A DNA stretch of 64,000 bases from a virus. The stretch is taken from positions 36,795 through 100,794 of IMG/VR virus record IMGVR_UViG_3300032897_000001; one strand, 5' to 3'. Positions 1-64,000 of the stretch are shown one piece after another (within the stretch, counting starts at the first letter, position 1; the number at the start of each line of letters is the position of its first letter). A model generated the notes under the pieces. That model searched no databases. It saw nothing but the letters and a program-made list of their open reading frames with translations, and had not been told where the DNA came from. The translations under genes were made by a program, and so were the position numbers.

Positions 1-1
1 T

Positions 2-73
2 CTCGCAGAACGTGCTCAGCGGGCTGTTGTGGTTGACACTGAGCAGGCGCCCGACCAGTTGGAACTGTTCTAA
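2..73 (+). CDS. C-terminal end of an unidentified protein (partial)
   Basis: An open frame enters from the left edge and ends at the TAA at 71-73, giving a 23-residue tail that finishes DQLELF. Such a charged tail ending in Leu-Phe is protein-like, but too little is present to name a family. Three bases after the stop begins the first hammerhead-like element, the same stop-then-ribozyme spacing seen downstream at 3760-3764, which supports this being a real upstream cistron. Confidence 0.5.
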   Translation, partial: LAERAQRAVVVDTEQAPDQLELF

Positions 74-75
74 AA

Positions 76-130
76 GGCCGAAACACGGGATATCCCGTGT
101 CGCACCGTAAGGCGGTGCCTGATGATGGCC
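76..130 (+). ncRNA. Type II hammerhead ribozyme-like element, copy 1
   Basis: Reading in order: stem II strand GGCC (76-79), core GAAA (80-83), stem III closing A83-T100 with CACGGG/CCCGTG, cleavage triplet GTC ending at C101, stem I GCACCG/CGGTGC (102-107 and 113-118, loop TAAGG), core CTGATGA (119-125), one extra T, and the other stem II strand GGCC (127-130). All invariant core positions of a hammerhead are present in the circular order of type II. Predicted cleavage lies between 101 and 102, in the gap before the gene at 150. The extra T after CTGATGA is conserved in all five copies and could weaken or tune activity. Confidence 0.8.
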
Positions 131-149
131 AGAAAGAGGAGACAAACAA

Positions 150-371
150 ATGCGTGTATATTTTAACCCCGATGTGGTCGCGGCATATGGCGATATGGCC
201 GATACCCCTGAATTCAAAGTCGGTTTTATGGATTTCTATTTAGGAGTTCTCAACAATTCTGTGCCGGATCTTTTGCGGGATGAAAAATCCGCAATCGCTT
301 GGCGTTCTGGGTGGCATGCCGCACAAGCGTGCGCCGAAAGTTTTTTGAAAAATATTCAAAAAGACTGTTGA
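150..371 (+). CDS. Hypothetical protein, 73 aa
   Basis: This starts at ATG with a strong GAGGAG site about 10 bases upstream, directly after hammerhead copy 1. The protein is acidic and aromatic-rich, with no recognisable motif, signal peptide or membrane segment. Its last codons run through an AT-rich inverted repeat, and its TGA sits inside the -35 box of the next promoter. Coding and control sequence therefore overlap, and the C-terminus (ESFLKNIQKDC) may be an accident of that overlap. Function unknown. Confidence 0.7.
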   Translation: MRVYFNPDVVAAYGDMADTPEFKVGFMDFYLGVLNNSVPDLLRDEKSAIAWRSGWHAAQACAESFLKNIQKDC

Positions 372-395
372 CGTTTCCTGGGGAATGCTTATTAT
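339..395 (+). promoter_or_regulatory. Early promoter 1 with spacer palindrome and upstream AT-rich inverted repeat
   Basis: The -35 TTGACG (368-373) and -10 TATTAT (390-395) are 16 bases apart. The spacer holds TTCC-TGG-GGAA (375-385), a palindrome placed where a repressor would block RNA polymerase. Just upstream, TTTTTTGAA/TTCAAAAA forms an AT-rich inverted repeat. The same three-part arrangement recurs at 843-901 and 3353-3411, which argues for a shared regulator. Drives the gene at 453. Confidence 0.7.
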
Positions 396-452
396 CAATC
401 TTGTCAGACGGGCCGGACAGACCGAGCCAGACCAGAAAGAGGGGAGACGGTT

Positions 453-809
453 ATGGGTTCCTATGAAATCATCCGCCACGAAATCAAGAATGTGAAGGCA
501 GCGAAAGCGGCGTTCGCCCGGCTGGAAGCCGCATACAAAATGGTTGATGCGGAATACGTCAACGATGAGTCTTGGCAGGAGTTCCACGGCGTTGAGTACA
601 AATTCGGCGGTTTGGCGTGGTGGAAGGCCCGTGTGCTGGCAATGACCATCAGGATTGAGTGGCAGGCTAGTACCCGCGTGTTCATCTCTCCCCCTTCCGA
701 GGAAAGCCGCAACAAGGACTCTTTTGAAGGTGGTCACCACGAAGTATACACCGATCGCAAGGCATTGGCTGCAGCGCAAATCAAGGTGGCCGCGTTGCTC
801 CGCGGCTAA
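453..809 (+). CDS. Hypothetical protein, 118 aa
   Basis: ATG follows a good GAGGGGAG site. The leader from the promoter at 368-395 is short and has no hammerhead core, unlike neighbouring genes. The protein begins with an Ala/Lys-rich helical stretch, then a Trp-rich centre (FGGLAWWKARVLAM) and a C-terminal helix. No signal peptide or known catalytic motif is visible. A hairpin with a T-run follows at 816-851, so this gene is probably a single-gene transcription unit. Function unknown. Confidence 0.75.
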   Translation: MGSYEIIRHEIKNVKAAKAAFARLEAAYKMVDAEYVNDESWQEFHGVEYKFGGLAWWKARVLAMTIRIEWQASTRVFISPPSEESRNKDSFEGGHHEVYTDRKALAAAQIKVAALLRG

Positions 810-815
810 CCCCAC

Positions 816-851
816 GGCGCCCATGGACTTTGTGGGCGCCAAAAGTTTTTT
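816..851 (+). terminator. Probable rho-independent terminator after the 453-809 gene
   Basis: GGCGCCCA (816-823) pairs with TGGGCGCC (833-840) around a 9-base loop. AAAAG and then six T residues follow. The T-run is slightly offset and also belongs to the AT-rich inverted repeat of the next promoter. Confidence 0.6.
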
Positions 852-901
852 GAAGTTTTTTCAAAAAACTTATTGACCTTTCCTGGGGAATGCCCTAGAG
901 T
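843..901 (+). promoter_or_regulatory. Early promoter 2 with spacer palindrome and AT-rich inverted repeat
   Basis: AAGTTTTTTGAA and its inverted partner TTTCAAAAAACTT occupy 843-871. The -35 TTGACC (873-878) and -10 TAGAGT (896-901) are 17 bases apart. The spacer again contains TTTCCTGGGGAA (879-890), identical to promoter 1. Transcription would start near 909, at the beginning of the conserved structured leader. Confidence 0.72.
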
Positions 902-908
902 AGCTTTG

Positions 909-1009
909 TTGGTTGGAACGAAAGGCGGTGACACGGGCAGGTCCAATGGTAATCGGCAGAACTAGACTCCCTAACGTATGAACGGGAAAGAGTCTGTGAG
1001 AGGCGAAAA
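909..1009 (+). ncRNA. Structured 5' leader of unknown class, copy 1
   Basis: About 100 bases between promoter 2 and the hammerhead copy at 1010 are nearly identical to 3419-3519. A helix AGACTC (964-969) with GAGTCT (990-995) encloses a 20-base loop. In the second copy this helix reads CAGTCC/GGACTG, so most pairs changed together while the loop stayed almost fixed. That is direct covariation evidence for a folded RNA. The 5' part, including GGCGGTGACACGGGCAGG, is almost invariant. I do not recognise the class; a ligand- or protein-binding leader is possible. Confidence 0.65.
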
Positions 1010-1065
1010 GGTCGAAACGGCAGAGACTCTGCCGTCGTGTCGTAAGGCGGCACCTGATGATGACC
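1010..1065 (+). ncRNA. Type II hammerhead ribozyme-like element, copy 2
   Basis: Stem II reads GGTC (1010-1013) with GACC (1062-1065), a compensatory change from the GGCC/GGCC of copy 1. Core GAAA is 1014-1017. Stem III CGGCAGA/TCTGCCG is closed by A1017-T1035, with cleavage expected after C1036. Stem I GTGTCG/CGGCAC has one G-U pair. CTGATGA is 1054-1060, followed by the extra T. It lies between the structured leader and the ribosome-binding site of the gene at 1082. Confidence 0.82.
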
Positions 1066-1081
1066 AAAGGGAGTACCGATC

Positions 1082-1378
1082 ATGAAAAACGAAGCATTTG
1101 AAGCCGCTCTTGCAGCATTCTTGGTTGCCGCACAAGCTTTGTGCGATGCCAGCGGCTCTTACAGCTATACCAAACTGTCTATGCAATACGGGCGCCGTTA
1201 TGTCCGTATCGTCGCAGAACGCTCCGGACAACAGTCCGTATGGGGATTTGTGGACACCACAAACGGGAATGTGCTTAAGGCAGCCAGCTGGAAAGCACCC
1301 GCTACCAAATATGCACGCGGCTGCATTTATGACGAAAATCGGGGTTGTGGCCGGGCAAGGTGGATGGGTGTTGCTTAA
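1082..1378 (+). CDS. Hypothetical protein, 98 aa
   Basis: ATG is preceded by AAAGGGAG, just downstream of hammerhead copy 2. The first 25 residues form an Ala-rich amphipathic helix. The middle has alternating polar and aromatic residues suggesting beta strands (RRYVRIVAERSG, SVWGFVD). No known motif was recognised. It is the first gene of an operon that continues through 1454 to the AAA+ ATPase, with hammerhead copy 3 between the first two genes. Function unknown. Confidence 0.72.
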   Translation: MKNEAFEAALAAFLVAAQALCDASGSYSYTKLSMQYGRRYVRIVAERSGQQSVWGFVDTTNGNVLKAASWKAPATKYARGCIYDENRGCGRARWMGVA

Positions 1379-1382
1379 AGCA

Positions 1383-1438
1383 GGCCGAAACGGCGGAGAT
1401 TCCGCCGTCGCACCGTAAGGCGGTGCCTGATGATGGCC
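1383..1438 (+). ncRNA. Type II hammerhead ribozyme-like element, copy 3
   Basis: It starts four bases after the stop of the 1082-1378 gene. GGCC (1383-1386) pairs with GGCC (1435-1438). GAAA follows the first strand, stem III is CGGCGGA/TCCGCCG, cleavage is expected after C1409, stem I is GCACCG/CGGTGC with loop TAAGG, then CTGATGA plus the extra T. Cleavage would separate the 1082 and 1454 cistrons. Confidence 0.82.
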
Positions 1439-1453
1439 AAAAGGAGAAAGACA

Positions 1454-1642
1454 ATGGCAGAATTTATCGTGTCAAAATACAAAATCGGCGACATCGTAAC
1501 TTTGAAAAGCGGCGAGGTGTTGCGCATTACCGCGATCCGCGATCGCGCCCACTACACCAAGGCCGCATATAGTGCGGTGGAAGTCCGTAAGGGTAAGCGT
1601 CCTGGTAAAGAACGTCTCTTCATTGAGGCGGACGCGTCATGA
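1454..1642 (+). CDS. Small beta-barrel-like hypothetical protein, 62 aa
   Basis: I chose the ATG at 1454 because AAGGAG lies 8 bases upstream. An upstream in-frame ATG would fall inside the hammerhead core. The sequence YKIGDIVTLKSGEVLRITAI followed by a second strand-rich half resembles a small SH3-like or KOW-like barrel, a fold often used to bind nucleic acid. It sits between ribozyme copy 3 and the AAA+ ATPase gene, 37 bases upstream of the latter. No function is assigned. Confidence 0.72.
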   Translation: MAEFIVSKYKIGDIVTLKSGEVLRITAIRDRAHYTKAAYSAVEVRKGKRPGKERLFIEADAS

Positions 1643-1679
1643 CGCGGCATAACGAAATTCAAAACGCTGGGGAACAAAA

Positions 1680-3311
1680 ATGACACAGACCAAAAGCCAG
1701 ATTGTTGCGGCGGATGTCGCCGCTTTGTTGCGGGCGCGGAACCCGCTGATTTGGATCGTTACCCGGGAAGAATCTCGGGTTGAAACCAACATTGTGCAGG
1801 CCGCGGCTGCAGCGGGATATGGTGCCTGCACATGGGATGTCGCACAAGGCGCACGCACTATCGACGGGGCACGGGTGCCGGGTAGTGATGGCACTGAGGA
1901 TGTCAGCGCCATGTTCGCGATGATAAAGGCACAATCCGAAAATGTGCAGCGTGCACAACGGTGCGTGTGGATCATGCGAGACTTGGCGCCATGGCTGCAA
2001 GGGCCAATCGGCATGGTCACGTTGCGACAGCTTCGGAACCTTGCCCGGGCACTGCCCGGGACCGGGCGGAGCACGTCACAGGCAATCGTCGTGTTGACGA
2101 CTTCCCCAAATGTCCCGGACGAATTGGAGGGACACGCGGTAGTGATCGAATGGCCCTTGCCCGATCGCGAGGAAATTGCGGCAATCCTTGACGCTGCAAT
2201 CACGGCACTGCCCGAAAACGATGAGAAAGGCGTGCCCGTTCGCGGTCCCGCAACACCAATCAATGGGGTTCGCGAGGCAGCAATTGATGCGGCGGTGGGG
2301 CTTTCCGGAGAGGAAGCCGCGGCGTGTTTTGCAAAATCCTTGGTACAGATCCGGAAGATCGACCCGCCGCTGATTACCAAGGAAAAGCGCCGCGTCATCT
2401 CCAAGGCAGGTGTTTTGGAGTGGTTCGAACCGCTTTCTGGCGGGTTGGGCGCTGTGGGTGGTCTCGACAATCTAAAAGATTGGCTGATTGCCCGGCGCGC
2501 CGCTTATTCGCCACGTGCGCGGGCTTATGGTCTGCCAGCGCCAAAAGGTGCACTCCTTGTTGGTGTCCCCGGGTGTGGTAAGTCGCTCACAGCAAAGGCT
2601 GTTGCAACAGCCTGGGGCGTGCCCTTACTTCGGATGGACCTGGGCGCATTGAAGAGTAAATATGTGGGCGAATCCGAAGGGAACCTTCGGAAAGCGTTCC
2701 AGATCATTGAAGCCATGGGGCGGTGCGTCGTGTGGCTGGATGAAATTGAAAAAGCCTTGGCAGGCGCAACGCAAGGCGCTGCAGATGGTGGCGTGTCATC
2801 GGATGCTTTGGGCGCCATTCTAGGGTGGATGCAAGATCGTAGCGGACAGGCGTTTGTCGTAGCTACTGCAAACGACATCTCTGCGCTGCCTCCGGAATTG
2901 CTCCGTAAGGGGCGATTTGATGAAGTGTGGTTCGTTGATTTGCCGAACCCTGATGAACGGGCAAGCATCCTGTCCGCCGCATTACGGGCACACGGTCGGG
3001 ACACCAAAACGCTTGTGTCCAAAGAACAGGATTCCGCTGCTGTAGTTGCAGCAACGGAAGGCTTTTCCGGAGCCGAAATTGCGGCACTGGTTCCGGACGC
3101 CATGTATACGGCATTCGGAGATGGGGAACGGGAAATTACCGTGGATGATCTGTGGTTTGCTGCAAGGCAGACTGTGCCGTCAACCCGGACATCAGCAGAG
3201 AAGATTGAGAAATTACGGGAATGGTCCCGCAGTGGTCGCGCAAGGCTTGCCACACGGACAGTTTCCAAGGCGGAGACTACACAAGGAACCGGGCGCAAAC
3301 TCGACATCTGA
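1680..3311 (+). CDS. Ycf46-like AAA+ ATPase, 543 aa
   Basis: The C-terminal half is a classic AAA+ module: Walker A GVPGCGKS near residue 294, Walker B VVWLDEIE near 350, and the second region of homology with the arginine-finger stretch LLRKGRFDE near 405. The N-terminal half lacks Walker motifs and begins with a short helix and RNPLIWIVTREESRVE. That pattern is typical of the degenerate first AAA domain of the Ycf46 family, ATPases of the FtsH/spastin type without the protease. Such proteins remodel partners or complexes using ATP; the phage substrate is unknown. It is the last gene of its unit and is followed by a terminator at 3318-3361. Confidence 0.9.
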   Translation: MTQTKSQIVAADVAALLRARNPLIWIVTREESRVETNIVQAAAAAGYGACTWDVAQGARTIDGARVPGSDGTEDVSAMFAMIKAQSENVQRAQRCVWIMRDLAPWLQGPIGMVTLRQLRNLARALPGTGRSTSQAIVVLTTSPNVPDELEGHAVVIEWPLPDREEIAAILDAAITALPENDEKGVPVRGPATPINGVREAAIDAAVGLSGEEAAACFAKSLVQIRKIDPPLITKEKRRVISKAGVLEWFEPLSGGLGAVGGLDNLKDWLIARRAAYSPRARAYGLPAPKGALLVGVPGCGKSLTAKAVATAWGVPLLRMDLGALKSKYVGESEGNLRKAFQIIEAMGRCVVWLDEIEKALAGATQGAADGGVSSDALGAILGWMQDRSGQAFVVATANDISALPPELLRKGRFDEVWFVDLPNPDERASILSAALRAHGRDTKTLVSKEQDSAAVVAATEGFSGAEIAALVPDAMYTAFGDGEREITVDDLWFAARQTVPSTRTSAEKIEKLREWSRSGRARLATRTVSKAETTQGTGRKLDI

Positions 3312-3317
3312 TGCTGG

Positions 3318-3361
3318 TTAGCGAAGCTGTGGCGGGTGCTGACAGCTTCGCTAAGTTTTTT
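3318..3361 (+). terminator. Rho-independent terminator of the AAA+ ATPase unit
   Basis: TTAGCGAAGCTGT (3318-3330) pairs perfectly with ACAGCTTCGCTAA (3342-3354), and GTTTTTT follows. The T-run is shared with the AT-rich inverted repeat of the next promoter. Confidence 0.85.
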
Positions 3362-3411
3362 GAAAAATATTCAAAAAACTTGTTGACGTTTCCCGAGGGA
3401 ACCCTTAGGAT
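3353..3411 (+). promoter_or_regulatory. Early promoter 3 with spacer palindrome and AT-rich inverted repeat
   Basis: AAGTTTTTTGAA (3353-3364) and TTCAAAAAACTT (3370-3381) form a perfect 12-bp inverted repeat. The -35 TTGACG (3383-3388) and -10 TAGGAT (3406-3411) are 17 bases apart. The spacer palindrome TTCCC-GA-GGGAA (3390-3401) differs from promoters 1 and 2 but keeps its symmetry, as expected for a selected operator. Confidence 0.74.
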
Positions 3412-3418
3412 AGCTTTA

Positions 3419-3519
3419 TTAGTTGGAACGAAAGGCGGTGACACGGGCAGGCCCAATGGTAATCGGCAGAACTCAGTCCCCTAACGTAGGAACGGGAAAG
3501 GACTGGTGAGAGGCGAAAA
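3419..3519 (+). ncRNA. Structured 5' leader of unknown class, copy 2
   Basis: This is nearly identical to 909-1009. The covarying helix is CAGTCC (3474-3479) with GGACTG (3500-3505). The enclosed 20-base loop differs from copy 1 at one position. Both copies sit between a promoter and a hammerhead element, so promoter, leader and ribozyme behave as one duplicated module. Confidence 0.65.
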
Positions 3520-3574
3520 GGTCGAAACGGCGGGTTCCCGCCGTCGTGTCGTGAGGCGGCACCTGATGATGACC
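3520..3574 (+). ncRNA. Type II hammerhead ribozyme-like element, copy 4
   Basis: Stem II GGTC (3520-3523) with GACC (3571-3574) matches the covarying form of copy 2. Stem III is CGGCGGG/CCCGCCG, again compensated. Cleavage is expected after C3545. Stem I GTGTCG/CGGCAC has loop TGAGG. CTGATGA is 3563-3569, followed by the extra T. It lies in the leader of the small gene at 3592. Confidence 0.82.
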
Positions 3575-3591
3575 AAAGAGGAGCAAACACA

Positions 3592-3762
3592 ATGAATACC
3601 AAAATGAAGAAGTTCAGTGCCGTTGCCTTCAAGGGCGAAGATCGGTTCATGTTTTCGTTCGATTGGCCCAACTGGTATCGTATCGAAGAAGAGGCGCGGC
3701 GCGTGCTGGATGAGAAGGGTTTCCCGGATTGGGAGTTCCGTAGCATCGATATTCGCGCATAA
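3592..3762 (+). CDS. Small hypothetical protein, 56 aa
   Basis: ATG follows AAAGAGGAG at good spacing after hammerhead copy 4. It starts MNTKMKKFSAVAFKGEDR and is rich in aromatic and charged residues. It ends in TAA at 3760-3762, one base before hammerhead copy 5. Promoter, leader and ribosome-binding site on one side and a ribozyme on the other all support it as a real cistron. No known motif; function unknown. Confidence 0.78.
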   Translation: MNTKMKKFSAVAFKGEDRFMFSFDWPNWYRIEEEARRVLDEKGFPDWEFRSIDIRA

Positions 3763-3763
3763 A

Positions 3764-3819
3764 GGCCGAAACGGCGGATATTCCGCCGTCGTGCCGTGAG
3801 GCGGCACCTGATGATGGCC
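3764..3819 (+). ncRNA. Type II hammerhead ribozyme-like element, copy 5
   Basis: GGCC (3764-3767) and GGCC (3816-3819) form stem II. GAAA, stem III CGGCGGA/TCCGCCG, cleavage after C3790, stem I GTGCCG/CGGCAC with loop TGAGG, then CTGATGA plus the extra T complete the core. It sits between the 56-aa gene and the gene at 3837, whose ribosome-binding site follows directly. Confidence 0.82.
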
Positions 3820-3836
3820 GAAAGGAAAGAAAACAC

Positions 3837-4694
3837 ATGGCGATCCAAGCTTCAACGCTACGTCCGGGACTTTTGGTTTCCCTGCGGACCAGCATCCAGG
3901 GCAATGTCAAATATGACAAAATTGACCTGGAAGAAGACCACGTAACAGAAGACGGACAAAGGAAGGCACGTTGGGAGACGGTGCGAACCATTGAAGATCC
4001 GGAAGAACATGAACGCGCCCACAAGGCGCGGGACCGGGTAAAGCTGTTGGTCCGCAGTGCGTGCGTGTTCTCGGAATTCGGACTGCTTTGCCCGGATGGA
4101 AAGACAGGCGTCCTTGATGAACAAATCAAGGAAGCCCGGCGCGTGGCAGACGAGTTCAACGCCACATCCACTATAAGCAAGGTGCGGGTCTATGTGCTTG
4201 TTGGGCGTATCGCGCCCGATGATGCTGAGGCAGTGAAGGCGATTTCCAGTGAAATTCGGGAATTGCTCTCCACAATGGAGACTGGGATTTCAAACCTTGA
4301 TGTGAAGTCCGTGCGTGCGGCTGCAGATCGTGCCAAAAATCTTGGTACAATGCTTTCCCCGGACGCTCAGGAACGCGTTCTAGAAGCTGTGGAAGCGGCG
4401 CGGGCAGTTGCCCGTAAAATTGTGAAGGCTGGGGAACAGGCCGCACAGGAGATAGACAGGACAACGATTGCGCGGATTGCCGCCGCACGAACGATGTTCC
4501 TGGATATCGACACTGTGCCGACCGAAATCGGCACAGCAGAATCGGTTGGGCGTGCTGTTGATCTGGCTCCCGAGGTTCCCGAGGAAGTGCCGACACAGGA
4601 TCAAGTGAAACACGAATCCTCTGTGCTGGATTTGGAACCCGTTGCGGATATCGGTGCAACGGTTGCGCCGCAAACCCGTAACGTCGAATTTTGA
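3837..4694 (+). CDS. Hypothetical helical protein, 285 aa
   Basis: ATG is preceded by GAAAGGAAAG after hammerhead copy 5. The protein is mostly helical and highly charged: a basic/acidic N-terminal third, a central stretch of long Ala/Glu/Arg helices (about residues 120-210) and an acidic, Pro/Val-rich tail. No catalytic motif was recognised. It heads a run of closely spaced small genes to about 6500 with stop-start overlaps. The helical middle and loose acidic tail suggest a scaffold or nucleic-acid-associated role, but this is only inference. Confidence 0.78.
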   Translation: MAIQASTLRPGLLVSLRTSIQGNVKYDKIDLEEDHVTEDGQRKARWETVRTIEDPEEHERAHKARDRVKLLVRSACVFSEFGLLCPDGKTGVLDEQIKEARRVADEFNATSTISKVRVYVLVGRIAPDDAEAVKAISSEIRELLSTMETGISNLDVKSVRAAADRAKNLGTMLSPDAQERVLEAVEAARAVARKIVKAGEQAAQEIDRTTIARIAAARTMFLDIDTVPTEIGTAESVGRAVDLAPEVPEEVPTQDQVKHESSVLDLEPVADIGATVAPQTRNVEF

Positions 4695-4707
4695 GAGGAG
4701 AACAACA

Positions 4708-5052
4708 ATGCCTTGTGAAACCAAACTTGCGCCCGGGCAGACGATTTCCGGGAGAATCGCCGAAATCAAGGCGGCAGTTGAAAAGCTTTCGGCACTGTTA
4801 GCTGCCGACAAAGTCAAGGTGATAATTGGTCCGCAAGGATCGATTGCCTTTCAAGGCTGGGTTGAACCAGACCGCAATGGCGTATCGGACCTGTGCGCAT
4901 ATCGGCGCATTATGGCGAACGGATCTGTTCTGGCTCGACAAAAGATTGCTCGGGCAGAACAGCTTGCAGGGCGAACGGTTAATCGGCAGGCAGTCGCCCA
5001 GGGATGTCACAGTCATGACGGCGGTCACACGTGGCACGATCACAAGGGATAA
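4708..5052 (+). CDS. Hypothetical protein, 114 aa, His-rich C-terminus
   Basis: I chose the ATG at 4708 because GAGAGGAG lies just upstream; upstream extension would overlap the previous gene. A helical N-terminal half (ISGRIAEIKAAVEKLSALLA) precedes a strand-rich part. The last residues, CHSHDGGHTWHDHKG, hold four His and one Cys and could bind a metal. It overlaps the next gene by 22 bases. Function unknown. Confidence 0.68.
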   Translation: MPCETKLAPGQTISGRIAEIKAAVEKLSALLAADKVKVIIGPQGSIAFQGWVEPDRNGVSDLCAYRRIMANGSVLARQKIARAEQLAGRTVNRQAVAQGCHSHDGGHTWHDHKG

Positions 5053-5252
5053 AACTAGACCCGCAGTTACACGCCATTCTTGATGAATGGCGTGTGGCAT
5101 TCGAAATCGTCAACAAACGGTGTCACGCACAGATAAAAATAGACGGACGAGTCGTCCTTACAATACCTCGCAACGGGAAAATTCATCCCGTTGCGACACC
5201 AAACGCAAAAGCCGCATTGCGGCGGTTTCTCAGAAACAGGGAAGTGAAATGA
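5031..5252 (+). CDS. Hypothetical protein, 73 aa
   Basis: It starts at GTG 5031 within the end of the previous gene and ends in ATGA shared with the next start, so translation is probably coupled. The C-terminal half PNAKAALRRFLRN is basic and helical, as in small nucleic-acid-binding proteins. The start is uncertain because the ribosome-binding site is weak. Function unknown. Confidence 0.55.
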   Translation: MARSQGIKLDPQLHAILDEWRVAFEIVNKRCHAQIKIDGRVVLTIPRNGKIHPVATPNAKAALRRFLRNREVK

Positions 5253-5764
5253 GCGATACGGGAATTTATCGACTCGGTGCCCGTCCAGCATTGCTTGGAG
5301 AGGTGCGAAATGCGTGGCTTGGCGCCATGTACGTTTGGAATGATGTAGCGATACGCCATCTCGGATTGCACGGATTCGGAATGGACCCTGCACAGCACAA
5401 GCGCATATGGAATGCGCACCACCATGTGAAAATGCCCGGGCATGAAATAATTGTGCTTTTAAGCACGATGGATTATGCTATCGCCCGGGCGAAAGATCGC
5501 AGGCAGGTGGTGGCGGCACTTGCCCGTTACGGGCAACAGCACCCGCGATCGAATCTAGGAACCCAGGCAAGGATTATCCGGGAAGCCTCCTTGGAAGATG
5601 GAGACTTCATTGCTTGGCTGGGGACATCTGCGGGTAATTATTGGTTTCTCTCCCGATCCGAAAATGAAGATCCGCCGCGGTTTTACGATCCGCGCCAAGA
5701 AACCAAGCACTTTGACATTGTCGCCGAAGCGCTAGCTTACAGCAAGGAGGAGTCAGCAACATGA
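5249..5764 (+). CDS. Hypothetical protein, 171 aa
   Basis: The ATG at 5249 overlaps the previous stop as ATGA, with GGGAAG upstream; an upstream extension of the frame reads as non-coding. The protein is globular with many Trp, His and Arg residues. It has no signal peptide or recognised catalytic motif. It ends in ATGA overlapping the DUF1874 gene, so the two may be translated together. Confidence 0.7.
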   Translation: MSDTGIYRLGARPALLGEVRNAWLGAMYVWNDVAIRHLGLHGFGMDPAQHKRIWNAHHHVKMPGHEIIVLLSTMDYAIARAKDRRQVVAALARYGQQHPRSNLGTQARIIREASLEDGDFIAWLGTSAGNYWFLSRSENEDPPRFYDPRQETKHFDIVAEALAYSKEESAT

Positions 5765-6144
5765 CTGTCTATATCTCGAATGCGTTTAGTCTCAACATGC
5801 TTGACGGTGTTAAGCAGACACAGAGCAGCAAGCCTTTTGTTGCTTTTCTCAACCAAATGAGAACGAAAATAACAACGGATGGTTCTGAGATAAGTGTCCC
5901 CTGGCTTCCTGATGCAGAAGGGGAAATCGTGTCCATTGTCGGACATGAACAGAGTGCGGCGATTTTCTCCGCTATCCTTGGTAAAGAAGTGAAATTCAAC
6001 CGTCAGACTATTGTGCTCTCCCCCGGAGATACCCTCATTGTTGGGCAGTACACGGGTCCGCGACTTCCCAAGGGTGCCACAACACTGCCCGAAGGCGCCT
6101 CCATTGTGTGGTGGCGCGTATGTGAATTATCCGTTAACGATTGA
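5761..6144 (+). CDS. DUF1874 / AcrIII-1-like ring nuclease (anti-type III CRISPR), 127 aa
   Basis: The protein opens with VYISNAFSLNML and later has IVGHEQSAAIFSAILG (His62), NRQTIVLSPGDTLIVGQYTG and PRLPKGATTLPEGA. This is the signature of the DUF1874 (STIV B116-like) family. Family knowledge: AcrIII-1 members cleave cyclic tetra-adenylate, switching off type III CRISPR signalling, with a catalytic His in the GH motif. Here the His is kept and the Arg of RLP is present at 101, but the residue usually seen as Glu in RLPEG is Lys104, which might change activity. There is a longer than usual insert around residues 15-45. Start overlaps the previous stop (ATGA), placing it in the early operon where an anti-defence gene is useful. 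Confidence 0.85.
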   Translation: MTVYISNAFSLNMLDGVKQTQSSKPFVAFLNQMRTKITTDGSEISVPWLPDAEGEIVSIVGHEQSAAIFSAILGKEVKFNRQTIVLSPGDTLIVGQYTGPRLPKGATTLPEGASIVWWRVCELSVND

Positions 6145-6413
6145 CAGCGGTGTTGACAACAGCCCGGATATGGTCCCTGATTAGGGCACGTCTGAAAAGA
6201 CATGGCGCGATTCCTGCCGATTTACTGCCTGTGCAGTTGAAAGGTCCGATCGCGCCATGGAGAAGCGGGGCGGCGGGGAAACCAGTGGAGAATGGTTATG
6301 CCCAACAAATCCCGAGAATGGACCAGCGGCCCGTGCAATGGCGTCGTGTACATCGCCACAAAGCCGCAGAGATTCCGGTTCCGTCTTATTTGGGGTTACC
6401 GAATAATCGGTAA
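6141..6413 (+). CDS. Doubtful small ORF after the DUF1874 gene
   Basis: A TTG at 6141 overlaps the previous stop and opens a frame whose first 45 residues look protein-like (ARIWSLIRARLKRHGAIPAD). The second half overlaps the better-supported gene at 6298 in another frame. It could be a short real gene, a remnant, or chance. Confidence 0.3.
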   Translation: MTAVLTTARIWSLIRARLKRHGAIPADLLPVQLKGPIAPWRSGAAGKPVENGYAQQIPRMDQRPVQWRRVHRHKAAEIPVPSYLGLPNNR

Positions 6414-6504
6414 CCCCGACCCCTACACGGTCTATGCTGTTGAATGGCAGCATGTCCCCGACGCTGTGCGCCACGACGCACAGCGGCACTTTAGAATTGA
6501 ATAG
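6298..6504 (+). CDS. Hypothetical protein, 68 aa
   Basis: ATG at 6298 lies 7 bases after GTGGAG; an in-frame ATG two codons upstream is less well spaced. The centre RFRFRLIWGYRIIG is strand-like and the C-terminus basic. No family was recognised. It is followed within 8 bases by the next small gene. Confidence 0.6.
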   Translation: MPNKSREWTSGPCNGVVYIATKPQRFRFRLIWGYRIIGNPDPYTVYAVEWQHVPDAVRHDAQRHFRIE

Positions 6505-6511
6505 GTGAACA

Positions 6512-6658
6512 GTGAGCAAAGAGCGGGAGTTATACCGCAGGGAGGCAGAAATGCTTTCCGCGGCCATCAAAGAAGCGGCGGACGCCCAACAAGCCCGAGA
6601 GGAGGCGCGCCGAGTTGAATTGGAGGCCGCCCGCCGCGCGGGCGCCGAACGGGAGTAA
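6512..6658 (+). CDS. Small coiled-coil protein, 48 aa
   Basis: GTG at 6512, after GGTGA, opens a frame that is almost entirely one charged helix: ERELYRREAEM, then repeated Glu/Ala/Arg heptads. It ends at TAA 6656-6658, and GGGAG within its last codons serves the next gene. It is too short to carry a catalytic function; a small oligomerising partner is plausible. Confidence 0.6.
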   Translation: MSKERELYRREAEMLSAAIKEAADAQQAREEARRVELEAARRAGAERE

Positions 6659-6663
6659 AAGCA

Positions 6664-6981
6664 ATGAGCAAAGACGATGATCTTTGGGAGGATTGGGCAC
6701 AGATGTCTGATGCTGCCATTCAACGGGAGATGGACGAACTAGACAGGCAATTGGAGGCAGCACAAGCTGTCATTGACAAACTGCCTATATTAAATCAAGT
6801 CGCGCACTACCGCACGAACATTCTGCGGGATATTCTCAATAATCGGCGCCGCGCACATAGTAACGAATCTGCACTGAAAATGTTCAACGAACATTGGCGT
6901 AAATCTATCCGCCGCAACCAGATTCGCCTGCTCAAGTTACGGATTTGGCGGACAACTGGTGTTTATCCCGGTCAAGCTTGA
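6664..6981 (+). CDS. Hypothetical coiled-coil protein, 105 aa
   Basis: ATG follows GGGAG closely. An acidic N-terminus (MSKDDDLWEDW) leads into heptad-like helices (REMDELDRQLEAAQAVIDKL) and a strongly basic C-terminus with RRNQIRLLKLRIWR. The acidic-to-basic profile suggests nucleic-acid contact by the tail. Its end overlaps the end of the converging nuclease gene by 10 bases. Confidence 0.68.
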   Translation: MSKDDDLWEDWAQMSDAAIQREMDELDRQLEAAQAVIDKLPILNQVAHYRTNILRDILNNRRRAHSNESALKMFNEHWRKSIRRNQIRLLKLRIWRTTGVYPGQA

Positions 6982-7388
6982 CGGGGATATTCCCGTGTAA
7001 GAATTTCGCGAACGGCAACCCAGTCCCATTTGGCTTTGCCGCCCTGCCACATCCCCAGCGGTTCCGCGCCCACGAGTCCGTGATCGCGGACCGCGATTAC
7101 ATCAGCACCGCGGAACAGATAGAGTTCATCGCGTTTGGTTTGCCGGACAGCGATGAAACAACGCCCGCCAAGGCGCCAATAGCGGGACAACCACGCAATC
7201 TGCAGGGTCCGGAACTTTACGGCGTTTGCCGCGGTCTTTTTACTTTCGATCCAACCTGCAATTCCGCACGGGAACAGGTAGTGTGCATCCGGCACGCCTC
7301 CTTCCGTAAGTCCCGTTTCGACGGATACCCACATGGCAGTGGGAAGTTTCTGCCGAAAAGTAATACGCAAGGCACCGTCACGGGACAT
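6972..7388 (-). CDS. PD-(D/E)XK nuclease, VRR-NUC / resolvase-like, 138 aa
   Basis: GVPDAHYLFPCGIAGWIESK holds the motif D...E-x-K, with Asp in the GVPD segment and Glu-Ser-Lys in GWIESK. KFRTLQIAWLSRYWRLGGR follows, the usual helix with Gln that completes VRR-NUC or Hjc-type Holliday-junction resolvase folds. Family knowledge: these cut branched DNA or act as repair nucleases. It is on the minus strand inside an otherwise plus-strand early region; its ATG at 7388 has AGAGGT upstream, and the start of the helicase gene is only 31 bases away, divergently. It could serve recombination or DNA packaging together with that helicase. Confidence 0.78.
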   Translation of the reverse strand: MSRDGALRITFRQKLPTAMWVSVETGLTEGGVPDAHYLFPCGIAGWIESKKTAANAVKFRTLQIAWLSRYWRLGGRCFIAVRQTKRDELYLFRGADVIAVRDHGLVGAEPLGMWQGGKAKWDWVAVREILTREYPRQA

Positions 7389-7419
7389 ATGAGAACCTCT
7401 ACAAACACAAGGAACCTTT

Positions 7420-9087
7420 ATGCCGGACTACGTTTCCCGCCGCAAGCCGCGCGCGCATCAAGTGGATGCACTGAAAGCGATTGACGGACAACGTGCTTTT
7501 GCTGTGCTTATGGGCATGCGTTGCGGAAAGAGCAAGGTGATTACCGATGATTTCGGCAAAATGGTCACAGAGCGTCGCGCGCTTGATCTTCTCATAATCG
7601 CTCCGGCAGGCGCATACTTGCCCTGGCAAGGTGCACTGCAAGATGATCTTCCGGAAAGCATCTTCCGGGCGCTCCGAATGCACGTGTGGGTATCGTCTAA
7701 AGCACGGTCTAAAGGCGCACAGAGTGCCCGAGAGGCGTTCATGCTGTACCGTGGCCCGCGGGCACTTATCATCAACACAGAAGCCTTGTCGAGCGTCCTG
7801 ACGGCACGGCAATTCGTTGATGATTTTGTTTGTCAACGGCGGGAGCAGTGCGTTGCGGTGATTGATGAAAGCGTTACGATAAAAAATCCTGAATCAAATG
7901 CCGGAAAATTCGTTGCCGCACGTCTTGGTACAGTGGCGGGATGGCGTCGCATCATGTCAGGACTCGTCTCTCCACGCTCTCCCACAGATTTGTGGAACCA
8001 GTTCAAATTTCTTGATCCGAGTATCCTGGGCTTTGAAGACTTCGTGGCGTTTCGGGCGCGTTACGAAAAAGTCAAATACGTGTGTATGGCGCCCAGTAGC
8101 CTTCTACGGGAAAAATTGCGCGCGTTAGTGGGCGATTTGCAGACGCTGCCGGGCGCCCAAATGGCACTGGTGGCCCGGCGTATCAATCCAGATATCAACC
8201 CACAAGGCATGGGGAGAGCACAGCTTAGGAACTGGATTGACGCTCAAGTTGAAGGCATGCCGCGGGATTCTATGATTGACGCCATTCAACGGTTCGGCGG
8301 ATATGTGCAGAGCGTCGCGGTAGTGGAAGGCTTTCAAAATCTCGGGGAACTGCGGGATAAGATCGCACCCTACTCTTTCCGGGTCCGTCTTGAAGATTGC
8401 TTCGATATGCCCCCCGTGGATTACTCGTTTCGCGATGTCGAGATGACACAGGAACAGGCGCGGATTTATCGCGAGATGAAACAGAATGCTACAGCGATCC
8501 TGGAAAGTCTTGATCACGTAACGGCGACACACGTCGTAACGCAGATGCTCCGATTACACCAAGTGCTGTGCGGCCATGCTGTGGATGAAGAAGGTACGAT
8601 CCACGACGTACCGGAAAAACGTACTGCGGAACTGTGCAGCATGTTGGAAGATTATGATGCAAAAGCAATCATTTGGGTAAGCTATGATCGCAGCATGCAG
8701 AAAGTCGTAGCAGCACTAGAAAAACGATATGGTGCAGGCAGTGTGGCGAGGTTCTGGGGCGGCAATGTCAAGACTCGCGAGGCAGAGGAAGTACTATTCA
8801 AGACTGATCCGCAGTGCCGATTCATGGTGGCAACACCAGACGCGGGCGGGATGGGGCGGGATTGGAGCGTTGCCGATTGGGTGATATACTTTTCCACAAA
8901 GAACAATCTGCACCATCGCTATCAATCCGAGGACCGGGCAAAGGCTGTTGGTAAAATGCGCCCGATCGCATACACGGATATGCGCGTACCCGGAACAGTG
9001 GAGGATAAGAACCTGCAGTGTCTCCGGAATAAAATAGACATGGCAACAGTGATCGCTGGTGACGATTGGAGAAAGTGGCTGATATGA
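7420..9087 (+). CDS. SNF2-type DEAD-like helicase, 555 aa
   Basis: Superfamily 2 motifs in order: Q-like RAHQVDAL, Walker A MGMRCGKSK (residues 31-39), IIAPAG (Ia), motif II VIDES near 147, motif III SGLVSPRSPTDLW, and motif VI HRYQSEDRAKAVGK near 499. Spacing and the SPRSP(T)DLW signature match phage SNF2-like helicases. Motif II ends in Ser instead of His or Gln, a variant that keeps the catalytic DE pair. Role: ATP-driven DNA translocation, likely in replication or recombination. The start follows AAGGAA, and the end overlaps the next gene as ATGA. Confidence 0.9.
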   Translation: MPDYVSRRKPRAHQVDALKAIDGQRAFAVLMGMRCGKSKVITDDFGKMVTERRALDLLIIAPAGAYLPWQGALQDDLPESIFRALRMHVWVSSKARSKGAQSAREAFMLYRGPRALIINTEALSSVLTARQFVDDFVCQRREQCVAVIDESVTIKNPESNAGKFVAARLGTVAGWRRIMSGLVSPRSPTDLWNQFKFLDPSILGFEDFVAFRARYEKVKYVCMAPSSLLREKLRALVGDLQTLPGAQMALVARRINPDINPQGMGRAQLRNWIDAQVEGMPRDSMIDAIQRFGGYVQSVAVVEGFQNLGELRDKIAPYSFRVRLEDCFDMPPVDYSFRDVEMTQEQARIYREMKQNATAILESLDHVTATHVVTQMLRLHQVLCGHAVDEEGTIHDVPEKRTAELCSMLEDYDAKAIIWVSYDRSMQKVVAALEKRYGAGSVARFWGGNVKTREAEEVLFKTDPQCRFMVATPDAGGMGRDWSVADWVIYFSTKNNLHHRYQSEDRAKAVGKMRPIAYTDMRVPGTVEDKNLQCLRNKIDMATVIAGDDWRKWLI

Positions 9088-9371
9088 GTGTGGACGATAT
9101 TTTACCTATGTCGCTGGAACTCTCCGTGCGACTTCGTGTCATGGAGTACGAAGCCCGCGGCGGGCCGGTTGCCCAAGATTGGGAGCGTACCAAGCCTTTC
9201 TCCCAAGTCTTGGTCGAGAAGGGCGATGTGCTGCAATTCGGCGGCAAACGAAGCAAGTCCGGAGAAATCGCGGCGCTCTTCAATCAATTGGCAGATGCTG
9301 TTGCAGTCATGGCATTTGCACCAGGAGGCGTGTCTTTGTTTGGGGTAAAATATCAGGGAAAAGCAAGCTGA
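9084..9371 (+). CDS. Hypothetical protein, 95 aa, translationally coupled to the helicase
   Basis: ATG 9084 overlaps the helicase stop (ATGA), so the two are coupled. The sequence has an N-terminal helix with SVDDILPMSLELSVRLRVME and a hydrophobic C-terminal strand (VAVMAFAPGGVSLFGVKY). No known motif. A small helicase partner is a reasonable guess from the coupling alone. Confidence 0.68.
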   Translation: MSVDDILPMSLELSVRLRVMEYEARGGPVAQDWERTKPFSQVLVEKGDVLQFGGKRSKSGEIAALFNQLADAVAVMAFAPGGVSLFGVKYQGKAS

Positions 9372-9390
9372 TTTTTTGAAAAAATTTCGC

Positions 9391-9418
9391 TTTACAACGG
9401 AAACTGAGCCGATATGGT
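9391..9418 (+). promoter_or_regulatory. Possible promoter with AT-rich inverted repeat upstream
   Basis: TTTACA (9391-9396) and TATGGT (9413-9418) are 16 bases apart. TTTTTTGAAAAAA lies just upstream, like the AT-rich repeats of the three early promoters. The spacer has no operator palindrome. It would serve the run of small genes from 9444. Confidence 0.45.
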
Positions 9419-9443
9419 GACACCCGCATATGGAGAATGCGAA

Positions 9444-9605
9444 ATGTCTGAAGATACCGAAAAGCGCAACGAAGAAGCCCGCGAACGTATTCGTCTGCTA
9501 GCGGAACAGGAACGCAAGCGGCAAAAGATCACCAATCCCGAGACCGGCATTGACACGGGACCGGTGGAAGTAAACCGCGGCGGATCGCAACACAGCGCGA
9601 GCTAG
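9444..9605 (+). CDS. Small hydrophilic protein, 53 aa
   Basis: ATG 9444 has GGAG at 9432-9435. An upstream in-frame ATG falls in the -10 box and is unlikely. One long charged helix (SEDTEKRNEEARERIRLLAE) is followed by a polar tail. No motif recognised. Confidence 0.6.
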   Translation: MSEDTEKRNEEARERIRLLAEQERKRQKITNPETGIDTGPVEVNRGGSQHSAS

Positions 9606-9615
9606 GAGAAATAAA

Positions 9616-9816
9616 ATGGCGATTTTTGTTGTGGCGTATGTGGACCCCTACGACAACAAGGTTTTCCTGGAAAAGATAGAAGCATCTGATGAGATGGAAG
9701 CACTGCGCAAACACACCAAGATTCAGGTATGGGATTTTGGTGGTTGCGCCACACCGCAACAGGTGAAGGAACTTCTATCTGGTGGAGACTACATGGTTGA
9801 AACAATCCAAGTATGA
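9616..9816 (+). CDS. Hypothetical protein, 66 aa
   Basis: ATG follows TAGGAGAAATAAA, a strong site. It begins with a beta strand (AIFVVAYVDPYDNKVF), then a helix (SDEMEALRKHTK), a small alpha/beta fold. Function unknown. Confidence 0.68.
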   Translation: MAIFVVAYVDPYDNKVFLEKIEASDEMEALRKHTKIQVWDFGGCATPQQVKELLSGGDYMVETIQV

Positions 9817-9985
9817 CTGGTGCCACATGTTTGCATGGATTGTCTTGATTTTGATTTGTGATGCAGGCGCACCTTGTGACTGGGTGCCTGCGTCGGCGCC
9901 AATGGCACAGAATGCCTGTGAAAAGGAAGTTAAAGAACTTCTGAAACGGCATATCATTGCCAAATGCGAACCAAACCGGAGCTAA
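9782..9985 (+). CDS. Small protein with an N-terminal membrane or signal segment
   Basis: The frame begins at GTG 9782 inside the end of the previous gene; the ATG at 9827 would give 52 aa. Its hydrophobic stretch MFAWIVLILICDAGAP could be a signal peptide or anchor, followed by a small Lys/Glu/Cys-rich domain (NACEKEVKELLKRHIIAKC). Small anchored proteins of this shape include lysis accessory proteins, but nothing here is diagnostic. Start uncertain. Confidence 0.5.
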   Translation: METTWLKQSKYDWCHMFAWIVLILICDAGAPCDWVPASAPMAQNACEKEVKELLKRHIIAKCEPNRS

Positions 9986-9989
9986 GCAA

Positions 9990-10079
9990 ATGATTGAACT
10001 TGCTTTCGCGTTGTTGTGGTCTGGGTGCGCCTCCGTGTTTATCATGGAGGCGGCACACTTCTATAGGGACTTGATATGA
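9990..10079 (+). CDS. Very small membrane peptide, 29 aa
   Basis: ATG 9990 runs to the TGA at 10077-10079, which overlaps the next ATG. MIELAFALLWSGCASVFIME is hydrophobic, long enough for one membrane span. The tight overlap with the next gene supports translation, but the ribosome-binding site is weak. Confidence 0.45.
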   Translation: MIELAFALLWSGCASVFIMEAAHFYRDLI

Positions 10080-10615
10080 AAAAGGATGTGCTGGACGAAC
10101 TAATGCCCAACAATCCCAGGACGTTCCTTCTAGCAGAGGAATTGATGGGAAAAAAGTGGGACCATATTGCGTTGTTGCCTAGCAGCAGTGGTTCAGAGTA
10201 TTGGTTTAATAGCCCGCTGTATGCGGGCTGGTTTACGCGCGAGGGTCTATTGTATTTGGTGGACTTCGTTGAAAATTACAGATTCCCTGTTCCCATGTTA
10301 GCGGAAGGTAACTACAACCCAGAACCATCTCCGCCACGGATTGATGACAGGTGCTTTCCGATTATTTTTGAGGGTCTTTTCTATAAGACCGAAAACCAGT
10401 ATCTAACAAGCGTTGGATGGCCTGCAGGAACGCGTTGCTGGTTTACATTTGTGGGGTGTGGCTGGCGGTATAGTGTTTCTGCCGAAAATCCGGAACTCAT
10501 GGTAGCACGAACTATCGTGTTTATGCACGCATCTCTCCGGTGGAGAGATGCGCCGCTACACCACAGGCACAATTTCCGGGATACGCTCACAACTTTTGTG
10601 CGGGAAAGGCAATAA
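10076..10615 (+). CDS. Hypothetical protein, 179 aa
   Basis: ATG 10076 overlaps the preceding stop (ATGA). The protein is rich in aromatic residues and Pro, with many strand-like segments (YWFNSPLYAGWFTREGLLYL). It has no signal peptide and no recognised motif. It is followed after 3 bases by the HTH gene. Confidence 0.65.
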   Translation: MKKDVLDELMPNNPRTFLLAEELMGKKWDHIALLPSSSGSEYWFNSPLYAGWFTREGLLYLVDFVENYRFPVPMLAEGNYNPEPSPPRIDDRCFPIIFEGLFYKTENQYLTSVGWPAGTRCWFTFVGCGWRYSVSAENPELMVARTIVFMHASLRWRDAPLHHRHNFRDTLTTFVRERQ

Positions 10616-10618
10616 AGA

Positions 10619-10975
10619 GTGCCTAAAAAGATTTCCTTTTCAGCGGAAGATACCCGTAGAATTCGGGATATCGTGGCGACAAAGTCAATTGCACAGGCTG
10701 CGAAGGAAATGCGCATTTCCGTTCAGGCAATGCGAAGATTCTGCTATAAGCAGGGTTTTTACATATCAAAGGATTCCCCACAGCGGAAATATCAGGTAAT
10801 CGTCAATATACCTACAGCTGCAGCAATATTGGCTGCGGCCAATGTGCGTGATATCGTACCCAACGAATTGGTAACACGCTTATTGGAAACCTTGGCTGAG
10901 GATAAGCTTTTTGATGCTGTCCTAGCTGATAGTGTCTTCGAAAATAAGACAGTGAAAAACACAGTGGCGAGGTAA
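10619..10975 (+). CDS. Helix-turn-helix DNA-binding protein, 118 aa
   Basis: GTG at 10619 follows AAAGG. Residues about 10-45 (RRIRDIVATKSIAQAAKEMRI and then SVQAMRRFCYKQGF) form a textbook HTH: turn residues and the recognition helix SVQAMRRFC fit resolvase or MerR-like HTH units. The C-terminal half is a helical dimerisation-like segment. It may regulate early genes; the operator palindromes near promoters 1-3 are candidate targets, but no direct link is visible. Confidence 0.65.
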   Translation: MPKKISFSAEDTRRIRDIVATKSIAQAAKEMRISVQAMRRFCYKQGFYISKDSPQRKYQVIVNIPTAAAILAAANVRDIVPNELVTRLLETLAEDKLFDAVLADSVFENKTVKNTVAR

Positions 10976-10979
10976 AACC

Positions 10980-11477
10980 ATGGTAAATCGCATTCGGATT
11001 GATCTGCAAAAGTCCCTGGAGGAAAATGGAATGGTTGACTCATATCCTTACGATACGCCACCCTCTCCGCCATCTGCACCCTATGTTGGCGATATCCATG
11101 ACTTAAGCAGTATCCAGGAACGTCGGGACTTCGTACAGCAACGTGTATCCACAAACGCGACGCCGCGTGTTCCTGTTGCTCCTGATCCTTTTGTTGAAGA
11201 TCTTCGCCGCACAGCCAAGGAACGTATTCAAACATTGCCGCGGACCATTGTTGCTGCCGACAAAGACGCAATGGATATCGGCGCCGTCGCCGAATGGTTC
11301 GCCTCAATGAGCGTGCGCGGTTCCCGGGGAGTTTTCCGGGAAGTCGTCGAAATGGAAGGCTGGAACAAGGAAGGTTGGCCAACGCCAATGCAACTCGCTG
11401 AGTTCATGGCGGACTGGGCACACAAGAGGATGCAGCGATCAGTCGTAGAACCTGATGAATCCAGCGAACCCGTATGA
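10980..11477 (+). CDS. Hypothetical protein, 165 aa
   Basis: ATG at 10980 is four bases after the HTH gene. It has a Pro-rich disordered N-terminus (PPSPPSAPYVGD), basic helices, then a compact C-terminal part with WFASMSVRGSRGVFREVV and PTPMQLAEFMADW. No family recognised. It ends in ATGA shared with the exported protein gene. Confidence 0.65.
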   Translation: MVNRIRIDLQKSLEENGMVDSYPYDTPPSPPSAPYVGDIHDLSSIQERRDFVQQRVSTNATPRVPVAPDPFVEDLRRTAKERIQTLPRTIVAADKDAMDIGAVAEWFASMSVRGSRGVFREVVEMEGWNKEGWPTPMQLAEFMADWAHKRMQRSVVEPDESSEPV

Positions 11478-12034
11478 GACGCTTGTGTTGCGCCATCGCG
11501 TTTAGCGCGGCTGTCTATAGTCCCGCTTATGCGGACTGGCTCCAAAACCTCATGACAACCCCGGCGCCTGCGTTGAAGCAGGCGCCACACAATGAGTGCC
11601 AGTCAGAAAGCAGCATCCGTGCCGCGGGATCTTACCCCATGTACACAAGGCGCCTTCCGGGCTATGTGGGGCGGCGTTGTTGGTATGCTGCACACAATGA
11701 AAAGCCAACCGTGCATTCGAAACGAAACACGCGGCAAGTGGTGGATCATCCTCGAATAGAAACCACAGGCACGGCTTCACGTGTTCCGGATTCGAGTCCT
11801 CAAGACACCGATCGTGAATTTTTGGCCGGACGCAGACAGCTTATCGCGGACTTCCCCGACATGGCCTTTGACCTCGCGATCGAACCCCCCGCGCGAACAA
11901 CTCCGGCACAAGGTAGGGCGCTGGCTGACTTGTTGTTTGACGAAATGCTGCAAGTCAACCGAAGTTGGTTTCTCATAACGGTGGAAACCGTGTTGATGAC
12001 CACACACAGTCAACACCGACAACCATTCTGGTAA
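11474..12034 (+). CDS. Exported hypothetical protein, 186 aa
   Basis: ATG 11474 overlaps the previous stop (ATGA). MRRLCCAIAFSAAVYSPAYA is a Sec signal peptide with a signal peptidase I site at AYA. The mature part has Cys/Arg/Tyr-rich YTRRLPGYVGRRCWYAA, a type seen in small exported alphaproteobacterial proteins, then a helical C-terminus. A phage-encoded secreted protein suggests modification of the host envelope. Confidence 0.65.
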   Translation: MRRLCCAIAFSAAVYSPAYADWLQNLMTTPAPALKQAPHNECQSESSIRAAGSYPMYTRRLPGYVGRRCWYAAHNEKPTVHSKRNTRQVVDHPRIETTGTASRVPDSSPQDTDREFLAGRRQLIADFPDMAFDLAIEPPARTTPAQGRALADLLFDEMLQVNRSWFLITVETVLMTTHSQHRQPFW

Positions 12035-12046
12035 GGAGACGGGGGT

Positions 12047-12256
12047 ATGTCCACAAAAACCGTGGAACTGGAAGAAGATGTGTTGGAATTCGCGAGACAG
12101 CGCTGTGAAGCAGATATCGAATTAGGAATGCGCACAATCGCCCGAATCTCTGAACGCCGTGGACAGGACGTTCGTGCGGTACAAGACGGGAAAAAGGTAA
12201 TGGATTATGTAATAATGGCTCGCAGGCTTAAGGGAGCCTTGGACAAGGCGCGCTAA
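12047..12256 (+). CDS. Small hypothetical protein, 69 aa
   Basis: ATG is preceded by AAGGAGACGGGGGT. Mostly one or two amphipathic charged helices; no motif recognised. It is the last plus-strand early gene before the convergent outer-membrane-protein gene. Confidence 0.65.
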   Translation: MSTKTVELEEDVLEFARQRCEADIELGMRTIARISERRGQDVRAVQDGKKVMDYVIMARRLKGALDKAR

Positions 12257-12277
12257 GCACGGGATGTGTCGAGACAA

Positions 12278-12305
12278 CAAAAAACCCAGCCCTTTCGGGC
12301 TGGGT
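12278..12305 (-). terminator. Rho-independent terminator for the outer-membrane-protein gene
   Basis: ACCCAGCCC (12284-12292) pairs with GGGCTGGGT (12297-12305) with loop TTTC. Read on the minus strand it is followed by six T residues. The A-run on the plus-strand side gives little termination for plus-strand genes. It lies 38 bases after the end of the outer-membrane-protein gene. Confidence 0.9.
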
Positions 12306-12342
12306 CAAGTTCAGGGAGGAAACGTCAACGAATCAAGCTATA

Positions 12343-13071
12343 TCAAAATTTATAGCTTGCGCCAAGCCTAAAAACGTCTGCTTGGAAGGGTGCCGACAAC
12401 GAAATTCCGTATGCAGTATTCGCAACCGTCGCGTTGCCGAGATCTACTCGTAGCCATTCTGCACGCACCAACCAATGATCGCTAAGTGCGCCCTCAATAC
12501 CGCCACCGGCAGCCCAACCGATCTTCGTGGAAGATGCTCCGAACACGCCAATGTTACCCTTGCTGTCCACAAGGGTAACGGACGCGGAAGGATCGCCATA
12601 AGCAACACCCGCCGTGCCATAAATCAGCCAGTCTCGCACCAAGAACACACCAAACCGTGCGCGCGTAGTGCCAAACCAGTCATCTTTTGAACTTGCAGTG
12701 ATGAGTCCCGAGGCTAGTCCACCGCTGCCACTACCTTGCAAATTAGCAAGATCGATGTCGGTCTCAATGCCGGCATAAAACAAGTTATTCCCGAAACGGG
12801 TTCCCACACCCGTATGGAAACCGCCAACGAACCCCTGCGGAGATGCAGACAGGGTAGCCGCATCATTGGCGGAGAACGCACTGGTGCCCGTTGTATTGAA
12901 GCCATAGCCAATGTGTCCGCCGACATAGAACCCGGTAAACGGATCTGTAACAGGAAGATACGTCGCAGGCGCCTTTACTGCCACAGCCTTCGGCAAGTCT
13001 ACTGCCGCGGCGACTCCCGATGTAATAAGCATTGCCGCAAATGTCGTAATTGCTGCGATACGCTTTTTCAT
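12343..13071 (-). CDS. Outer-membrane beta-barrel protein (Omp25/31-like), 242 aa
   Basis: The start at 13071 has GGAG upstream. MKKRIAAITTFAAMLITSGVAAA is a Sec signal peptide. The mature part starts VDLPKAVAVKAP and then DPFTGFYVGGHIGYGFN, which is how Rhizobiales Omp25/Omp31-type porin-like proteins begin. Alternating strands follow and the chain ends ...LGASYKF with terminal Phe, as expected for a barrel assembled by the BAM complex. It has its own promoter (13117-13144) and terminator (12278-12305), so it is a moron gene. Possible roles: change of surface receptor, superinfection exclusion, or host envelope remodelling. It is unlike the neighbouring virion genes. Confidence 0.85.
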   Translation of the reverse strand: MKKRIAAITTFAAMLITSGVAAAVDLPKAVAVKAPATYLPVTDPFTGFYVGGHIGYGFNTTGTSAFSANDAATLSASPQGFVGGFHTGVGTRFGNNLFYAGIETDIDLANLQGSGSGGLASGLITASSKDDWFGTTRARFGVFLVRDWLIYGTAGVAYGDPSASVTLVDSKGNIGVFGASSTKIGWAAGGGIEGALSDHWLVRAEWLRVDLGNATVANTAYGISLSAPFQADVFRLGASYKF

Positions 13072-13116
13072 GACTACATGTCTCCAGACGCAGGTGCGCG
13101 CCGACATCCGCACACT

Positions 13117-13144
13117 ACTCTAGTTCGTCTCCGGCAGGTGTCAT
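13117..13144 (-). promoter_or_regulatory. Promoter of the outer-membrane-protein gene, with an overlapping inverted repeat
   Basis: On the minus strand ATGACA (13144-13139) and TAGAGT (13122-13117) are 16 bases apart; the -10 is identical to that of early promoter 2. CGGCAGGTGT (13132-13141) and ACACCTGCCG (13154-13163) form a 10-bp inverted repeat across the -35, either an operator or the terminator of the upstream late operon. Confidence 0.6.
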
Positions 13145-13173
13145 AAATTTACAACACCTGCCGAAGAAAGTAG

Positions 13174-13479
13174 TCACGACGCGGAAGACGTGTTCGCTCC
13201 GGAGAGGACAGGAGAATTTGCCTGTCCCTGCGTTACATGGTTTGCGAGTTCCACGGATGCTGCAACCAAGTTGCCACCATTAGCCTGTGCCAAAACAGCT
13301 AGGGCATTCAAGAACACCGGCTGCAGGGAATCCAATACCTGCACAACAGACGCTGCTGGTGCGCCGATGGCAGGAACCAACGGGAGCAGCTTTTCAACCC
13401 ACGGCGCCGCCGTGTGAAACTCTTGAGCCACTGTTGCTGCATCAGTAACAATGGTGTTGATGGTGCTAGATACGCTCAT
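13174..13479 (-). CDS. Hypothetical protein, 101 aa
   Basis: The sequence is Ala/Val-rich and weakly hydrophobic (WVEKLLPLVPAIGAPAASVV) with an Asn/Ser-rich tail. No catalytic motif and no convincing membrane segment. It is one of the last genes of the late operon, near the endolysin, so a lysis accessory role is possible but not shown. Confidence 0.65.
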   Translation of the reverse strand: MSVSSTINTIVTDAATVAQEFHTAAPWVEKLLPLVPAIGAPAASVVQVLDSLQPVFLNALAVLAQANGGNLVAASVELANHVTQGQANSPVLSGANTSSAS

Positions 13480-13522
13480 TTACACGTGCTCCTGTGTATG
13501 CCCGTAACACGGGCATTTATTA

Positions 13523-13837
13523 TCACGGATTCAAGGCCGCAGTCAGTCCAGTAATGGGCGACGGCGCCGCGGTGGACGGTACAGTAATCGTTGCAGGATT
13601 GCTAGACGCACTGACGCGCCCGCCCGAATCCTTGGCAAAAGCCGTAAAGATGTGTGCTCCTTCAACAAGCACACCGGTTGTGTATGTGGTGGCGGGTCCC
13701 GACACAGTCGCAATTTGTGATGCTGCAGCGCCATTGACTGCGTCGAAAATATCGACTTCCACGATATCAGTCAAAAGCAGCGCGGACCCGTCCGTGCGCG
13801 TCGTCGGCAGCGTCCAAATCAACGTAACAGTAGCCAT
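13523..13837 (-). CDS. Fibronectin type III-like domain protein, 104 aa
   Basis: The start at 13837 (MATVTLIWTLPTTRTDGSAL) has AGGAA upstream; upstream extension overlaps noncoding sequence. Features: LIWTLPTTRTDGSALLLTDIVEV and later ATTYTTGVLVEGAHIFTAFAKDSGG, the strand pattern of an FN3/Ig-like sandwich with the Y-x-T-x-L-x-x-G core. Family knowledge: single small FN3 proteins are common virion decorations and bind carbohydrates or protein surfaces. Linked to fibre genes. Confidence 0.65.
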   Translation of the reverse strand: MATVTLIWTLPTTRTDGSALLLTDIVEVDIFDAVNGAAASQIATVSGPATTYTTGVLVEGAHIFTAFAKDSGGRVSASSNPATITVPSTAAPSPITGLTAALNP

Positions 13838-13957
13838 ACTCTGTGTTCCTAATATCGCCTTAAGGTTACGAATCCTAGAAGGTGGCGAATGGTGCCTTCT
13901 GGATATTGCTAATAACATTCCCAGGAGATTCGACAAAAACACGGTTTACCGCCTTGG

Positions 13958-14596
13958 CTATACTCCTAAATCTATACGCCACAACTTCAACTGTCTGCGA
14001 CGTTCTGCAAGACCGTTGGTGCCACCATTGAGTTTTTTGGTTTCCGTAAGGATGTCATCGGCAAGCGCCGGAGCAAGACAGCCACACGCCACAAAGTCCG
14101 CAACACCGCACTCAAGTGTGTGTTCCGGATCAATGATCAATTCAGGATTTTCGAGCACGTTGAACCCGGCTGCATGTTCATCAAGTACCTTTTGGAGTAG
14201 TTTGACGCCATCCCGCCCAGTAACCTGTGTCAGTCCCGCCCCACGAAAATCATAGCCGTCTGTGCTGGGTGGTGGCGCATTGCCCATGCGTCCACCATAG
14301 GCAATCTCTCCTATCATTCGCTCATTGTGTGCCCAACGATGTGCCATAGCTGGGGTAAAGTGGTTGGGGAAGACTTCAAGCAGGCGTGTCGCTGTGTAAT
14401 TCAGGCTCTCAATCATTTCGAGACCCTGCCCGCACTCTTCGGATGCCTGGGCCATGAAATGTGCGATCGCTAGTGGCGTGTCCAAACCGTATTTATGAAA
14501 CACGGCTGGTGCTGTGGACACGATTCCTTCAAGCAGCCCTGGGATATGCTGATTACCCTGGGGCCAACGCTTCTTCATCAGTTCTATTGTAAGCAC
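13958..14596 (-). CDS. Endolysin, GH19 (chitinase-type lysozyme), 212 aa
   Basis: The fold signature of phage GH19 endolysins is clear: AIAHFMAQASEECGQG with a catalytic Glu (53 or 54), LNYTATRLLEVFP, the stretch EIAYGGRMGNAPP, and DGYDFRGAGLTQVTGR. LNGGTNGLAERRRQL closes the domain. It cleaves the glycan strands of peptidoglycan. There is no signal peptide, so release needs a holin or similar partner; none is obvious next to it. It is near the 3' end of the late operon. Confidence 0.92.
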   Translation of the reverse strand: MLTIELMKKRWPQGNQHIPGLLEGIVSTAPAVFHKYGLDTPLAIAHFMAQASEECGQGLEMIESLNYTATRLLEVFPNHFTPAMAHRWAHNERMIGEIAYGGRMGNAPPPSTDGYDFRGAGLTQVTGRDGVKLLQKVLDEHAAGFNVLENPELIIDPEHTLECGVADFVACGCLAPALADDILTETKKLNGGTNGLAERRRQLKLWRIDLGV

Positions 14597-14608
14597 GCTG
14601 ATTACTCA

Positions 14609-15712
14609 TTAATAGTTGGGAGATATGGTGTTACCGGAACCCTGATTTGAGATAGCATATATATTGTTGCTTAGTGTATTCGACACTACAGCAACATTAT
14701 GTGATGCCGCCTGCAGATAGATGCCTGATGTGAATCCAAAGACATCATTACCCGTGATGATACCCTTTGCCTGTGTCGCTCCTATGACAATTCCATTTGT
14801 CCCGGAATTTATACTTGATGTCACACAATTACCCGTGATCGTGAAGTGTCCGCACGATTCAAGAAATACTGCATTAGCACCAGAAGCAGTGACAATAAAC
14901 AGACTGTTGGTTATCTGCGTCACCACAACCATTGTGCCTGTAACAATGCCGTTTCCTGCTTGGAATATGCCGAATTGGCTGTTGCTCACACCAAGTTGTG
15001 CTAGAACGCCGGTTTCGCCGACTGCTGACTTGATACCGGATATATTACCTGTAAAGTTACCCTGATCAACAGTAATGCCTTGTACATATGATCCATACAA
15101 CAAACCTGTGTTCAACCAATTAAAGTCGGACTTTGCAACATTTAGCACAACAGCATAAGTACTGGATGACGGCAACCCAACAATGTAAATTCCCTGTCCG
15201 GCAGGAGAGGCTGCACCAAAGAACGCGCACGAATCAACATTGATGTTGCTCACATTTGCGATATTAAGTCCTGTAGTCCAATAGTCCACACCCGCATAAG
15301 CATCATCACCCCTGAATGTAACACGGACAATGTCCGATGACGCAGTTATGGCGGGACCAGCAACCGACAAAGGCAGATTAAGTGTTAATGCGTTGCCGCC
15401 ATCGGTTGTCCCTGTAGTCAGGGACAAGTCCCGAATATGGAAAGAACTCGCAATAGTCTGATAGTTGAATGTCAACCCACCGTGTGCACTAGGCCACGTC
15501 AAGATTGTTGCGTCGGACCCGTCACCAACGATAGACACAGAAAACTGTCCCGTGGGAAATGTCAGCGCTACATTTGACGAAAACTTGTACTTTCCCGCAG
15601 GAAAGTAAATCTGTCCTCCTGTTGCACCAAGTGCCGCGAATGCCAGCATTAATGGCGTAACGTTATCCGTTACGCCATCACCAGCGCCACCATATGATTG
15701 TATATTTAGCAT
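14609..15712 (-). CDS. Right-handed beta-helix tail protein (pectate-lyase-like), 367 aa
   Basis: It starts MLNIQSYGGAGDGVTDNVTP, the classic YGAxGDGxxDxxxA opening of phage tailspike and pectate-lyase-superfamily folds, then GGQIYFPAGKYKF. The body has many short repeats rich in Asn, Val, Gly and Ile (NVSNINVDSCAF, ITGNCVTSSINSG), the rungs of a parallel beta helix. Expected role: receptor binding or polysaccharide processing by the tail fibre. No signal peptide, in contrast to the four preceding genes. Gap to the next gene is short. Confidence 0.8.
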   Translation of the reverse strand: MLNIQSYGGAGDGVTDNVTPLMLAFAALGATGGQIYFPAGKYKFSSNVALTFPTGQFSVSIVGDGSDATILTWPSAHGGLTFNYQTIASSFHIRDLSLTTGTTDGGNALTLNLPLSVAGPAITASSDIVRVTFRGDDAYAGVDYWTTGLNIANVSNINVDSCAFFGAASPAGQGIYIVGLPSSSTYAVVLNVAKSDFNWLNTGLLYGSYVQGITVDQGNFTGNISGIKSAVGETGVLAQLGVSNSQFGIFQAGNGIVTGTMVVVTQITNSLFIVTASGANAVFLESCGHFTITGNCVTSSINSGTNGIVIGATQAKGIITGNDVFGFTSGIYLQAASHNVAVVSNTLSNNIYAISNQGSGNTISPNY

Positions 15713-15727
15713 GCCAAACTCTCCTGT

Positions 15728-16852
15728 TTAAATAGTTGATGTTAGTACAACTATTCCTTGGGAACCTGCACCGCTTGTTGTGGAACCCGTCGCATTGTTG
15801 TTTCCAGCCCCACCGCCTCCTGCACCATAATTACCGCCCGCGCCCGCAGTAAGTGCGCCAGACCCGCCAGAACCCGCGGAACCGCCACCACCTCCGCCTG
15901 AGCCTGCTGTTCCTCCAGCCGTCGCTGTCCATTCTGTCCCACTTCCCCCGGGATTGCCTGTTTGCGCTACGCCTGCGACACCACCAGACCCAGCATCTCC
16001 CGATCCGCCGTTAGTCTGTCCTACACCTGTGATATTGACACCCGGGTTGCCCGCTCCATTCAGTCCGGCAGCGCCACCACCACCCGTACCCAAAATCGTA
16101 ACTCCGCTCAGAGTCCCGGTTCCACCATTCCCACCGGAATATTTAGTTGCACCGACTCCTGAAGTAGATACGCCACCCACACCGCCGATAACTGTTACAG
16201 TAAAACTTGCCGCACCACCACTGCCACCCACTGCACCCACAGATGCTGCACCCAATGAAGCACCATTGAACCAAGTTGAACCACCTGTGACACCATTCAA
16301 ACTGTTATTTATTGCAGGTACTTGCGCCGCGCCACCCGTTCCAACACCATATGTAACGGAAGTTCCTGGGGTAAGAGCAATGTTTGTTTGCTTGGAATAC
16401 CCGCCCCCGCCACCACCTGCAGCAAGTGATGAAGAACTGGGACTATTCCAAGCAGCGCCACCTGATCCTCCACCGCCAATGGTTTCCCCGGAATTATTTG
16501 CACTGTTCCAGCACTGAGGTACTGTATATGAGTTTGTTCCGGTTGTTGTAAGGAATACAACAGTTGTGCCGCGCAGACATCCCGGAAACACAGGCATTGG
16601 AGCGAATGTGGGAGAGAAAACCTGAGACAATCTCTGCCACATGCTGCGGGGAGGTTCCGCAACAACGTCGTTTTGTTCCTGCCACGAATTCCCGAGGAAC
16701 TGTTTTTTGAGAGAACCGACTTGATCACGAGGAACCGTGAATGAATACCCTAGAATTTTCCCCCGTGCGTCATAAACCAACGGCGATTCACATGCCGTTG
16801 CCGATGAAACAAGGATTGCTGCAGAAAATGCAATAATGCCTGTTTTGCTCAT
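15728..16852 (-). CDS. Glycine-rich tail fibre/adhesin with signal peptide, 374 aa
   Basis: ATG at 16852 overlaps the end of the upstream gene (ATGA). MSKTGIIAFSAAILVSSATA is a Sec-type signal peptide. The rest contains over 200 residues of Gly-rich repeats (GGGGSGGAAW, GGAAGLNGAGNPG, GNYGAGGGGAG) like polyglycine-II domains in phage adhesins, and ends GIVVLTSTI, a closing motif of phage Gly-rich fibre domains. It probably binds host surface. The signal peptide is unusual for a virion part assembled in the cytoplasm. Confidence 0.72.
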   Translation of the reverse strand: MSKTGIIAFSAAILVSSATACESPLVYDARGKILGYSFTVPRDQVGSLKKQFLGNSWQEQNDVVAEPPRSMWQRLSQVFSPTFAPMPVFPGCLRGTTVVFLTTTGTNSYTVPQCWNSANNSGETIGGGGSGGAAWNSPSSSSLAAGGGGGGYSKQTNIALTPGTSVTYGVGTGGAAQVPAINNSLNGVTGGSTWFNGASLGAASVGAVGGSGGAASFTVTVIGGVGGVSTSGVGATKYSGGNGGTGTLSGVTILGTGGGGAAGLNGAGNPGVNITGVGQTNGGSGDAGSGGVAGVAQTGNPGGSGTEWTATAGGTAGSGGGGGGSAGSGGSGALTAGAGGNYGAGGGGAGNNNATGSTTSGAGSQGIVVLTSTI

Positions 16853-17652
16853 TGATGTGCCGCCACACGATAGCCTGCGACACCACCAGCACGCCATATG
16901 CTGATAGTAAACTTATTCGTATTTGTCGTGGTCAGCGGGTCGCCAGTACTTGCACCAACAGTAAACCCGCTAAATGTGATTGTTCCCGCAGCCGCACCGT
17001 TGGTAACCAGCAATATGCACGAACTATCGTTCGCAGGCGCGGTTATCGTAAATATGCCATTATTAGTAATTGATTGTATTGGCCGTGCTCCACAATCAAT
17101 TGTCACATTGCCTGTTGTCAAACCAAGTGTCGTGACGATTGCGCCACCCGTAACAACTTGATCTGCTGTAGACAGACTCGCAAGTGTCGCCGTTACCGTG
17201 GGAAACGTGTACACAACAGTTGTGCTTGGAAACGCGAGTGTTGTCGGTCCGGTTCCTGTGGTTGTCAGTGCACCAGCAGTTGTTAACGGACCACCAAGAG
17301 TTAGTGTGTTTGCATTCCCCAAAGTGACGTTTGTTCCTGCAACCCGCGCAAAAACACCGGCTGACGTCACCCATATATCACCATTATTCGGGGATGCTGG
17401 AGCTACTCCAGGTCCGATATTAAATCCAGCATTTGTTGCCGTAGACGGCGCGGTGATAATTTCTCCCGTAAAAACACCGCCCGCAGGTCCCACAGGGACA
17501 AAACCTGGATAATCAAGTTTTGCAGCAAAATAGCTGTTCCACTGTGCAGGTGTCGGAACCTGTCCATAGGTGAGTCCTGGGCTAGATTGTGCAAGCACAT
17601 CTGTGCTCCACAAGGCCGCGACACCACAAAAAAGCAGGATCTTTGATTTCAT
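16849..17652 (-). CDS. Tail fibre-like protein with signal peptide, 267 aa
   Basis: MKSKILLFCGVAALWSTDVLA is a signal peptide. The mature part begins QSSPGLTYGQVPTPAQWNSYFAAKLDYP: the PTAQQWNSYFAAKxD motif is common at the start of alphaproteobacterial phage fibre proteins. The remainder is a Thr/Gly/Ala-rich strand repeat protein, with IDCGARPIQSITNNG and closing TNKFTISIWRAGG. Overlaps both neighbours by ATGA junctions. Adhesin part of the tail. Confidence 0.7.
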   Translation of the reverse strand: MKSKILLFCGVAALWSTDVLAQSSPGLTYGQVPTPAQWNSYFAAKLDYPGFVPVGPAGGVFTGEIITAPSTATNAGFNIGPGVAPASPNNGDIWVTSAGVFARVAGTNVTLGNANTLTLGGPLTTAGALTTTGTGPTTLAFPSTTVVYTFPTVTATLASLSTADQVVTGGAIVTTLGLTTGNVTIDCGARPIQSITNNGIFTITAPANDSSCILLVTNGAAAGTITFSGFTVGASTGDPLTTTNTNKFTISIWRAGGVAGYRVAAHQ

Positions 17653-18590
17653 CAGAAGGGTGCTCCCGAAGCGTGCATTGCTGTATGGATAAGGACAGCC
17701 GCGTTTGCCATGCCGACATCATTCAAGTGGGTGTTGTCACTGACGCGGTTTGTCAAACCAAGCGTATCAAGATTCCCGCCTGCAAACACGGTTGTGTTGT
17801 TTACTGCGGCAATCTGTGCCGCTTGGACAGGCGCACTGATCGCACCATTGAACCACGTTTCAACATTGACGAAAAATCTTCCAGAAAATCCACATTGCTG
17901 TGCCTGCATAACAACACTATTGAGCGATGCAGTATAGGTTGCTTGTGGTGTCGCAAATAGATTGTCTGTCTCTCCCTGTCCCCATAGAATGGCTACAGTC
18001 ACATTTGATTGGGGAACCAATCCCCGGGCAGGAAGTCTCGCTAATGCCGCACAGATACGGTTAGACAGGATTCCTGAACCCCATTGTGCGGCAGATGATG
18101 CGCCAACCGCGATCGGAACCAAGATAACCCGATCGAATGTTCCTGCTGTGAGAAACAAATCCGCAATGCGTCCGCCAATGCTACCTGCACCGTGTCCGGG
18201 AACAGACGTTCCTGTCCATGTTGATCCGAGAGGTGGGTCCGCCATGGCATACACCGCACCATCATATATGTTCACCTGATCCACCGCATTTGCGTGTGTT
18301 GGAACATAAGATGTTGGTGCTTCTGCACCCATCAAGGATTGCCCAGCAATAATGAGGACAAGATTGCGTACCCCTGTGTTTACAGAAAGATTGCGAATCA
18401 CACGGCCATGTGTGTCGGTATAACCATGATTACATCCCCAAGCGCCGTTGCATATGAAGTACTCTGCAAGAGCCAGTTGACTGGATTGACCAGAAGGATT
18501 CAGCAAACGTGCTGATTGCGCATAGGCCATATCTGCCATCAGACACACGATGATTAACGCAAGAAACTTTTTCACTATCACCACCACCAT
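17652..18590 (-). CDS. SGNH/GDSL carbohydrate esterase with signal peptide, 312 aa
   Basis: After a signal peptide (KKFLALIIVCLMADMAYA) come the SGNH blocks in order: LVLIIAGQSLMG with Ser85, WGQGETDN (block III-like), and DNTHLND with Asp285 and His288. This fits the sialate O-acetylesterase/CE6-like branch. It would remove acyl groups from a host polysaccharide. Start could be ATG 18590 or one of several GTG codons after it; GGTGGTGG serves as the ribosome-binding site. It overlaps neighbours by a few bases. Confidence 0.8.
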   Translation of the reverse strand: MVVVIVKKFLALIIVCLMADMAYAQSARLLNPSGQSSQLALAEYFICNGAWGCNHGYTDTHGRVIRNLSVNTGVRNLVLIIAGQSLMGAEAPTSYVPTHANAVDQVNIYDGAVYAMADPPLGSTWTGTSVPGHGAGSIGGRIADLFLTAGTFDRVILVPIAVGASSAAQWGSGILSNRICAALARLPARGLVPQSNVTVAILWGQGETDNLFATPQATYTASLNSVVMQAQQCGFSGRFFVNVETWFNGAISAPVQAAQIAAVNNTTVFAGGNLDTLGLTNRVSDNTHLNDVGMANAAVLIHTAMHASGAPF

Positions 18591-19588
18591 GTTGCCAGAA
18601 TTCCTTCTGTGGAAGGCGCTGCCCAATTCGTTTGAAATTGAATAGATGTTGAGGTTGCAAATTGCAGGGCTTGGAGGAAATTAAAACCAATGGGTACGTT
18701 GCCACGGCATATGCCAATGCCTTGGCCGAAAACAGCACCATTATTGAATCCTACGAAACACCGTGGCCAGACGGCATTGGTGTTGTTTAATCCGAATGAA
18801 ATATAAGATCCTGTTGCGGCAAGACTGTATACGGCAGAAGATACCGTTACATCAATTGGATCATCGCCCATACCAGTAACAAAAGATATTCTATTGGTGG
18901 GAGAATTATCCAGCATCTGATATGTGTTGACAGCGGAAACAGTCCAAATTCCCGTGGAATCAAAGACACCAAACGCGCCCGGCGTCCGATTATACATATT
19001 CCATACAGAAGCTTGTACTGCTCCGCCGCCAAGGGCAATTGTACCGAATTGAAATGACACCTGTCCAGCTATTCCGGATGTGAGGAATGTTCCAAGATAT
19101 GTGCACTGATTAGCCGGGCAGGAAAAAGCAGCCACACTTGTTTGACAAGACAATGTTGCGGCATTAGTCCATATGCCCTTGAACAAGGCTAGTCCGGCAC
19201 CTGCGGACCGACTGCTAATGCCTGCACCGGAATTACCCCAGGCAGGTCCCGTGCACAAAGAGACTGTGGCGCCATTCATGCCCACAAACACGTCATAGAG
19301 CGTATTTGCAGACCAATTTGAACCAAGTGAGAGCACCAATCCGCTAGTATCGGTGTCAGATGATGTAAAAATTTTAAGCATGAACGATGTCGTGCCGTCA
19401 TAGATCGGCACAGTGTTTCCCGTGCAAGGCGCATAATAGAGCGTGGTTGCAGCAACGACATCAGCCGTCATTACACATGATCCATTCGACAAAGTAAGTC
19501 TTCCTCCAGGAAGACTCGTTTGCGCACAAGCACTCACGCACATAAGAGACAAAAACGCTATTACAGTTGTAAGCATTGTTTGCAACAT
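18578..19588 (-). CDS. Tail fibre-like or adhesin protein with signal peptide, 336 aa
   Basis: MLQTMLTTVIAFLSLMCVSACA is a signal peptide with a possible lipobox (VSAC). The mature chain begins GGRLTLSNGSCVMTADVVA and has the YYAPCTGNTVPIYDG pattern known from phage tail proteins; it contains many paired Cys residues and strand-rich segments. Fibre or adhesin role by neighbourhood. The next gene in transcription order is the SGNH esterase, so this and its neighbours may form one surface-acting set. Confidence 0.65.
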   Translation of the reverse strand: MLQTMLTTVIAFLSLMCVSACAQTSLPGGRLTLSNGSCVMTADVVAATTLYYAPCTGNTVPIYDGTTSFMLKIFTSSDTDTSGLVLSLGSNWSANTLYDVFVGMNGATVSLCTGPAWGNSGAGISSRSAGAGLALFKGIWTNAATLSCQTSVAAFSCPANQCTYLGTFLTSGIAGQVSFQFGTIALGGGAVQASVWNMYNRTPGAFGVFDSTGIWTVSAVNTYQMLDNSPTNRISFVTGMGDDPIDVTVSSAVYSLAATGSYISFGLNNTNAVWPRCFVGFNNGAVFGQGIGICRGNVPIGFNFLQALQFATSTSIQFQTNWAAPSTEGILATWWW

Positions 19589-19600
19589 AGTTGTGTCCTC

Positions 19601-20797
19601 TTACACAGTCGTAATAATTCCACCGGTTACAGCCGTTGGAGTGCCGAAGTAACCTCCTGTTAATTCCAGCACAGAATTAAGTGACGCATAAAAATCACCT
19701 AAACCTGTATTACCCGATCCTAGCACACGGCCGCGAAACAAACCATAGCTGCGACCATTAGCAACCAAGCCACCTGACGAATTCCCGATTAGAACTATTG
19801 GCGCACTAAATTGGAACATGGCCGTACCGCCTCCAATAATTGTCAAACCATAAACAAATTGGCATACAGCCAGTCCATTGGCTTGTGGAGTACCTTGAGC
19901 AATCTGCAAGGATGATGTGCCGCAGAGAAACGCGAGTCCTTGGCCATCTTTTACAAAAGGTCCTGCGGATGTTCCGTCTCCTGTTATCAGGAGAGCATCA
20001 ATAACACCAACCTGGACCACATCCACTTCTATTCCGGCTCCCCCGGTAAAGTGAAGTTCTGTGGTGAACTTGCTTCGTAAATACGCCATACTGGCAGCAA
20101 CACTGCCGCTATAGGCAGAACCTGTTGTGTCTATTGGTCCAGTAAGTGCTGCACCAAGAATAGATATAAGATTGTTCTGCGGATGGTTCATATAGACCAT
20201 GCTGGAATAATTAAACACACCTGCCGCATATTGCAGGATAACACGGCCAGTATCAGCAATCGTAAAATTGGTGAGATATGCGAACGCTGCATTAAGATCT
20301 ATGAACTGGGACGCGGTCCCTCCAACCGTATATGTAACTGTTGTTGTAATCAGACCAGGAACCGGCACCCAATTTGCGCTATTGAACGTCGCATCCGGAT
20401 TGACTGTGTTGTTATCAACAGTGGATATCCATAGGTGCGCTCCGCCCTGTGGAGAGCCCGCAGTAACACCATTAGTCGCCACCAGCACCGCGCCATAAGG
20501 GTAACCTCCTATGGCAGTTGAGAATGCCGAATCGAATTGCGTCAATCCGCCCGCGCAATTGCTGTATCTCGACCACGCCGTGATCTGGTTAAACAGCCCG
20601 TTGAAGTCCCTTCCCCACGGCGGGATTCCTCCTGCACCCACGGGAATAAACGTCAAGGGTGGGAACCCATCCACCAGGGACGCTGCACCGGCTGTTATAC
20701 CGATCTGCGATGCCTGCGGAATTGCATTAGTGTTCGCCGCAACAGCATTATTTGCAAATGGTATAGGGAACTTTGTGGGCAAGGATGCTGCAAGCAT
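19601..20797 (-). CDS. Tail fibre protein, 398 aa
   Basis: The ATG at 20797 was chosen because it follows the previous gene's stop. The N-terminus MLAASLPTKFPIPFANNA and then FIPVGAGGIPPWGRDFNGL, QITAWSRYSNCAGG, GGYPYGAVL is the hallmark of a widespread family of baseplate-attached tail fibres. The C-terminal half has beta-helix-like repeats (AQGTPQANGLAVCQF). No signal peptide, so it is likely the fibre stem or base attached to the DUF2612 protein just upstream. Confidence 0.8.
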   Translation of the reverse strand: MLAASLPTKFPIPFANNAVAANTNAIPQASQIGITAGAASLVDGFPPLTFIPVGAGGIPPWGRDFNGLFNQITAWSRYSNCAGGLTQFDSAFSTAIGGYPYGAVLVATNGVTAGSPQGGAHLWISTVDNNTVNPDATFNSANWVPVPGLITTTVTYTVGGTASQFIDLNAAFAYLTNFTIADTGRVILQYAAGVFNYSSMVYMNHPQNNLISILGAALTGPIDTTGSAYSGSVAASMAYLRSKFTTELHFTGGAGIEVDVVQVGVIDALLITGDGTSAGPFVKDGQGLAFLCGTSSLQIAQGTPQANGLAVCQFVYGLTIIGGGTAMFQFSAPIVLIGNSSGGLVANGRSYGLFRGRVLGSGNTGLGDFYASLNSVLELTGGYFGTPTAVTGGIITTV

Positions 20798-20810
20798 GCC
20801 GCTGTCTCTA

Positions 20811-21590
20811 TTAGTTAGAGTATCCGGGGAACACGACTGTTGCAGTAACTCCCGTTGGTTTCGGAAGTACGCCGGATGTCGTGATGATTGCGTATTCAAC
20901 ACGGGACAGAAGGAATCTGAATGTGTATGTCATTGTCATATTCAGTCCATCTGTGACATAACAGTTGCCACGTCCCGGGAATAGACTTCTCAAGATGGCA
21001 TTAATGCTTGGAATAGATCCGTTTGAAATATTCGACATTGCCTTTGCAATGATCAATGCACGAAATGATTGATCCGACATCGTGAAACTGAATGTCATTC
21101 CTACTGTGTTAGACGCACCCACACCGGCATAAAAACAGCCTACGCCACCAGGACCAAAATCCTCGACTGTGGCCGGTGTCTGTTCGTTGAATCCAAAGAA
21201 CTTGGCAACGATAGTCTGTGTTGCAGATTGAACCTGGATTACCCGCTGAACACCGACGATCCTCCCCCACACATCCAGGCCATAACCCTGCGCTGTGGTT
21301 ACGTTCCAGATATTATCGTACAGCATTTCCATATTCAGTGTTTGATCAATATATTGATCGAAATTTCCTATCAAAGACGTGAGAACACGCGAATTAGCGT
21401 ATTGACTGATTATTGTGCTCCAATAAGAGAAGGGGATAACATCCCCGACTTGGCTGGTGCCAACAACAAAAGTCCCGATAGTGGGTTGAAATGGTGATTG
21501 CGGTGCAGGAGGATACGGCGGACCCGATTCGATCTGCGTTGCAAAATCTACGGCGCTGAAGTCTGTTGAATTAAAATCAGGGAATGCCAT
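20811..21590 (-). CDS. Baseplate/tail protein, DUF2612-like, 259 aa
   Basis: MAFPDFNSTDFSAVDF is followed by GYGLDVWGRIVGVQR, the defining motif of DUF2612/YmfQ-like baseplate proteins that link the baseplate to tail fibres. The C-terminal part has LNMTMTYTFRFLLSRVEYAI. Directly upstream of the fibre gene, as expected. Confidence 0.82.
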   Translation of the reverse strand: MAFPDFNSTDFSAVDFATQIESGPPYPPAPQSPFQPTIGTFVVGTSQVGDVIPFSYWSTIISQYANSRVLTSLIGNFDQYIDQTLNMEMLYDNIWNVTTAQGYGLDVWGRIVGVQRVIQVQSATQTIVAKFFGFNEQTPATVEDFGPGGVGCFYAGVGASNTVGMTFSFTMSDQSFRALIIAKAMSNISNGSIPSINAILRSLFPGRGNCYVTDGLNMTMTYTFRFLLSRVEYAIITTSGVLPKPTGVTATVVFPGYSN

Positions 21591-21608
21591 TTATCAGCCT
21601 TGAGAATA

Positions 21609-21794
21609 TCAGCCTTGAGAACGCGCCTCTATATCGCGAATAATGCGCTCAGCAGCCTCCGCACGGGCTCTTGTTTGTTGAAGTTCTGCCTGCAGTCTAT
21701 CAACGGCTGCACCAAGTTTTGCGTTTTCAACAACGATCTGACCAATTACACCAGCGAGCCTTTGTTCAGCATCAAGAATCGGCGGGTTTGTCAT
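21609..21794 (-). CDS. Small coiled-coil protein, 61 aa
   Basis: ATG 21794 (MTNPPILDAEQRLAG) opens one continuous heptad helix (VDRLQAELQQTRARAEAAER). No catalytic motif. Coiled-coil inserts like this occur between baseplate genes; function unknown. Confidence 0.55.
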   Translation of the reverse strand: MTNPPILDAEQRLAGVIGQIVVENAKLGAAVDRLQAELQQTRARAEAAERIIRDIEARSQG

Positions 21795-21817
21795 GATAGT
21801 GCGCAACCTTTCTTCTA

Positions 21818-22774
21818 TCAGGCAGGCAAGTAATTAACTACTATCAAAGCTGTGCCAACATTAGATAAGGTGCCGCTTTGAGTCAGTGTCAAGAAATAAT
21901 TAGGAGAGCCTGCTGGCATAGAACTTTGTCCCGCACCCGTTATATTAATACTATGCACGCCAAGCGTCGTAATCGTTGTGGCAGAAAAATACGTCGTGTC
22001 TGTGGCCACAGTTCCCCCGGATAGCGTGACACCGCCTGTGGCGCCAAATGCTGTTGTTGTGTATGCCGTTACTTCTGTGACAGTCGCACCTGTGGGAATA
22101 GATAGTCCGTATGTTGTAGTTCCTGTAACACCAACGGTTCCATTAACACGCTGCGCTACCTCCGCTGATGCGGCATTGATATATATGCCCGTGGCAACAT
22201 TAAGCGTTCCCGCACCTTTATCGCCGCCCGTGGGAGATCCGATCTGTACGCCATTAAGCACAGTTGCACTGATTGCACCTGACGGTGCCAACAATTCGAC
22301 GGCACCGCTCCCACCCTGCCCTTGCAACTCCAGATTAACGTTTGCATCGGTGCCGATAGCCTTGACGATAGGGTCAACACCGGTGATCGCCGCAGTTATG
22401 CTGATTTGATTTGCAATGATGGCATTCGGACCGGTGAAAGTCACCAATGGACCGTACACAGACTGATTGATATTTAGACTGGAACCCGTCGTCGTGGGTA
22501 CAAGTGCGATACTGCCACTTGTCGAGCCATTGAAGGTGATCGCGCCACCAAGTCCGCCATTGACACCAAGTGATGGTGTTGGTGTCCACACGGTTGTGCT
22601 TGCAGTTGTCGCGCTCAATATGGAACCGACACTGGGTGTCGTGGTTGGCGGGATGCTCTGAAACACCGCAGCATTCATATCATGCAGAACCTGCCGCAAA
22701 ACAGAAGCTGTTATGTTTGATCCAGATGGCAACTGTGCATTTATTTCTGCATCGATACTTGCTTGCGTGCTCAT
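21818..22774 (-). CDS. Tail fibre-like structural protein, 318 aa
   Basis: The N-terminus has a helical SQ-rich part (DAEINAQLPSGSNITASVLRQ) used for multimerisation, then Thr/Gly/Ser-rich strand repeats with TTIGSIL and ITGAGQSSMPAGSPNY. It resembles a short fibre or collar protein. No enzyme motif, no signal peptide. Confidence 0.68.
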   Translation of the reverse strand: MSTQASIDAEINAQLPSGSNITASVLRQVLHDMNAAVFQSIPPTTTPSVGSILSATTASTTVWTPTPSLGVNGGLGGAITFNGSTSGSIALVPTTTGSSLNINQSVYGPLVTFTGPNAIIANQISITAAITGVDPIVKAIGTDANVNLELQGQGGSGAVELLAPSGAISATVLNGVQIGSPTGGDKGAGTLNVATGIYINAASAEVAQRVNGTVGVTGTTTYGLSIPTGATVTEVTAYTTTAFGATGGVTLSGGTVATDTTYFSATTITTLGVHSINITGAGQSSMPAGSPNYFLTLTQSGTLSNVGTALIVVNYLPA

Positions 22775-22783
22775 GTTTCCATC

Positions 22784-24841
22784 TTACACGAACGTTACAG
22801 CGATGTTGTTCGCTGAAATGGAAGGGATTTGGTTCAACTGAACCTGCACAAAGGTTTGATTTGCCGTAGCAAATCCGCATAGAACCTGTGTCGCGGCTGT
22901 TGTAGTTGTTGGCACATAAGTAGATGGTGCCGCGGCTTGCTCGAATTGTGCACCAAATATCTGAATGTTTGTCGTGCTGGATGGATCGACACCTGTACTC
23001 AATAACACATTGTTAGAAAAACCACATAAAGCCAACAATGATGAAGATGCTGTGTTCAACATGGCGGTGATAGAACACCTGTAAAATCCATTAGTTGCCG
23101 CTGTTATTACTGCATAGAAATTAGTTACAGGAGCGGTTGACCCCGTCGCTGTAGGTACCGTTGCAATTATTCCCTGAGATACATCAAATGTTGCTTCTAC
23201 AAAATTTGAATTCGCACCATCTCCAAGATGAAGTGACAAAAAATTACCATTTCCCGGCTTTGCGTACACACTGAATGTGTAAACGAGTGCGACGGGAGGT
23301 TTATTTATTGTCTGGTTTATGTTACAATTAATCGTCCCGCCTCTTTGCCACAACCACGCATCCGTTGTTCCATCAGGAGACAGACTGTAGCTGCCCGTAA
23401 GAGTAACGGTGCCCGACACTGTCCAAGATGTGTTGAATGTATTCGATTGCAAAATTTGATTTGTTGCACCAAGGCTTGTTTGTGCTGTGCTTATCGTATA
23501 TACACCAGTTCCGCCTACTGTACCGCTGATTTGGGACACAATAGTTGTTGCGGGAACTATTGTTCCTGATCCATTGGATATGGAAAGCGTCTGTCCAGCA
23601 GAAATAGTTCCCGACACAAGTGATGTCACAGTCATCACTGTGCCGTTACAGTACATATAGGCAGAAGCAGCACCAGGGTTGTTATTAGAACCAATTGTGA
23701 CACTGATAACTTGTCCCTCTGCCCATGTTCCGAGTGCAGATATGGATGGTACAAACCGCGATGCCCAAATTTTGGCACCGATTGCCGCCTGGGGACCGTC
23801 CACAACATTAAGTGCATTGGGTGCACCATTCCCCGCATTAATAATGGCCTGTTGTATCAGCGTCGTCGCTGTTGCGGGAACTTGAATGCTGTTGACAATC
23901 TGAACAGAGAACAGAAGAGGCAGGGGATTCGGAATTTGATATGTGACTGAGTATGATGGATACGGCACCATCGCACTGGTGTCTTGCACAGTGACTGTTG
24001 TGTTACCCGCGGCATAGCCACAGCCGGGCGCCTTCCGAGACCATATAGCCTTGCCAACGGCCGATGGCGTGCCTCCGGCAGCCACGACATACACCGAATT
24101 CGCTGCCAATGTGACACCGTTTTGAGTGACAGGCGCGGCTGTAGCGTTCTCCAGGACGACTGCCTGTGTCACGCCAGGGACACCCAACACGGCTCCTAGT
24201 ATTGATGGCAAAGATCCCAGTGAATTCGCTGCTGTTGAAAGTTCTCTCCGATCTTCAAATGCAGCGGTGCTCTCAACATTTTGTCCCTGTACTCCTGACA
24301 ATATGGAAACCGTGTCCCACCCAGGAATTGCCTGATAAATCGACACAGTGGATGGAATGGCGAGCAATCCCGGAATCCGCGCGGCAAATGTTATGGATGT
24401 CGATCCGGTTACCCCGATCGTTCCTGCAGCAAGGCTTTGATATTGATTGTTGCTCTGATCAACAACCAAAGACCCCACCGGAATAACGGTACCGACTGCA
24501 CCAACACATTGGAGTGCCAATGTCGTCGGTGTCGCCGGTATCCGCTCCATAAAATAGATGCGGCCAATTGCGTCTTGAAACCTTCCCTCAGCATAAGCCG
24601 GGTCCGTCTGCGTCGAATAGAATAGAAATGTCGCATTAGCGTTGGCAATGATTGCTGCCATACTTGCCGCAAGTTGTCCCTGCGGTGTCGCGTTTGTCAG
24701 AGACCCTTGTGTTGTGCTGAAATTTAAATTTCCACCGAATGCAGCATTTATGTCAGCCTGCACACCTGTAAGAATAGCAGACTCTGCCGGAACAACAAAT
24801 CCCGTTGGGCCAAATGTAGGGACAGGGACATTAGTCGTCAC
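22784..24841 (-). CDS. Baseplate J-like protein with inserted beta domain and CBM-like C-terminus, 685 aa
   Basis: The first 330 residues have the Baseplate_J pattern: QGQLAASMAAIIANANATF, AYAEGRFQDAIGRIYFMERI, GWDTVSILSGVQGQNVES, EDRRELSTAANSLGSL and LGVPGVTQAVVLEN. At about residues 395-455 sits a module ending GGTGVYTIS that also occurs in the sheath, neck and cement proteins. The end (about 460-640) looks like a carbohydrate-binding sandwich: NTSWTVSGTVTLTG, YTFSVYAKPGNGNFLSL. The protein forms the baseplate wedge; the extra domains may touch host glycans. ATGA overlap with the gp25-like gene. Confidence 0.85.
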   Translation of the reverse strand: MTTNVPVPTFGPTGFVVPAESAILTGVQADINAAFGGNLNFSTTQGSLTNATPQGQLAASMAAIIANANATFLFYSTQTDPAYAEGRFQDAIGRIYFMERIPATPTTLALQCVGAVGTVIPVGSLVVDQSNNQYQSLAAGTIGVTGSTSITFAARIPGLLAIPSTVSIYQAIPGWDTVSILSGVQGQNVESTAAFEDRRELSTAANSLGSLPSILGAVLGVPGVTQAVVLENATAAPVTQNGVTLAANSVYVVAAGGTPSAVGKAIWSRKAPGCGYAAGNTTVTVQDTSAMVPYPSYSVTYQIPNPLPLLFSVQIVNSIQVPATATTLIQQAIINAGNGAPNALNVVDGPQAAIGAKIWASRFVPSISALGTWAEGQVISVTIGSNNNPGAASAYMYCNGTVMTVTSLVSGTISAGQTLSISNGSGTIVPATTIVSQISGTVGGTGVYTISTAQTSLGATNQILQSNTFNTSWTVSGTVTLTGSYSLSPDGTTDAWLWQRGGTINCNINQTINKPPVALVYTFSVYAKPGNGNFLSLHLGDGANSNFVEATFDVSQGIIATVPTATGSTAPVTNFYAVITAATNGFYRCSITAMLNTASSSLLALCGFSNNVLLSTGVDPSSTTNIQIFGAQFEQAAAPSTYVPTTTTAATQVLCGFATANQTFVQVQLNQIPSISANNIAVTFV

Positions 24842-25236
24842 GGGCTGACTACTCCATAAATAGCCGGGCTTTGCGAAGTTGTCCCGAAAGTCGCCACAGA
24901 TGTTCCTTTAGGACCGGTAATTTGAATTTGCCCGCTAACGACGCGATTAGCCGTTATGGCTGCTATATACACATTTACGCTTAAGACATCGGGAACAGTC
25001 TGTGCGGCGGCAACATAGCGTGCTTTAAGATATGCCAACGGCGGCATTTGGCCTAGAATTGCTTGAAAGTAGGGCACACCTTGTGTGGTGTCGTACCACA
25101 ATTCCCCCTGGAACAGTCGGCACGCACTAGCCGCATCCTGTGCCAATGAATAGGGTTCCGTCGCCATGGCGATATTGCCGCTGGAATCAACGACAAGATC
25201 CCAAGTGACTGTATCAAGTAAAAGAGTCGCCGCCAT
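24838..25236 (-). CDS. Baseplate wedge protein, gp25/Mu gp46-like, 132 aa
   Basis: DTVTWDLVVDSSGNIAMA then CRLFQGELWYDTTQGVPYF and LKARYVAAAQTVPDVLSVN: the RLF..E.WYDT..G..Y motif is characteristic of this family. It caps the tail-tube and starts sheath assembly together with the J protein. Overlaps the J gene by ATGA. Confidence 0.85.
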   Translation of the reverse strand: MAATLLLDTVTWDLVVDSSGNIAMATEPYSLAQDAASACRLFQGELWYDTTQGVPYFQAILGQMPPLAYLKARYVAAAQTVPDVLSVNVYIAAITANRVVSGQIQITGPKGTSVATFGTTSQSPAIYGVVSP

Positions 25237-25247
25237 TTATATAACTG

Positions 25248-25976
25248 TCAACTTCCGGGGTTAGGTGTACCACTAGGACCACTTCCACCGGAATTAGCAT
25301 GTGTATGCGTCTGCAGCCCGATTTGATCGCTACCACCATAACCCGCAATGACAGACCCTGTCACTTGAAGATTACCGCTAACTTTCACTGTATTGTTTGC
25401 AGGAGTGATCGTAATTCCCGAGGATGTCAGTTCAATCTTATTGTTGTTCTTGTCAACTATCGTGATTCCTTTGTCCGTTGCAGTGATGTACTGCTTCGGA
25501 GCATTGTTGAGAACACCGCCGATATAGAGCGAATCCGACATGCTGTTGCGGCGCTGTGAACCCGGCGTAACGGTTTGTGTGCTGCCTTGTTTGACCTGAT
25601 CTTTGAATGTCGAGATGTCCCGGTCTGCACAATGGATGTAACCAATATCATTGACTACAGGATCGCAGATAATGGCGAAATCCCCGCCATATACCCGTGT
25701 GTAAGGTATGTGGTAGATTGTGACGTGATCTTGCTTGACGTTTCCCCCGTCAATCTGTGACACAACTGGCTGCACATCTACAAAGCCTGCACCTGCCACA
25801 TCTCCGCGCTTTGCCGTAGTCTTTCCATCTTGAGCATAGACTTTGACCACGCGAACCGGCAGCATGGTCCGCATTTTCGCGACCATACGTTTTGCCTGAA
25901 ACAGGACGCGATTATAATCGCTGTTAGTGTCAGGAGGCAGCATATACCCTGTGCCGCTTGTGGTTCCATTGCTCAT
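25248..25976 (-). CDS. Baseplate spike protein (Gp138/Mu gp45-like), 242 aa
   Basis: PVRVVKVYAQDG, VDVQPVVSQIDGG, HIPYTRVYGGDFAIICDP and NDIGYIHCADRDISTFK form the OB-fold region of phage membrane-piercing spikes. The C-terminus has repeats (GVLNNAPKQYITATDKG, NNTVKVSGNLQVTGSV) of the beta-helical needle and ends HTHAN, a metal-binding tip. The tip punctures the outer membrane. Confidence 0.88.
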   Translation of the reverse strand: MSNGTTSGTGYMLPPDTNSDYNRVLFQAKRMVAKMRTMLPVRVVKVYAQDGKTTAKRGDVAGAGFVDVQPVVSQIDGGNVKQDHVTIYHIPYTRVYGGDFAIICDPVVNDIGYIHCADRDISTFKDQVKQGSTQTVTPGSQRRNSMSDSLYIGGVLNNAPKQYITATDKGITIVDKNNNKIELTSSGITITPANNTVKVSGNLQVTGSVIAGYGGSDQIGLQTHTHANSGGSGPSGTPNPGS

Positions 25977-26317
25977 GTACTGACACCATAAACAGGGGGA
26001 CTTTGTCCGTATGTTGTAGGCAAATCAGCCGGCACAAGATGAAATAGCTGAAAGCGGCTGCCTAGTCCTGTATAAGTAGGATCACTGGTGCCTTGTGTAT
26101 CATAGAAAGCAAGATCCCCCGTGAATCCTAGATATATAGAACGGACAATATAGTTTGCATTCAAACACAACACACCTTGTATGATCGGTGAATTATTGAC
26201 AAATACATCACAAAACAATCCCCAAAAACTTTGATATATGTTTAGTGTACAGTTCTGCCCAGAAAGCACTATGTGCAATGTTTGAGATGGTACAGCGTTA
26301 AGAGGTACGATAAGCAC
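25973..26317 (-). CDS. Baseplate plug-like tail protein, 114 aa
   Basis: GTG 26317 follows GGGTGAAG and lies just after the stop of the upstream gene. VLIVPLNAVPSQTLHIVLSG then NIYQSFWGLFCDVFVNN, and TGLGSRFQLFHLVPADLP. This resembles the small phage baseplate-plug family that follows gpV-type genes. Ends with an ATGA junction at the spike gene. Confidence 0.6.
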   Translation of the reverse strand: MLIVPLNAVPSQTLHIVLSGQNCTLNIYQSFWGLFCDVFVNNSPIIQGVLCLNANYIVRSIYLGFTGDLAFYDTQGTSDPTYTGLGSRFQLFHLVPADLPTTYGQSPPVYGVST

Positions 26318-26321
26318 AGCT

Positions 26322-26945
26322 TCACCCGAAAGAACTGGTTGACGGGAACACGACACCGGAACTAGAACTCTGTGGTGTGACAAACCCGTTTTGTGCTGAA
26401 GACGCACTGGCTGGATTTTGAACACTTGTTGCGTTCAAGCCACCTGCAGTCTGTACCAACACTTGCGACACCCACACATCAACCACAACAAGTCCCACAC
26501 CTTGATTAGATATTCGTCTGTAGTCATAGTGCGTGATGTTGCATCCGATGTAAGTGAATTCCGGGGTTGACACGTCGTACTGATTTAGCGTCGCTGCTGC
26601 CGCAGCTACACTCGTTAAGAGATTCGTCCTGGATTGTGGAGACGCTCCCGAGGAAAAGCGTACTTTTGCGAGAAACGGTGTCAACACCTTATCATAGGAT
26701 TCAAACTGTCCCTGTTCCACCGGATAATCAGAAATCGTCCATTCAGCACGGTATTCAAATCCGATCACAGATTCGGCTGTGATCACGGGCGCGCCAGATA
26801 AAAAAATTCCCCACTGTGGCCCGAATACTGCCGAAAATTGTGATACAAGATCCTGCGTCAGAAGTGCTGGCTGGGTAAAGCCCGCAGCAAAATTGACGTT
26901 GGGAACGCCTGCAACGTTGGGTACGTTGACAGAAACTGTTGCCAT
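26322..26945 (-). CDS. Conserved tail/baseplate protein, 207 aa
   Basis: The ATG at 26945 begins MATVSVNVPNVAGVP. Central features: WTISDYPVEQGQFESYDKV, then a long helix and ITHYDYRRISNQGVGLVVVD, typical of a conserved myovirus baseplate protein often annotated as hypothetical or gp53/LysM-neighbour. The VEQGxFxxYDKV stretch is the strongest link. No catalytic motif. Confidence 0.65.
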   Translation of the reverse strand: MATVSVNVPNVAGVPNVNFAAGFTQPALLTQDLVSQFSAVFGPQWGIFLSGAPVITAESVIGFEYRAEWTISDYPVEQGQFESYDKVLTPFLAKVRFSSGASPQSRTNLLTSVAAAAATLNQYDVSTPEFTYIGCNITHYDYRRISNQGVGLVVVDVWVSQVLVQTAGGLNATSVQNPASASSAQNGFVTPQSSSSGVVFPSTSSFG

Positions 26946-26978
26946 CAGTAGCCACACACCTGGACAGGAGTAACCACC

Positions 26979-27269
26979 ATGTTATCCATTGTATGGATCA
27001 TATTATCCGTTATCGTTGGTCGCATCGCTACAGAACGAGGCCGCGGTTATGCGGAATGGACACTGTTTGCATTGCTCGTGTCCCCCATCATTGCCCTATT
27101 GTTTCTTTCAGTAGCGCCTATTAGAGCCCCTATTCACACACAAGTCATGGAGCCCGCTTTGATGTCACCTAAGCAAGGAACCGGCATTACACAACAAGAA
27201 TTCGTTGTTGCAACAATCTGCGTCGCTACGCTGATTGTAATTATCAAACTGGTAGAAGCGTGGTTATGA
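26979..27269 (+). CDS. Small membrane protein on the opposite strand, 96 aa
   Basis: It lies on the plus strand, inside the minus-strand late operon. It has AGGAG upstream of its ATG and a possible promoter (TTGACA at 26926-26931, weak -10 after 17 bases). Three hydrophobic stretches (VWIILSVIVGRIA, TLFALLVSPIIALLFLS, FVVATICVATLIVIIKL) predict a small multi-span membrane protein. RGYAEWTLFALLVSP resembles small bacterial inner-membrane proteins. Possible holin-like, immunity or superinfection-exclusion role. It overlaps the end of the converging hub gene by 6 bases. Confidence 0.6.
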   Translation: MLSIVWIILSVIVGRIATERGRGYAEWTLFALLVSPIIALLFLSVAPIRAPIHTQVMEPALMSPKQGTGITQQEFVVATICVATLIVIIKLVEAWL

Positions 27270-28202
27270 GGATATCGGGGGAGAACTGTTCTTCCCCGGG
27301 TCCCATGCCTCTATGGTGGTAAACCATTCGCCATTCGGCGTAAGACATTGCAAATTGTGCTCTATCTTGCTGATAGTCCATGTGCCATTTGCAGGCGTAA
27401 TGCTGCTTTGAATCTGGACCTGTCCGCCGATTCGCAAATCATTGTTGAACAGGGTCCGTACCTTGATTCCGACGCTCGACTGGGATGGATAGCCTACCAT
27501 CCCAGTTTGTGGAGATATCAAGGGTGTTGCTCCGGAGCGGCTTCCTGTCTTGGGCCAAATCGCTAACACGCCTCTGTCCAGAGTCCAATTGATGCCGGCA
27601 TGTTCCGCAAGAGCCAATGCCTGCGCGCGCGGTGATCCGGGCAAGTAGGGATAGGCTATTTTCACAGACACGCCGTTGTTCTCAAATTGAACTCCCATCT
27701 GGCCTGCGATTTGGTTCATTAATTGCGCGACATCTGCTGACTTGTTGTTAACAGATGTTGGCTTGACATTTAAAGCGTCTTCACGACTGCCGCCATGTGC
27801 GATGACATGAAATGGTAGATTTGGCCCACCTTGGAAGTCTGACACAGCTTGCCAAATTGTTCCCTGATAGACCAACGTCATATTCTGTGGTGCAGGGAAC
27901 CCGGCTGCTCCCTGGGGGACACTAGATTCCCCAGCATACACCTTGATTTGATCTGCTCCGGGCTTCTGCCCTACCCAGCCTAGTGTGGACAACTGATTCA
28001 TGTGTGACAACGTCATTCCATAAATCATAAGATCCAGTTCAGGCATGGAATTTCCTGCCCACGCTACTGCGTGACACGTCATCCGTAAGCCAGCTAAATC
28101 AAGAGCAGAAAATGCCCCGCTACCCGATGTGAATGATGCACTTAGAATTTTAGTAGTGAATGCCACGCCATCACTCCAGTGACGTGTTACTGTGAACTGC
28201 AT
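27264..28202 (-). CDS. Baseplate hub protein (gp27/gp44-like), 312 aa
   Basis: Domain pattern of phage baseplate hub proteins: GLRMTCHAVAW, PELDLMIYGMTLSHMNQLST, VYAGESSVPQG, WQAVSDFQGGPNLPFHVIAH, and the C-terminal IGGQVQIQSSITPANGTWTISKIEHN. It forms the trimeric hub around the tail tube, linking tape measure and spike. Overlaps the small tape measure gene by 32 bases. Confidence 0.78.
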   Translation of the reverse strand: MQFTVTRHWSDGVAFTTKILSASFTSGSGAFSALDLAGLRMTCHAVAWAGNSMPELDLMIYGMTLSHMNQLSTLGWVGQKPGADQIKVYAGESSVPQGAAGFPAPQNMTLVYQGTIWQAVSDFQGGPNLPFHVIAHGGSREDALNVKPTSVNNKSADVAQLMNQIAGQMGVQFENNGVSVKIAYPYLPGSPRAQALALAEHAGINWTLDRGVLAIWPKTGSRSGATPLISPQTGMVGYPSQSSVGIKVRTLFNNDLRIGGQVQIQSSITPANGTWTISKIEHNLQCLTPNGEWFTTIEAWDPGKNSSPPISS

Positions 28203-29646
28203 ACGATCCGACGTTTAGCGCCATCTCAGAAGATGCTGGAGCATGTCCTAATTTGGTATCGGACGTCGTTGTGTTGAAACTCATGCTTCCAATCGTGACA
28301 TTGGAAGCGTTGCTTGTTGTGGTTGCAGACGACACACTACCACGTGTTGCTGCCGCAGCATAGCGCGGCAAATCAAGCGCCGACCGTGGTCCAAGCAGCG
28401 TACGCCCAAAACTATCCGGTGTGCGGTGCTCTAGAGTAGCTGGAACATGTGTGCCGCTAGGCGCTCCAGGTACACTACCTTCTGTTGCTCCAAGAACCCC
28501 TGATGATGGAAGAACGGGGAAAGGTTCCCGAGTGCTTGGCAACAACAAACCCGATCCTGACGCACCTTCTGTTGCAGATGGGAACACACTACGCCACATA
28601 TCACCAAACCAATTTCCAATCCGATTTGGAGGTACAGGCATTCCCCCACGATCAGCATTAGGGGGACGCGTGCCCGATGACGGCGGCACATAAACCGGTG
28701 CTGGCCCTGTACGCGATCCGCCTAACCAAGAAGGTCCCCATGTGGGAGCAGGAATCCCTGTAGGTTGGGCACCGCCACTAGGTCCTTTCAACCATGAAGG
28801 AAAATCAAAGTCCTTTAATTTTGTTAAAATTTCCTGGAGTCCCACAAGTGCCTTGTGCAGCGGGTTTGCTAATTTTTCCACAACTGCAATTCCGAGATTT
28901 GTTGCTGCTGAAGCAACAGCGCTAAAATCTGTCTGCAATTGCTTCATTGCATCTACAGAAGGCTTTGTGATAGTTCCAACACGCTCGCGTTGAAAACGGA
29001 TGGCTTCCTCAAGTCTGCTTCCCGAAGCAAACAGCGTTATTACCTCTTGAGATACCCCAAGAGACTGCAATCTCTGAAGACGCTCGGCAGTAGATTCATT
29101 TAACCGATCTGCTGCAGCCGTCACATCCTTAAGAATTTTGAAGATATCAAAAAGCCGTGTCTTTGCGTCATAATAATTCCGTTCGTCAATACCATAATAT
29201 TGAAGCGTCCTGCGAATGCCTAGATCAACCTCACCCGTGCCGTGTGGCCCCATCTTCTGTAACGCCTCTTGGAGATGGGCCATCCCCTGGAGCAACCTTT
29301 CCCCCGCGCCACTGCCTGCAACAGCCTCTGCGGCCTGTTTCCACGCAGAAAGTTCCTCTACAGTCCCGCCAATGACTTCGGAGAGGTTCCCAAAACTTGT
29401 CGTTGCCTCTGCCGTGTGTTTCGTCCAGTCTATTGCATGCAAAATAGCTTCAACAGAAAGGAACGCCGCAGCAAGCGGCTGAACGACACGAAACAGTCCT
29501 GTGAATACAGCCTCAAGTCCCTTGGCATGTTGTTCTTGTTGATCACGAGCAGACTTGACTTGTGCTGTTATAGCCCTGAGAGACGTGATAAAATCACGTG
29601 AATCAAGTTGTAGTTCTAGCGCAAGTGTTTCAACTACAGTGGCCAT
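28171..29646 (-). CDS. Tape-measure-like protein B, 491 aa
   Basis: It begins ATG at 29646 exactly adjacent to the end of tape measure A. Its N-terminus (TVVETLALELQLDSRDF) is an Ile/Leu-rich repeat similar in layout to the paralogue upstream. Residues about 40-90 are hydrophobic (QPLAAAFLSVEAILHAI), then long helices, and the last third is Pro/Gly-rich, ending in a beta-rich tail. No peptidase motif. Probably the second tape-measure or tail-tip part. Confidence 0.78.
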   Translation of the reverse strand: MATVVETLALELQLDSRDFITSLRAITAQVKSARDQQEQHAKGLEAVFTGLFRVVQPLAAAFLSVEAILHAIDWTKHTAEATTSFGNLSEVIGGTVEELSAWKQAAEAVAGSGAGERLLQGMAHLQEALQKMGPHGTGEVDLGIRRTLQYYGIDERNYYDAKTRLFDIFKILKDVTAAADRLNESTAERLQRLQSLGVSQEVITLFASGSRLEEAIRFQRERVGTITKPSVDAMKQLQTDFSAVASAATNLGIAVVEKLANPLHKALVGLQEILTKLKDFDFPSWLKGPSGGAQPTGIPAPTWGPSWLGGSRTGPAPVYVPPSSGTRPPNADRGGMPVPPNRIGNWFGDMWRSVFPSATEGASGSGLLLPSTREPFPVLPSSGVLGATEGSVPGAPSGTHVPATLEHRTPDSFGRTLLGPRSALDLPRYAAAATRGSVSSATTTSNASNVTIGSMSFNTTTSDTKLGHAPASSEMALNVGSYAVHSNTSLE

Positions 29647-31557
29647 TTAATTCGCCGGCACCAAGTTCAGTTCCCGACCAACATGATTGCGGATATCGTG
29701 TGCGATTCCTGCCGCATCTGTCGCATGTGTGTTGACAATGACCTGATTAACGTGCGCCTCACTACTCTGTTGAATGATGCGTGGCCGGGACAAGCTTGCA
29801 GCCGCTGCCGCAGCACTTGCACCAGTTGCAACATTTGGCTTTCTCAACAAACTTTGCGGAGATGGCACATAAGGTTTGACAGTGAATCTAGAGTCGGTGG
29901 GGAAGTCCCGTCCATAGCCCATCTGTTCAGCAAGTGGTGCGGATATGTCCACACCGCGCCCTGTCCAAGCAGCCGGACCACGGTCGATCAGCGGCGTTAC
30001 AAACTTCCGTCCATCCGGCGTAGTAACCTCATAAAGGTCACCCATGCGTCCGCCACTTGGCAGGGCAATCCCCGCGGTCGTTGCTGCAGAACGTCCTGAA
30101 GCGGTTCTAATGTCGTTGAACATACTTCCACGAACGGCGGAACCTCCACCACCTCCACCGGGTCCTCGCCACTCGAAATGGCCGAAATCCGGGCTTCGCC
30201 AATCTCCCCCGGAAAGCATGTTATTTTTCTTGAGTATCTCACGAAGCGCTTGTGGGTTGTTCTGTGCCCATTCAGAAAATCTGCGGGTAACAACATTGCG
30301 GCTGATTTGCCCATAATCTATCGCAGTGCCATATGCATGTTGAGACCACATCGCGCGACCCGCGATCGTTCGCCGATTGTATGCTCCAATTTCTTCTACA
30401 GGTGCACCTGCAGCAACCAAATCGTCAACGAACCCCTTCATATCAGATGCTGCAGCCCGATTAACTTTCATCGGTCCTGCTGCCGTCTGCACGGTGATAA
30501 GATCGCTCTCCGTTGGCAACGGTCCGCGCATATAGTTAGCGCCACCACGTGTTCCAGTGCTTGGACCACCCGTGGCAGATGGTGTAACAGATGGAGTTGC
30601 TGTTGGCGCTACAGATGGCATTACAGATGGTGCTGCAGTGCTTCCTTTAAAGGACAAAGGAGTTTTAGCAGCAATTCCGCCACCAGTAATCGTATCTATT
30701 TCTTCAACCGTAGATGTCCCAAATACTGCTTTTTCTATACCACTAACCCACTTGATCGCTCTAAGCGTTAGATCGAGCAATTCGTGTAAAAACGGTTCCA
30801 GCATTGTAACAGTGTTAAGCCGCAACAAATCGGCTGCTGTCCGCACATTGGTGATGTCCGTCTGCAACCGTTCCATCGCCTGTACTTGCGGTGTTGTCGG
30901 TGTTCCTAATTTATTTTTCTGTTTTTCCAGTTCCTCTAGAAGCTGTTTCTGTTTTGTCAAAACGACAATATCACCATAAGACAGTGGCAATCCCGGAAAC
31001 CATTGTCGCGCCTCAGCAGGAGATATTCGCTTGCGTTCAAGCTGTTTAGCAGCTTCCTGTAAGATTTGCTCAGGTTCCATATTTGCCAGGGATTTCCCTG
31101 TCAATTGCCCGAGACTATTCAACCATTGTGGAGGGTGCGCCATAACACCCTGCTTTATAGACACAAGGTCCGACTTCATCTTGGCGAGTGTTGCCAAGAT
31201 TCCTGTATCCGTACCCGCAATGGCACGGAACGCCTGTGCATATAATTGCGTGCGTTCTACTGTGGAATCAATGCTCTCAGCAAACCTGCCCATTGCACTG
31301 CCGGCTTTTGCAACATCTTCAATGAGTTTCTTAAATCCTTCAAATGTCAGGACAATGCCAAATAATTTGGCAACACCTTTAAAAACAGAATCAATCTGGA
31401 AATTGACGTTTTTTATGCTGCGCTCAAAATTAGTACCCTGCTGTTCCAATGCACGTTGCGCCGAAGACATCGCGGCCTGTGCCTGCGATTGCCCTTGGAG
31501 CAACGCTGAAATATCAAGCTCAATCTGAATCGTTATAATGTCGTTAACAGTCGCCAC
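29647..31557 (-). CDS. Tape measure protein A with M15 peptidase and RlpA-like domains, 636 aa
   Basis: Starts at GTG 31557 directly after the chaperone stop. The first 290 residues are helical with a hydrophobic segment near 60-85. Near residues 404-415 SQHAYGTAIDYG and at about 455-462 PDFGHFEW give the H-x(6)-D and HxE-type zinc ligands of M15/VanY-like D-Ala-D-Ala peptidases. Near 522-535 IDRGPAAWTGRGVD and then DISAPLAEQMGYG match the RlpA double-psi beta barrel (lytic transglycosylase). The fused enzymes would cut peptidoglycan while the tail injects DNA. Length is modest for a tape measure. Confidence 0.85.
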   Translation of the reverse strand: MATVNDIITIQIELDISALLQGQSQAQAAMSSAQRALEQQGTNFERSIKNVNFQIDSVFKGVAKLFGIVLTFEGFKKLIEDVAKAGSAMGRFAESIDSTVERTQLYAQAFRAIAGTDTGILATLAKMKSDLVSIKQGVMAHPPQWLNSLGQLTGKSLANMEPEQILQEAAKQLERKRISPAEARQWFPGLPLSYGDIVVLTKQKQLLEELEKQKNKLGTPTTPQVQAMERLQTDITNVRTAADLLRLNTVTMLEPFLHELLDLTLRAIKWVSGIEKAVFGTSTVEEIDTITGGGIAAKTPLSFKGSTAAPSVMPSVAPTATPSVTPSATGGPSTGTRGGANYMRGPLPTESDLITVQTAAGPMKVNRAAASDMKGFVDDLVAAGAPVEEIGAYNRRTIAGRAMWSQHAYGTAIDYGQISRNVVTRRFSEWAQNNPQALREILKKNNMLSGGDWRSPDFGHFEWRGPGGGGGGSAVRGSMFNDIRTASGRSAATTAGIALPSGGRMGDLYEVTTPDGRKFVTPLIDRGPAAWTGRGVDISAPLAEQMGYGRDFPTDSRFTVKPYVPSPQSLLRKPNVATGASAAAAAASLSRPRIIQQSSEAHVNQVIVNTHATDAAGIAHDIRNHVGRELNLVPAN

Positions 31558-31558
31558 G

Positions 31559-32217
31559 TTATGCAGTGTCCTGTTTCTTCATTATCATGCGCTGGTTATA
31601 CCGATCCACTGTAATTATTTCCAGCATAGTATACACATCTTCTACACTGTAATGTGTATCTAGTTCAATCAGCGTCGCTTTCCCGGCGGAGAGAATCGCC
31701 GCGACGGCGTTGCCGTATTGGGCTGCTGTATTTGTGTATTCGATAAGTCCCCTGACGTCGGGTTCCCCGATATCGACGATGTCGAGTTGACGCCAGGAAT
31801 GAAAAAACCCGAATGAAGCGTGAACACCTCTCCGCGTAGTTTTATGAGTGTGGCCACTTCCTCTATGTCCGCGCCTTCACCATCGGCACCAGCCCACATC
31901 AATGCACGGATAATCTCCGGATGTCGCATGTCCGGGCAGATGCTGACACACTGCCACATCTCATCAAGCAGCGGTTCTATATCGCTGAAATTAGCGTGTG
32001 AGAGTGCCTGGAAGCCTGCCACAGCCAACGCCGCCCATCCCCCGCCCATAGCGCTCTCCGGAAGATCTATGCCAGATCGTGCCAATGCCAACAGTGCACG
32101 CGTTGCCCAGCGTTCGGCAACTGATGCCGGCATTTCCTTGATGACGAATGTTTTTCCGAAGTCTCTGTTTATCTCCTTAGTGCCATCAGTAATCCTAACT
32201 AGACTGGTTTTCCGCAT
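31559..32217 (-). CDS. Tail assembly chaperone, long form by -1 frameshift, 219 aa
   Basis: The short form (31669-32217) carries the slippery heptamer T-TTT-TTC at 31807-31801 in frame (GGT TTT TTC). After slipping back one base, translation continues as ...GFFHSWRQLDIVDIGEP and ends ...TVDRYNQRMIMKKQDTA at TAA 31561-31559. That end has the YSVEDVYTMLEIITVD signature of the T-domain in G/GT pairs. Fits the known rule that long-tail phages express the tail chaperone as two products by -1 slippage. The next gene is the tape measure, exactly where this pair belongs. Confidence 0.85.
31669..32217 (-). CDS. Tail assembly chaperone, short form (G-like), 182 aa
   Basis: ATG 32217 follows AAGG by 7 bases. 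It starts MRKTSLVRITDGTKEINRDF and contains an all-helical body (RWATRALLALARSG, PDMRHPEIIRALMWAG). It ends in the frame that is left if no slip occurs. Excess of short form over frameshifted form is expected. It binds the tape measure and tube proteins. Confidence 0.85.
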   Translation of the reverse strand: MRKTSLVRITDGTKEINRDFGKTFVIKEMPASVAERWATRALLALARSGIDLPESAMGGGWAALAVAGFQALSHANFSDIEPLLDEMWQCVSICPDMRHPEIIRALMWAGADGEGADIEEVATLIKLRGEVFTLHSGFFIPGVNSTSSISGNPTSGDLSNTQIQQPNTATPSRRFSPPGKRR

Positions 32218-32226
32218 AAACACACC

Positions 32227-32691
32227 TTACAAAACAGGAGCAGGCGTAACACTTTGCCAAGTAATGCCGTAGCGTCGCGGCTGCAAAAGCTTTTTGACAT
32301 CCGGCAATGGGTGATATTGCGTCAATGCGCCATTGACAAGAGAATATTTAGTCTGTGTCGCTGTAAGGATGATCACACCCTGAGCAAAATACACATCCTT
32401 GGTGACCTGCATGGCGTTCCACCACGCATCAAATAGCGCATTTGATGTGCTGTCTGCTTGAATAGCAATTGTTTGTCTCACCGGAACATAGACAAAACCT
32501 GCAGACAGCAAACCATCCACACCCATCATTACTTCAACAGATGCCAGCGGCTCCGTTGAAAACGAATCATCAGCCGCAAACCCCTGTAGCTGTATGGGTG
32601 TTGCAAACAGCGTTGCTGAGATTTGCGGACTCGCGGCGGGTGGCGATATCGCCAACGTATACACCGCGTTTGCACCGGTTATGCTTGCCAC
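32227..32691 (-). CDS. Tail tube protein, 154 aa
   Basis: Sequence order IQLQGFAADDSFSTEPLASV, GVDGLLSAGFVYVPVRQTIA, NALFDAWWNAMQ and RRYGITWQSV is typical of tube proteins paired with DUF3383-type sheaths. Position between sheath and chaperone fits. It forms the hollow inner tube by stacking rings. Confidence 0.8.
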   Translation of the reverse strand: MASITGANAVYTLAISPPAASPQISATLFATPIQLQGFAADDSFSTEPLASVEVMMGVDGLLSAGFVYVPVRQTIAIQADSTSNALFDAWWNAMQVTKDVYFAQGVIILTATQTKYSLVNGALTQYHPLPDVKKLLQPRRYGITWQSVTPAPVL

Positions 32692-32703
32692 GTGGTGTTC
32701 TCC

Positions 32704-34677
32704 TTAAAGCACATCAATAGAATTGAGCGTGATCTGCTGAACCGCCTGTCCGTCCATATACCAAAACGTGCATAGCGGCGACCCGCGCGCCTGTCTCACT
32801 GCCACACCAGGATCTGTAACTTGCAAATACCAACCACGCTGATTTAGCGTATTGGAGATATTCAATCCGGCAGCAGCATTGACTTCCGCTATTTCAAGCG
32901 TACTCAGGGTAACACCCGTGCGGAACGCACCGAAATTCAAACCGGCTGCGATGACACCGGCCGCAGCCGCTTCAATCAGCGCATATCCATTCGGATTGTA
33001 CGGTACAGAGTACACCTGAACAAGCAACTCCATAAGAGCCAACTGGAATTGCGCATTCAGCCAAATCTGATTGATATAGCTATCCAACCACTTGAACGGA
33101 CCCGACACCGATCCGGGATAGAAAAACACGAATTGCTGTGCCGCAGTGGCATAAGCACCGTAGAAGTTATATCCGTTAGCGATCAGGTTCTGTGCCACAG
33201 TCGCGTTTGTTACACTTGCTGTCAATCCAGACTGCGATCGGAAAGCAAAGGTAATACGGCCATTAAGCTGGTTAAAGTTTATGGACGCTGCAGCGCCGGA
33301 TATGAAACACTCTAAAAGTTGGTCGGTTGGCTGCCATATAAGACACGTTCCCGTGTAATTGCCTTGCTGTAGGGCATAGCCATAGCTGCCCGTTGCGGGA
33401 ACGGTTAGAGTCGGACTCGGGTCCGTGTCCCACGTAATGAACGCATATTGCTGATTCTGCGGCGCTTGTGCCACCCATTGCGAAAACAGTAACTTCTGTG
33501 CTCCCCCTGGAACGCCGAAATCCGGATCAAATGCCGTCATGAACGTTGCCCAGTTTTGGGTAATCGCCGTGACAGAAGACATGAACGCGCCCGGAGTCGT
33601 CGCATCTGCTCCTTGAGACAATACGGCGCCTGTTGCCGCTGTCCAAAGCAACAATGCTGCGGCTGGTCCTGTTGCATATGCAACAGTCGATTCTATCCCG
33701 ATAACGCCGGAAGTTATTACAAATCCGCCAGACACAGAGTCATAGGTTACAGAGACAGACTGCGCTTGCATGGTAAGCGCAACAGTGGTGCCTATGGTCT
33801 GAGAATTAGTGACATAGTATGTGCCAACCGTACCTGTGCCCGTTCCAAGCTGTTTGATAACCGTATTAGCCAGTGGACTTGATCCTGTAACGGTTCCCGT
33901 TACAGCCTGCCCTACAGAGATTGTTCCAGTGAGCACCGACGATACAGTTAGTAGTCCATAAGTTGAGGATAAAGTCCCGCTAACTACTGCCTGCGCTATG
34001 GACACGGCATAAGTGCCAACGCCACCTGCTGATCCTGTGGTGACAGTAAGTTGCTCTCCAATCAGCGTGCCTGCTGCAACACCGCCAAGAGTGCCCATTG
34101 CACTGCCATCTATGATCGTTCCACCGATTACTTGTGTAACCGTAAGCACATTACCCTGGATCGATCCGACAAATGATGCTGTTTGTGGTCCAATACTGCC
34201 TGTTACAGTTGCGAGAGTCACAGCATTGTTGTTAAGCGTTGTTTGAATCAGCGTCGCTGCTGCTGAAAAACTTGTTGCAGATGACAAGTTTATCGTGCCC
34301 GTTCGCGCGGAACCATCAACAACAACACTTAATGCACCATTTATTCCCTGCAGAGCAGGTAACGTCAGTGTCGAAATATTCCCGCCACGCATATAAGCAG
34401 ACACGTGATATGCCGGCATTTGAGCAAACAACAAAGCCTGCGGCACACCGGATGCGCCAGTGAATCCGGTAAAATACACATTGCTCATCAGTGTTTCGTG
34501 TGCAGATGCACCAAAATATGTACTGACATTGGCGGCAGTGGCAAAAGACGCCACTGTACCAATCGGCACACGTGTATTTTGCGTAATAATCAGGCCAATT
34601 ACATTAAGTTGATTGCCCGTCGCCCCCAAAACCCCGGGGATGACGTTCACTATTTGAGATGCCGGGATTGTAGTCAT
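32704..34677 (-). CDS. Tail sheath protein (DUF3383-like) with inserted beta domains, 657 aa
   Basis: The N- and C-terminal parts (VIPGVLGATGNQLNVIGLII, LFSQWVAQAPQNQQYAFITW, FYGAYATAAQQFVFFYPGS, DSYINQIWLNAQFQLALMEL) fit the DUF3383 sheath. About residues 157-302 is an insert of two Gly/Thr/Val-rich modules (VLTVTQVIGG, GGVGTYAVSIAQAVV, GTVGTYYVTNSQT) absent from usual sheaths. The same kind of modules occur in the J, neck and cement genes. The sheath contracts during infection; the insert would face outwards. Confidence 0.85.
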   Translation of the reverse strand: MTTIPASQIVNVIPGVLGATGNQLNVIGLIITQNTRVPIGTVASFATAANVSTYFGASAHETLMSNVYFTGFTGASGVPQALLFAQMPAYHVSAYMRGGNISTLTLPALQGINGALSVVVDGSARTGTINLSSATSFSAAATLIQTTLNNNAVTLATVTGSIGPQTASFVGSIQGNVLTVTQVIGGTIIDGSAMGTLGGVAAGTLIGEQLTVTTGSAGGVGTYAVSIAQAVVSGTLSSTYGLLTVSSVLTGTISVGQAVTGTVTGSSPLANTVIKQLGTGTGTVGTYYVTNSQTIGTTVALTMQAQSVSVTYDSVSGGFVITSGVIGIESTVAYATGPAAALLLWTAATGAVLSQGADATTPGAFMSSVTAITQNWATFMTAFDPDFGVPGGAQKLLFSQWVAQAPQNQQYAFITWDTDPSPTLTVPATGSYGYALQQGNYTGTCLIWQPTDQLLECFISGAAASINFNQLNGRITFAFRSQSGLTASVTNATVAQNLIANGYNFYGAYATAAQQFVFFYPGSVSGPFKWLDSYINQIWLNAQFQLALMELLVQVYSVPYNPNGYALIEAAAAGVIAAGLNFGAFRTGVTLSTLEIAEVNAAAGLNISNTLNQRGWYLQVTDPGVAVRQARGSPLCTFWYMDGQAVQQITLNSIDVL

Positions 34678-34717
34678 TCGGGACTCCCGTTGAACAAAGT
34701 GCTCAACCTATATTGTG

Positions 34718-35512
34718 TCATGGAGGATACGTTGCTTGCACACTCAGCGGACTGATTTTCAAAGTTCCCGCAAACATCTGCGGTGCGACAACAACTTGAT
34801 TCACTTGTACATGTGCATCAATCGTCCATCGTAGTTCGTATTGCATTTCGCCAAACACCTGCGACATCTGGCGAGGATCATCCGCGTAAAGCGGCTTTAC
34901 ACCGTCATAGGGCAAAGCCAGTGTTCCGCCGATAGGGATGGGCGCCCATCCTTGTGGTGTGGCGCCGTACCCAGAGAAAAACTGAAAAGAGTAGTTATCA
35001 CGAAACAGCGTCGAAATAATCTGCGCATTTTCAGCGCTGTTTGGTCCATATACGTCTATCTGGATAGTTTCCTCAGTCGGCTGCAAAGCCAAAAACACAC
35101 CACAAGCAAACGTCTGTGACGGTATGACACCAAGTGCACCACTGATGGAATATGTACCTGTTCCGCCGGTTCCGCTGATAGTTCCTGTTATATATGTCAC
35201 GGTTCCTGTTGCGAGACCCGTTCCAAACAATTGATTGCCTGCATTGATAGTGCCGTGAAGGATGTTGCTGACATTAAGTGTCGTTCCAGAAATACTACCG
35301 GAAAAAGCACAATCAGCGTAAAGATTTACGTTAGTTTCCAGACGCTTCATCATAATTGGCGTCATTACAACATAGTCTGGTCCTAGCGGACCGGAAACAC
35401 GGTTTTGTTGCCCACGAATAACTTCAACACTTACAGGCAGGACATTTATCAAAAAATTCCTGACTGCCGATAAAACGTCAATCTGTGTTGGCGACGTCGT
35501 GGGGAGCGTCAC
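34718..35512 (-). CDS. Neck/terminator protein gp12-like with inserted beta domain, 264 aa
   Basis: The framework sequence matches the phage neck terminator family: VRNFLINVLPVSVEVIRGQQ, GPDYVVMTPIMMKRLETNV at the front and PTEETIQIDVYGPNSAEN then RWTIDAHVQVNQVVVAP at the back. Between residues about 67 and 137 a Gly/Thr-rich module (LNVSNILHGTIN, GTGGTGTYSISGALG) interrupts it. Probably caps the neck or tail end. Starts right after the small protein at 35516. Confidence 0.82.
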   Translation of the reverse strand: MTLPTTSPTQIDVLSAVRNFLINVLPVSVEVIRGQQNRVSGPLGPDYVVMTPIMMKRLETNVNLYADCAFSGSISGTTLNVSNILHGTINAGNQLFGTGLATGTVTYITGTISGTGGTGTYSISGALGVIPSQTFACGVFLALQPTEETIQIDVYGPNSAENAQIISTLFRDNYSFQFFSGYGATPQGWAPIPIGGTLALPYDGVKPLYADDPRQMSQVFGEMQYELRWTIDAHVQVNQVVVAPQMFAGTLKISPLSVQATYPP

Positions 35513-35515
35513 AGA

Positions 35516-35812
35516 TCATCCCGCCACGCGATAGTAAAGAATGTCCACCGTTGCTGATCCGGTTTGAGATATGATCAGCACTTGCGAAAGATTGCCACTG
35601 TATTCAAAAGATGACACACCGCCTGCAGAGACACTAAGGGGGAACCCCACAGACGCTGTGGGCGCAACGCCATCATCTCGAAAACGAACGGCATTACTTT
35701 CCACTGTAAGGAGCGCGATCGTTGCCCCTGTGGGCACTGTCAACGCAAGTGCCGTTCCCGATACTGTTAGCTGTTGGTAACCCAACGAGACATATCTTTG
35801 CGGTAAGAACAT
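35516..35812 (-). CDS. Small beta-sandwich protein, paralogue A, 98 aa
   Basis: YVSLGYQQLTVSGTALALTVPTGATIAL, VRFRDDGVAPTASVGFPL and QTGSATVDILYYR. It matches its neighbour at 35813 over its whole length (YQQLT, P-T-G-A-T, VR-RDDG, PTA, YSG, DLLFYR/DILYYR). This small beta family is common near phage neck or head-completion genes. Tandem duplicates, adjacent with no spacer. Confidence 0.68.
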   Translation of the reverse strand: MFLPQRYVSLGYQQLTVSGTALALTVPTGATIALLTVESNAVRFRDDGVAPTASVGFPLSVSAGGVSSFEYSGNLSQVLIISQTGSATVDILYYRVAG

Positions 35813-36106
35813 TCAACCAACCCCGCGATAAAACAAGAGATCCACCGTAACCGAAGTCGCACCCTGTGCAATGAATTGAAGATTGCTCACTGTGCCCGAA
35901 TATTCCAATGGAAGATTCCCCGAGCTTGCTGGCAACAGGGGCTGTCCGGAAAGCGCTGTTGGTGCGGTACCGTCATCCCGCATTCGGACGCCGGAGCCTT
36001 CCACCGTAATAAGCACTGCAGTCGCGCCTGTGGGCACAGTCGGAACCAAGACAGTGGTGCCTGTCAACTGTTGGTAGCCAAGCGGGGCCATAAGCTGGCT
36101 AAACAT
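35813..36106 (-). CDS. Small beta-sandwich protein, paralogue B, 97 aa
   Basis: This is a paralogue of the adjacent 35516 gene, sharing GYQQLTGTTVLVPTVPTGAT and VRMRDDGTAPTALSGQPL. Its last base overlaps the first of the next. Diverged by substitution rather than indels. Possible capsid or neck decoration pair. Confidence 0.68.
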   Translation of the reverse strand: MFSQLMAPLGYQQLTGTTVLVPTVPTGATAVLITVEGSGVRMRDDGTAPTALSGQPLLPASSGNLPLEYSGTVSNLQFIAQGATSVTVDLLFYRGVG

Positions 36107-36438
36107 CAGACTTCAAACACCATGCGTTGCGTGATCACGTCGAAAGTCTGGTTTGCTGCAAACCACTCCTGCCAAAATGCATCCGAGATGTCTGTCACAC
36201 CGTATTCGTGTACAGCGAAGTCCTGCGTTGCTGTCTGTTTGAGACGGGATACTGTATCTACTACGCGTTTATGTGTGGCTGTTGCCACGTCCCGTGATGG
36301 CGTGCGGACTGCCTCTGACTGTGGCAGCAACGTCGGCTCTCCAGCGGGTCCAGATAGCTGTACAGTAATCGCTCGCCCATTAGGACGATGGAGAGCAAGC
36401 ACCATTCCACCGGGCCATCTGCAGGCTATTTTGGCCAT
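36106..36438 (-). CDS. Phage head/neck-module protein of the Trp-rich paralogue family, 110 aa
   Basis: ATG 36438 has AGGAG upstream; the longer alternative at 36471 would overlap the previous gene. It begins MAKIACRWPGGMVLALHR and ends DISDAFWQEWFAANQTFDVI. Genes at 47348 and 54742 share this W..W...N..x(2)I ending. Role unknown; position is among neck genes. Confidence 0.65.
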   Translation of the reverse strand: MAKIACRWPGGMVLALHRPNGRAITVQLSGPAGEPTLLPQSEAVRTPSRDVATATHKRVVDTVSRLKQTATQDFAVHEYGVTDISDAFWQEWFAANQTFDVITQRMVFEV

Positions 36439-36463
36439 GTTCTGTCTCTCCTGAGAAGGTGTG

Positions 36464-36907
36464 TCAGTCAACTTGGTGTGCGATGCTGTTCACCATGACA
36501 GCCGTATCAATCAAAGGTTTATCAAAACCCTTTTTCTCTATCGTAACGGGAGAAAGTGCGGGTTCCACCAGATCGTTTATCGATTGCCTGAGTTGCCCTG
36601 CAATGGCGTCACCAGCTTGTCCTAGAGTCTGCTTGGCATTGTAATTGTTTGCTAAAAGAAGCCGCGCAATCGCCCCAGGCCACTCATTTTCATGCTTGGC
36701 AATCATACGGCGGAAGAACGGTCGTGGTGGCTGTTTGCGTGACGGCACGCCAAATTCATTCATCGCTGCAACCAACGGCACGGATGTTCCGTCCGGATAC
36801 GTCGCGTTTTCCATAAACCCGACTTTCAGCAACTTTCCATTTCTGATATTCTTGGTTATGTCGGCAAGTCTGACAACGATCTTGCTACCACCTTTAAGCC
36901 GTGCCAT
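36464..36907 (-). CDS. Head-tail connector/minor tail protein (HK97 gp10-like), 147 aa
   Basis: LLKVGFMENATYPDGTSVPLVA and NEFGVPSRKQPPRPFFRRM: the G-x(n)-YPDGTSV and nEfG...PPRPFFR motifs are the mark of this tail-completion family. Short charged C-terminus. Sits before the small Trp-rich gene. Confidence 0.85.
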   Translation of the reverse strand: MARLKGGSKIVVRLADITKNIRNGKLLKVGFMENATYPDGTSVPLVAAMNEFGVPSRKQPPRPFFRRMIAKHENEWPGAIARLLLANNYNAKQTLGQAGDAIAGQLRQSINDLVEPALSPVTIEKKGFDKPLIDTAVMVNSIAHQVD

Positions 36908-36911
36908 CTGC

Positions 36912-37286
36912 CTATCTCAGTTGTTCTGTTACAGAAATCTTCACCCAATCGGGCCACAACTCCATGACAGATGTGGTCAGCCAAATTGTGCCATCAGGAA
37001 ACGTGATAAGATCACCACCCTTTTGAGAAAGTCGCACAATAGCGTCAACTTCTCCGTTGAGATAGATGACACGGCTGGAGCCTTGGATGTTCAAGGCTTC
37101 TAATTGCCGCAGATCACGTGTCGTCAATTCCTGGACTTGTGCGATAGCAGTAAATGGTGTCGCATATGTCGGAACTAGTGTGCCGTCTGCGGCAGGTGCT
37201 GCCGCCCCTGTAGATATACGAACGGTTATATTAATCATGGGATTGACTGCGGTAATATTGCCAGAAACAATCCCATGAAGATTCAT
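36912..37286 (-). CDS. Head-tail joining protein, 124 aa
   Basis: Strand-rich protein: INITVRISTGAAAPAADG, FTAIAQVQELTTRDLRQLEAL and TFPDGTIWLTTSVMELWP. The Q.L...L.....LN...G and DGTxW pattern fits a head-closure or adaptor family. Part of the neck set. Confidence 0.7.
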   Translation of the reverse strand: MNLHGIVSGNITAVNPMINITVRISTGAAAPAADGTLVPTYATPFTAIAQVQELTTRDLRQLEALNIQGSSRVIYLNGEVDAIVRLSQKGGDLITFPDGTIWLTTSVMELWPDWVKISVTEQLR

Positions 37287-37295
37287 GACGAATGC

Positions 37296-37496
37296 CTATG
37301 TGCGGTTAATTTTTGCTTTTTGATGTTGTGCCAACTTATCAAAAAGATCAGAATTTTTCGCAAGATTACCTAAGTGTCTGCAAATCTCCCGAGATTGATA
37401 TTCAATGTGTTGAACACGCATATCAATGTCACGTCTGCCGCCTCTCCGGCGATACAGTTTACTCATGAACGTCAAAAAGACGTCCACCAGGGTCAT
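37296..37496 (-). CDS. Small hypothetical protein, 66 aa
   Basis: ATG 37496 overlaps the stop of the upstream gene as ATGA, favouring this start over the 78-aa version. It has one hydrophobic N-terminal segment (MTLVDVFLTFMSKLY) followed by a charged helix rich in Arg and Lys. Could be a small membrane-anchored partner of the adjacent gene. Function unknown. Confidence 0.6.
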   Translation of the reverse strand: MTLVDVFLTFMSKLYRRRGGRRDIDMRVQHIEYQSREICRHLGNLAKNSDLFDKLAQHQKAKINRT

Positions 37497-37687
37497 ATGG
37501 CCGACCCGTTGGATTTCAAAATCTTGAGCCATGCTGTATTCACACCTTCTACGCTAGCCAACGCCTTGTATAACTGCGCTTCCTTTTCTATTCGATCTTT
37601 CCTTTCCAGCCACCACATGGTGGCAAAAATTAACGCGGGACTGCCGCTTACAAGGTGGTCCAAAAAACTTACAAGTGCAGGGTCCAT
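37493..37687 (-). CDS. Small single-span membrane protein, 64 aa
   Basis: MDPALVSFLDHLVSGSPALIFATMWWLERKDR has one membrane segment near residues 15-27, then a charged coiled tail. It may be a small phage membrane protein (for example holin or spanin-like), but no diagnostic motif is present. It is in tandem with the 37296 gene. Confidence 0.55.
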   Translation of the reverse strand: MDPALVSFLDHLVSGSPALIFATMWWLERKDRIEKEAQLYKALASVEGVNTAWLKILKSNGSAI

Positions 37688-37692
37688 GGTGA

Positions 37693-37935
37693 TTATCTTA
37701 TGTCGCCCCTACGCGCACGATCTTCCACATATCCTTTTGCTTCGGCAAGGTTGTCAAAGCCCTTCAATCTCCGGTCTCCATCATGTACATGATAGCGGTC
37801 CCCCTTTCTGCGGATGTCGCAAGTCCCCCATTTCATACTATCACCATCACGGAGCCGATAAGCCGTGCCAAAGTCCCGAGCAACGCGCCGCGGCTTGACA
37901 GCGTCCATTGCCAATCTGCCATATCTGCCGCTCAT
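37693..37935 (-). CDS. Small basic protein with N-terminal GR motif, 80 aa
   Basis: It begins MSGRYGRLAMDA. Genes at 55523 (MAGRFGRMAADA) and 55166 (MAGRYGGRSS) begin alike, suggesting a common N-terminal tag. The rest has DIRRKGDRYHVHDGDRRLKGF and AKGYVEDRARRGD, like small DNA- or virion-associated proteins. It overlaps the first glycosyltransferase gene. Confidence 0.6.
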   Translation of the reverse strand: MSGRYGRLAMDAVKPRRVARDFGTAYRLRDGDSMKWGTCDIRRKGDRYHVHDGDRRLKGFDNLAEAKGYVEDRARRGDIR

Positions 37936-38852
37936 GCAACCTTCCTATTTTCCACAGGTTCAATTCCGATCATTTCCAGCGCATGCCCTATACACGCTTG
38001 GGGCGAAAACTTTTCTTTGAACCTTGCGAATTGGGAAGCGTGAACCCCGCGCCATGCTGCTTTAGCCAAAAGAGCGTCTTGATAGAACGCCTCTAAAGAT
38101 TCTGAAAACTTAATTACCTCATCCCATGGTTTAGATAAAAGATGTGGTTCAGCAATGACCGGGCGCCCGAGACACAGCGCTGTATTACAGCGCGACGAAG
38201 AAACCAATCCCATTTCTTCGTGTTTCCTGATTTGGACAAGAACCTTTGCCTCTCGCATGATCCTGTCACGTTCCACCTGACTGGTAAACGTTGCCTCTAT
38301 CCGCACAGCTTTCGGAGAGCCTGAGTATCTTGCAAGTCTTTTAAGTATTCTTAATCTGCGAGTTGAAAGTGATCCAAAGAACCCAAAATCAAATAGCGGT
38401 TCTGTATAATCAAAAGCCCGCACCAGTGTCGGCGCATATCCTAATTCCACATAGGCAGCCGGCGCAAATTGTCCATACCATTCACCACATCCGGGGACTA
38501 GATAGAATATCCCATTGAAGCATTTTGCTGCATCAGGGAACGTTGCTTGTCTCCGCACCATTTCAGGATCGCGCCCATGATTGAACCCTTTCGGTGTCGG
38601 CTCTTCTGTTGCGATACAAATAAATCTGGCACCTTGCGCATATGCCTCATTTATCATTTGCGCACTGATTGGTGTAAAACCCTCAATAATAACATTTATA
38701 CCGGCGCCATTGCAAAGAAACTGATCGTTCTTGGGCATAAACACAACTTTGTGCCCGAGCGCTTGAAGTTGATGTCCGATGATACCCATCGGATCTTCTA
38801 GAGAACGCTTGCCCAGATCGTTGTGGTTGAAGAGATTAAACAGAAACTGCAT
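37932..38852 (-). CDS. Glycosyltransferase-like protein (GT4-type fold), 306 aa
   Basis: GHKVVFMPKNDQF and a Rossmann-like N-terminal half, then EPLFDFGFFGSLSTRRLRILKRLARYSGS with a GT-B type C-terminal half containing ILVQIRKHEEMGLVSSSRCNTALCLGRPVIAE. The E..G...SSR...AL..GRPVI is the donor-binding helix region of glycosyltransferases. It would transfer a sugar. First (last-transcribed) gene of the sugar island. Confidence 0.7.
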   Translation of the reverse strand: MQFLFNLFNHNDLGKRSLEDPMGIIGHQLQALGHKVVFMPKNDQFLCNGAGINVIIEGFTPISAQMINEAYAQGARFICIATEEPTPKGFNHGRDPEMVRRQATFPDAAKCFNGIFYLVPGCGEWYGQFAPAAYVELGYAPTLVRAFDYTEPLFDFGFFGSLSTRRLRILKRLARYSGSPKAVRIEATFTSQVERDRIMREAKVLVQIRKHEEMGLVSSSRCNTALCLGRPVIAEPHLLSKPWDEVIKFSESLEAFYQDALLAKAAWRGVHASQFARFKEKFSPQACIGHALEMIGIEPVENRKVA

Positions 38853-38867
38853 GGTGCGGGTTCACCA

Positions 38868-39596
38868 CTATGCGGCAATAAAACGAATTGTCTCGCGCGT
38901 TCTCGGATCATCCGGGTAACGATCACCAAGCGCGGCACGCGGCAACGGGCTAAGTTTGTCCCATCCATAAGATGCTGGGGGAACGCTGACACCCCAACGC
39001 GCCCACGCGATCGTGCGGCGCTTTCTCTTTGGCATAAGTCCACGATGGATGTTGCTCGTATCCGAAAGGAACAACGTCCCTGCCGGCCCCAATATGGTCA
39101 CACACTCTCCAGTGTCCGGACGTCCTTGGTGTGTTCCTCGGATAAATTGATGTGGTCCATCGTTCTCATCCACAACGTCCGTGCAGTACATGAATAAAGC
39201 AAGGAAACGCACATCATCAGCGTCTCTGTGCCAATCCTGGATATCTCGCTTAGGCTGATGATTGGGCTCACAATTGAAAGCATTAAACGAATATAACACA
39301 GAAGGAGATTCAAGATAACTTTCCGCTATAGGAATGAAACTTATTGCTGTCTCCAGGAATTCCGGTGCAGATATGACATCCCATATGTCATAACTTGTCC
39401 AGGGATGACTACCAATTGGCACCGGGTCCGGTCTTCCTTGACGGACATGATTCTGATAAACAGGCTTGTTCGATAAGTGCTGTATAAATTCATTCACAAA
39501 AGCAAACCGCTGAGGCAACACAACAGCGCCATCGCGTCGGAGAGTCTCAACGATTTCTGTATTAATCGTAGGACTTTTGTTCTTTGCTTCCAGCAC
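38868..39596 (-). CDS. PhyH-type Fe(II)/2-oxoglutarate dioxygenase, 242 aa
   Basis: The metal site DWHRDAD (His123, Asp125) and distal His184 in SNIHRGLMPKRKRR, followed by an Arg-rich 2-oxoglutarate contact, fit the phytanoyl-CoA dioxygenase family. LFLSDTSNIHRG is the characteristic strand. It would hydroxylate a small organic substrate, possibly a sugar or its modification. It overlaps the next-upstream gene by 35 bases. Confidence 0.85.
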   Translation of the reverse strand: MLEAKNKSPTINTEIVETLRRDGAVVLPQRFAFVNEFIQHLSNKPVYQNHVRQGRPDPVPIGSHPWTSYDIWDVISAPEFLETAISFIPIAESYLESPSVLYSFNAFNCEPNHQPKRDIQDWHRDADDVRFLALFMYCTDVVDENDGPHQFIRGTHQGRPDTGECVTILGPAGTLFLSDTSNIHRGLMPKRKRRTIAWARWGVSVPPASYGWDKLSPLPRAALGDRYPDDPRTRETIRFIAA

Positions 39597-40878
39597 CGCA
39601 GATATCCTCTATTTTGTTTTTTATTCTGATACGGCATTGATTTGCATCATTCGCCGTTCTAAATGATCGGAGCACATTTGTGCGCGAGGTTTCGGACCAT
39701 TCTGCCGGATCAATCCCCGCTGCAAATGCGTCGATCAAAACTTCATTTGCATCCCAAGCCTGTTGGTTAAGCCTGAAAAGTTCATTCTCTTGTTCCGCGA
39801 CATTCGGCCATGTGCCCACGATGTGGTCGCGGACTTCCTGTAGCGCGTCCGTTTCACGATAAAGAAGGTGCGCCTTAGATGGCAATTTTGCTGCCTTCAC
39901 CCGCAAAATCGTCAGTCTGTCAATGATGTCGCCCGGCGTGCTCTGAGTCTCCAGCCGTGTCAAAGGTGCATAAGTCGGTTCCGGACCGTGTGCATTTCGA
40001 CCGTTTACAATCATTTCCAGCACTTGGCTGTGATTGTTGCTTTTCGTCAAAAATTCCTCAATATCGTATGTGTTCCCGTCAATCTTTCGAGTCATCCGAT
40101 AGGGGAACGTTGACGAAATAGGTAGCGTATGCCCGGAACCCTCTAACGATTGTGTCACAATCGTTTTTCGGCAAGGCACCTGCCCACAAACGATAGTCTG
40201 CATTAATCCACAGTTGGCGCCGATAACCCACCCTGCCAATGCGGCCAACGGCGCCACACAACGCAATGGGATTTTTGTCGGATCATTCCACAGGACAACC
40301 CGCCCGCTCACCTGCAGCCGCGCGGCCAATTCATGCCAAAACGACGTTGGAGTGTTCAGCCACGAATTGGCATGCGGTATCAAGAGGACTGTCTTACCCT
40401 CCACGACGCCCAAGTCCGCTGCGATCTGCTTTGCTTCTGCCGCAGCTTCTAAATCTGCCCGAGGGAGCGTTGGGACGGTCGCTGGATGCAGTCCCATGAT
40501 AAGGGCGTACATTGCCACGTCCGACATGAAATGGTGCGCCACGCAGTGATCTGGGCGCACTGTGGCAACAGACGGGTGGACAAAGACGGGGACACCGGGC
40601 CGAAGAATCTGAACTCCACGACCAGCCGCAGCATGTGTTAGAGAATTGATGTCGGAATCGGGGATATCTGCCAAACGATTCCAACCACCAGCAAACAGCT
40701 TCGCAAGATCACGGTGGGATTCCTTGACCACCAGGAATAGCTTACGCCCGTCTGTGCAGTATTTGCGCCGAAAGGCGTCACATAAAGACGCCACGATGTA
40801 GGTGTCTCCCAGACCATAGGAAGACACGAGAACGTAATCGCTGTCAGTTGCTTCGGCTATGAGATAATTGGGTGTCAT
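39562..40878 (-). CDS. GT9-like glycosyltransferase fused to a DUF6165-like domain, 438 aa
   Basis: ATG 40878 overlaps the methyltransferase stop by one base. The N-terminal half has VLVSSYGLGDTYIVASLCDAF and VLLIPHANSWLNTPTSFW with the heptosyltransferase-like GANCGLMQTI site. The C-terminal about 130 residues begin TPGDIIDRLTILRVKAAKLP and end DANQCRIRIKNKIEDI, resembling DUF6165. Gene 46293 has an isolated copy of the latter domain. Likely attaches a sugar and carries an accessory binding domain. Confidence 0.68.
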   Translation of the reverse strand: MTPNYLIAEATDSDYVLVSSYGLGDTYIVASLCDAFRRKYCTDGRKLFLVVKESHRDLAKLFAGGWNRLADIPDSDINSLTHAAAGRGVQILRPGVPVFVHPSVATVRPDHCVAHHFMSDVAMYALIMGLHPATVPTLPRADLEAAAEAKQIAADLGVVEGKTVLLIPHANSWLNTPTSFWHELAARLQVSGRVVLWNDPTKIPLRCVAPLAALAGWVIGANCGLMQTIVCGQVPCRKTIVTQSLEGSGHTLPISSTFPYRMTRKIDGNTYDIEEFLTKSNNHSQVLEMIVNGRNAHGPEPTYAPLTRLETQSTPGDIIDRLTILRVKAAKLPSKAHLLYRETDALQEVRDHIVGTWPNVAEQENELFRLNQQAWDANEVLIDAFAAGIDPAEWSETSRTNVLRSFRTANDANQCRIRIKNKIEDICGAGSKEQKSYD

Positions 40879-41498
40879 TATCGAACAATCCAAGCAATTC
40901 CCAACTCATCCCCGATCATCTGCACACCATGGCCCCGCGTATTGAGCATATCGACGAATTTCCACACCTGTATTTCGTCATCATATGTCGGCCGCTTAAG
41001 TGCATCATGCATTGCAATAATACCACCTGATCGCACTAACTGTCCGTAATCATGGAAGTCCACAGACACATCATCAAAAGTATGTCCCGCATCAATAAAC
41101 AACAGATCCAATGATCCATAGATTCCCTTACCGCCGATTTGCTCTATGACAGTGTTGTATGTCTCAACACTGTGGGTATTTCCGACTATGATGTTTTGTG
41201 GTCCAACGCGACTAAGGAACTGGTCCACCGTTGCTGCGGAATTATCTACAGTCCAGACTTCTTTGAACATCGCTTGAAACACGTTGTGAAGTGCACCGGG
41301 AATGCCCAGCCCTAGCTGCAAGCACGACTTATTCAAGCCCTTGTCTGAAAGGACACGTGCGAATTCGTGGAACTCTGTCCGGTTCTGTTGAATCGCAGGA
41401 CGATATTCGGATGTCCTGTCCTGTGACCTATGATCATCGTGCCAACCCCAATAGGGGAGAAATCTTTTATCATTGGCGATATCGTCGAACACAGACAT
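40878..41498 (-). CDS. Class I SAM-dependent methyltransferase, 206 aa
   Basis: LQLGLGIPGALHNVF is motif I, and LLFIDAGHTFDDVSVDFHDY followed by LVRSGGIIAMHDAL is the FkbM/Methyltransf_24-like motif of sugar and O-antigen methyltransferases. It likely methylates a sugar hydroxyl or amine in the same pathway. Confidence 0.82.
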   Translation of the reverse strand: MSVFDDIANDKRFLPYWGWHDDHRSQDRTSEYRPAIQQNRTEFHEFARVLSDKGLNKSCLQLGLGIPGALHNVFQAMFKEVWTVDNSAATVDQFLSRVGPQNIIVGNTHSVETYNTVIEQIGGKGIYGSLDLLFIDAGHTFDDVSVDFHDYGQLVRSGGIIAMHDALKRPTYDDEIQVWKFVDMLNTRGHGVQMIGDELGIAWIVR

Positions 41499-41503
41499 GG
41501 GGA

Positions 41504-42991
41504 CTACTCTGCCGCTTGGCGGAAAAGGCGCCGCGGTAACGGCGTTGATTGAGCCTTGGCATACGCCGCCGCGGCGGGTCCGAATTTGTATGTGAGCAAT
41601 TCAATCTGTTTTTCGGATGAAAAATATGCTTGGTGTGCCGCGTCTCGGAATTGAAGGATATCCGTGGGATTCAACTTGTCTGTTGGCAGAGGCTGAAAGT
41701 CCTCAGCATGCTGTGCATAGTTCCCCCACCGATCCGGAAGCGGCTGGCCTGTGCTCACAGCCTCATCATACAGCGGCGATCCGGGATATGCGGTCGCACA
41801 GTAGAAATTCGCCCAATCCGATCCGATAGCAAGCGCCATATCCAACGTCAGTTGCATGGATTCTGCGTCATCCTGTGGAAGTCCGAAGATGTAGTTTGCA
41901 ATGACGTTGATTCCCGCGGCTTGTATCCTGCCTACAATGTCCTTGATATCGTTTGTCCGTAAACGCTTTTCTGCACCATCCCTGACAGTCGGATCTGCCG
42001 ACTCAATGCCTAGAGCCAGCCACTTGATACCCGCCTTCCGAAGAAGTGGCAGTGTTCCTGCCCGGACTGTATCCACTCGGGCATATGCCCAAATATTCAA
42101 ATCAGTCCCAGCATTCGGAATTGTTTCGATAATCCGTTCGCAAATCTCACTGTAATGCCGTTCATTGAGAACGAACATTTCATCAATGATCTTGAACGTT
42201 CGCACACCGTATTGGGAATAAAGAAACTCTATTTCCTTAACGACATCTGCCGGATTGCGCATGCGATATCGTCGCACGCCGAATGGCGCATTGATGCAAC
42301 AGAACGAACACGAATAGGGACAACCCAGCGACGTGTAAATGCTTGCATATGGCTTGCGCCCGGTTTGATCATCCAGACACTGCCACCCGTGCGCACGATA
42401 CTTCTTCATTGGAAGAAGTTCCCACACATCACCGTGCAGTTTGGACAGATCTTCAATCAATGGCGCCCGGGCATTGATCCTAATGCGCGCACCATCACGC
42501 CAAACCAGTCCCGGAACATCTTCCAACGCGCTACCGGATAGAAGTCTACAAACAGTCTCCGGACCCTCCCCGACGCACACATAGTCAACGTGCTCACATT
42601 CGCGCATGGTTTGATTAGGCAGCGCCGAAACGTGTCCACCTACTACAAGGACTTTCGCTGCACACACGGATTTGATTTGGCGCGCCGTATCGTAAACAGC
42701 TTCCATTTGCTGCGTAGAAGCGGAAGGCTGGTGCCCATACGCGCACAAGCAGACAAGGCGCGTATCCCCCATGAAAAGATCTAACGCCACTTTTGATGGC
42801 GTTAGATTTTCTGCCTCAGCATCAACGATCTTTACAGTAAATCCGCGGTCCCGCACATAGCCGGCTATCAACCTTGCCCATAGTGGCGGCTCAGCCGCCG
42901 CATCATCTGCGACTACGCCATAACACGTAGCCCGTGCGTTAGGGTTGACGATAACTAGATGCGGGTCCAGACTAAATATTTCCGTGTTCAT
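41504..42991 (-). CDS. B12-binding radical SAM enzyme, 495 aa
   Basis: The N-terminal half has the cobalamin-binding Rossmann pattern with VLVVGGHVSALPNQTM. The radical SAM cluster is CPYSCSFC with Cys224, Cys228 and Cys231, then the C-terminal ribs ILQFRDAAHQAYFSSEKQI. It performs radical chemistry, commonly methylation or rearrangement of a sugar, nucleoside or antibiotic-like scaffold. Overlaps the epimerase gene by 20 bases. Confidence 0.88.
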   Translation of the reverse strand: MNTEIFSLDPHLVIVNPNARATCYGVVADDAAAEPPLWARLIAGYVRDRGFTVKIVDAEAENLTPSKVALDLFMGDTRLVCLCAYGHQPSASTQQMEAVYDTARQIKSVCAAKVLVVGGHVSALPNQTMRECEHVDYVCVGEGPETVCRLLSGSALEDVPGLVWRDGARIRINARAPLIEDLSKLHGDVWELLPMKKYRAHGWQCLDDQTGRKPYASIYTSLGCPYSCSFCCINAPFGVRRYRMRNPADVVKEIEFLYSQYGVRTFKIIDEMFVLNERHYSEICERIIETIPNAGTDLNIWAYARVDTVRAGTLPLLRKAGIKWLALGIESADPTVRDGAEKRLRTNDIKDIVGRIQAAGINVIANYIFGLPQDDAESMQLTLDMALAIGSDWANFYCATAYPGSPLYDEAVSTGQPLPDRWGNYAQHAEDFQPLPTDKLNPTDILQFRDAAHQAYFSSEKQIELLTYKFGPAAAAYAKAQSTPLPRRLFRQAAE

Positions 42992-43895
42992 GCTGCTTGA
43001 ACATCCGATATCCCTTGATCAGCTCAAGAATGCCGTGATCAAGCGAATATTTGGGACTCCAGCCGGTTGCCTCAATCTTGGTATTGGACACGATGTAGTC
43101 GCGCTTGTCCGGATCTTCCTTCCCTGCAATCTCTGCCCATGAAAACGGTGTGTGCGCCGCGATCCGCTCACATAGCTGTAGTTTCGTTAGGTTTGCATCC
43201 GACAAACCCACATTGTATATCTGCCCGCGCATTGTGTCCCAGTTCTTCAAAACATGCACGAACGCACATGCCGCATCCCGGACATGTATAAAGTTCCTGC
43301 GGAACCCTGCCTCGAAAAGCGTAATCGCCTGATCACGAACCGCGCGCAAAACAAAGTCATTGACAAGGAGATCCGTGCGCATTCGCGGGCTTATGCCGAA
43401 CAACGTCGCAAGCCGCAGACTTACGGCATTGCCACGGTTCATAATGATTCTTTCGGCTTCAACTTTTGTCTGACCATAGACACTCACCGGACGCAGCGGG
43501 GAATCTTCTGTGCACTCGCCATCTCCGCCAATGCCATAACCGCTGTTGGATATCGGGATAATGATAGGCTGCGTCGGTGCAAAATGTGCCAAGCTTTCGA
43601 TAGCCTCCACATTGACACCCCAAGCGGCTGCGGACTGTGTGTCGCACAGCGGCGCGCCAACCAAGGCAGCAAGAGGCATGATCACGTCTGCGTCACTTAA
43701 TACGGCACGCAGCAAACGCGTATCCCGCACGTCTCCCCGGTGGATTTGAAGGCGTTCGTTGGCACAGTGTGCCGCTAGGCTTGGTACGCCCCAGGAAAAG
43801 TCATCAAGAACGTCAACGTAGTGTCCTTCCGAGAGCAGTTTTCCGACAAGGACGCTACCTAAGTAGCCTGCTCCCCCGGTAACAAGAATCCTCAT
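42972..43895 (-). CDS. NAD(P)-dependent sugar epimerase/dehydratase, 307 aa
   Basis: N-terminal VTGGAGYLGSVLVGKLL (GxxGxxG dinucleotide site), ISNSGYGIG, then catalytic Tyr140 and Lys144 in VYGQTK. Extended short-chain reductase of the GalE/RmlB type. It would convert a nucleotide-sugar to a 4-keto or epimeric form. Ends at the start of the DegT-type gene. Confidence 0.85.
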   Translation of the reverse strand: MRILVTGGAGYLGSVLVGKLLSEGHYVDVLDDFSWGVPSLAAHCANERLQIHRGDVRDTRLLRAVLSDADVIMPLAALVGAPLCDTQSAAAWGVNVEAIESLAHFAPTQPIIIPISNSGYGIGGDGECTEDSPLRPVSVYGQTKVEAERIIMNRGNAVSLRLATLFGISPRMRTDLLVNDFVLRAVRDQAITLFEAGFRRNFIHVRDAACAFVHVLKNWDTMRGQIYNVGLSDANLTKLQLCERIAAHTPFSWAEIAGKEDPDKRDYIVSNTKIEATGWSPKYSLDHGILELIKGYRMFKQHEHGNI

Positions 43896-44995
43896 AGCAC
43901 ATCCCTCATCACGTCAATTGCCTTCTCAATCTGTTCTGACAGATCAAGCGGACCGTTCCCAAGGAACAAACCCATATCGTGGATTTGATCCGCGCGTGGT
44001 GTGGGGTATTTTGCCCAGGCGTTCCCGTAATGATGCTTATGCAGACTGCCACCAGTCGGCAACCGACAATCAATGCCAGCTTCGCGGAATTTCTTAACCA
44101 AGGTATCGCGAATGTACGGACTTCGTACTTCGAATTGAATCCCGAACGGACTCTGTGTTCCATTCGAGACCGGAAATTTCACCGGCAAATCTTCCGCCAT
44201 GTTTTGAAAGAGTGCCAAGTTCTGCCGGCGCTGTTCAATAAACTTTGGCAGCTTTTTAAGCTGTTCCCGGGCGACCGCCGCATGGATTTCCGTTGGACGA
44301 ACATTGTAACCCATCAGCCGGAAATCATATTCCTGCGAAAAAGCCTGCGGTTTCTGTACATCCCGTGTCCAGCCATGCGAACGCAGCATCCGACACAGCC
44401 GGGCGCACTCATCATCATTGGTAAGGATCACACCGCCTTCAATAGCGGACAGTTGATGTGACCAAAACAGCGAGAATGTATTCATCAGACCCCGTGTTCC
44501 ACAGAGTCTGCCTTTCAGATCAACTGCACCGATGGATTCACAGTTGTCTTCAATGATGGGCCAGGGCGCTTCTCCCCAAAAGTGGGCAGGATTCCCCAAG
44601 ACAGAGCACACGACTTGAAGGCTGATCGCGGGTTCCCCGTGGTATTGGCCCACGTTCCACTGGTCATTACAATCTGCAACAACCAACTCAAGTCCGTGCT
44701 GTACCAAAGGCGCATAAGTTGTCGCCCACGCAAGCGCGGGGACAACCACCTTATCACCCGGATGCAGCGGCCTTTCGCTCCGGTGGAACATCGCAGCAAC
44801 TGCGATCAAATTAGCCGATGAACCGGAATTCACCATGATAGCATGACGCTTCAAATGCCATGCCGCAAACTCCCGTTCGAATGCAGCGACTTCCTCGCCC
44901 AGCGTGAACCTGCCCGATGTGCGCACGCGATCAATCGCGCCGTGTTCTGCATCATCCCAGGCCGAATACGCTGTTGGAAAAAACCACTCTTTCAC
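43892..44995 (-). CDS. DegT-fold PMP-dependent 3-dehydratase-like enzyme, 367 aa
   Basis: LGEEVAAFEREFAAWHL, MVNSGSSANLIAVAAM and IIEDNCESIGA (Asp150 at the PLP N1 contact) define the DegT/DnrJ fold. At the Schiff-base position the usual Lys is His180 (NTFSLFWSHQLSAIEGG), a swap known from ColD and E1/RfbH-type 3-dehydratases. So this is more likely a C3 deoxygenating dehydratase than an aminotransferase. It makes 3-deoxy sugars from 4-keto-6-deoxy nucleotide sugars. Confidence 0.82.
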   Translation of the reverse strand: MKEWFFPTAYSAWDDAEHGAIDRVRTSGRFTLGEEVAAFEREFAAWHLKRHAIMVNSGSSANLIAVAAMFHRSERPLHPGDKVVVPALAWATTYAPLVQHGLELVVADCNDQWNVGQYHGEPAISLQVVCSVLGNPAHFWGEAPWPIIEDNCESIGAVDLKGRLCGTRGLMNTFSLFWSHQLSAIEGGVILTNDDECARLCRMLRSHGWTRDVQKPQAFSQEYDFRLMGYNVRPTEIHAAVAREQLKKLPKFIEQRRQNLALFQNMAEDLPVKFPVSNGTQSPFGIQFEVRSPYIRDTLVKKFREAGIDCRLPTGGSLHKHHYGNAWAKYPTPRADQIHDMGLFLGNGPLDLSEQIEKAIDVMRDVL

Positions 44996-45519
44996 GCAAA
45001 CTTCTCCGCCATTTCTACAAGGATCGTTGATACTTCACTCTTCAGTGCTTGTTCATATTGAACGAACACACCTTCCGCCGTATGCAGTTTGCATACATGC
45101 ACGGTGTACAGCATTTTCCGGACTTGGTCAGTGAAATCACCTAAGTGCTGCACTCCCGGATTCATCGGATCATCTGTTGCAACAGATGTCCTGATGATAA
45201 CCTTCGGTTTGTACCCACCACACGAATAAATGGGGAGTTTATCCAAGTGGTGTACAAGTTGGCTCATTGCCAATAGAAGGAAATTCCATCTCGGATAAAT
45301 GCACACAGGCAGCGCGCCGCGGAGTGCCAACCCAATGGCAACTCCCATCTGCATATCCTCTGCAACGGGAAACTCTATCCGTTTTTCCTTCGGAACATCC
45401 TGCAATGTTTGAAACATTGCGGTTCCTGGCACAGCGACGGCTTGCCCGATGAACACAGACTTAGGATGTTCTGCAAGCATCCTCATTGCCCGGCATAGTT
45501 CTGTTGCGTAATCAGTCAT
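44992..45519 (-). CDS. Thiamine-diphosphate enzyme, beta-type (pyrimidine domain) subunit, 175 aa
   Basis: PVAEDMQMGVAIGLALRGALP contains the Glu that activates the thiazolium, and CIYPRWNFLLLAMSQLVHHLD matches the transketolase/pyruvate dehydrogenase E1-beta pyrimidine domain. It is shorter than full E1-beta because the C-terminal transketolase domain is absent. Pairs with the alpha-type subunit gene 45684, one small gene away. Could add a two-carbon or acyl unit to a deoxysugar. Confidence 0.78.
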   Translation of the reverse strand: MTDYATELCRAMRMLAEHPKSVFIGQAVAVPGTAMFQTLQDVPKEKRIEFPVAEDMQMGVAIGLALRGALPVCIYPRWNFLLLAMSQLVHHLDKLPIYSCGGYKPKVIIRTSVATDDPMNPGVQHLGDFTDQVRKMLYTVHVCKLHTAEGVFVQYEQALKSEVSTILVEMAEKFA

Positions 45520-45677
45520 ATGCCGTCTGCCATACTGATCAAAATCGCGTTGTAAACAGCTTCCTTACCGCCCGAAGCTAACAACTCTTCAAATTTATTG
45601 ATCTGTTTGGCGTTAATTACAACGGTTCCCGGTTCTTCAGGAATCTTGTGTGGTTCTTCATTACGCAAGGACAACAC
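45516..45677 (-). CDS. Small protein between the two TPP-enzyme subunits, 53 aa
   Basis: GTG 45677 opens a frame that ends ATATGA overlapping the next ATG at 45519. RNEEPHKIPEEPGTVVINAK and INKFEELLASGGKEAVYNAI form a short strand-helix unit. The size and tight coupling suggest a small subunit or linker of the TPP enzyme. No homologue was recognised. Confidence 0.55.
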   Translation of the reverse strand: MLSLRNEEPHKIPEEPGTVVINAKQINKFEELLASGGKEAVYNAILISMADGI

Positions 45678-45683
45678 CCCGTT

Positions 45684-46289
45684 TTAGAACTGTACCCGCT
45701 TTCCCGCGCCCGAGTGTGGCCACGGCAGCACATAATCATATCGCATGACATGCGGCGAAAACCTGTTGGAAAAATCCGGTTTTCCCCATACCTGATCTGT
45801 GTCAGTACACACAGACTTCCCGTTGTCTTCGATGACAAAATTAACGGGCAATTCGTGTCCCTCCACATAACGCAGGCATTCATGAAACATGCCTGTGCGT
45901 GCAGTCATGTCGCCAACAAAAACCCAAACATATCCGGGTTGTCTTTCGCGCTGTAGCGACAATGCCAAGCCAACAGCGATCGGAAGCACGCCACCAACGA
46001 TCGCAGATGATAGGATGCGGTAATCCGGATAACACAGCGTGATGGAGCGTCCGGACAAGATGTCATCTCGCAGGAGTTCCGGGGGAACACCCTTAAGCAA
46101 GCAGTGATAATGTGAACGCCATTGTGTCAATACCCAGTCTTCTTCGTGGATATTGTCGAATATATTGATTAACTGTTTCTCGTTTCCCCCAGCCAAGTGA
46201 ACGGGCGCCCGGATCATTCCTGCATCAAAATCCGCAGCAACCAGTCGTTCAAACTCTTGCAGAGATTCGGCAGTGTGAGAAGTGATCAT
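45684..46289 (-). CDS. Thiamine-diphosphate enzyme, alpha-type (TPP) subunit, 201 aa
   Basis: Features of E1-alpha subunits: DNIHEEDWVLTQWRSHYHCL, SAIVGGVLPIAVGLALS, and the TPP/Mg motif VWVFVGDMTARTGMFHECL followed by LPVNFVIEDNG. It is truncated after the TPP domain compared with full E1-alpha. Together with 44992 it forms one split enzyme. It belongs to the sugar island. Confidence 0.8.
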   Translation of the reverse strand: MITSHTAESLQEFERLVAADFDAGMIRAPVHLAGGNEKQLINIFDNIHEEDWVLTQWRSHYHCLLKGVPPELLRDDILSGRSITLCYPDYRILSSAIVGGVLPIAVGLALSLQRERQPGYVWVFVGDMTARTGMFHECLRYVEGHELPVNFVIEDNGKSVCTDTDQVWGKPDFSNRFSPHVMRYDYVLPWPHSGAGKRVQF

Positions 46290-46292
46290 CGG

Positions 46293-46736
46293 TTAATGCT
46301 TGCTATTCCACACATCCCAGTTCCCAAATTCTGGGACCAGACTTTCCGCAAGCGCGTCAATTTTGTAATCGTGACGTCCGCCGTCGATTTCAGCCAAGAC
46401 ATTCTTCGCTGTGTTTCGGACGCCATTGATGGAGTGGCTGAACTTCAACAATTTGTCTTGTGCATCGCTGCCTTCCCGGGCTTTTGATTCATTCAACCAA
46501 ATTTCCCGGTTCGATAGCATGATGACGATAATTGCATGTACCTCGCGCGCACTGATCTTTCGATCCAAATTTGACAGGATCAAATCAATGTCATGCATAA
46601 TAAGTTTCATCTCAGCGTAGTATTCGTCCTTACGCTCGTGAATGAAAATTGCCTTTTGCTGAACAATCGTCAACCTGTCCACAAGATCGGACAGTGTGGG
46701 CAGATATTTTCGCTGCGAGGAATTGGCTGCACTCAT
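46293..46736 (-). CDS. DUF6165-like protein, 147 aa
   Basis: ATG 46736 gives MSAANSSQRKYLPTL; an upstream extension is less likely. LSDLVDRLTIVQQKAIFIHE shows the I-D-R-L-T-I core also seen in the C-terminus of the 39562 gene. Long helices follow. Stand-alone copy of that domain; function unknown, likely a partner of the sugar pathway. Confidence 0.6.
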   Translation of the reverse strand: MSAANSSQRKYLPTLSDLVDRLTIVQQKAIFIHERKDEYYAEMKLIMHDIDLILSNLDRKISAREVHAIIVIMLSNREIWLNESKAREGSDAQDKLLKFSHSINGVRNTAKNVLAEIDGGRHDYKIDALAESLVPEFGNWDVWNSKH

Positions 46737-46764
46737 AATACACCACTCCATTATTAAGAACCAA

Positions 46765-46868
46765 GTGTGTTGGCGCGGTTATCTCAACCCGTGTGCCACA
46801 TAACGGCGGGTGAAATTACGTGGCACGCACCTGGAGAAGTACCTGGGGAGACTACCGCGCCAACACAC
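46765..46868 (-). ncRNA. Long inverted repeat with inner hairpin, candidate structured RNA
   Basis: GTGTGTTGGCGCGGT (46765-46779) and ACCGCGCCAACACAC (46854-46868) are perfect 15-bp partners. Inside, GTGTGCCAC (46791-46799) pairs with GTGGCACGC (46820-46828). On the transcribed minus strand, ACCCG in the inner loop can pair with CGGGT downstream of that hairpin, a possible pseudoknot. No T-run follows, so it is not a simple terminator. It separates the head-completion gene (46909) from the sugar island. Confidence 0.5.
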
Positions 46869-46908
46869 CCGAACCGTCGCATGTTTTGGGCAACGTAGTA
46901 AAGCCCCT

Positions 46909-47343
46909 TCAACCAACATATGGATACCAAGGACTCACCGGGCGCCGCGGTCCGCGGAGATATCGCATGGTGCGATAAGGTGCCGCGGCTGCCCAATATG
47001 CCGAACCATACTTGGTTTGCTGCCACCACTGCGGCGTTCCCGGGGGATAACTGTTTTCGGTAGAAACCGAAACCGATCCTTCAGACGCATTGGAAATGCG
47101 TCCAACGATACTGGATACGGGTTCGGTATTCGTACCGAAATACAGTTTTGCCAAGTGCGCCACGACTTGCCACAAGAACACGGTTTGAGCCTGTACACTT
47201 GATACAGGTCCAGTGCCGTCGTTCCTGTGATAGATCGTCGCTTCGTTGAAAAGCATCGTCGCAGTTGGCGCCAGCACCGTCGTAGAAAACTCCGGATATC
47301 GGGCAATCCACCCTGTGTAATCAAACGCAATCGTGACGCCCAT
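46909..47343 (-). CDS. Head completion/adaptor protein, DUF4054-like, 144 aa
   Basis: It begins DYTGWIARYPEFSTTVLAPT with FNEATIYH, then LWQVVAHLAKLYFG: the F...YPEF...F..A and the helical core are the DUF4054 pattern. It seals the capsid after packaging and joins the neck. Ends just before the 46765 RNA element. Confidence 0.8.
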   Translation of the reverse strand: MGVTIAFDYTGWIARYPEFSTTVLAPTATMLFNEATIYHRNDGTGPVSSVQAQTVFLWQVVAHLAKLYFGTNTEPVSSIVGRISNASEGSVSVSTENSYPPGTPQWWQQTKYGSAYWAAAAPYRTMRYLRGPRRPVSPWYPYVG

Positions 47344-47347
47344 GGCT

Positions 47348-47887
47348 TTATGCCCTGCTCTCCGCAGGCTGGATGCCGCGCGGCAATCGTGACGTGTCGA
47401 GAGGTTCCAAACCAGTCAACAAAGATTCATTGGAGCGACAATGTGCTTCAACGTCTTCCATTGATCGGTGCGCGAAAATCAATTCGCGTTCAACGATATC
47501 CGAGTCCTTGTTCTGTTCTCGCCACTGTTCCCAGAAATCCTCGGGAATGCCCGACGTGAGTGCATAACGGCCAACCAGTAGAAACTGCGGAATCTGCCCG
47601 AACGCTACCGATGTGCCGCGGATCGTGTATTTCTTGCCAACCTTGCGGTAGACCATGACATCACGCTGTCCGCCGCCCATGACGGGTTCGTGCGTCTTCT
47701 CTGCCTGACAAAGCTGTAAAATAACACCCTGTGGCAGTTTGCAAGCCACTACGACGGTTCCCGATGCACTGCGCGTCGTAAGCCGCACATCCTCCCCGGC
47801 AACACCACTGGCCCCGGAATTCGGCGTAGGCCGCACCGTCGGTTCATTGTCTGCGCCCCGTCCCAAAGGCCGCGGAGTTATTGCCAT
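47348..47887 (-). CDS. Head-module protein of the Trp-rich paralogue family, 179 aa
   Basis: Core VVVACKLPQGVILQLCQ, VAFGQIPQFLLVGRYAL and SGIPEDFWEQWREQNKDSDI. This last part matches 36106 and 54742. A Ser/Gly-rich N-terminus and a disordered C-terminal tail flank the core. Located between the capsid and adaptor genes. Role unknown. Confidence 0.7.
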   Translation of the reverse strand: MAITPRPLGRGADNEPTVRPTPNSGASGVAGEDVRLTTRSASGTVVVACKLPQGVILQLCQAEKTHEPVMGGGQRDVMVYRKVGKKYTIRGTSVAFGQIPQFLLVGRYALTSGIPEDFWEQWREQNKDSDIVERELIFAHRSMEDVEAHCRSNESLLTGLEPLDTSRLPRGIQPAESRA

Positions 47888-47911
47888 GCTTGTACTCCTA
47901 TATAATACTTG

Positions 47912-49003
47912 TTACACGCCAATCATGCTGGCAATAGCGAACGGCTGTCGGATCACAGCACCCCAAGTCCCCGCAAGAACCTTCTGGCGGAAACTGGACA
48001 GATGGCGCACGATAGGCTGTGCGTGCATCTTTTCGTTATATGCACAGTAACCAGTAATCTGTCCCTCAATTTCTTCCGCGATCAACTGGACAAGGTTTCC
48101 GGCAGACTGTCCCTGTGGGTTCGATGTAGAAGTGGTTCCGTACTGAACCGCTGTCTCGAATCTGATATTCGGGAAGTTCTTCTTCAACAGATCAAACACG
48201 TTCACATTGAACGTGTTCGTGAAAGTCAATGCGACTTCGGACTGTGGCGACATCGCAAGAACCAGCTTCGTATCGGCTTCAACCAATCCCTGGGTTTGGT
48301 TGATCAACTGATAAAAGATAGCCTGAATGTCTGCAAACACTTCGTTGGCAGTGGCATTGATGCTACCGCCCGCGGTAAACCAACGCGTGCCGCCTGCTGC
48401 CTTGGTGGCAGGCGTAATGCTCGAATTCAGCGCAGGATCGTTCAACAGACCATAGTTCTGCAATCCGCCGACGCCAAAGAAATATGTCAGGTTGGAGAAC
48501 TTGTTGAGCACTGTCGCCGCGCCCTGGTCAATTTCGCTAACCCAATTGATGCGCGCCAAACCCGCGCGTTCCAGTTCGCGATCGCCATATTCCTTGATGG
48601 TCTGGAATAGGTACGACTGACGCTGGGGCCAGTTGGTGTTGACGTTAGCGCGGCCATTTTCGGCAAAGTCGCCATAAGACGACACTTCACCGGTATGTTC
48701 GATCGTGGGGAACATGGCAGTTTCGTCAAGCCACGTTCCCTTCCGAACCTCACCGAAGATCACCGCTGCCCGGTTGGGAGCAAACAGGATCTTAAACACG
48801 GCAGGATCAATCATGGTCGTGAGGAATTGCGGAACGGCAGAGTTTGACTGCGTTGCCAAAACAGGCAACGCGTCAATCGCCAAATCGTAGTTCCGCTTGA
48901 ATTCCTCCGGCATGTAGGTTATGACATCCGGAAGGGAAACGCCCATCGCTGCGAGATGGGCAGCGTCCGCGGCGAACGCGGCCTGGGCTTCTTGCAAATT
49001 CAT
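47912..49003 (-). CDS. Major capsid protein (DUF2184-like), 363 aa
   Basis: ATG 49003 has GGGAG upstream; 11 further in-frame residues at the front are unlikely. LFAPNRAAVIFGEVRKGTWL, ENGRANVNTNWPQRQSYLFQT, NKFSNLTYFFGVGG and FNVNVFDLLKKNFPNIRF fit the DUF2184 capsid family, an HK97-fold variant. Short N-terminal scaffold region (about 30 residues). Neighbours cement, scaffold and protease genes in the expected order. Confidence 0.88.
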   Translation of the reverse strand: MNLQEAQAAFAADAAHLAAMGVSLPDVITYMPEEFKRNYDLAIDALPVLATQSNSAVPQFLTTMIDPAVFKILFAPNRAAVIFGEVRKGTWLDETAMFPTIEHTGEVSSYGDFAENGRANVNTNWPQRQSYLFQTIKEYGDRELERAGLARINWVSEIDQGAATVLNKFSNLTYFFGVGGLQNYGLLNDPALNSSITPATKAAGGTRWFTAGGSINATANEVFADIQAIFYQLINQTQGLVEADTKLVLAMSPQSEVALTFTNTFNVNVFDLLKKNFPNIRFETAVQYGTTSTSNPQGQSAGNLVQLIAEEIEGQITGYCAYNEKMHAQPIVRHLSSFRQKVLAGTWGAVIRQPFAIASMIGV

Positions 49004-49020
49004 TTTTATTCTCCCTTGCC

Positions 49021-49995
49021 TTAACCGTAGATCCAACTCGTAATCTTTACGAGTTCGCCGGTTGCACCTGTTGACACAGCAATGTATTTCGTCTGAACGT
49101 TGGTCGCCGCAGTGATCGTTGAATTCAACGCAATAGTTTGCGTTGCGTTCAAGATGTACGTTCCTGCACCACCGGACCCGGTACCAAGTGCCGTGATAAT
49201 GGCTGGAACCATGCCAGATGCAGTTCCTGTTAACGTATCCCCGACACCTATGGTGCCTGTTACAGTTGCCGCTGTTAGCAACCCGTAGGACTCTGTTAGC
49301 AGCGCACTGGCAACGGACTGCTCTGCGATGCTCACAGCATACGTGCCAACACCACCCACTGTTCCCGTCAACTGGGAAACAATAGACGTGCCCGTGGCAA
49401 CGCCTGTGCCGCCTGAGAGCGTGCCGCCGACAACGATACTGCCACCACTCACGGTTCCCGTAACAGTCAGGACGGCTCCGGTAATCGAACCATTGAATGT
49501 CACAGTCTGCGGCCCGATACTGCCAGTAACAGTTGCCGCATTAAGCGTGCCTGATCCTGCGTCTGCTGCTGTTTGCGTACCGGCACCAAAAACCACGGAA
49601 CCATCCGCATAATTGGCAAACGCGAACATGCCCGGAGTCGCGGTTGTTGCACCGGCATTCCGGACGAAAAACCCACCCGAGATAAACAACGTGACCGGGA
49701 ATCCCGCAGGAACCAGCATGCTGTATTCTTGCAGATACTGCGTGATAAGTCCCTGCTGTTCCCGATGGACAAATCCGCTGGGAACGCCTGTACCATTGTT
49801 TGACACAGATGCGGGCGCACCTTCGGTGTCGATTTGCGTATTATTCACCCACGCAAAACGACCAACGGTGACACCTGCCGGACCTGCTACAAGACCACCT
49901 GCACCAGCCTGCAAGGTTGCCCGGGGATTTGCGTCACAGAAATCACCTGCAACAGCAATCGCCGGCTGAACATAGACTTGATTGGGAAAAGGCAT
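49021..49995 (-). CDS. Structural cement protein with inserted tandem beta modules, 324 aa
   Basis: The framework is the Gp24-like capsid cement: NQVYVQPAIAVAGDFCDANP, GRFAWVNNTQID, FVHREQQGLITQYLQEYSM, SGGFFVRNAG, and at the end KYIAVSTGATGELVKITSW. Between about 152 and 302 lie two Gly/Thr/Val-rich modules (VLTVTGTVSGG, GGVGTYAVSIAEQSV, GSGGAGTYILNATQT) very like those in the sheath. Expected on the capsid surface. Gene lies just upstream of the capsid gene in transcription order. Confidence 0.82.
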   Translation of the reverse strand: MPFPNQVYVQPAIAVAGDFCDANPRATLQAGAGGLVAGPAGVTVGRFAWVNNTQIDTEGAPASVSNNGTGVPSGFVHREQQGLITQYLQEYSMLVPAGFPVTLFISGGFFVRNAGATTATPGMFAFANYADGSVVFGAGTQTAADAGSGTLNAATVTGSIGPQTVTFNGSITGAVLTVTGTVSGGSIVVGGTLSGGTGVATGTSIVSQLTGTVGGVGTYAVSIAEQSVASALLTESYGLLTAATVTGTIGVGDTLTGTASGMVPAIITALGTGSGGAGTYILNATQTIALNSTITAATNVQTKYIAVSTGATGELVKITSWIYG

Positions 49996-50010
49996 TTTTC
50001 TAGCCTCCTA

Positions 50011-51009
50011 TTACGTAAGACGAATACGCGCGGCATCCGGAAACCGCTTCATGAAGTTACTGGATTCGCTACCGCCAGAATCGGCCGCGACCATTGCTGC
50101 ACGCGAATCCCGTTTCGCACCGGGCTTCGGCTGCATATTCAAGAGATGCGGCAACGCGCTGGGATGCACCTTGTCGATATTGCGTACACCACGCATCTTG
50201 AGTGCCTGCCGATAGACTTGCTCCGCAGAGTCAAACGACATATTCAACTGCCCAACCCAAGGCTGGACAAAGCGCTCTGCCTCACGAATATCCCGCTCAT
50301 TGCGTCGGACGGTCTCAGTAGAAGCGCGAAGCGCGGCTTCCATCTCTTCGCGGGTAACAGTATCCCCGGCCATCTTTCCACCGGTACGCGGCGAACCTCG
50401 AAACTTCATCGGCTGATCCGTTGCCTGCTTCCCCATGGAACCGCGGCGCCATTCCTTCTCATGATAAGGTTCTGTGATATCCGCAGCGCCCAGCTTCTCT
50501 AGTTGTGCCTCTCCCTCAGCATGATCGGGAGCCATTTCCTCTTCTTCTTCCTCTTCTTCTTCCTCTTCTTCGGCACCGCTGAGCATCCGCAATACGTGGT
50601 GCAAATCAGCTTCAGATAGCTTATCCTTTAGGAAACCCTCAACAGCCGACATCGGATCAGCGTCCATCACATCCGGCTCGGCAAACTTTTCGCCGATATC
50701 CTTGACAGGCTTTTCCATTTCTTCGGGCATTTCGTCATTCTCGTTAAGTGGATCGCCGTGCGCGTCCAACATGTCGAGAAATTCCGCGACTTCCCCAAGT
50801 GTAGTATCAATCGCAATCTTGCCGCGGCAAGCACGATCAATACGCCGAAGAATGTCACCCTTTTTTGAGCCGAAATTCTTTGCTGTAATATCGGCGAACA
50901 CAGGTAGCAAATTCAAACTGGCATCTTGTGCCAGTCGCGGGCGCAAAAACGCAGCCGTGGCGCACACAGCAATTGCGCCCTGACGCGTCAAACTATACTT
51001 GTTCTTCAT
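50011..51009 (-). CDS. Scaffolding-type protein with poly-Glu tract, 332 aa
   Basis: It is highly charged and helical, with a run of Glu near residues 148-158 and an MKFRGSPRTGGKMAGD segment. Between protease and cement genes, as capsid scaffolds usually are. MKNKYSLTRQGAIAVCATAAFL at the start is hydrophobic but lacks a clean cleavage site. No enzyme motif. Scaffold role inferred from context and composition. Confidence 0.65.
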   Translation of the reverse strand: MKNKYSLTRQGAIAVCATAAFLRPRLAQDASLNLLPVFADITAKNFGSKKGDILRRIDRACRGKIAIDTTLGEVAEFLDMLDAHGDPLNENDEMPEEMEKPVKDIGEKFAEPDVMDADPMSAVEGFLKDKLSEADLHHVLRMLSGAEEEEEEEEEEEEMAPDHAEGEAQLEKLGAADITEPYHEKEWRRGSMGKQATDQPMKFRGSPRTGGKMAGDTVTREEMEAALRASTETVRRNERDIREAERFVQPWVGQLNMSFDSAEQVYRQALKMRGVRNIDKVHPSALPHLLNMQPKPGAKRDSRAAMVAADSGGSESSNFMKRFPDAARIRLT

Positions 51010-51023
51010 CAGAACGTTCTCCT

Positions 51024-52586
51024 TTATTCGCCAACTGCTACGTCAGCACCTGCCCTACCTTCTTTCACTAGGGCGACGTGATTTCCATGGATGTTTCGCA
51101 TAACGCCATCATACCTCTGTCCCTCGTGTGTGCCTGGCGTCATGTCTGGATCATAGTGATAGCCACACGAGATTTCTTTCTGCTCTCCGGCTTCTATGCG
51201 AGATATAGCGTCGCCATCCCACACACGAAGACTGTTGCGAAGATACGGCGCCTGAAACACCGCATCGGAGCCTGTTGTCCCGACAACAAATTGTTTGGAA
51301 GTTTCTGCATAATCTTCCGCAAACACAGGAACATGTTTGCTCAACAGCGGAAGATTATTGAAGGTGTCTGCGGCCTTTTTCAATTCCACAGGATCACGAA
51401 GAAGTTGATAAACTTGGTTTGGGTTTAACTTCAACTGCTCATATCCTGGGATTTCTCTGCCAATATAAGGACAAATGTTTGCTTTGCTGATATTGGTTAT
51501 CTCTACAATCAAATGTCCGTCTTGCGTTTTTTCCCGGACCGACGCACGATCAAAGGCCAGCCTATCATCCCCAGCTAACCTAGCTTCTATCGCCTCTCCC
51601 CGCTTATCGTATCTGTGCCCGTCAACCTTGCTCACACCCACCGCACACCAATCATTGGCATCAAGCGGCGCCACCACTTTTTCGCATTCATTCTCACCGC
51701 GAAAAGCCTTGCACGTGCCGCAGCGATCGCGGCCTTTTGCAGGGCGGAAATCCACGGCTTCATGCGAAAGTTTGGCTGTGTCCTTGCCCACATCAGCAAC
51801 AGATTCCTGCACTTCCTCCGAGGAAGGTTTCGCGGGTTCCGGTTCTTTGTCCGTGTCGCCCTGTCCTAACATCCCCGTAGCAGGGAAATAGTCCGATTCC
51901 TTCCAGTCGTCTGCGGCACCCAACTTCCTGCTATAAAAAGCATCCATTGTCGTTGTGTTGAACCGCCGTGCCTTGGAAGACTCCTTAAGTGCGCCACGAA
52001 CACCACCACGGGAAAACGATTCATTAATCGCACGGTGATTCCCGCCCAACAACGGCTCCGGTGGATATTTGATAGTATCGCGAAGCTGTCTCTTAGAAGC
52101 TGTGTTTGCGGCCATTTCATCCAACGCAATCTTAGATAATGTCTTAGCTAATCCCGGGTGTAACGGGGAAGGTGGTGCATCAACTGGCGCCCACATATAG
52201 CTTGTGTGTTCTTCATTCAACTTGGGAGTACAAGCACGGCGAATGCTGACACGGTATGTGCGATAATCAATGCCTTCGGGATTGGCGCTGTGGTCAATCT
52301 CTTCTGGCAGTCTCTCGCGTTCTTTCAAAACAAAACCCGTTTCCTCTCGCAACTCCCGTATAACGGCTGCAAGAGGCGTTTCCCCGAGTTCCACCTTACC
52401 CCCGGGGATGCTCCACTCCCCCGGATGATCACCTATTGCGCTGCGCTTTACAAAAAGGACTTTATCATCGGGTGTCGTCAACAAGACGCCCGCAGCATGT
52501 ACAAGTTTATCTTGTGCGCTCTGCCGACGCTTCCCCAGGGGGATGGCGCTGTTTGGTGACAACGCCATTCCAAGCATTTGAGCCAT
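51024..52586 (-). CDS. Nudix hydrolase fused to DUF2213 prohead protease, 520 aa
   Basis: Residues 28-150 carry a complete Nudix box (G63 to F85: [10 protein letters not shown] then Arg77-Glu78, Glu81-Glu82, Gly84). Near residues 282-310 four Cys ([13 protein letters not shown] and WCAVG) form a likely metal- or cluster-binding knot. The last 180 residues match DUF2213: [63 protein letters not shown]. Proheads need such a protease. The Nudix part would hydrolyse a nucleoside diphosphate derivative, possibly a defence signal. Confidence 0.85.
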
Positions 52587-52596
52587 GAATAATTCA

Positions 52597-53385
52597 TCAG
52601 TTCATTGCATTTACTTCAACGAAGTTCAATGTAATGTCATTGGCTAACGTTGTTGCGTTGCCTGTAATTGCAATGGTGATTGCAGCATTCTCCACAGCCG
52701 TGATTAACGTTGGCACCAGCAACGGCGTAACTAGGTTTCCTACCTGTGCCTGCTGATGAATACCGATCTGAGTGTTAGACCCGAGTGCACCATACTTGAA
52801 GACATTGGCTTGAACAGACCAGCCACTTCCACCAGTCGTAACCGTTCCCGTATCGGCAACAGTGGTCCCGCCTCCAAGTGTTCCGCCCACAGTTACAGTT
52901 GACGGATTGAAGATGATCTTCACACGCTTGTTGTTCGCCGTAGAACCCAATGAACCCTGTGCTGTGATCGTAATCCCGCGCCCGGTAGCGTCGAATGAAT
53001 TGGCAGGCAGCGCATATACCGCCAACACGTAATCAGCACCGGTGCCGCCACACACCGTACCTGTAGCGAAAATCTGACGGTTCACGTTGCCTTCTGCAGC
53101 AATTAATGCTGAACCGTTGCCGAATTGCGTTACCTCTGTATTCGGGTTAGACCCGCCATTGAGGTAATCCGCACCGCCATAAATCCACGTCGCGGAACCC
53201 TGCGTGTTACCATAACATTCCCACCAACGCAGTGCGCCTGCCGTAGCATTGAACCAAACCGATCCGACCACCATTCCTTGCGAGGAATCCTGCGTCGGAC
53301 CTGGATCAGCCGTTCCGGACAACTGCGACAAAATAGAGATTTTGCCTTTGCCGCCCATGACTGCGTCAAGTACGTTGGTAGCCAT
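52597..53385 (-). CDS. Probable head decoration or fibre protein, 262 aa
   Basis: Beta-rich sequence: [40 protein letters not shown] and a C-terminal [20 protein letters not shown]. The RWWECYG and GSVWFN motifs are frequent in phage surface proteins of the head module. No enzyme motif. Function inferred only from location and composition. Confidence 0.6.
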
Positions 53386-53397
53386 ATAACAACTCCC

Positions 53398-53640
53398 CTA
53401 TCCGGTAAACTTTGTGATCGATTCGACGCGCACAACTTCAATGTCTGCAGCGTCACCCGTCGTCAACCAATTGGTCAGCGCTGCCTGATTTGGAAATTGC
53501 CGCATGAACGGCGAATTAGTTGATGTTCTCGTGCCAACCAGGAGCACAGCGGCTGTCTCTACAATCCCTTTAGCAGTAGCAGACGCCTGGGCTGTTGCTA
53601 TACGCGACGTGTGTTCCGCAGATGTTTTTACGCTTACCAT
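53398..53640 (-). CDS. Hypothetical protein, 80 aa
   Basis: Ala/Thr/Ser-rich helix at the start (AEHTSRIATAQASATAKGIV) and a compact end. No motif; lies in the head gene cluster between the decoration protein and small gene 53649. Possibly a virion minor protein. Confidence 0.55.
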   Translation of the reverse strand: MVSVKTSAEHTSRIATAQASATAKGIVETAAVLLVGTRTSTNSPFMRQFPNQAALTNWLTTGDAADIEVVRVESITKFTG

Positions 53641-53648
53641 TTCTGTCC

Positions 53649-53870
53649 TCAGTACTTCTTAAACAACGTTAGCTGTGCGATGACGTATTTTCCCAGCGGT
53701 CCCGGTGCCGTCATGATATTTGCTTCAAAACCAGCCTCCCGCATTTCATCAAGCAATGCGAGCAACGGTTCATGTGCATCAACAAGGCGCCTCTTGAAGT
53801 CGTCTGCAAGTTCTGCGTCGGTACGCCCGGGGACTAGGGAGATAATTTTGGGTGCGATGTCGTTGTTCAT
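53649..53870 (-). CDS. Hypothetical protein, 73 aa
   Basis: MNNDIAPKIISLVPGRTDAE then helices LADDFKRRLVDAHEPLLALL and a hydrophobic end. No motif; small head-module protein. Confidence 0.55.
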   Translation of the reverse strand: MNNDIAPKIISLVPGRTDAELADDFKRRLVDAHEPLLALLDEMREAGFEANIMTAPGPLGKYVIAQLTLFKKY

Positions 53871-53913
53871 AGGGCAACCTCATTGCTTGACTTATCGTAA
53901 TTTGGCGATATAT

Positions 53914-54741
53914 CTAGGTGAATCCTGGAACAACAGATCTTCCAGTGCACCGACAATTTATAAGCTGTCCGGGGAAAATTTTTTTCTTCTCAACCGGGTC
54001 CCACATACCCTCAACCACGTTATACCGCTGTCCGTTCATTTTGACATGCTGCCAACGCGGCTTTTTACCAGCACTCGAATGCATCCAAACTGCTTCTTTA
54101 ATTCCTAATTCTATTTGTCGGGCGCGTTGTAACTGTGCGTGTACTTTGTTGTTCTGATCACGCGCAATCAGCGCCGCACGCCGCTTCGTTACCCCGTAAC
54201 GTCCGCGAATTTCCTTGGTAAGTGTGCCCAAGTCCCGCCCGGCTGCAGCACTTCGCATAACCAATCCTTCAACATCTGTCAGATATCTTTCGGGAATTGA
54301 TTTTATGAGCGACACACTTTCTTCTGTAGCAGCCGCGATGACATCCCGCTGTGCAGGCGTCATCTTGAATTCAACACTCATACCGCCGCGCTTCAATGCA
54401 GCACGAAGCGCCGCATCAGATCGATCGGATGCTGACTGCACAAACCAATTGCCGAGAAACTTGGAAAGATCCGTGAATTTCCGTCTCCAACGCTGTGTAA
54501 GCTTGCGCAGGGCGCGCGCTATCGCCACGACGGGTAATTCATCCTCTGCAAGTTCAGCCACTGCAGCGGCCATTTCTGGTTCATTGGCGCGCCATGCTGC
54601 CTTGATCCAATACAAAACGCTGTTCTGCATCTCGTCTATCAAAGCATAAAGTCGCTTTCGATATGCTGCCTCCAATCCTGCATTCGGGAATATCGGACGC
54701 AACACCTTTTCTTTTTTCTTTTTCGGATTCCGCGGCGGCAT
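53914..54741 (-). CDS. Head morphogenesis protein, Mu gpF / SPP1 gp7-like, 275 aa
   Basis: The C-terminal region is diagnostic: RAALIARDQNNKVHAQLQRA, VWMHSSAGKKPRWQHVKMNG and FPGQLINCRCTGR. Cys-containing NCRC with PG before is a hallmark. The N-terminal half is Lys/Arg-rich and helical. It is a minor head protein that enters with DNA or helps assembly. Position after portal fits. Confidence 0.88.
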   Translation of the reverse strand: MPPRNPKKKKEKVLRPIFPNAGLEAAYRKRLYALIDEMQNSVLYWIKAAWRANEPEMAAAVAELAEDELPVVAIARALRKLTQRWRRKFTDLSKFLGNWFVQSASDRSDAALRAALKRGGMSVEFKMTPAQRDVIAAATEESVSLIKSIPERYLTDVEGLVMRSAAAGRDLGTLTKEIRGRYGVTKRRAALIARDQNNKVHAQLQRARQIELGIKEAVWMHSSAGKKPRWQHVKMNGQRYNVVEGMWDPVEKKKIFPGQLINCRCTGRSVVPGFT

Positions 54742-54981
54742 CTATGCCACTGCTCCCCGCTCATGTGCTCCCGCACGCCTTGTCGCGGGCTTCCCGGGCC
54801 ATGCGAGCAAGTCCATGATTTCCGAGTCCCAGTTCACTTCTGCCCACGCTTCCAAAAAATCCTGGGGAATGTGGTTTGTTCCCGGGGAAATCTCAAAGAA
54901 CCTGCGATCGCTCATGAGCATCAAGCGAAATTTGCGTGGACACCGGGACAACACGCCAACCATTTCGACTTCTTCACTCAT
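54742..54981 (-). CDS. Head-module protein of the Trp-rich paralogue family, 79 aa
   Basis: RKFRLMLMSDRRFFEISPG and NHIPQDFLEAWAEVNWDSEI, the same ending as 36106 and 47348. C-terminus is Ala/Arg-rich and probably disordered. ATGA overlap with gene 54978. Function unknown. Confidence 0.6.
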   Translation of the reverse strand: MSEEVEMVGVLSRCPRKFRLMLMSDRRFFEISPGTNHIPQDFLEAWAEVNWDSEIMDLLAWPGKPATRRAGAHERGAVA

Positions 54982-55169
54982 GACATGCGTCCCATCATGC
55001 CGCTTGTAGGAGGTTCAAAACTGGCCGTGAAGAACTGTTCCGCCAACGCACGCGCTTCTGAGAGTTTCATCATAAGCGTATCCCGTTGCAAACCGTGTGG
55101 GTGTGGCGCAACGACTGCCTCAGCAGCATCTATTCCCCGGGAAAACTCTTCAAGAGCCTGTGCACTCAC
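54978..55169 (-). CDS. Hypothetical protein, 63 aa
   Basis: Helical: SAQALEEFSRGIDAAEAVVA and MMKLSEARALAEQFF, Met-rich tail TSGMMGRMS. Junctions on both sides overlap (ATGA), so it is translated with its neighbours. Function unknown. Confidence 0.58.
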   Translation of the reverse strand: MSAQALEEFSRGIDAAEAVVAPHPHGLQRDTLMMKLSEARALAEQFFTASFEPPTSGMMGRMS

Positions 55170-55522
55170 CGGACGCGGTCCCTATCCCGTGCCGCGCCTC
55201 TCCCCGGGTTCCAAAATTCGGACGCGTCCAATTGCTTGATGTAATCGAATGCCTCTTGCTTGGTCGCGAACCGCTTCTCTGTGCCCTGCGGCCAAACGAC
55301 AACCAACCAAGGATCTTTCTCAATCGTATCGTATCGCAGATCAAGTCCAGCACTTGCGCTGGCATCTCCTACAAGTTTGCGCGTCGTCTTGGGCAATTCC
55401 GCATAATCAACATTGAACTTAAAGTCCGATGTCATTACGCGTTGGCGCTGTAAATAGTCCCGGGCACCTGCAAGATTTGAAGATCTTCCGCCGTAACGTC
55501 CTGCCATCGCAGCAACTCCCAA
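55166..55522 (-). CDS. Small protein with N-terminal GR motif, 118 aa
   Basis: MAGRYGGRSSNLAGARDYLQ opens with the GR motif; then NVDYAELPKTTRKLVGDASA and WLVVVWPQGTEKRFATKQEA. Related at the N-terminus to 55523 and 37693. Overlaps 54978 by ATGA. Possibly an internal virion protein. Confidence 0.6.
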   Translation of the reverse strand: MGVAAMAGRYGGRSSNLAGARDYLQRQRVMTSDFKFNVDYAELPKTTRKLVGDASASAGLDLRYDTIEKDPWLVVVWPQGTEKRFATKQEAFDYIKQLDASEFWNPGRGAARDRDRVR

Positions 55523-55852
55523 TTATTTGGACTTCTTCTTTTTGGGCAGTTTGCCGCCCGGGTCCGCGGACGCAAATTCCTCGCCAACACTCTTTGGAAT
55601 GCCCAAATTTGAATGCCCACTTTTCGCGGCGAACATGGCGCGGCGCTGTGCTTCTGACACAGGCGGATCAGTTGCCATTCTTCGTTTGTCCTTGGCAGGT
55701 TTGCGCCGTGCTCCGGCAGACGCATACCAAAGGATTCCGGCTTCCTTGGCGGCACGTTTGGCCGCTTCGTATCCCTGTTCCTGATAAATCTTGTCGATTT
55801 CCTCGCGGGAAACTGCCGCATCAGCAGCCATTCGGCCAAATCGTCCTGCCAT
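55523..55852 (-). CDS. Small basic protein with N-terminal GR motif, 109 aa
   Basis: MAGRFGRMAADAAVSREEID, EGYEAAKRAAKEAGILWYAS, then Lys-rich PGGKLPKKKKSK at the end. Basic C-terminus suggests DNA contact inside the head. Precedes the portal's end; adjacent gene follows without spacer. Confidence 0.62.
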   Translation of the reverse strand: MAGRFGRMAADAAVSREEIDKIYQEQGYEAAKRAAKEAGILWYASAGARRKPAKDKRRMATDPPVSEAQRRAMFAAKSGHSNLGIPKSVGEEFASADPGGKLPKKKKSK

Positions 55853-55863
55853 CTAAATCCCCT

Positions 55864-58761
55864 TTATTCGTCCGGATCGCTGCCAGCAACCTGTTCCGTG
55901 TTGCCACGCAACAGTGCCGCTGTTGTCTTGAGAATGCGCACCTTGCCCGGCGCGTCGCCTTTTTGGAGGAAGGTTTTCAAATCAAGTTCATGGTCCGCTG
56001 GCTGCCCTGCCTTTACCCACGAAGCAATAAGCCGTTCGCCCCTATGATGCGTGACAACACCCACGACTTCCCCTGGGTGTTCTTCCGCGATATCTGCGAG
56101 CCCGCCAAAGAACCGCGTCTTGAAGTCAAGGAATGATTCACCTTCTGGAACATTTTCTGTTGGTCTCTCACGAACATATTCGGCGATTTCCGGCAAAGCC
56201 TCTTTTGTCGTCTGCCCGGTAAATCTGCCCAAGTTCCACGGACGCAGGGTCTTCGTTATGATCGGTGTGAGTTCTAATTCCTCACCGATCATAACCGCTG
56301 TCTCCGCCGCGCGTATTAAATCGGAACTGTACAGCGCAACCAGATCATAATCCTGCAGTTCTTCCGCTGTTTCCTCAGCCTGATCGCGGCCTTCGCTCGT
56401 CAAGGGTACATCAAGCCATGCTCGAATACGATCCACCGACGTGTCAGTATCGTCATTCATTTTCGTTGCACCGTGGCGCACGACTACAAACACGGTTCGT
56501 TCGTCCACAGCGGAATCCTTTGCGGGCGCGGTCTTTGGTTCGTCCGGCGCTACTTGCGAATCCCTTTCTTGCTGAATCAACCCTCGCAGACGTGTCCGCT
56601 CACTTTCAGTTCCGGAAACACGGGGATTGCCCGAAATCTTTGCAGGCGATTTGCTTTTAACAGCCTCAACACCACTTCCGCCACCACCTTCCTTCTTCGC
56701 AAACTTTCCCGACTTATCCCGCTTGTGTTTGGATTCCTCAAATTTGCGAGCATCCCGGGCAAACGGCGGGTCTCTGTCTTCATCCGGACTCTTGTCATGG
56801 GTTGAAATATCAATGCCACCAGTGCCAAGCAGTGCTTCTGACCATTTATCGTCGGCACCAATGGCACCCTTGGCACCGATCCGCCGCTTTAGATAGTCGC
56901 GACCTTGCTCTGAGCGTACATCAGCCCGGTCATAGAAGTCGCCTTCCCTGCGAAGGTGTCGGGCATTACGTGCGGCAATGCGCTTTTGCCACGGACCCGG
57001 ATCAACCTTGCCACTGCCTCCAAGCAAGCTTTCCTGAATGGCAGAATCTTCTTCTTCCTCTTCTTCCTCGGGTTCGTGGTCTTCGTGATCCTCACGTCCC
57101 CCGGGCGCCGCAAATGCCTCCCCCTGCTCATTAGAAGGCTGTGGATGCGGCGGACGCCCGGTCCTGGCACCTTTGCCCGCCCGCGGATCAAGTCCCGCCT
57201 CTTCCTCTTCTCGCAGGTCCGGAACATCTTCAACGTCAATCGACGCATAAGGCGAATCCGGGTCCGCTGCCACCTTCTTACGGACTTCCTCGGGAGTAAG
57301 TACCCCTGAATCAATCAGGGACACATCTGTACGTGCTTCTACCTCCCGCTTATCTGCTTCGGCCTTTTCGTCCAATGCCCACAGCGGCTCAAACACAAAC
57401 GTAATTTCGTTATCGACTTCCCCCCACAAGGAAATCATCACGAAATCAATAACCGTCGTGAGTTGCGCGCGCATGCGCTTTTCTTGCGACGCAGCAACCC
57501 AGTCATAGAACATCCGAATGCCGCCTTCATCACTGGCATTCAGACCCGTTGGTTGAATGCCTAGAAGCTTGACAATCGGTATCCCACTGACAGACGCGAG
57601 ATGTTCCTGCGTCTGCGCTTGGAGTTGTTCTAGCCCTCCCAGCGGCGCTGACACATTGCTTAGTTCTTCGGTCTCCTTATTGACAACCATCATGCCGCGG
57701 TTGTCGCGCATGACGTTGAACAAATCGACACGTTTGAAGAGCAAATCGCCGCCGTCTTCCAATGACGTTCCCAAGTCTGTCTTGAGGACAAACACGGAGA
57801 ACGCATGAATCAGGTCCGCGACCGATTGCCGGGTCCGTAGCCAATTATCAACATACGGCTTTGACATCTGCGTCATGGACAACCCGCCGAACGAATACGC
57901 GGGTTTGAGCAGATCTGGGACTTCCCGACCGACAAACTTCAAGAGGCGCGAGGCGTGAACCTCCTTGCCCATTACAAACCATGTTTCAGGTTCATACCAA
58001 TTGTCGGATAGTGGATCATCAGCATTGTAGGATGTCGGATAGACCCAGACAGGTTCCACCGGACGCAGAACCCGCAACGAACCTTTGCCGACTTTTGTCC
58101 TACTGACGTTATCCCGACCATTGCCTATTGACGTTTTTAATTCGTCGCGATCCTCAGTGGCTCCGGTGTCAATGTAGAGATGTGCGCGGCCGAACAATTC
58201 ATCTAATTCGATACAACGTCGAAACGCGTCGCGCGCACGAAGATTGTCCAGGGCGTCAACAATTTGTTTTATCTTATCGGACTTGTCCCTGTCCCCGACC
58301 GACTGCAAGCGTATCCACTTGCGCGTCATCTCTGTAGCAAGGATTTCGGCAAACCGCCGAAACTCGGCACGCTGTGCCTGTTCCGCTAATGCTGTATAGC
58401 CGGGGAACGCCAACCCTTCCGCAAAGATCGCGGAGAATGCCGAACCTCTGTTCCACTCCCCACTGGCCCACGAAAAACCATCGTCCATGGCCATTTGTGC
58501 GCCCTTTGGTGGACGCGCTGCAGGCGGAAACTCAGGAAGCGCAAAGGGATTTGTCCGGGACTTGTTGCCGCCGCTTCGTGCACGTAAAAGCGCGGCTTCT
58601 GTCACTCTAACTGCTTGCTGCTCTGCTGTCTCCTTTGTAAACCCATTAGCAAAGCTGTCCGTTGCAATCTGCGCACGACGGAACATGCGGCGCGCCCTTT
58701 CAAAGGCTGCATCGCGTACACGCTTCCACCAAGAATCTTTCTTCGGATTGGGAGCAAGCAT
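55864..58761 (-). CDS. Portal protein (DUF1073-like) fused to a C-terminal histidine phosphatase, 965 aa
   Basis: Residues about 90-500 are the portal: FSAIFAEGLAFPGYTALAEQ, EMTRKWIRLQSVGD, SRLLKFVGREVPDLLKPAY, SFGGLSMTQMSKPYVDNW, SGIPIVKLLGIQPTGLNAS. An acidic, flexible stretch (about 540-600) and a basic DKSGKFAKKEGGGGSG linker follow. From about 755 VFVVVRHGATKMNDD (RHG catalytic His), LYSSDLIRAAETA, and VGVVTHHRGERLI (second His near 907) form a complete phosphoglycerate-mutase-like fold. Family knowledge: DUF1073 portals in other phages can carry a C-terminal Acb1 domain. The HP domain may act on a nucleotide or phosphoester. Confidence 0.86.
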   Translation of the reverse strand: MLAPNPKKDSWWKRVRDAAFERARRMFRRAQIATDSFANGFTKETAEQQAVRVTEAALLRARSGGNKSRTNPFALPEFPPAARPPKGAQMAMDDGFSWASGEWNRGSAFSAIFAEGLAFPGYTALAEQAQRAEFRRFAEILATEMTRKWIRLQSVGDRDKSDKIKQIVDALDNLRARDAFRRCIELDELFGRAHLYIDTGATEDRDELKTSIGNGRDNVSRTKVGKGSLRVLRPVEPVWVYPTSYNADDPLSDNWYEPETWFVMGKEVHASRLLKFVGREVPDLLKPAYSFGGLSMTQMSKPYVDNWLRTRQSVADLIHAFSVFVLKTDLGTSLEDGGDLLFKRVDLFNVMRDNRGMMVVNKETEELSNVSAPLGGLEQLQAQTQEHLASVSGIPIVKLLGIQPTGLNASDEGGIRMFYDWVAASQEKRMRAQLTTVIDFVMISLWGEVDNEITFVFEPLWALDEKAEADKREVEARTDVSLIDSGVLTPEEVRKKVAADPDSPYASIDVEDVPDLREEEEAGLDPRAGKGARTGRPPHPQPSNEQGEAFAAPGGREDHEDHEPEEEEEEEDSAIQESLLGGSGKVDPGPWQKRIAARNARHLRREGDFYDRADVRSEQGRDYLKRRIGAKGAIGADDKWSEALLGTGGIDISTHDKSPDEDRDPPFARDARKFEESKHKRDKSGKFAKKEGGGGSGVEAVKSKSPAKISGNPRVSGTESERTRLRGLIQQERDSQVAPDEPKTAPAKDSAVDERTVFVVVRHGATKMNDDTDTSVDRIRAWLDVPLTSEGRDQAEETAEELQDYDLVALYSSDLIRAAETAVMIGEELELTPIITKTLRPWNLGRFTGQTTKEALPEIAEYVRERPTENVPEGESFLDFKTRFFGGLADIAEEHPGEVVGVVTHHRGERLIASWVKAGQPADHELDLKTFLQKGDAPGKVRILKTTAALLRGNTEQVAGSDPDE

Positions 58762-58766
58762 TACTG

Positions 58767-58964
58767 TTAAACAAGCATCTCATATAGCTGTTGATACTGC
58801 TGATTAGTCAGCCCTACTCCACCAACTGTGATCGTACCAGAATTGTTCACCACCACTGCTTCAAGCACATCCACTGCTTCCACGTATTGGAGCAATTTCG
58901 ATCCAGTGCCATAAGTTGAAAGCCGTGTTTGAACTGCAGTGACAATAGCCGCATTAAATGCCAA
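58767..58964 (-). CDS. Hypothetical protein, 65 aa
   Basis: TTG 58964 has GGGGAG upstream by 8 bases, favouring this start over an upstream TTG without a site. MAFNAAIVTAVQTRLSTYGT then strands with LEAVVVNNSGTITVGGV and a helical end. Located between portal and terminase. Function unknown. Confidence 0.55.
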   Translation of the reverse strand: MAFNAAIVTAVQTRLSTYGTGSKLLQYVEAVDVLEAVVVNNSGTITVGGVGLTNQQYQQLYEMLV

Positions 58965-58978
58965 CGTGATTACTCCCC

Positions 58979-60670
58979 TTACCAACGTCTCTGTTGCGAG
59001 AGTGGTGTGCGCGTCGCACGCTTCATCACTTCATCGCTGATCGCTGTAATACCCGTGGTCACCGGCCAATAACACATAACGAGGCTGTCCGCCAAATTCG
59101 GCGACTTCGTGCCCTGTGGTGTCTTATCGATCATCAGCTTAAGCCGGGAATTCTTAGCCATCGTCGGCTGACTTAGTTCCTTGACCAGCTTCCAAATCAG
59201 CGGCAAGCCACTCGGGAGCGAAATCAAGTCATCTTCATCCCACGTAAAATCCGGATCGTTCACCGCCCGGTAAGTCATCTCAAACCGGTGCCGCAGCATC
59301 CACCACGCTTGCGCTTTAAGGTTCCCGTAGAAATCGCCGTTCTTAAGGGACTGTGGATCATTCGGAATCATCCTTCGATCCGGATGCAACGGCGCGGCGC
59401 CGGCATTCCACGGGACAAGCACAAGTCCCTTGGGCAACAGATAGTCATCCCGCAGTCTGTTGGTTTCGGCCTTTATGCTTGAACCCATGCCGACTGCGTC
59501 ATATTGCAGGCGACACGGCACCTTATCCCGGCAGGTCTCTACTGCCTTCCGTGCTGTCTCTCCGGTGTCCCGCGCACCCCATTCGTCCAATTCGCGGAGC
59601 AAAATTCCCTTGCGGATTGAAAGCGCATTGGTGTCGGAACCGCCGTCCGCGATGTCGAGTGCTGCACACCACCCGCCGTCACACTTCAATTTCAGCTTGA
59701 TGTGCGCGTCGATCGCGGCGCGTACCCAATCGCCCGGGATAACCGTACCAACAACCGCGGCCGAATAGTCCCGGTCAACTTCCTGTGCAAACTTATGCAG
59801 GAGTCCATCGCCTTCGTATTTGGCGCGGAGTGTGTAGTACCATTCCTGCGTCTTGCCCGGGTGGTCCCGCCAATCCATCACCAGGACATTAGTCCGCCCC
59901 TTTACTACGGGCCGGCCCGGAATCCATTCCTCGCCATTCTCCCGCTTGCGATGGAACACGTTGCCGATACCGTTGACAGAACTAATATCAATCTGCGTTC
60001 GTGCGTTGGTCATCAACGCCGCTTCGATCATCTCCGGATGTTGGTAGTGTGCTGCTTCGTCCTTGAAGTAGATAAGCGAACGCCCGCCGCGGCCGATATT
60101 GTCGCCTGCGTCACCGATAATGGTTGCTCCGGTTTCAGGATTGATAATGCGCATGTGCAGCGCATGTTCTTTCATACTGAAACCAACGGGGAGCAGTTCC
60201 CGGGGGAGATGGCGGAGCACGATCCTTATCTTTTCGAGGATCGAATCCGGATCACCAAGCTTATCGACTAGATTCGCCTCTTGTGAACCCCACCCGATAC
60301 TGGCACCCGGCCAAAAGCACCACAGATGCGCGGAAGCGATCGCGCAACACCACGTGGCGCCCATGTCCCGGCATTTCTCAATAAGCCCGGATTCCCCGCC
60401 ACGCAAACACGCGTAAATGAAGTTGAGCAGATCGCGTTGACGCTTGAACGGCGTAAACGGCATAAGCACAGGCGAGCTAGTCCCAGCATTACGCTGGTCC
60501 CACGTCATGGCCCAATGCGAAGCAAACTGCAGGTGCCTTGTGCGGTAATACTCTTTCGCACCTGTCCACAGTTCCGGGGTACGCCGTAGCTTCTTAAGAC
60601 GCTCTGTGCGTTCGTCTATGACAGCAAGATAGTCCCGCGGCGGCCACGGCTCTTTGGAAGCATCCAGCAC
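58979..60670 (-). CDS. terL: Large terminase subunit, 563 aa
   Basis: Order of motifs: Walker A region ECRDMG-like LIEKCRDMGATWCC near 97-104, Walker B LIYFKDEAAH near 199-208, then the nuclease Asp in LDIADGGSDTN near 336, and PNLADSLVMCYWP at the end with a nuclease acidic residue. It drives DNA into the prohead and cuts it. Follows the two packaging genes upstream. Confidence 0.93.
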   Translation of the reverse strand: MLDASKEPWPPRDYLAVIDERTERLKKLRRTPELWTGAKEYYRTRHLQFASHWAMTWDQRNAGTSSPVLMPFTPFKRQRDLLNFIYACLRGGESGLIEKCRDMGATWCCAIASAHLWCFWPGASIGWGSQEANLVDKLGDPDSILEKIRIVLRHLPRELLPVGFSMKEHALHMRIINPETGATIIGDAGDNIGRGGRSLIYFKDEAAHYQHPEMIEAALMTNARTQIDISSVNGIGNVFHRKRENGEEWIPGRPVVKGRTNVLVMDWRDHPGKTQEWYYTLRAKYEGDGLLHKFAQEVDRDYSAAVVGTVIPGDWVRAAIDAHIKLKLKCDGGWCAALDIADGGSDTNALSIRKGILLRELDEWGARDTGETARKAVETCRDKVPCRLQYDAVGMGSSIKAETNRLRDDYLLPKGLVLVPWNAGAAPLHPDRRMIPNDPQSLKNGDFYGNLKAQAWWMLRHRFEMTYRAVNDPDFTWDEDDLISLPSGLPLIWKLVKELSQPTMAKNSRLKLMIDKTPQGTKSPNLADSLVMCYWPVTTGITAISDEVMKRATRTPLSQQRRW

Positions 60671-61186
60671 TCACGCGCTAGGCTGGCTTAACCCTGCCTC
60701 TCCCTTATATGGAATAGTTCCCCACGTCGCGATAACACGGTTATATGCCGTGATTGCGGTGTTGCAGTCATTCCAAAAGATGTCCCAGCACTTCTCCTCG
60801 ACACCTTTGTTTTCTGGCTGTGTGAGTGCCACACATAGCCACTTGAACTGTTCCTCAATATGCGAAATCATTGCGCGCTGTATCGCCGACGTGATTTCAT
60901 TCCGCCCAGCAACCACATCGGGCGCTTCTGTATCCGAGACAGGGATACTCTCCGCGGAAGTCGGTTCTAACCGGAACCCTGCTTTCTTTAGCACCTGCCG
61001 GCATTGTTCTGCCCGATCCTCGGGCACATCATATTGAATGTCCCGCTCTCCCTTAGCCGGACCAGAAACAACCGTGCCGGAACTAACGTGCCGTCCGCCA
61101 TGCCATTCGAAAATCCGAATGGCTGCTTTGTCTTCCTTTTCCCCAGGGTCGCCGTGACGGGAAAAATACGCGGAAACTACAGTCAC
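60671..61186 (-). CDS. Hypothetical protein between terminase subunits, 171 aa
   Basis: It has a beta-rich N-terminus (TVVSAYFSRHGD, IRIFEWHGGRHV) and a helical C-terminal half (EEQFKWLCVALTQPE, WDIFWNDCNTAITAYN). No known motif. Adjacent to TerL without a gap, and overlaps the small terminase gene by ATGA. A packaging accessory protein is plausible. Confidence 0.65.
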   Translation of the reverse strand: MTVVSAYFSRHGDPGEKEDKAAIRIFEWHGGRHVSSGTVVSGPAKGERDIQYDVPEDRAEQCRQVLKKAGFRLEPTSAESIPVSDTEAPDVVAGRNEITSAIQRAMISHIEEQFKWLCVALTQPENKGVEEKCWDIFWNDCNTAITAYNRVIATWGTIPYKGEAGLSQPSA

Positions 61187-61665
61187 GGTTCATCCCCGTT
61201 CGTGGGCACAGGAACGGTGACAGGTTCCGTTTCCGTCGCCTGTCCCTCAATCGTCAGCGGTTCGTCTTCATCCTCGAAACCAGCTTCGCTCGAAACTAGT
61301 TGCGCATAGGCTGCTACAGCGTCAACGGCCGCGGTCTCCGCGGTAATGCCAATCGGGCCACCACCCCGGCCCGAAATCTCTACCGCTTGTGTGATACGGC
61401 CTTCCACACGCTCTGTGACAAACTTGATGGCTTCAAGGTTGCCGTTCTCCGCCATCTCGACAACCTTGGCAGCGATCCGGTGCGCCTTCGTGCGCCCGCT
61501 ATCGTCAACCTCCATATCGAGTTCATTGAGGATACGCGATGTAATGCGCTTTTTAGGCGTTGGATACCAAAGAGATTCTTCTCTGCGTGGACCAGCACCC
61601 AACTTAGCCATTTGATTACCCACCTGAAAACGTGTCGCAGGACTCGGGTTTGGATTACCAGGCAT
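61183..61665 (-). CDS. Small terminase-like protein, 160 aa
   Basis: It starts PGNPNPSPATRFQVGNQMA, the P-x-x-R-F-Q-x-G-x-Q pattern of small terminase/DUF5681-like DNA-binding proteins, then a helical centre (TSRILNELDMEV, AKVVEMAENGNLEAIKFV) and an acidic tail. Directly before the 60671 gene and TerL. It recognises the packaging site. No clear HTH visible by eye. Confidence 0.72.
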   Translation of the reverse strand: MPGNPNPSPATRFQVGNQMAKLGAGPRREESLWYPTPKKRITSRILNELDMEVDDSGRTKAHRIAAKVVEMAENGNLEAIKFVTERVEGRITQAVEISGRGGGPIGITAETAAVDAVAAYAQLVSSEAGFEDEDEPLTIEGQATETEPVTVPVPTNGDEP

Positions 61666-61812
61666 GTTCTACATATGTTCCGTGAGTTCAAAATTCTCCC
61701 GTTCCGCTGACATGCGGCAACCGTACCGGGAACCAAGCCTCAGAACCAGCCATCACACGGCATTGCTATAGGCAGGCGGTTCGTGATCCGATCACGGTTA
61801 ACTCAGACGTGA

Positions 61813-62304
61813 CTACGCGGCCTGCAGTTGTCCCGGAGGCAGCGTAATTATTCGCATACTCCCAAAGAAGTCCAATTCGACTGAATCGGACTCGCCTTTG
61901 GCCGTTATATATTTCGCCCGCAACTCCCGAAACGGACCGTCATTTACTAACACGGACTGTCCGGGATGGAACCTCATTTTCGTGGGTAGGGGAACGAACC
62001 CATGTTTTTCGCTTGCTCGCAACCGCTGCACTTCACTTTCTCGGGCCACCATTGGCCGTTCGTCGCACATGAGGATGCCGATAATCCCCGGAGTGCGGAT
62101 TATGCGGTGAAACTGTTCCACCCAGTCTTGGACCATCTCAACAAGCAAGTACCATCCGAGCAAGTAGTTCGTAACATAGGTGCGGCGCCCACGGGATACA
62201 ACACGTTTCCGCGTGAGTGGTCTGTAGCACGTCATACCGTCTGCACACAAAAGTTCATACGCTCGTTTCCGCTTGATCATGACCACAAACGAGTCAGCCA
62301 CCAT
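61813..62304 (-). CDS. NusG/RfaH-like transcription factor, 163 aa
   Basis: Start at ATG 62304 is preferred because the frame beyond it enters the iteron region. NGN part: DSFVVMIKRKRAYELLCADG then YRPLTRKRVVSRGRRTYVTN and YLLGWYLLVEMVQDWVEQFH. KOW part from about residue 113: FHPGQSVLVNDGPFRELRA and IITLPPGQL. It would help RNA polymerase to read through the long late operon, of which it is the first gene. Sits next to the divergent control region. Confidence 0.8.
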   Translation of the reverse strand: MVADSFVVMIKRKRAYELLCADGMTCYRPLTRKRVVSRGRRTYVTNYLLGWYLLVEMVQDWVEQFHRIIRTPGIIGILMCDERPMVARESEVQRLRASEKHGFVPLPTKMRFHPGQSVLVNDGPFRELRAKYITAKGESDSVELDFFGSMRIITLPPGQLQAA

Positions 62305-62461
62305 TGGCCCCCTGCGCGCACACATCCCCGCGACCATGTAAAACACAACGGGATTTGTTGTCAAATCCTTGAATAAAAATTGATTTTTTGCCCGGCACCG
62401 ATGGCACCGGATTGAGCAAAGCCCCCGAAATTTTGTGGCAATTTTGTGGGAGTTTTTCGGG

Positions 62462-62699
62462 CTTGGCACCGAAAAAAACGGGCTTGGCACGGGTGGCACC
62501 CTTGGCACTGGTTTTCTTAGGTTGTTCTACGATTATGAACATCCGTTCATCTTCTCTCCCTTACTGGTAACAGCATACCACTGAATTTTTCAAGAATATG
62601 GCAACTAGGTGTCTGTCAAAAAAAGTGTGTACGGCTTCAGGGGCGACCAGTGCCAAGGGTGCCAACCGTGCCAAGACTTGCGCGCCCGATCGGTGCCAA
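62462..62699 (+). repeat. Iteron-like inverted repeat region (TTGGCAC clusters)
   Basis: The 29-base segments 62483-62511 and 62647-62675 are inverse complements with one mismatch. Each holds three TTGGCAC-like units in the same spacing; an outer unit lies on each side (62463-62470 and 62691-62699). A 135-base AT-rich spacer lies between. The region separates minus-strand late genes from plus-strand genes. Consistent with an origin, a centromere-like site or a divergent operator. Confidence 0.75.
62593..62619 (-). promoter_or_regulatory. Candidate late promoter within the inverted repeat
   Basis: On the minus strand TTGACA (62619-62614) and TATTCT (62598-62593) are 15 bases apart. It lies in the spacer of the iteron repeat and points to the NusG-like gene at 62304. 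Spacing is short, so strength is uncertain. Confidence 0.45.
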
Positions 62700-63038
62700 A
62701 CGGTATCCTGTAACCAAAAACCGCAGGTTTTCCGCCATTAAGCCGCAATCGTCCATTCTTTCGCCGCAGTTAACGCCTTGCCGCCAGTCCGCCACAGTTC
62801 AGCGCTTTTGACAACTTTTGGGCACGGGTTCCGCTAGTTTGACACAGTTCAGCAGGTCTTCGGCGTTCCTTTCGGACTACCGCGCTACCGTTAACCCGTT
62901 GTAATGCAGCCTCTGATTTGCTCTATTGGGCGCACTCGCCACAAAGTGGGTGGGGTGTGGAGTGACAACTTGCCACACCCCTAAATCGACAAGATTCGTG
63001 CATCTATCGCTTCTGTGTCTTGCGTAGGAGGCTTTCAG
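62700..63038. other. Intergenic control region without recognised gene
   Basis: No protein-like frame was found on either strand. Two direct repeats CACAGTTCAGC (about 62797 and 62840) and nearby TTGACA-like boxes hint at binding sites, but no -10 fits. A strong AGGAGG at its right end serves the ORF at 63039. It seems to be the rest of the divergent intergenic region. Confidence 0.5.
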
Positions 63039-63698
63039 ATGAATTTTGAACAGACACTTAGCTTCGGAAAGCAAAAAGAGCAGTAAAGTTTGTTCCTGCT
63101 TCGTAACAACAAGGTTTATTCAACTTATGCAACGCCGCTTACTGATATTGAAAATGGCGGTGCTCCTAAATTGCTGGGGCCGGAAGGCGATAATAGTGTT
63201 TTGCCGGACTTTGAATTACACTGCATTAGCAATGGTACAAATGGTGTGGCAGATTTCCACGGGTATGTGGAACATAAATGGAAGTCGCAAGCTACGCGCC
63301 ACCGCATAACAAACACATTTCAGCATGGCTTTGGAAGGCGCCTTTTTGACAATTACTGCAAGGTTTCCGAGAGAACCGGGCGCCCGCTCTTGATCATGGT
63401 GTATGAAAACGATATAAATTTGCGCTGGGAACAGGACCCCCGATATGATGATCCTGTCTATATGGCTTTGCGTAAAGCTGGTGTACGTAGTGTTGCACTT
63501 ATTGGTTCCATCACGCTATTGGGGATTCACCACGAACATAAAGACAATCCTGGGGAACATACAAAAGGTGTTGATCCTGGTGGAATGGTTTATTTTGATT
63601 GCAACAAGTTCACCATACTTCATCCACGCGGCCTTGCCTATGCACCTGACATGTTCCATGAGATGGCGGACGAATTTGTAGATCTCAACAAAGTCTAA
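63039..63698 (+). pseudogene. PD-(D/E)XK-like nuclease gene with in-frame TAA at 63084
   Basis: AGGAGG precedes ATG 63039. The first 15 codons read MNFEQTLSFGKQKEQ, then TAA (63084-63086), and the same frame continues SLFLLRNNKVYST to the stop at 63696-63698. The downstream body has LPDFEL and YVEHKWKSQATRHRI (Asp...Glu-x-Lys core) and RPLLIMVYEND, as in phage or restriction-like nucleases. If the TAA is real, a TTG at 63090 may restart translation without a visible site. It may be a broken gene, a sequence error or recoded stop. Confidence 0.65.
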
Positions 63699-63716
63699 CC
63701 TGCAGGGAATGTTTTC

Positions 63717-64000
63717 GTGACTGAACTAACCAAATACGACGCTGCTTGTCGCGCGGTTGCTGAAGCGAAGTCCGTGGACGAAGCGAAAGAGATCCTCAAT
63801 GCTGCTGCAGCAATGAAGGCGTATGCCCGGCAGGCCAACAATAAGCAGATGGAGGCAGACGCTTTCGAGATTCGGTTGCGGGCCGAAAGGCGCGTCGGGG
63901 AAATGATGCGCGCACAGCGGGAGACTGTGGGAACAGCTTTGCCTTCAGGCAATAATCAATATGCTAAAGTGGATCGGGGTTTCCGAAACCCCGATCCACT
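63717..64000 (+). CDS. Hypothetical helical protein (partial, cut by the window end)
   Basis: GTG 63717 has GCAGGGAA upstream. TELTKYDAACRAVAEAKSVD, then Ala-rich helices (ILNAAAAMKAYARQANNKQM) and RLRAERRVGEMMRAQRETVG. This N-terminal pattern occurs in phage and alphaproteobacterial proteins of unknown function, often long with a DNA-binding part behind. The rest lies beyond the window. Confidence 0.7.
   Translation, partial: MTELTKYDAACRAVAEAKSVDEAKEILNAAAAMKAYARQANNKQMEADAFEIRLRAERRVGEMMRAQRETVGTALPSGNNQYAKVDRGFRNPDP

Follow-up and report, generated by a model that had tools for sequence, protein, structure and literature searches.

A HiPIP-like domain fused with a Nudix domain to a phage head-maturation protease, and related HiPIP-like domains across phages

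Results

We report a phage protein in which a Nudix domain, a unit of four Cys residues and a DUF2213 head-maturation protease domain share one chain, and in which the four-Cys unit is well supported as a HiPIP-like domain, that is, one resembling the high-potential iron-sulfur proteins of bacteria. The HiPIP-like identity of this unit is the new element here, and such domains are common in phages, where they seem to be undescribed. The gene lies in a 64,000-nucleotide window (positions 36795-100794 of a 100,794-base IMG/VR-type virus record) and encodes 520 residues. The first-pass annotation had placed the three parts in one chain without naming a strand; we confirm the arrangement on the minus strand, where the ORF runs unbroken from its ATG start (51024..52586, read from 52586 to 51024), and the plus-strand frame over 51024-52586 is full of stops.

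Four Cys residues had been noted near residues 282-310, and four are indeed present, at positions 289, 292, 301 and 314 and so not bounded by 282-310, within a domain spanning residues 272-320 (51627..51773, minus strand). Their description as a 'four-Cys knot' had missed the HiPIP-like identity of what is the unusual part of the protein. A degenerate DNA pattern for the four Cys occurs once in the window and in none of 100 dinucleotide-preserving shuffles. In the PDB, the four-Cys piece matches best to PioC, a HiPIP with identical Cys spacing (E 2e-7), and this stretch also has a weak, sub-threshold match (8.1e-4) to the NCBIfam iron oxidase (Iro) model. The PDB search gave two further matches, both to repetitive SAKe-series proteins for which no single stretch scores alone. 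An AlphaFold model of the domain (pLDDT 83.7, pTM 0.65; 79-row alignment) was compared with known structures, and 17 of the 18 Foldseek matches were HiPIPs, led by PioC (probability 1.00, TM 0.68/0.76). VIA-align gave Z values of 6.9 for PioC (rmsd 2.1, 53 residues), 6.9 for 1isu and 6.7 for 3h31, which are modest alone, with every row displayed being a HiPIP.

With the PioC/Iro branch of HiPIPs (PDB 6xyv, Pfam PF01355, NCBIfam NF041615) the window domain shares the spacing C-x2-C-x8-C-x12-C, the model fold and an aromatic residue before the first Cys; it differs in lying inside a multidomain phage protein, in having no export signal, and in that its cluster is predicted only. It also draws no Pfam match at E <= 10, and hence none to HIPIP, for which reason we call it HiPIP-like. 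What we take to be the PROSITE-type HiPIP signature, C-x(6,9)-[LIVM]-x(3)-G-[YW]-C-x(2)-[FYW], is fitted by 52 of the 79 A3 rows among the matches listed (truncated L186 being left out of A3), and the window copy fails it, the Gly and the aromatic residue being missing. The closest HiPIP relative among the matches listed (G001; 54% identity over 67 aa) departs from the signature in the same two ways, which favours a lineage variant over decay. Judged by residue pattern and modelled fold, the domain probably binds a [4Fe-4S] cluster. A four-Cys iron-sulfur cluster has been described in another virion protein, the siphophage tail hub (PMC10276861), where it belongs to a split domain and is likened to ours by its Cys cluster, not by sequence.

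The pattern C-x2-C-x2-aromatic-x5-C-x2-V-x3-[ILV]-x4-W-C, searched at the DNA level, occurs in at least 119 stretches of the viral collection and at least 123 times in bacterial genomes; both totals are lower bounds, and the rates of the two collections are not comparable. Four viral matches (L111, L150, L172, L187) were excluded as chance before the counts were made. Our profile, which was built partly from the same sequences and so is not independent, is fitted by 115 of the 119 viral matches listed and by 94 of the bacterial ones listed, and independent support for the HiPIP assignment comes from the Pfam, PDB and fold results. Pfam HIPIP was matched at E <= 0.1 by 54 of 79 phage pieces among the matches listed, each of the 19 other families listed matching one or two; a zinc knuckle or ribbon was rejected on the same scan, since zinc families accounted for one or two pieces each. 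Conservation extends to positions outside the search pattern, with Tyr/Phe kept in 78, Gly in 70 and an aromatic residue after the last Cys in 76 of the 79 pieces.

Most of these phage domains stand alone. Among the matches listed, we assembled 118 viral HiPIP ORFs by leaving out the four chance matches and L095 and adding the earlier loci L036, L064 and L079 (L036 and L064 share contigs with pattern loci L139 and L098); 69 of the 118 are at most 135 aa long, 11 fall in the range 136-300 aa and the remaining 38 exceed it. Fusions to DUF2213 are found in the window, L036, L103, L123 (with the HiPIP C-terminal) and L190, and fusions to portal proteins in L064 (with InPase), L079 (with Nudix and ADP-ribosyltransferase), L158 and L149. 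Another head-maturation protease (L203) and a phrog_5939 tail protein (L130) complete the fusion partners. The L079 protein (L079:240-5132) is a 1631-aa portal protein carrying the HiPIP, a Nudix and an ADP-ribosyltransferase exoenzyme domain. The domain is N-terminal in L130:1207-2592, the remainder of which matches phrog_5939, and we grouped ORFs of L108, L110, L113, L124, L134 and L135 with it by eye as N-terminally HiPIP-like; the one in L124 gave no Pfam match on scanning. L036:6564-9425 has an extra domain between HiPIP and DUF2213 (residues about 255-475) that looks kinase-like by eye and has no Pfam match.

In L084, a phage with a Nudix-DUF2213 fusion, the HiPIP is a separate gene (Pfam HIPIP, 24.1 bits against a cut-off of 22), and a named isolate, Synechococcus phage S-SRM01, encodes one as gp061. 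A weaker match (E 5) falls at the C-terminus of the capsid maturation protease of Actinomycetia phage DSL-LC01; Gordonia phage matches at the same E value were set aside as chance, being to MuF-like and neighbouring proteins without the domain. Holin (Microbacterium) and tape-measure matches also came up in the search for relatives. PHROGs held no HiPIP family for the ten proteins we ran against it, nine having no convincing match and the tenth matching only through its phosphatase, and we found no paper on phage-encoded HiPIPs in the open-access literature. Across 50 HiPIP records among the matches listed, DUF2213 is present in only three, making the protease fusion a minority form, and Nudix is present in none, so that Nudix is an optional partner of the HiPIP, as in L036, L079 and L084, which hold both. 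Among 125 neighbour ORFs, PHROG tallies gave modest head-gene counts (terminase 5, 2, 2, 2; portal 4, 2).

In phototrophic and iron-oxidising bacteria, HiPIPs are known to carry electrons in the periplasm. Among the matches listed, 77 of 84 short cellular HiPIP ORFs show a Tat-type signal, with an RR-like motif plus a hydrophobic N-terminal stretch, against three of 71 short viral ORFs with a hydrophobic stretch and one with an RR-like motif. The domain in the window has no Tat-type export signal and is internal to its chain. Since export signals are rare on the viral copies, phage HiPIPs are not, in any simple sense, their hosts' exported electron carriers.

A different kind of N-terminal signal appears on part of the viral set. 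T4 internal proteins IPII and IPIII start MKTYQEFIAE, and 25 of 72 short viral HiPIP ORFs among the matches listed start in the same style, one of them with MKSYQEFIAE; elsewhere in those 25 stretches the start motif occurs in two other ORFs only, both in L168. In T4 the first 10 residues are sufficient for packaging, with positions 4 and 7 serving targeting and 8 and 10 processing (PMC9026906), and PMC3012670 describes the T4 internal proteins as defending against enzymes of the host. Near-identity of the first ten residues thus likens the stand-alone cyanophage-type HiPIPs to IPII and IPIII; the window protein has no T4-type capsid-targeting sequence at its start, and there the protease itself would carry the cargo. 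One similarity cluster, of cyanophage type, holds 22 of the 118 HiPIP ORFs, and because most of the T4-style HiPIPs fall in it we count them as one to three events.

The identity of the Nudix domain is firm. Pfam NUDIX (PF00293) matches residues 30-150 (52137..52499, minus strand) at 3.3e-19, with 69.7 bits against a cut-off of 21.1, and the modelled domain has a MutT-type fold (pLDDT 89.9, pTM 0.82). The Nudix box earlier called perfect, at residues 63-85 (52332..52400, minus strand), is an exact match, and the five catalytic positions we checked in it (G, R, E, E, E) show no variation across 19 of 19 Nudix domains. By sequence and structure, the window Nudix comes nearest to proteins of the MutT, MutT2, RppH and Ap4A/Ap6A types, and the best NCBIfam rows are MutT types, none of them reaching an equivalog cut-off; T4 NudE is 40% identical over 60 aa. 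We tried to fix the substrate by sequence or structure and failed, the structural Z values (14.7-17.9) being nearly tied across many substrate classes, with ADP-ribose-binding NrtR among the tied matches. The suggestion that ADP-ribose, NAD or an alarmone is the specific substrate is accordingly unsupported, and the MutT-like matches do not favour ADP-ribose. In mycobacterial MutT1, a Nudix domain and a histidine phosphatase domain occur together, and the MutT1 model has weak matches to the window Nudix and to the phosphatase of the window's portal protein (see below), which is a lead towards nucleotide sanitation and no test of it.

The identity of the DUF2213 domain is equally firm (residues 351-519; 51030..51536, minus strand), as matches to Pfam DUF2213 (7.9e-49) and to the head maturation protease family phrog_2229 (1.9e-90) uphold the protease assignment of the first pass. 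In an alignment, the columns holding His418, Ser473 and His503 do not vary across any of 11 DUF2213 domains; we take these to be the catalytic residues by analogy with assemblins, and their invariance is consistent with an active assemblin-like protease. The C-terminally fused scaffold usual after DUF2213 is absent. Instead, the fusion gene ends right after DUF2213, and a separate scaffold gene (50011..51009, minus strand), which matches the C-terminal half of phrog_2229 (205-426 of 428), lies 14 bases on with its own AAAGGAG ribosome-binding site. The Nudix-DUF2213 fusions of L006/L007 and L012 likewise have their scaffold encoded by a gene of its own. Like the window protein, gp24 of Pseudomonas phage Pa193 (PMC11042391; PDB 9b40, going by the entry's molecule name) has a DUF2213 domain with conserved His and Ser and is encoded between portal and major head protein; the window differs by its separate scaffold gene and by the two cargo domains ahead of the protease. 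Pa193 gp24 is treated as a putative scaffold in that paper, and the word protease is absent from its text as available.

To place the fusion among its relatives, we compared 89 DUF2213 loci from IMG/VR picked by similarity to the window DUF2213 (the best 80 of 581 plus 12 from another search, less three duplicate contigs). A comparison of this kind had been suggested at the outset, and the N-terminal Nudix fusion does recur: Nudix precedes DUF2213 in the same ORF at 18 of the 89 loci (16 once near-identical pairs are merged). It lies in another ORF at two, on a portal C-terminus in L010 and stand-alone in L009, and was not found at the remaining 69 within the stretch examined per locus. A whole-protein search of the 'phages' collection matched 696 records, none covering >=80% of the protein and the best 60 covering the DUF2213 part only, and a scan with the N-terminal 342 residues as sole query found no relative.

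Related architectures are in print. NUDIX with DUF2213 is among the Pfam architectures in PMC8770471, and Iyer and co-workers (2022, PMC9503650) described Nudix domains fused to MuF, portal and capsid-processing serine peptidase proteins and proposed that they are packaged and injected; thus neither the joining of Nudix to the protease nor the view of it as injected counter-defence cargo is new. The window protein resembles those fusions in that a Nudix is joined to a head protein, with packaging and injection as the proposed fate. It differs in its HiPIP-like domain, no HiPIP being mentioned in the portions of that paper available, and in that its Nudix scores best with MutT-type proteins, whereas most phage Nudix domains there fall in the NudE or NadM clades. 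With polyvalent proteins (Iyer and co-workers 2017, PMC5512222) it shares several enzymatic domains on a head-linked chain and assemblin-like peptidase domains; it is smaller, and the term 'iron-sulfur' occurs 0 times in the available text of that paper.

The portal protein of the window (Phage_portal_3; 55864..58761, minus strand) had also been put down as a fusion, and the C-terminal addition proves to be a histidine phosphatase, Pfam His_Phos_1, at residues 759-917 (56011..56487, minus strand). Over 185 aa, this domain shares 48% identity with the stand-alone phosphatase that neighbours the closest HiPIP relative (G001). HiPIP and histidine phosphatase are linked in four genomes among the matches listed, the window included. 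In the window, the HiPIP is on the protease and the phosphatase on the portal of one head cluster; three of the 50 HiPIP records among the matches listed have His_Phos_1 close to the HiPIP, either within its ORF or in one near it (gaps 277, 1041 and 196 bases). In G001 the phosphatase gene is adjacent to the HiPIP among non-head genes; in G025 the two share an ORF between small-terminase-like and large-terminase-like genes; and in G019 the phosphatase lies between the HiPIP and terminase-like and portal-like genes, the gene names in these last two being read from translations. The proximity gives a product of about 1.4e-4, a rough and post hoc figure that is uncorrected for the choice of the phosphatase.

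Several further features of these head regions were noted. A linker at portal residue 675, EESKHKRDKSGKF, stands ahead of the phosphatase. The linker F-x-E-(S/G)-(D/K)-HPR-x-x-x-G-K-F-(G/A) recurs in 16 head-region ORFs, one with three copies (loci L009, L010, L016, L036, L039, L040, L056, L057, L061, L065, L068, L079, L084 and L086), and may be a cleavage or docking signal. Between portal and protease, the motif PPVSEAQRRAM.AA..G.S.LGIP.SVG.EF is found in the window (55523-55852, minus strand), L036, L103 and L190, either as its own gene or ahead of cargo domains. Beside the head genes, window 41504-46289 (minus strand) encodes, as judged by eye, a radical-SAM enzyme, an epimerase, an aminotransferase and two transketolase-like halves, which may together make up a sugar-modification cluster. 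The DUF1874 protein mentioned in the first pass is present as well, at about window 5902-6048 (plus strand; Pfam PF08960, 31.9 bits, over cut-off). The DUF1874 (STIV_B116-like) family includes anti-CRISPR ring nucleases.

Discussion

These results support the fusion itself and its likely association with the virion, as the first-pass annotation had proposed, and we chart from them a model to which we give about an even chance, in which the protein is a cargo-carrying head-maturation protease whose Nudix and HiPIP modules are packaged, freed and delivered into the host together with the phosphatase. DUF2213 would act as an assemblin-like serine protease inside the prohead, and the MutT-type Nudix and HiPIP-like modules would ride in attached to it, to be released by self-cleavage at maturation. 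Once freed, the modules would stay beside the DNA in the capsid and pass with it into the next host, as would the portal-fused phosphatase. There the Nudix could hydrolyse a compound of the nucleoside di- or triphosphate type, and the phosphatase could strip phosphate from what results or from a related compound; the HiPIP could serve as a one-electron redox module or a cluster-stabilised adaptor. We infer cluster binding, self-cleavage, packaging, delivery, redox function and all substrates in this model, and for the packaging of cargo we draw on the fusion partners, the T4-type N-termini and the printed precedent. With its HiPIP and phosphatase among non-head genes, G001 indicates that packaging would not be universal.

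Extending the model beyond this protein, we tentatively suggest that phages may possess a large and as yet undescribed class of HiPIPs without export signals. These would enter the head either by themselves or attached to proteases and portals, would be injected as redox proteins, and would work alongside a dedicated histidine phosphatase and, in some cases, a Nudix enzyme.

It seems to us rather unlikely that the protein only repeats a known theme, its Nudix being head-packaged counter-defence against NAD/ADP-ribose signals and its four-Cys domain an inert spacer. Iyer and co-workers (PMC9503650) give the same Nudix fusions with that interpretation, the Nudix catalytic residues are invariant (19/19), and an ADP-ribosyltransferase and a Nudix sit on one portal protein in L079. 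However, an inert spacer fits poorly with a four-Cys domain that is kept in more than 100 viral stretches, often alone, and the Nudix is nearer the MutT, RppH and ApnA types, yet with NrtR among its tied structural matches.

A structural role for the four-Cys domain, as a zinc- or Fe-S-stabilised assembly adaptor with no redox function, through which cargo or protease would dock on the portal or scaffold, is in our judgement unlikely. It would suit a domain found joined to portals, to two families of head protease and to a phrog_5939 tail protein, and the splitting of scaffold from protease in the window, L006/L007 and L012 could call for another docking part; the four-Cys cluster of the siphophage tail hub (PMC10276861) offers a parallel. 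Against it, the stand-alone copies bear a T4-type targeting sequence of their own, the G001 copy is away from head genes, and the residues other than Cys follow HiPIPs and not zinc knuckles.

We think it improbable that the cargo domains act only late in the producing cell, for example in cleaning oxidised nucleotides, and are discarded at maturation. The MutT-like fold, the weak matches of the MutT1 model to both window parts, and the HiPIP and phosphatase among the non-head genes of G001 all point that way, but such a role leaves the fusions to head proteins and the T4-type targeting N-termini unexplained. Mis-assembly of unrelated genes, conceivable for a metagenomic IMG/VR-type record that is not an isolate, is very improbable given Nudix-DUF2213 fusions at 18 of 89 loci, DUF2213-HiPIP fusions in four other contigs and frames open throughout.

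Returning to the proposed cargo-carrying protease, phage HiPIPs that have no export signals, are tied to head proteins and in some cases carry T4-type targeting sequences suggest delivery of iron-sulfur proteins into the cell. The HiPIP identity provides a testable label for unannotated phage genes, for which PHROGs had no family among those tested. It also ties a portal-borne phosphatase to the proposed HiPIP cargo, and it makes what enters the host with the DNA directly testable.

Follow-up and report, generated by a model that had tools for sequence, protein, structure and literature searches.

Enzymes carried on phage head proteins have been described in several forms. 2H, PBECR, InPase and NUDIX domains occur fused to portals and ADP-ribosyltransferases (ARTs) to head or portal proteins (PMC5512222, PMC9503650), and head-borne enzymes other than histidine phosphatases have been proposed to be packaged and injected (PMC9503650, PMC5512222). 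These known portal-cargo and polyvalent proteins are built like the protein described here, P0001, in that an enzyme domain is fused to a portal, a MuF protein or a head protease. The DUF1073 portal of Burkholderia phage BcepNY3, annotated in its record as a NUDIX hydrolase, carries NUDIX at the same C-terminal position at which P0001 carries a histidine phosphatase (HP), and that of Pseudomonas phage Orisa03 has an ART tail and shares a junction motif with P0001, yet its enzyme is not a phosphatase. Fusions of 2H phosphoesterases have been reported for portals in general (PMC9503650, PMC5512222). The anti-CBASS protein Acb1 is a 2H phosphodiesterase, unlike HP in fold and chemistry, HP being a phosphomonoesterase-type fold.

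Among described enzymes, PhoE of Geobacillus stearothermophilus (1h2e), GpgP Rv2419c, iPSP1, CobC and GpmB resemble the HP of P0001 in fold and in their R-H-R-H pocket. Mycobacterial MutT1 unites NUDIX and HP in one polypeptide, a combination that recurs in one of our phage loci (L097), whereas the phage studied here has the two domains on two separate head proteins. Histidine phosphatases are not mentioned in PMC5512222 or PMC7824862, and no report of a portal-HP fusion was found in the library of open-licence papers searched. Portal cargo enzymes as a class are already known; HP as portal cargo appears to be new.

A phosphatase on a DUF1073 portal

The window, that is, the whole stretch of DNA analysed (64,000 nucleotides), belongs to the virus record IMGVR_UViG_3300032897_000001, which is linear and 100,794 bases long. 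P0001 is encoded in one uninterrupted frame of 965 codons (Table 1). The preliminary description had read it as a DUF1073-like portal joined in one protein to a C-terminal histidine phosphatase, and the single ORF with its matches to PF06381 and PF00300 bears this out. The portal core covers positions 8-355 of the 357 in the profile (Phage_portal_3, PF06381, the former DUF1073), and the His_Phos_1 match (PF00300) spans residues 759-917 with an E value of 9.5e-33. Pfam gives just these two families in P0001; a 2H/Acb1 domain is absent. The acidic stretch and the Gly-rich linker (EGGGGSG) that had been placed between the two domains are both seen in the translation. A full-length model of the protein is weak overall (mean pLDDT 62, pTM 0.38), with pLDDT mostly below 50 across residues 519-750 and two short helices predicted inside this tether, at residues 590-608 and 618-629. 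Given the low pLDDT of the tether, the HP domain probably hangs from the portal on a flexible connection and is not packed onto it.

Table 1. Positions in the window of P0001, its parts and the neighbouring head genes
Feature	Position	Strand	Basis
Portal-histidine phosphatase fusion protein P0001, 965 aa	55864..58761	-	single ORF; Pfam PF06381 + PF00300
DUF1073 / Phage_portal_3 core, residues 129-479	57325..58377	-	PF06381 E 2.4e-78; phrog_146 portal E 5e-105
Tether, residues about 519-750 (~230 residues), mostly predicted disordered	56512..57207	-	full-length model pLDDT
Acidic stretch EDHEDHEPEEEEEEED of P0001	57046..57093	-	translation
Cargo-junction motif HKRDKSGKF of P0001, residues 679-687	56701..56727	-	motif survey of DUF1073 portals
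Branch-1 histidine phosphatase (HP) domain, residues 752-945	55927..56508	-	PF00300, AF2, Foldseek, conservation
Terminase large subunit	58979..60670	-	phrog_2 E 1e-21
Mu F-like head morphogenesis protein	53914..54741	-	PF04233 E 1e-12; phrog_324
NUDIX (residues 30-150) + DUF2213 prohead protease (351-519) fusion	51024..52586	-	NUDIX E 3e-19, DUF2213 E 8e-49
Major head protein	47912..49036	-	phrog_264 E 9e-60

The gene lies between terL and the MuF, protease and MCP genes, in an ordinary head module. The NUDIX domain, which precedes the DUF2213 protease domain in their fusion protein, is the sole NUDIX match across the 100.8-kb record, which also holds exactly one HP match. Within the structural region there is a metabolic gene block (37932-46751) encoding a B12-binding radical SAM protein, an NAD-dependent epimerase, a DegT aminotransferase and two thiamine-enzyme-like (transketolase/E1) ORFs, which possibly serves surface sugar modification. 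An AAA ATPase ORF of 543 aa (PF00004, 1680-3311) is oriented divergently from the structural genes.

Cargo in portal tails and phosphatases in head modules

Nine portals were used for a profile scan of IMG/VR, which recovered 80 DUF1073 loci; of the 79 unique portals in them, 29 are at least 640 aa long. ARTs are found in the portal tails of L025, L040, L044, L059, L074, L078, L087 and L089, NUDIX in those of L029 and L082, and topoisomerase IB in those of L071 (1662-5534) and L083 (3594-6287), alongside a zeta toxin in L071; a weak match in L036 indicates a probable GNAT. The preliminary description had associated the related portal family with C-terminal Acb1 domains; among the long tails scanned, about two dozen, 2H/Acb1 had no Pfam match. 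It had suggested as well that enzymes are exchanged at this position and had proposed a domain search for others. Several enzyme families, besides HP, did turn up in that search, and by their domain content the DUF1073 portal C-terminus is a slot for exchangeable enzyme cargo. A further tail domain (GSNPGGxYEDxxGxKFYVK...NELLAA...GGDNxG...LDxGG) is repeated in the portals of L029, L059, L080, L082 and L087; it had no Pfam match in the proteins scanned and looks, by eye, kinase-like (HipA-like).

Long tails are mostly marked by a short motif, defined as H[PKD]R..G[KRQ][FY] (HPRDxxGKF-like), that occurs in 21 of 30 long portals (P0001 included) and is absent from all 50 shorter portals; shuffled tails give an expectation of 0.055 of 31. 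It is placed ahead of cargo domains and often repeated between successive ones. A longer form, (F)EESKHPRDxxGKF, is present in the portals of L018, L029, L036, L040, L059, L078, L080 and L087, and the motif appears in non-portal ORFs of L049, L051, L054, L060, L064 and L083 as well. This distribution makes it a candidate processing or packaging signal.

A fusion absent from all relatives, or one created by misassembly, had been considered as a reason to doubt the P0001 arrangement. Neither is the case: L043 encodes a Phage_portal_3-HP fusion like P0001, of 705 aa, with 55% identity in the portal and 47% in the HP; L095, from a second dataset, encodes the same 705-aa protein; and L121 encodes a third DUF1073-HP fusion (765 aa). 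The single ORF and the same fusion in independent contigs rule out misassembly or chance fusion. The junction motif is absent from the L043 and L121 fusions, and the linker of L043 is short. Detection of these relatives required alignments, since viral contigs scanned with a single sequence, either the HP domain or the whole of P0001, yielded no confirmed relative; L043 came from the nine-portal scan, where it is the only HP carrier among the 79 unique portals, and L121 was among the 61 loci recovered when the C-terminal half of the HP domain served as query.

HP is not confined to DUF1073 portals. It is also fused to a Portal_Mu portal (L164) and to a Phage_portal-type portal (L168, where the match, at E 3e-9, is just below the Pfam score cut-off), so that it is joined C-terminally to three portal families. 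Fusions with a Peptidase_S78_2 (XkdF-type) prohead protease are found in L093, L097, L120, L145 and L171, that of L097 holding NUDIX besides, and in L139 HP forms part of an 1854-aa polyvalent protein that also has LPD38 and zeta-toxin domains. In many other loci HP is a free gene of about 190-290 aa; the neighbours of such free genes include those for terminase, portal, scaffold and MCP. The commonest assignable PHROGs families among 74 ORFs adjoining free HPs are terL (11 in the largest family), portal (7) and major head (4); near some free HPs (e.g. L098, L129, L146, L147) there is no obvious head gene within the contig stretch examined. A small Cys-rich motif (CGxC...C...GWC-like) recurs fused to or beside HP and prohead protease, in the HP ORFs of L117, L119, L136, L138 and L163 and also in P0002 and L098 (8679-8972). 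It had no Pfam family match where scanned and is a putative metal-binding module.

The association with head genes could reflect a function during assembly rather than delivery. HP would then act in procapsid formation or DNA packaging and not against the host, for instance on nucleotides or phosphorylated proteins near the terminase-portal motor. The company of terL, portal, scaffold and MCP genes and the fusions to portal and prohead protease fit such a role, as does a portal tether, which would hold HP at the packaging vertex; but the equivalent C-terminal slot of related portals is occupied by typical host-directed cargo (ARTs, zeta toxin, NUDIX, topoisomerase IB), and the scarcity of HP among the 79 DUF1073 portals means that such heads assemble without it. 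We therefore regard an assembly-stage enzyme as unlikely.

Active site and phage clade

The HP domain was modelled by AlphaFold with a mean pLDDT of 95.5, from an input with 44 homologues, and Foldseek matches it to HP enzymes in the PDB, among them Rv2419c (E 4e-14) and PhoE. Its phosphate pocket is intact (R762-H763-G764, R817 and H905; domain numbering plus 751 gives P0001 numbering). Among 44 aligned phage HPs, R66 and H154 are each conserved in 44, H12 in 42 and R11 in 41. The preliminary description had called the domain complete. This holds for the fold and the pocket; the PhoE-type general-acid Glu, however, is missing throughout the clade. In alignment to PhoE, P841-W842 of P0001 occupies the place of the catalytic Glu E83, and across the phage HPs this position is Pro (40), Thr (3) or Ser (1), never Glu, followed directly by Trp in 43 of 44, whereas each of the 11 comparison HPs carries Glu or Asp. 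Likewise, the SHGG-like motif is replaced by THHRxER in most clade members, so that PhoE-type HPs, with Glu (PhoE E83) and SHGG, differ from the phage clade, with Pro-Trp and THHRxER. E82 of Aquifex HFP overlays the PhoE Glu and has been named the likely proton donor; such donors differ between HP families (PMC12051542). With the canonical Glu lost clade-wide, we infer that another donor is used or that leaving groups needing no protonation are preferred. A phosphoanhydride, a phosphohistidine or an acyl phosphate, each with a good leaving group, is thus a more likely substrate than an ordinary sugar-phosphate ester. Loss of the proton donor could also mean weak or altered catalysis; in our estimate the HP domain is quite probably catalytically active.

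A tree of the 44 phage HP domains with 11 comparison HPs (matches from plasmids, genomes and isolate 'phage' records) parts the two sets on a branch with support 95/87 that recurs in 96% of bootstrap trees. By this tree the HP belongs to a phage clade separate from the cellular-type HPs compared; the clade resides in head modules. The well-supported branches of the 44-domain tree force at least four changes of portal label and at least four of protease label, which indicates that fusion of HP happened repeatedly. None of 50,697 isolate phage records has the P0001 portal and HP aligned together; their HP matches are distant (about 28-33% identical), those used for comparison have the catalytic Glu and fall outside the phage clade, and the match in PseuP_222 sits in an early/regulatory region away from head genes. 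Two peptide patterns, of limited sensitivity, run against about 85,000 prokaryote genomes found only an ordinary HP. PADLOC has no model matching the HP domain, and a related PHROGs family, phrog_12933, is carried there as unknown function.

The altered active site bears on what the phosphatase might act upon. Removal of phosphate from a phosphohistidine on a host protein, a nucleoside diphosphate kinase or a phosphorelay component, would alter nucleotide pools or signalling. Loss of the proton-donor Glu would suit a phosphoramidate substrate, and dephosphorylation of nucleoside diphosphate kinases has been reported for SixA, PGAM5 and MutT1 (PMC12934123, PMC11784022), but the solved structures nearest to the HP (PhoE, GpgP, iPSP1) are of phosphatases that act on small molecules or phosphoserine, and we consider such a host protein an improbable target.

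The likeness to MutT1 suggests a two-step pathway in which the protease-borne NUDIX splits NDP-X and HP takes off the phosphate that is left. The MutT1 model NF052459 is matched by both domains of the window phage, each is the only one of its kind in the record, and L097 unites HP, NUDIX and protease in a single polypeptide. Yet a NUDIX box occurs in one of 50 non-redundant HP loci (L097) as against 20 of 77 non-HP DUF1073 loci, so that NUDIX here looks like DUF1073 background, and no independent activity is known for the HP domain of mycobacterial MutT1 (PMC11784022). An obligate HP-NUDIX pair as a general rule is rejected on the same count, the window adding one case to that of L097; the pair in the window may be a coincidence, and a partnership of the two enzymes is very improbable. 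Just as improbable is a degenerate HP kept as a non-catalytic binding or decoration module: the proton-donor Glu is absent from 44 of 44 members and the HP domain of MutT1 appears structural (PMC11784022), but an R-H-R-H pocket almost invariant over very divergent members is unexpected for a dead enzyme.

Proposed role of the portal-borne phosphatase

A question remains, what would a phage gain from a phosphatase on its portal? We lean, by a modest degree, towards a reading in which P0001 is a working portal with a tethered HP of the phage clade, borne by the virion and aimed at a phosphate compound of the host. Repeated attachment to head proteins of unrelated phages suggests that HP is carried as a tool of the particle, and that it is virion-associated is probable. 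Portals are dodecamers, and their C-terminal region faces the head interior. Fusion to portal and protease would bring HP into the procapsid, and each virion would hold copies of it, up to about 12 per portal ring. The enzyme would dephosphorylate a small molecule or a protein of the host via a phosphohistidine intermediate, either in the particle or, once released, in the newly infected cell. An HP covalently bound to the 12-mer portal cannot pass the channel; hence the tether would have to be cut, the junction motif being a candidate cleavage site, or HP would act before or during packaging.

Most likely the role of this virion-borne HP is early host takeover or the blunting of a nucleotide-based or phosphorelay response. 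Anti-defence is plausible when HP is judged by its company, given that the same slot carries host-directed enzymes; as an anti-defence function proper it is put forward tentatively. More doubtful still is the wider proposal that this clade, undescribed until now and lacking the canonical proton donor, is a standard virion weapon against a phosphorylated defence signal or a phosphohistidine switch. If true, this would be a weapon that unrelated phages have swapped among their portals, prohead proteases and polyvalent proteins, one that acts at the start of infection. Long DUF1073 portal tails, mostly motif-marked, offer a simple route to further cargo enzymes, and enzymes fused to heads (2H domains, ART, NUDIX) have served well as a guide to what entering phages must neutralise. 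The recurrent recruitment of the HP clade, together with its changed active site, would then point to an unrecognised phosphate-based target in bacteria.
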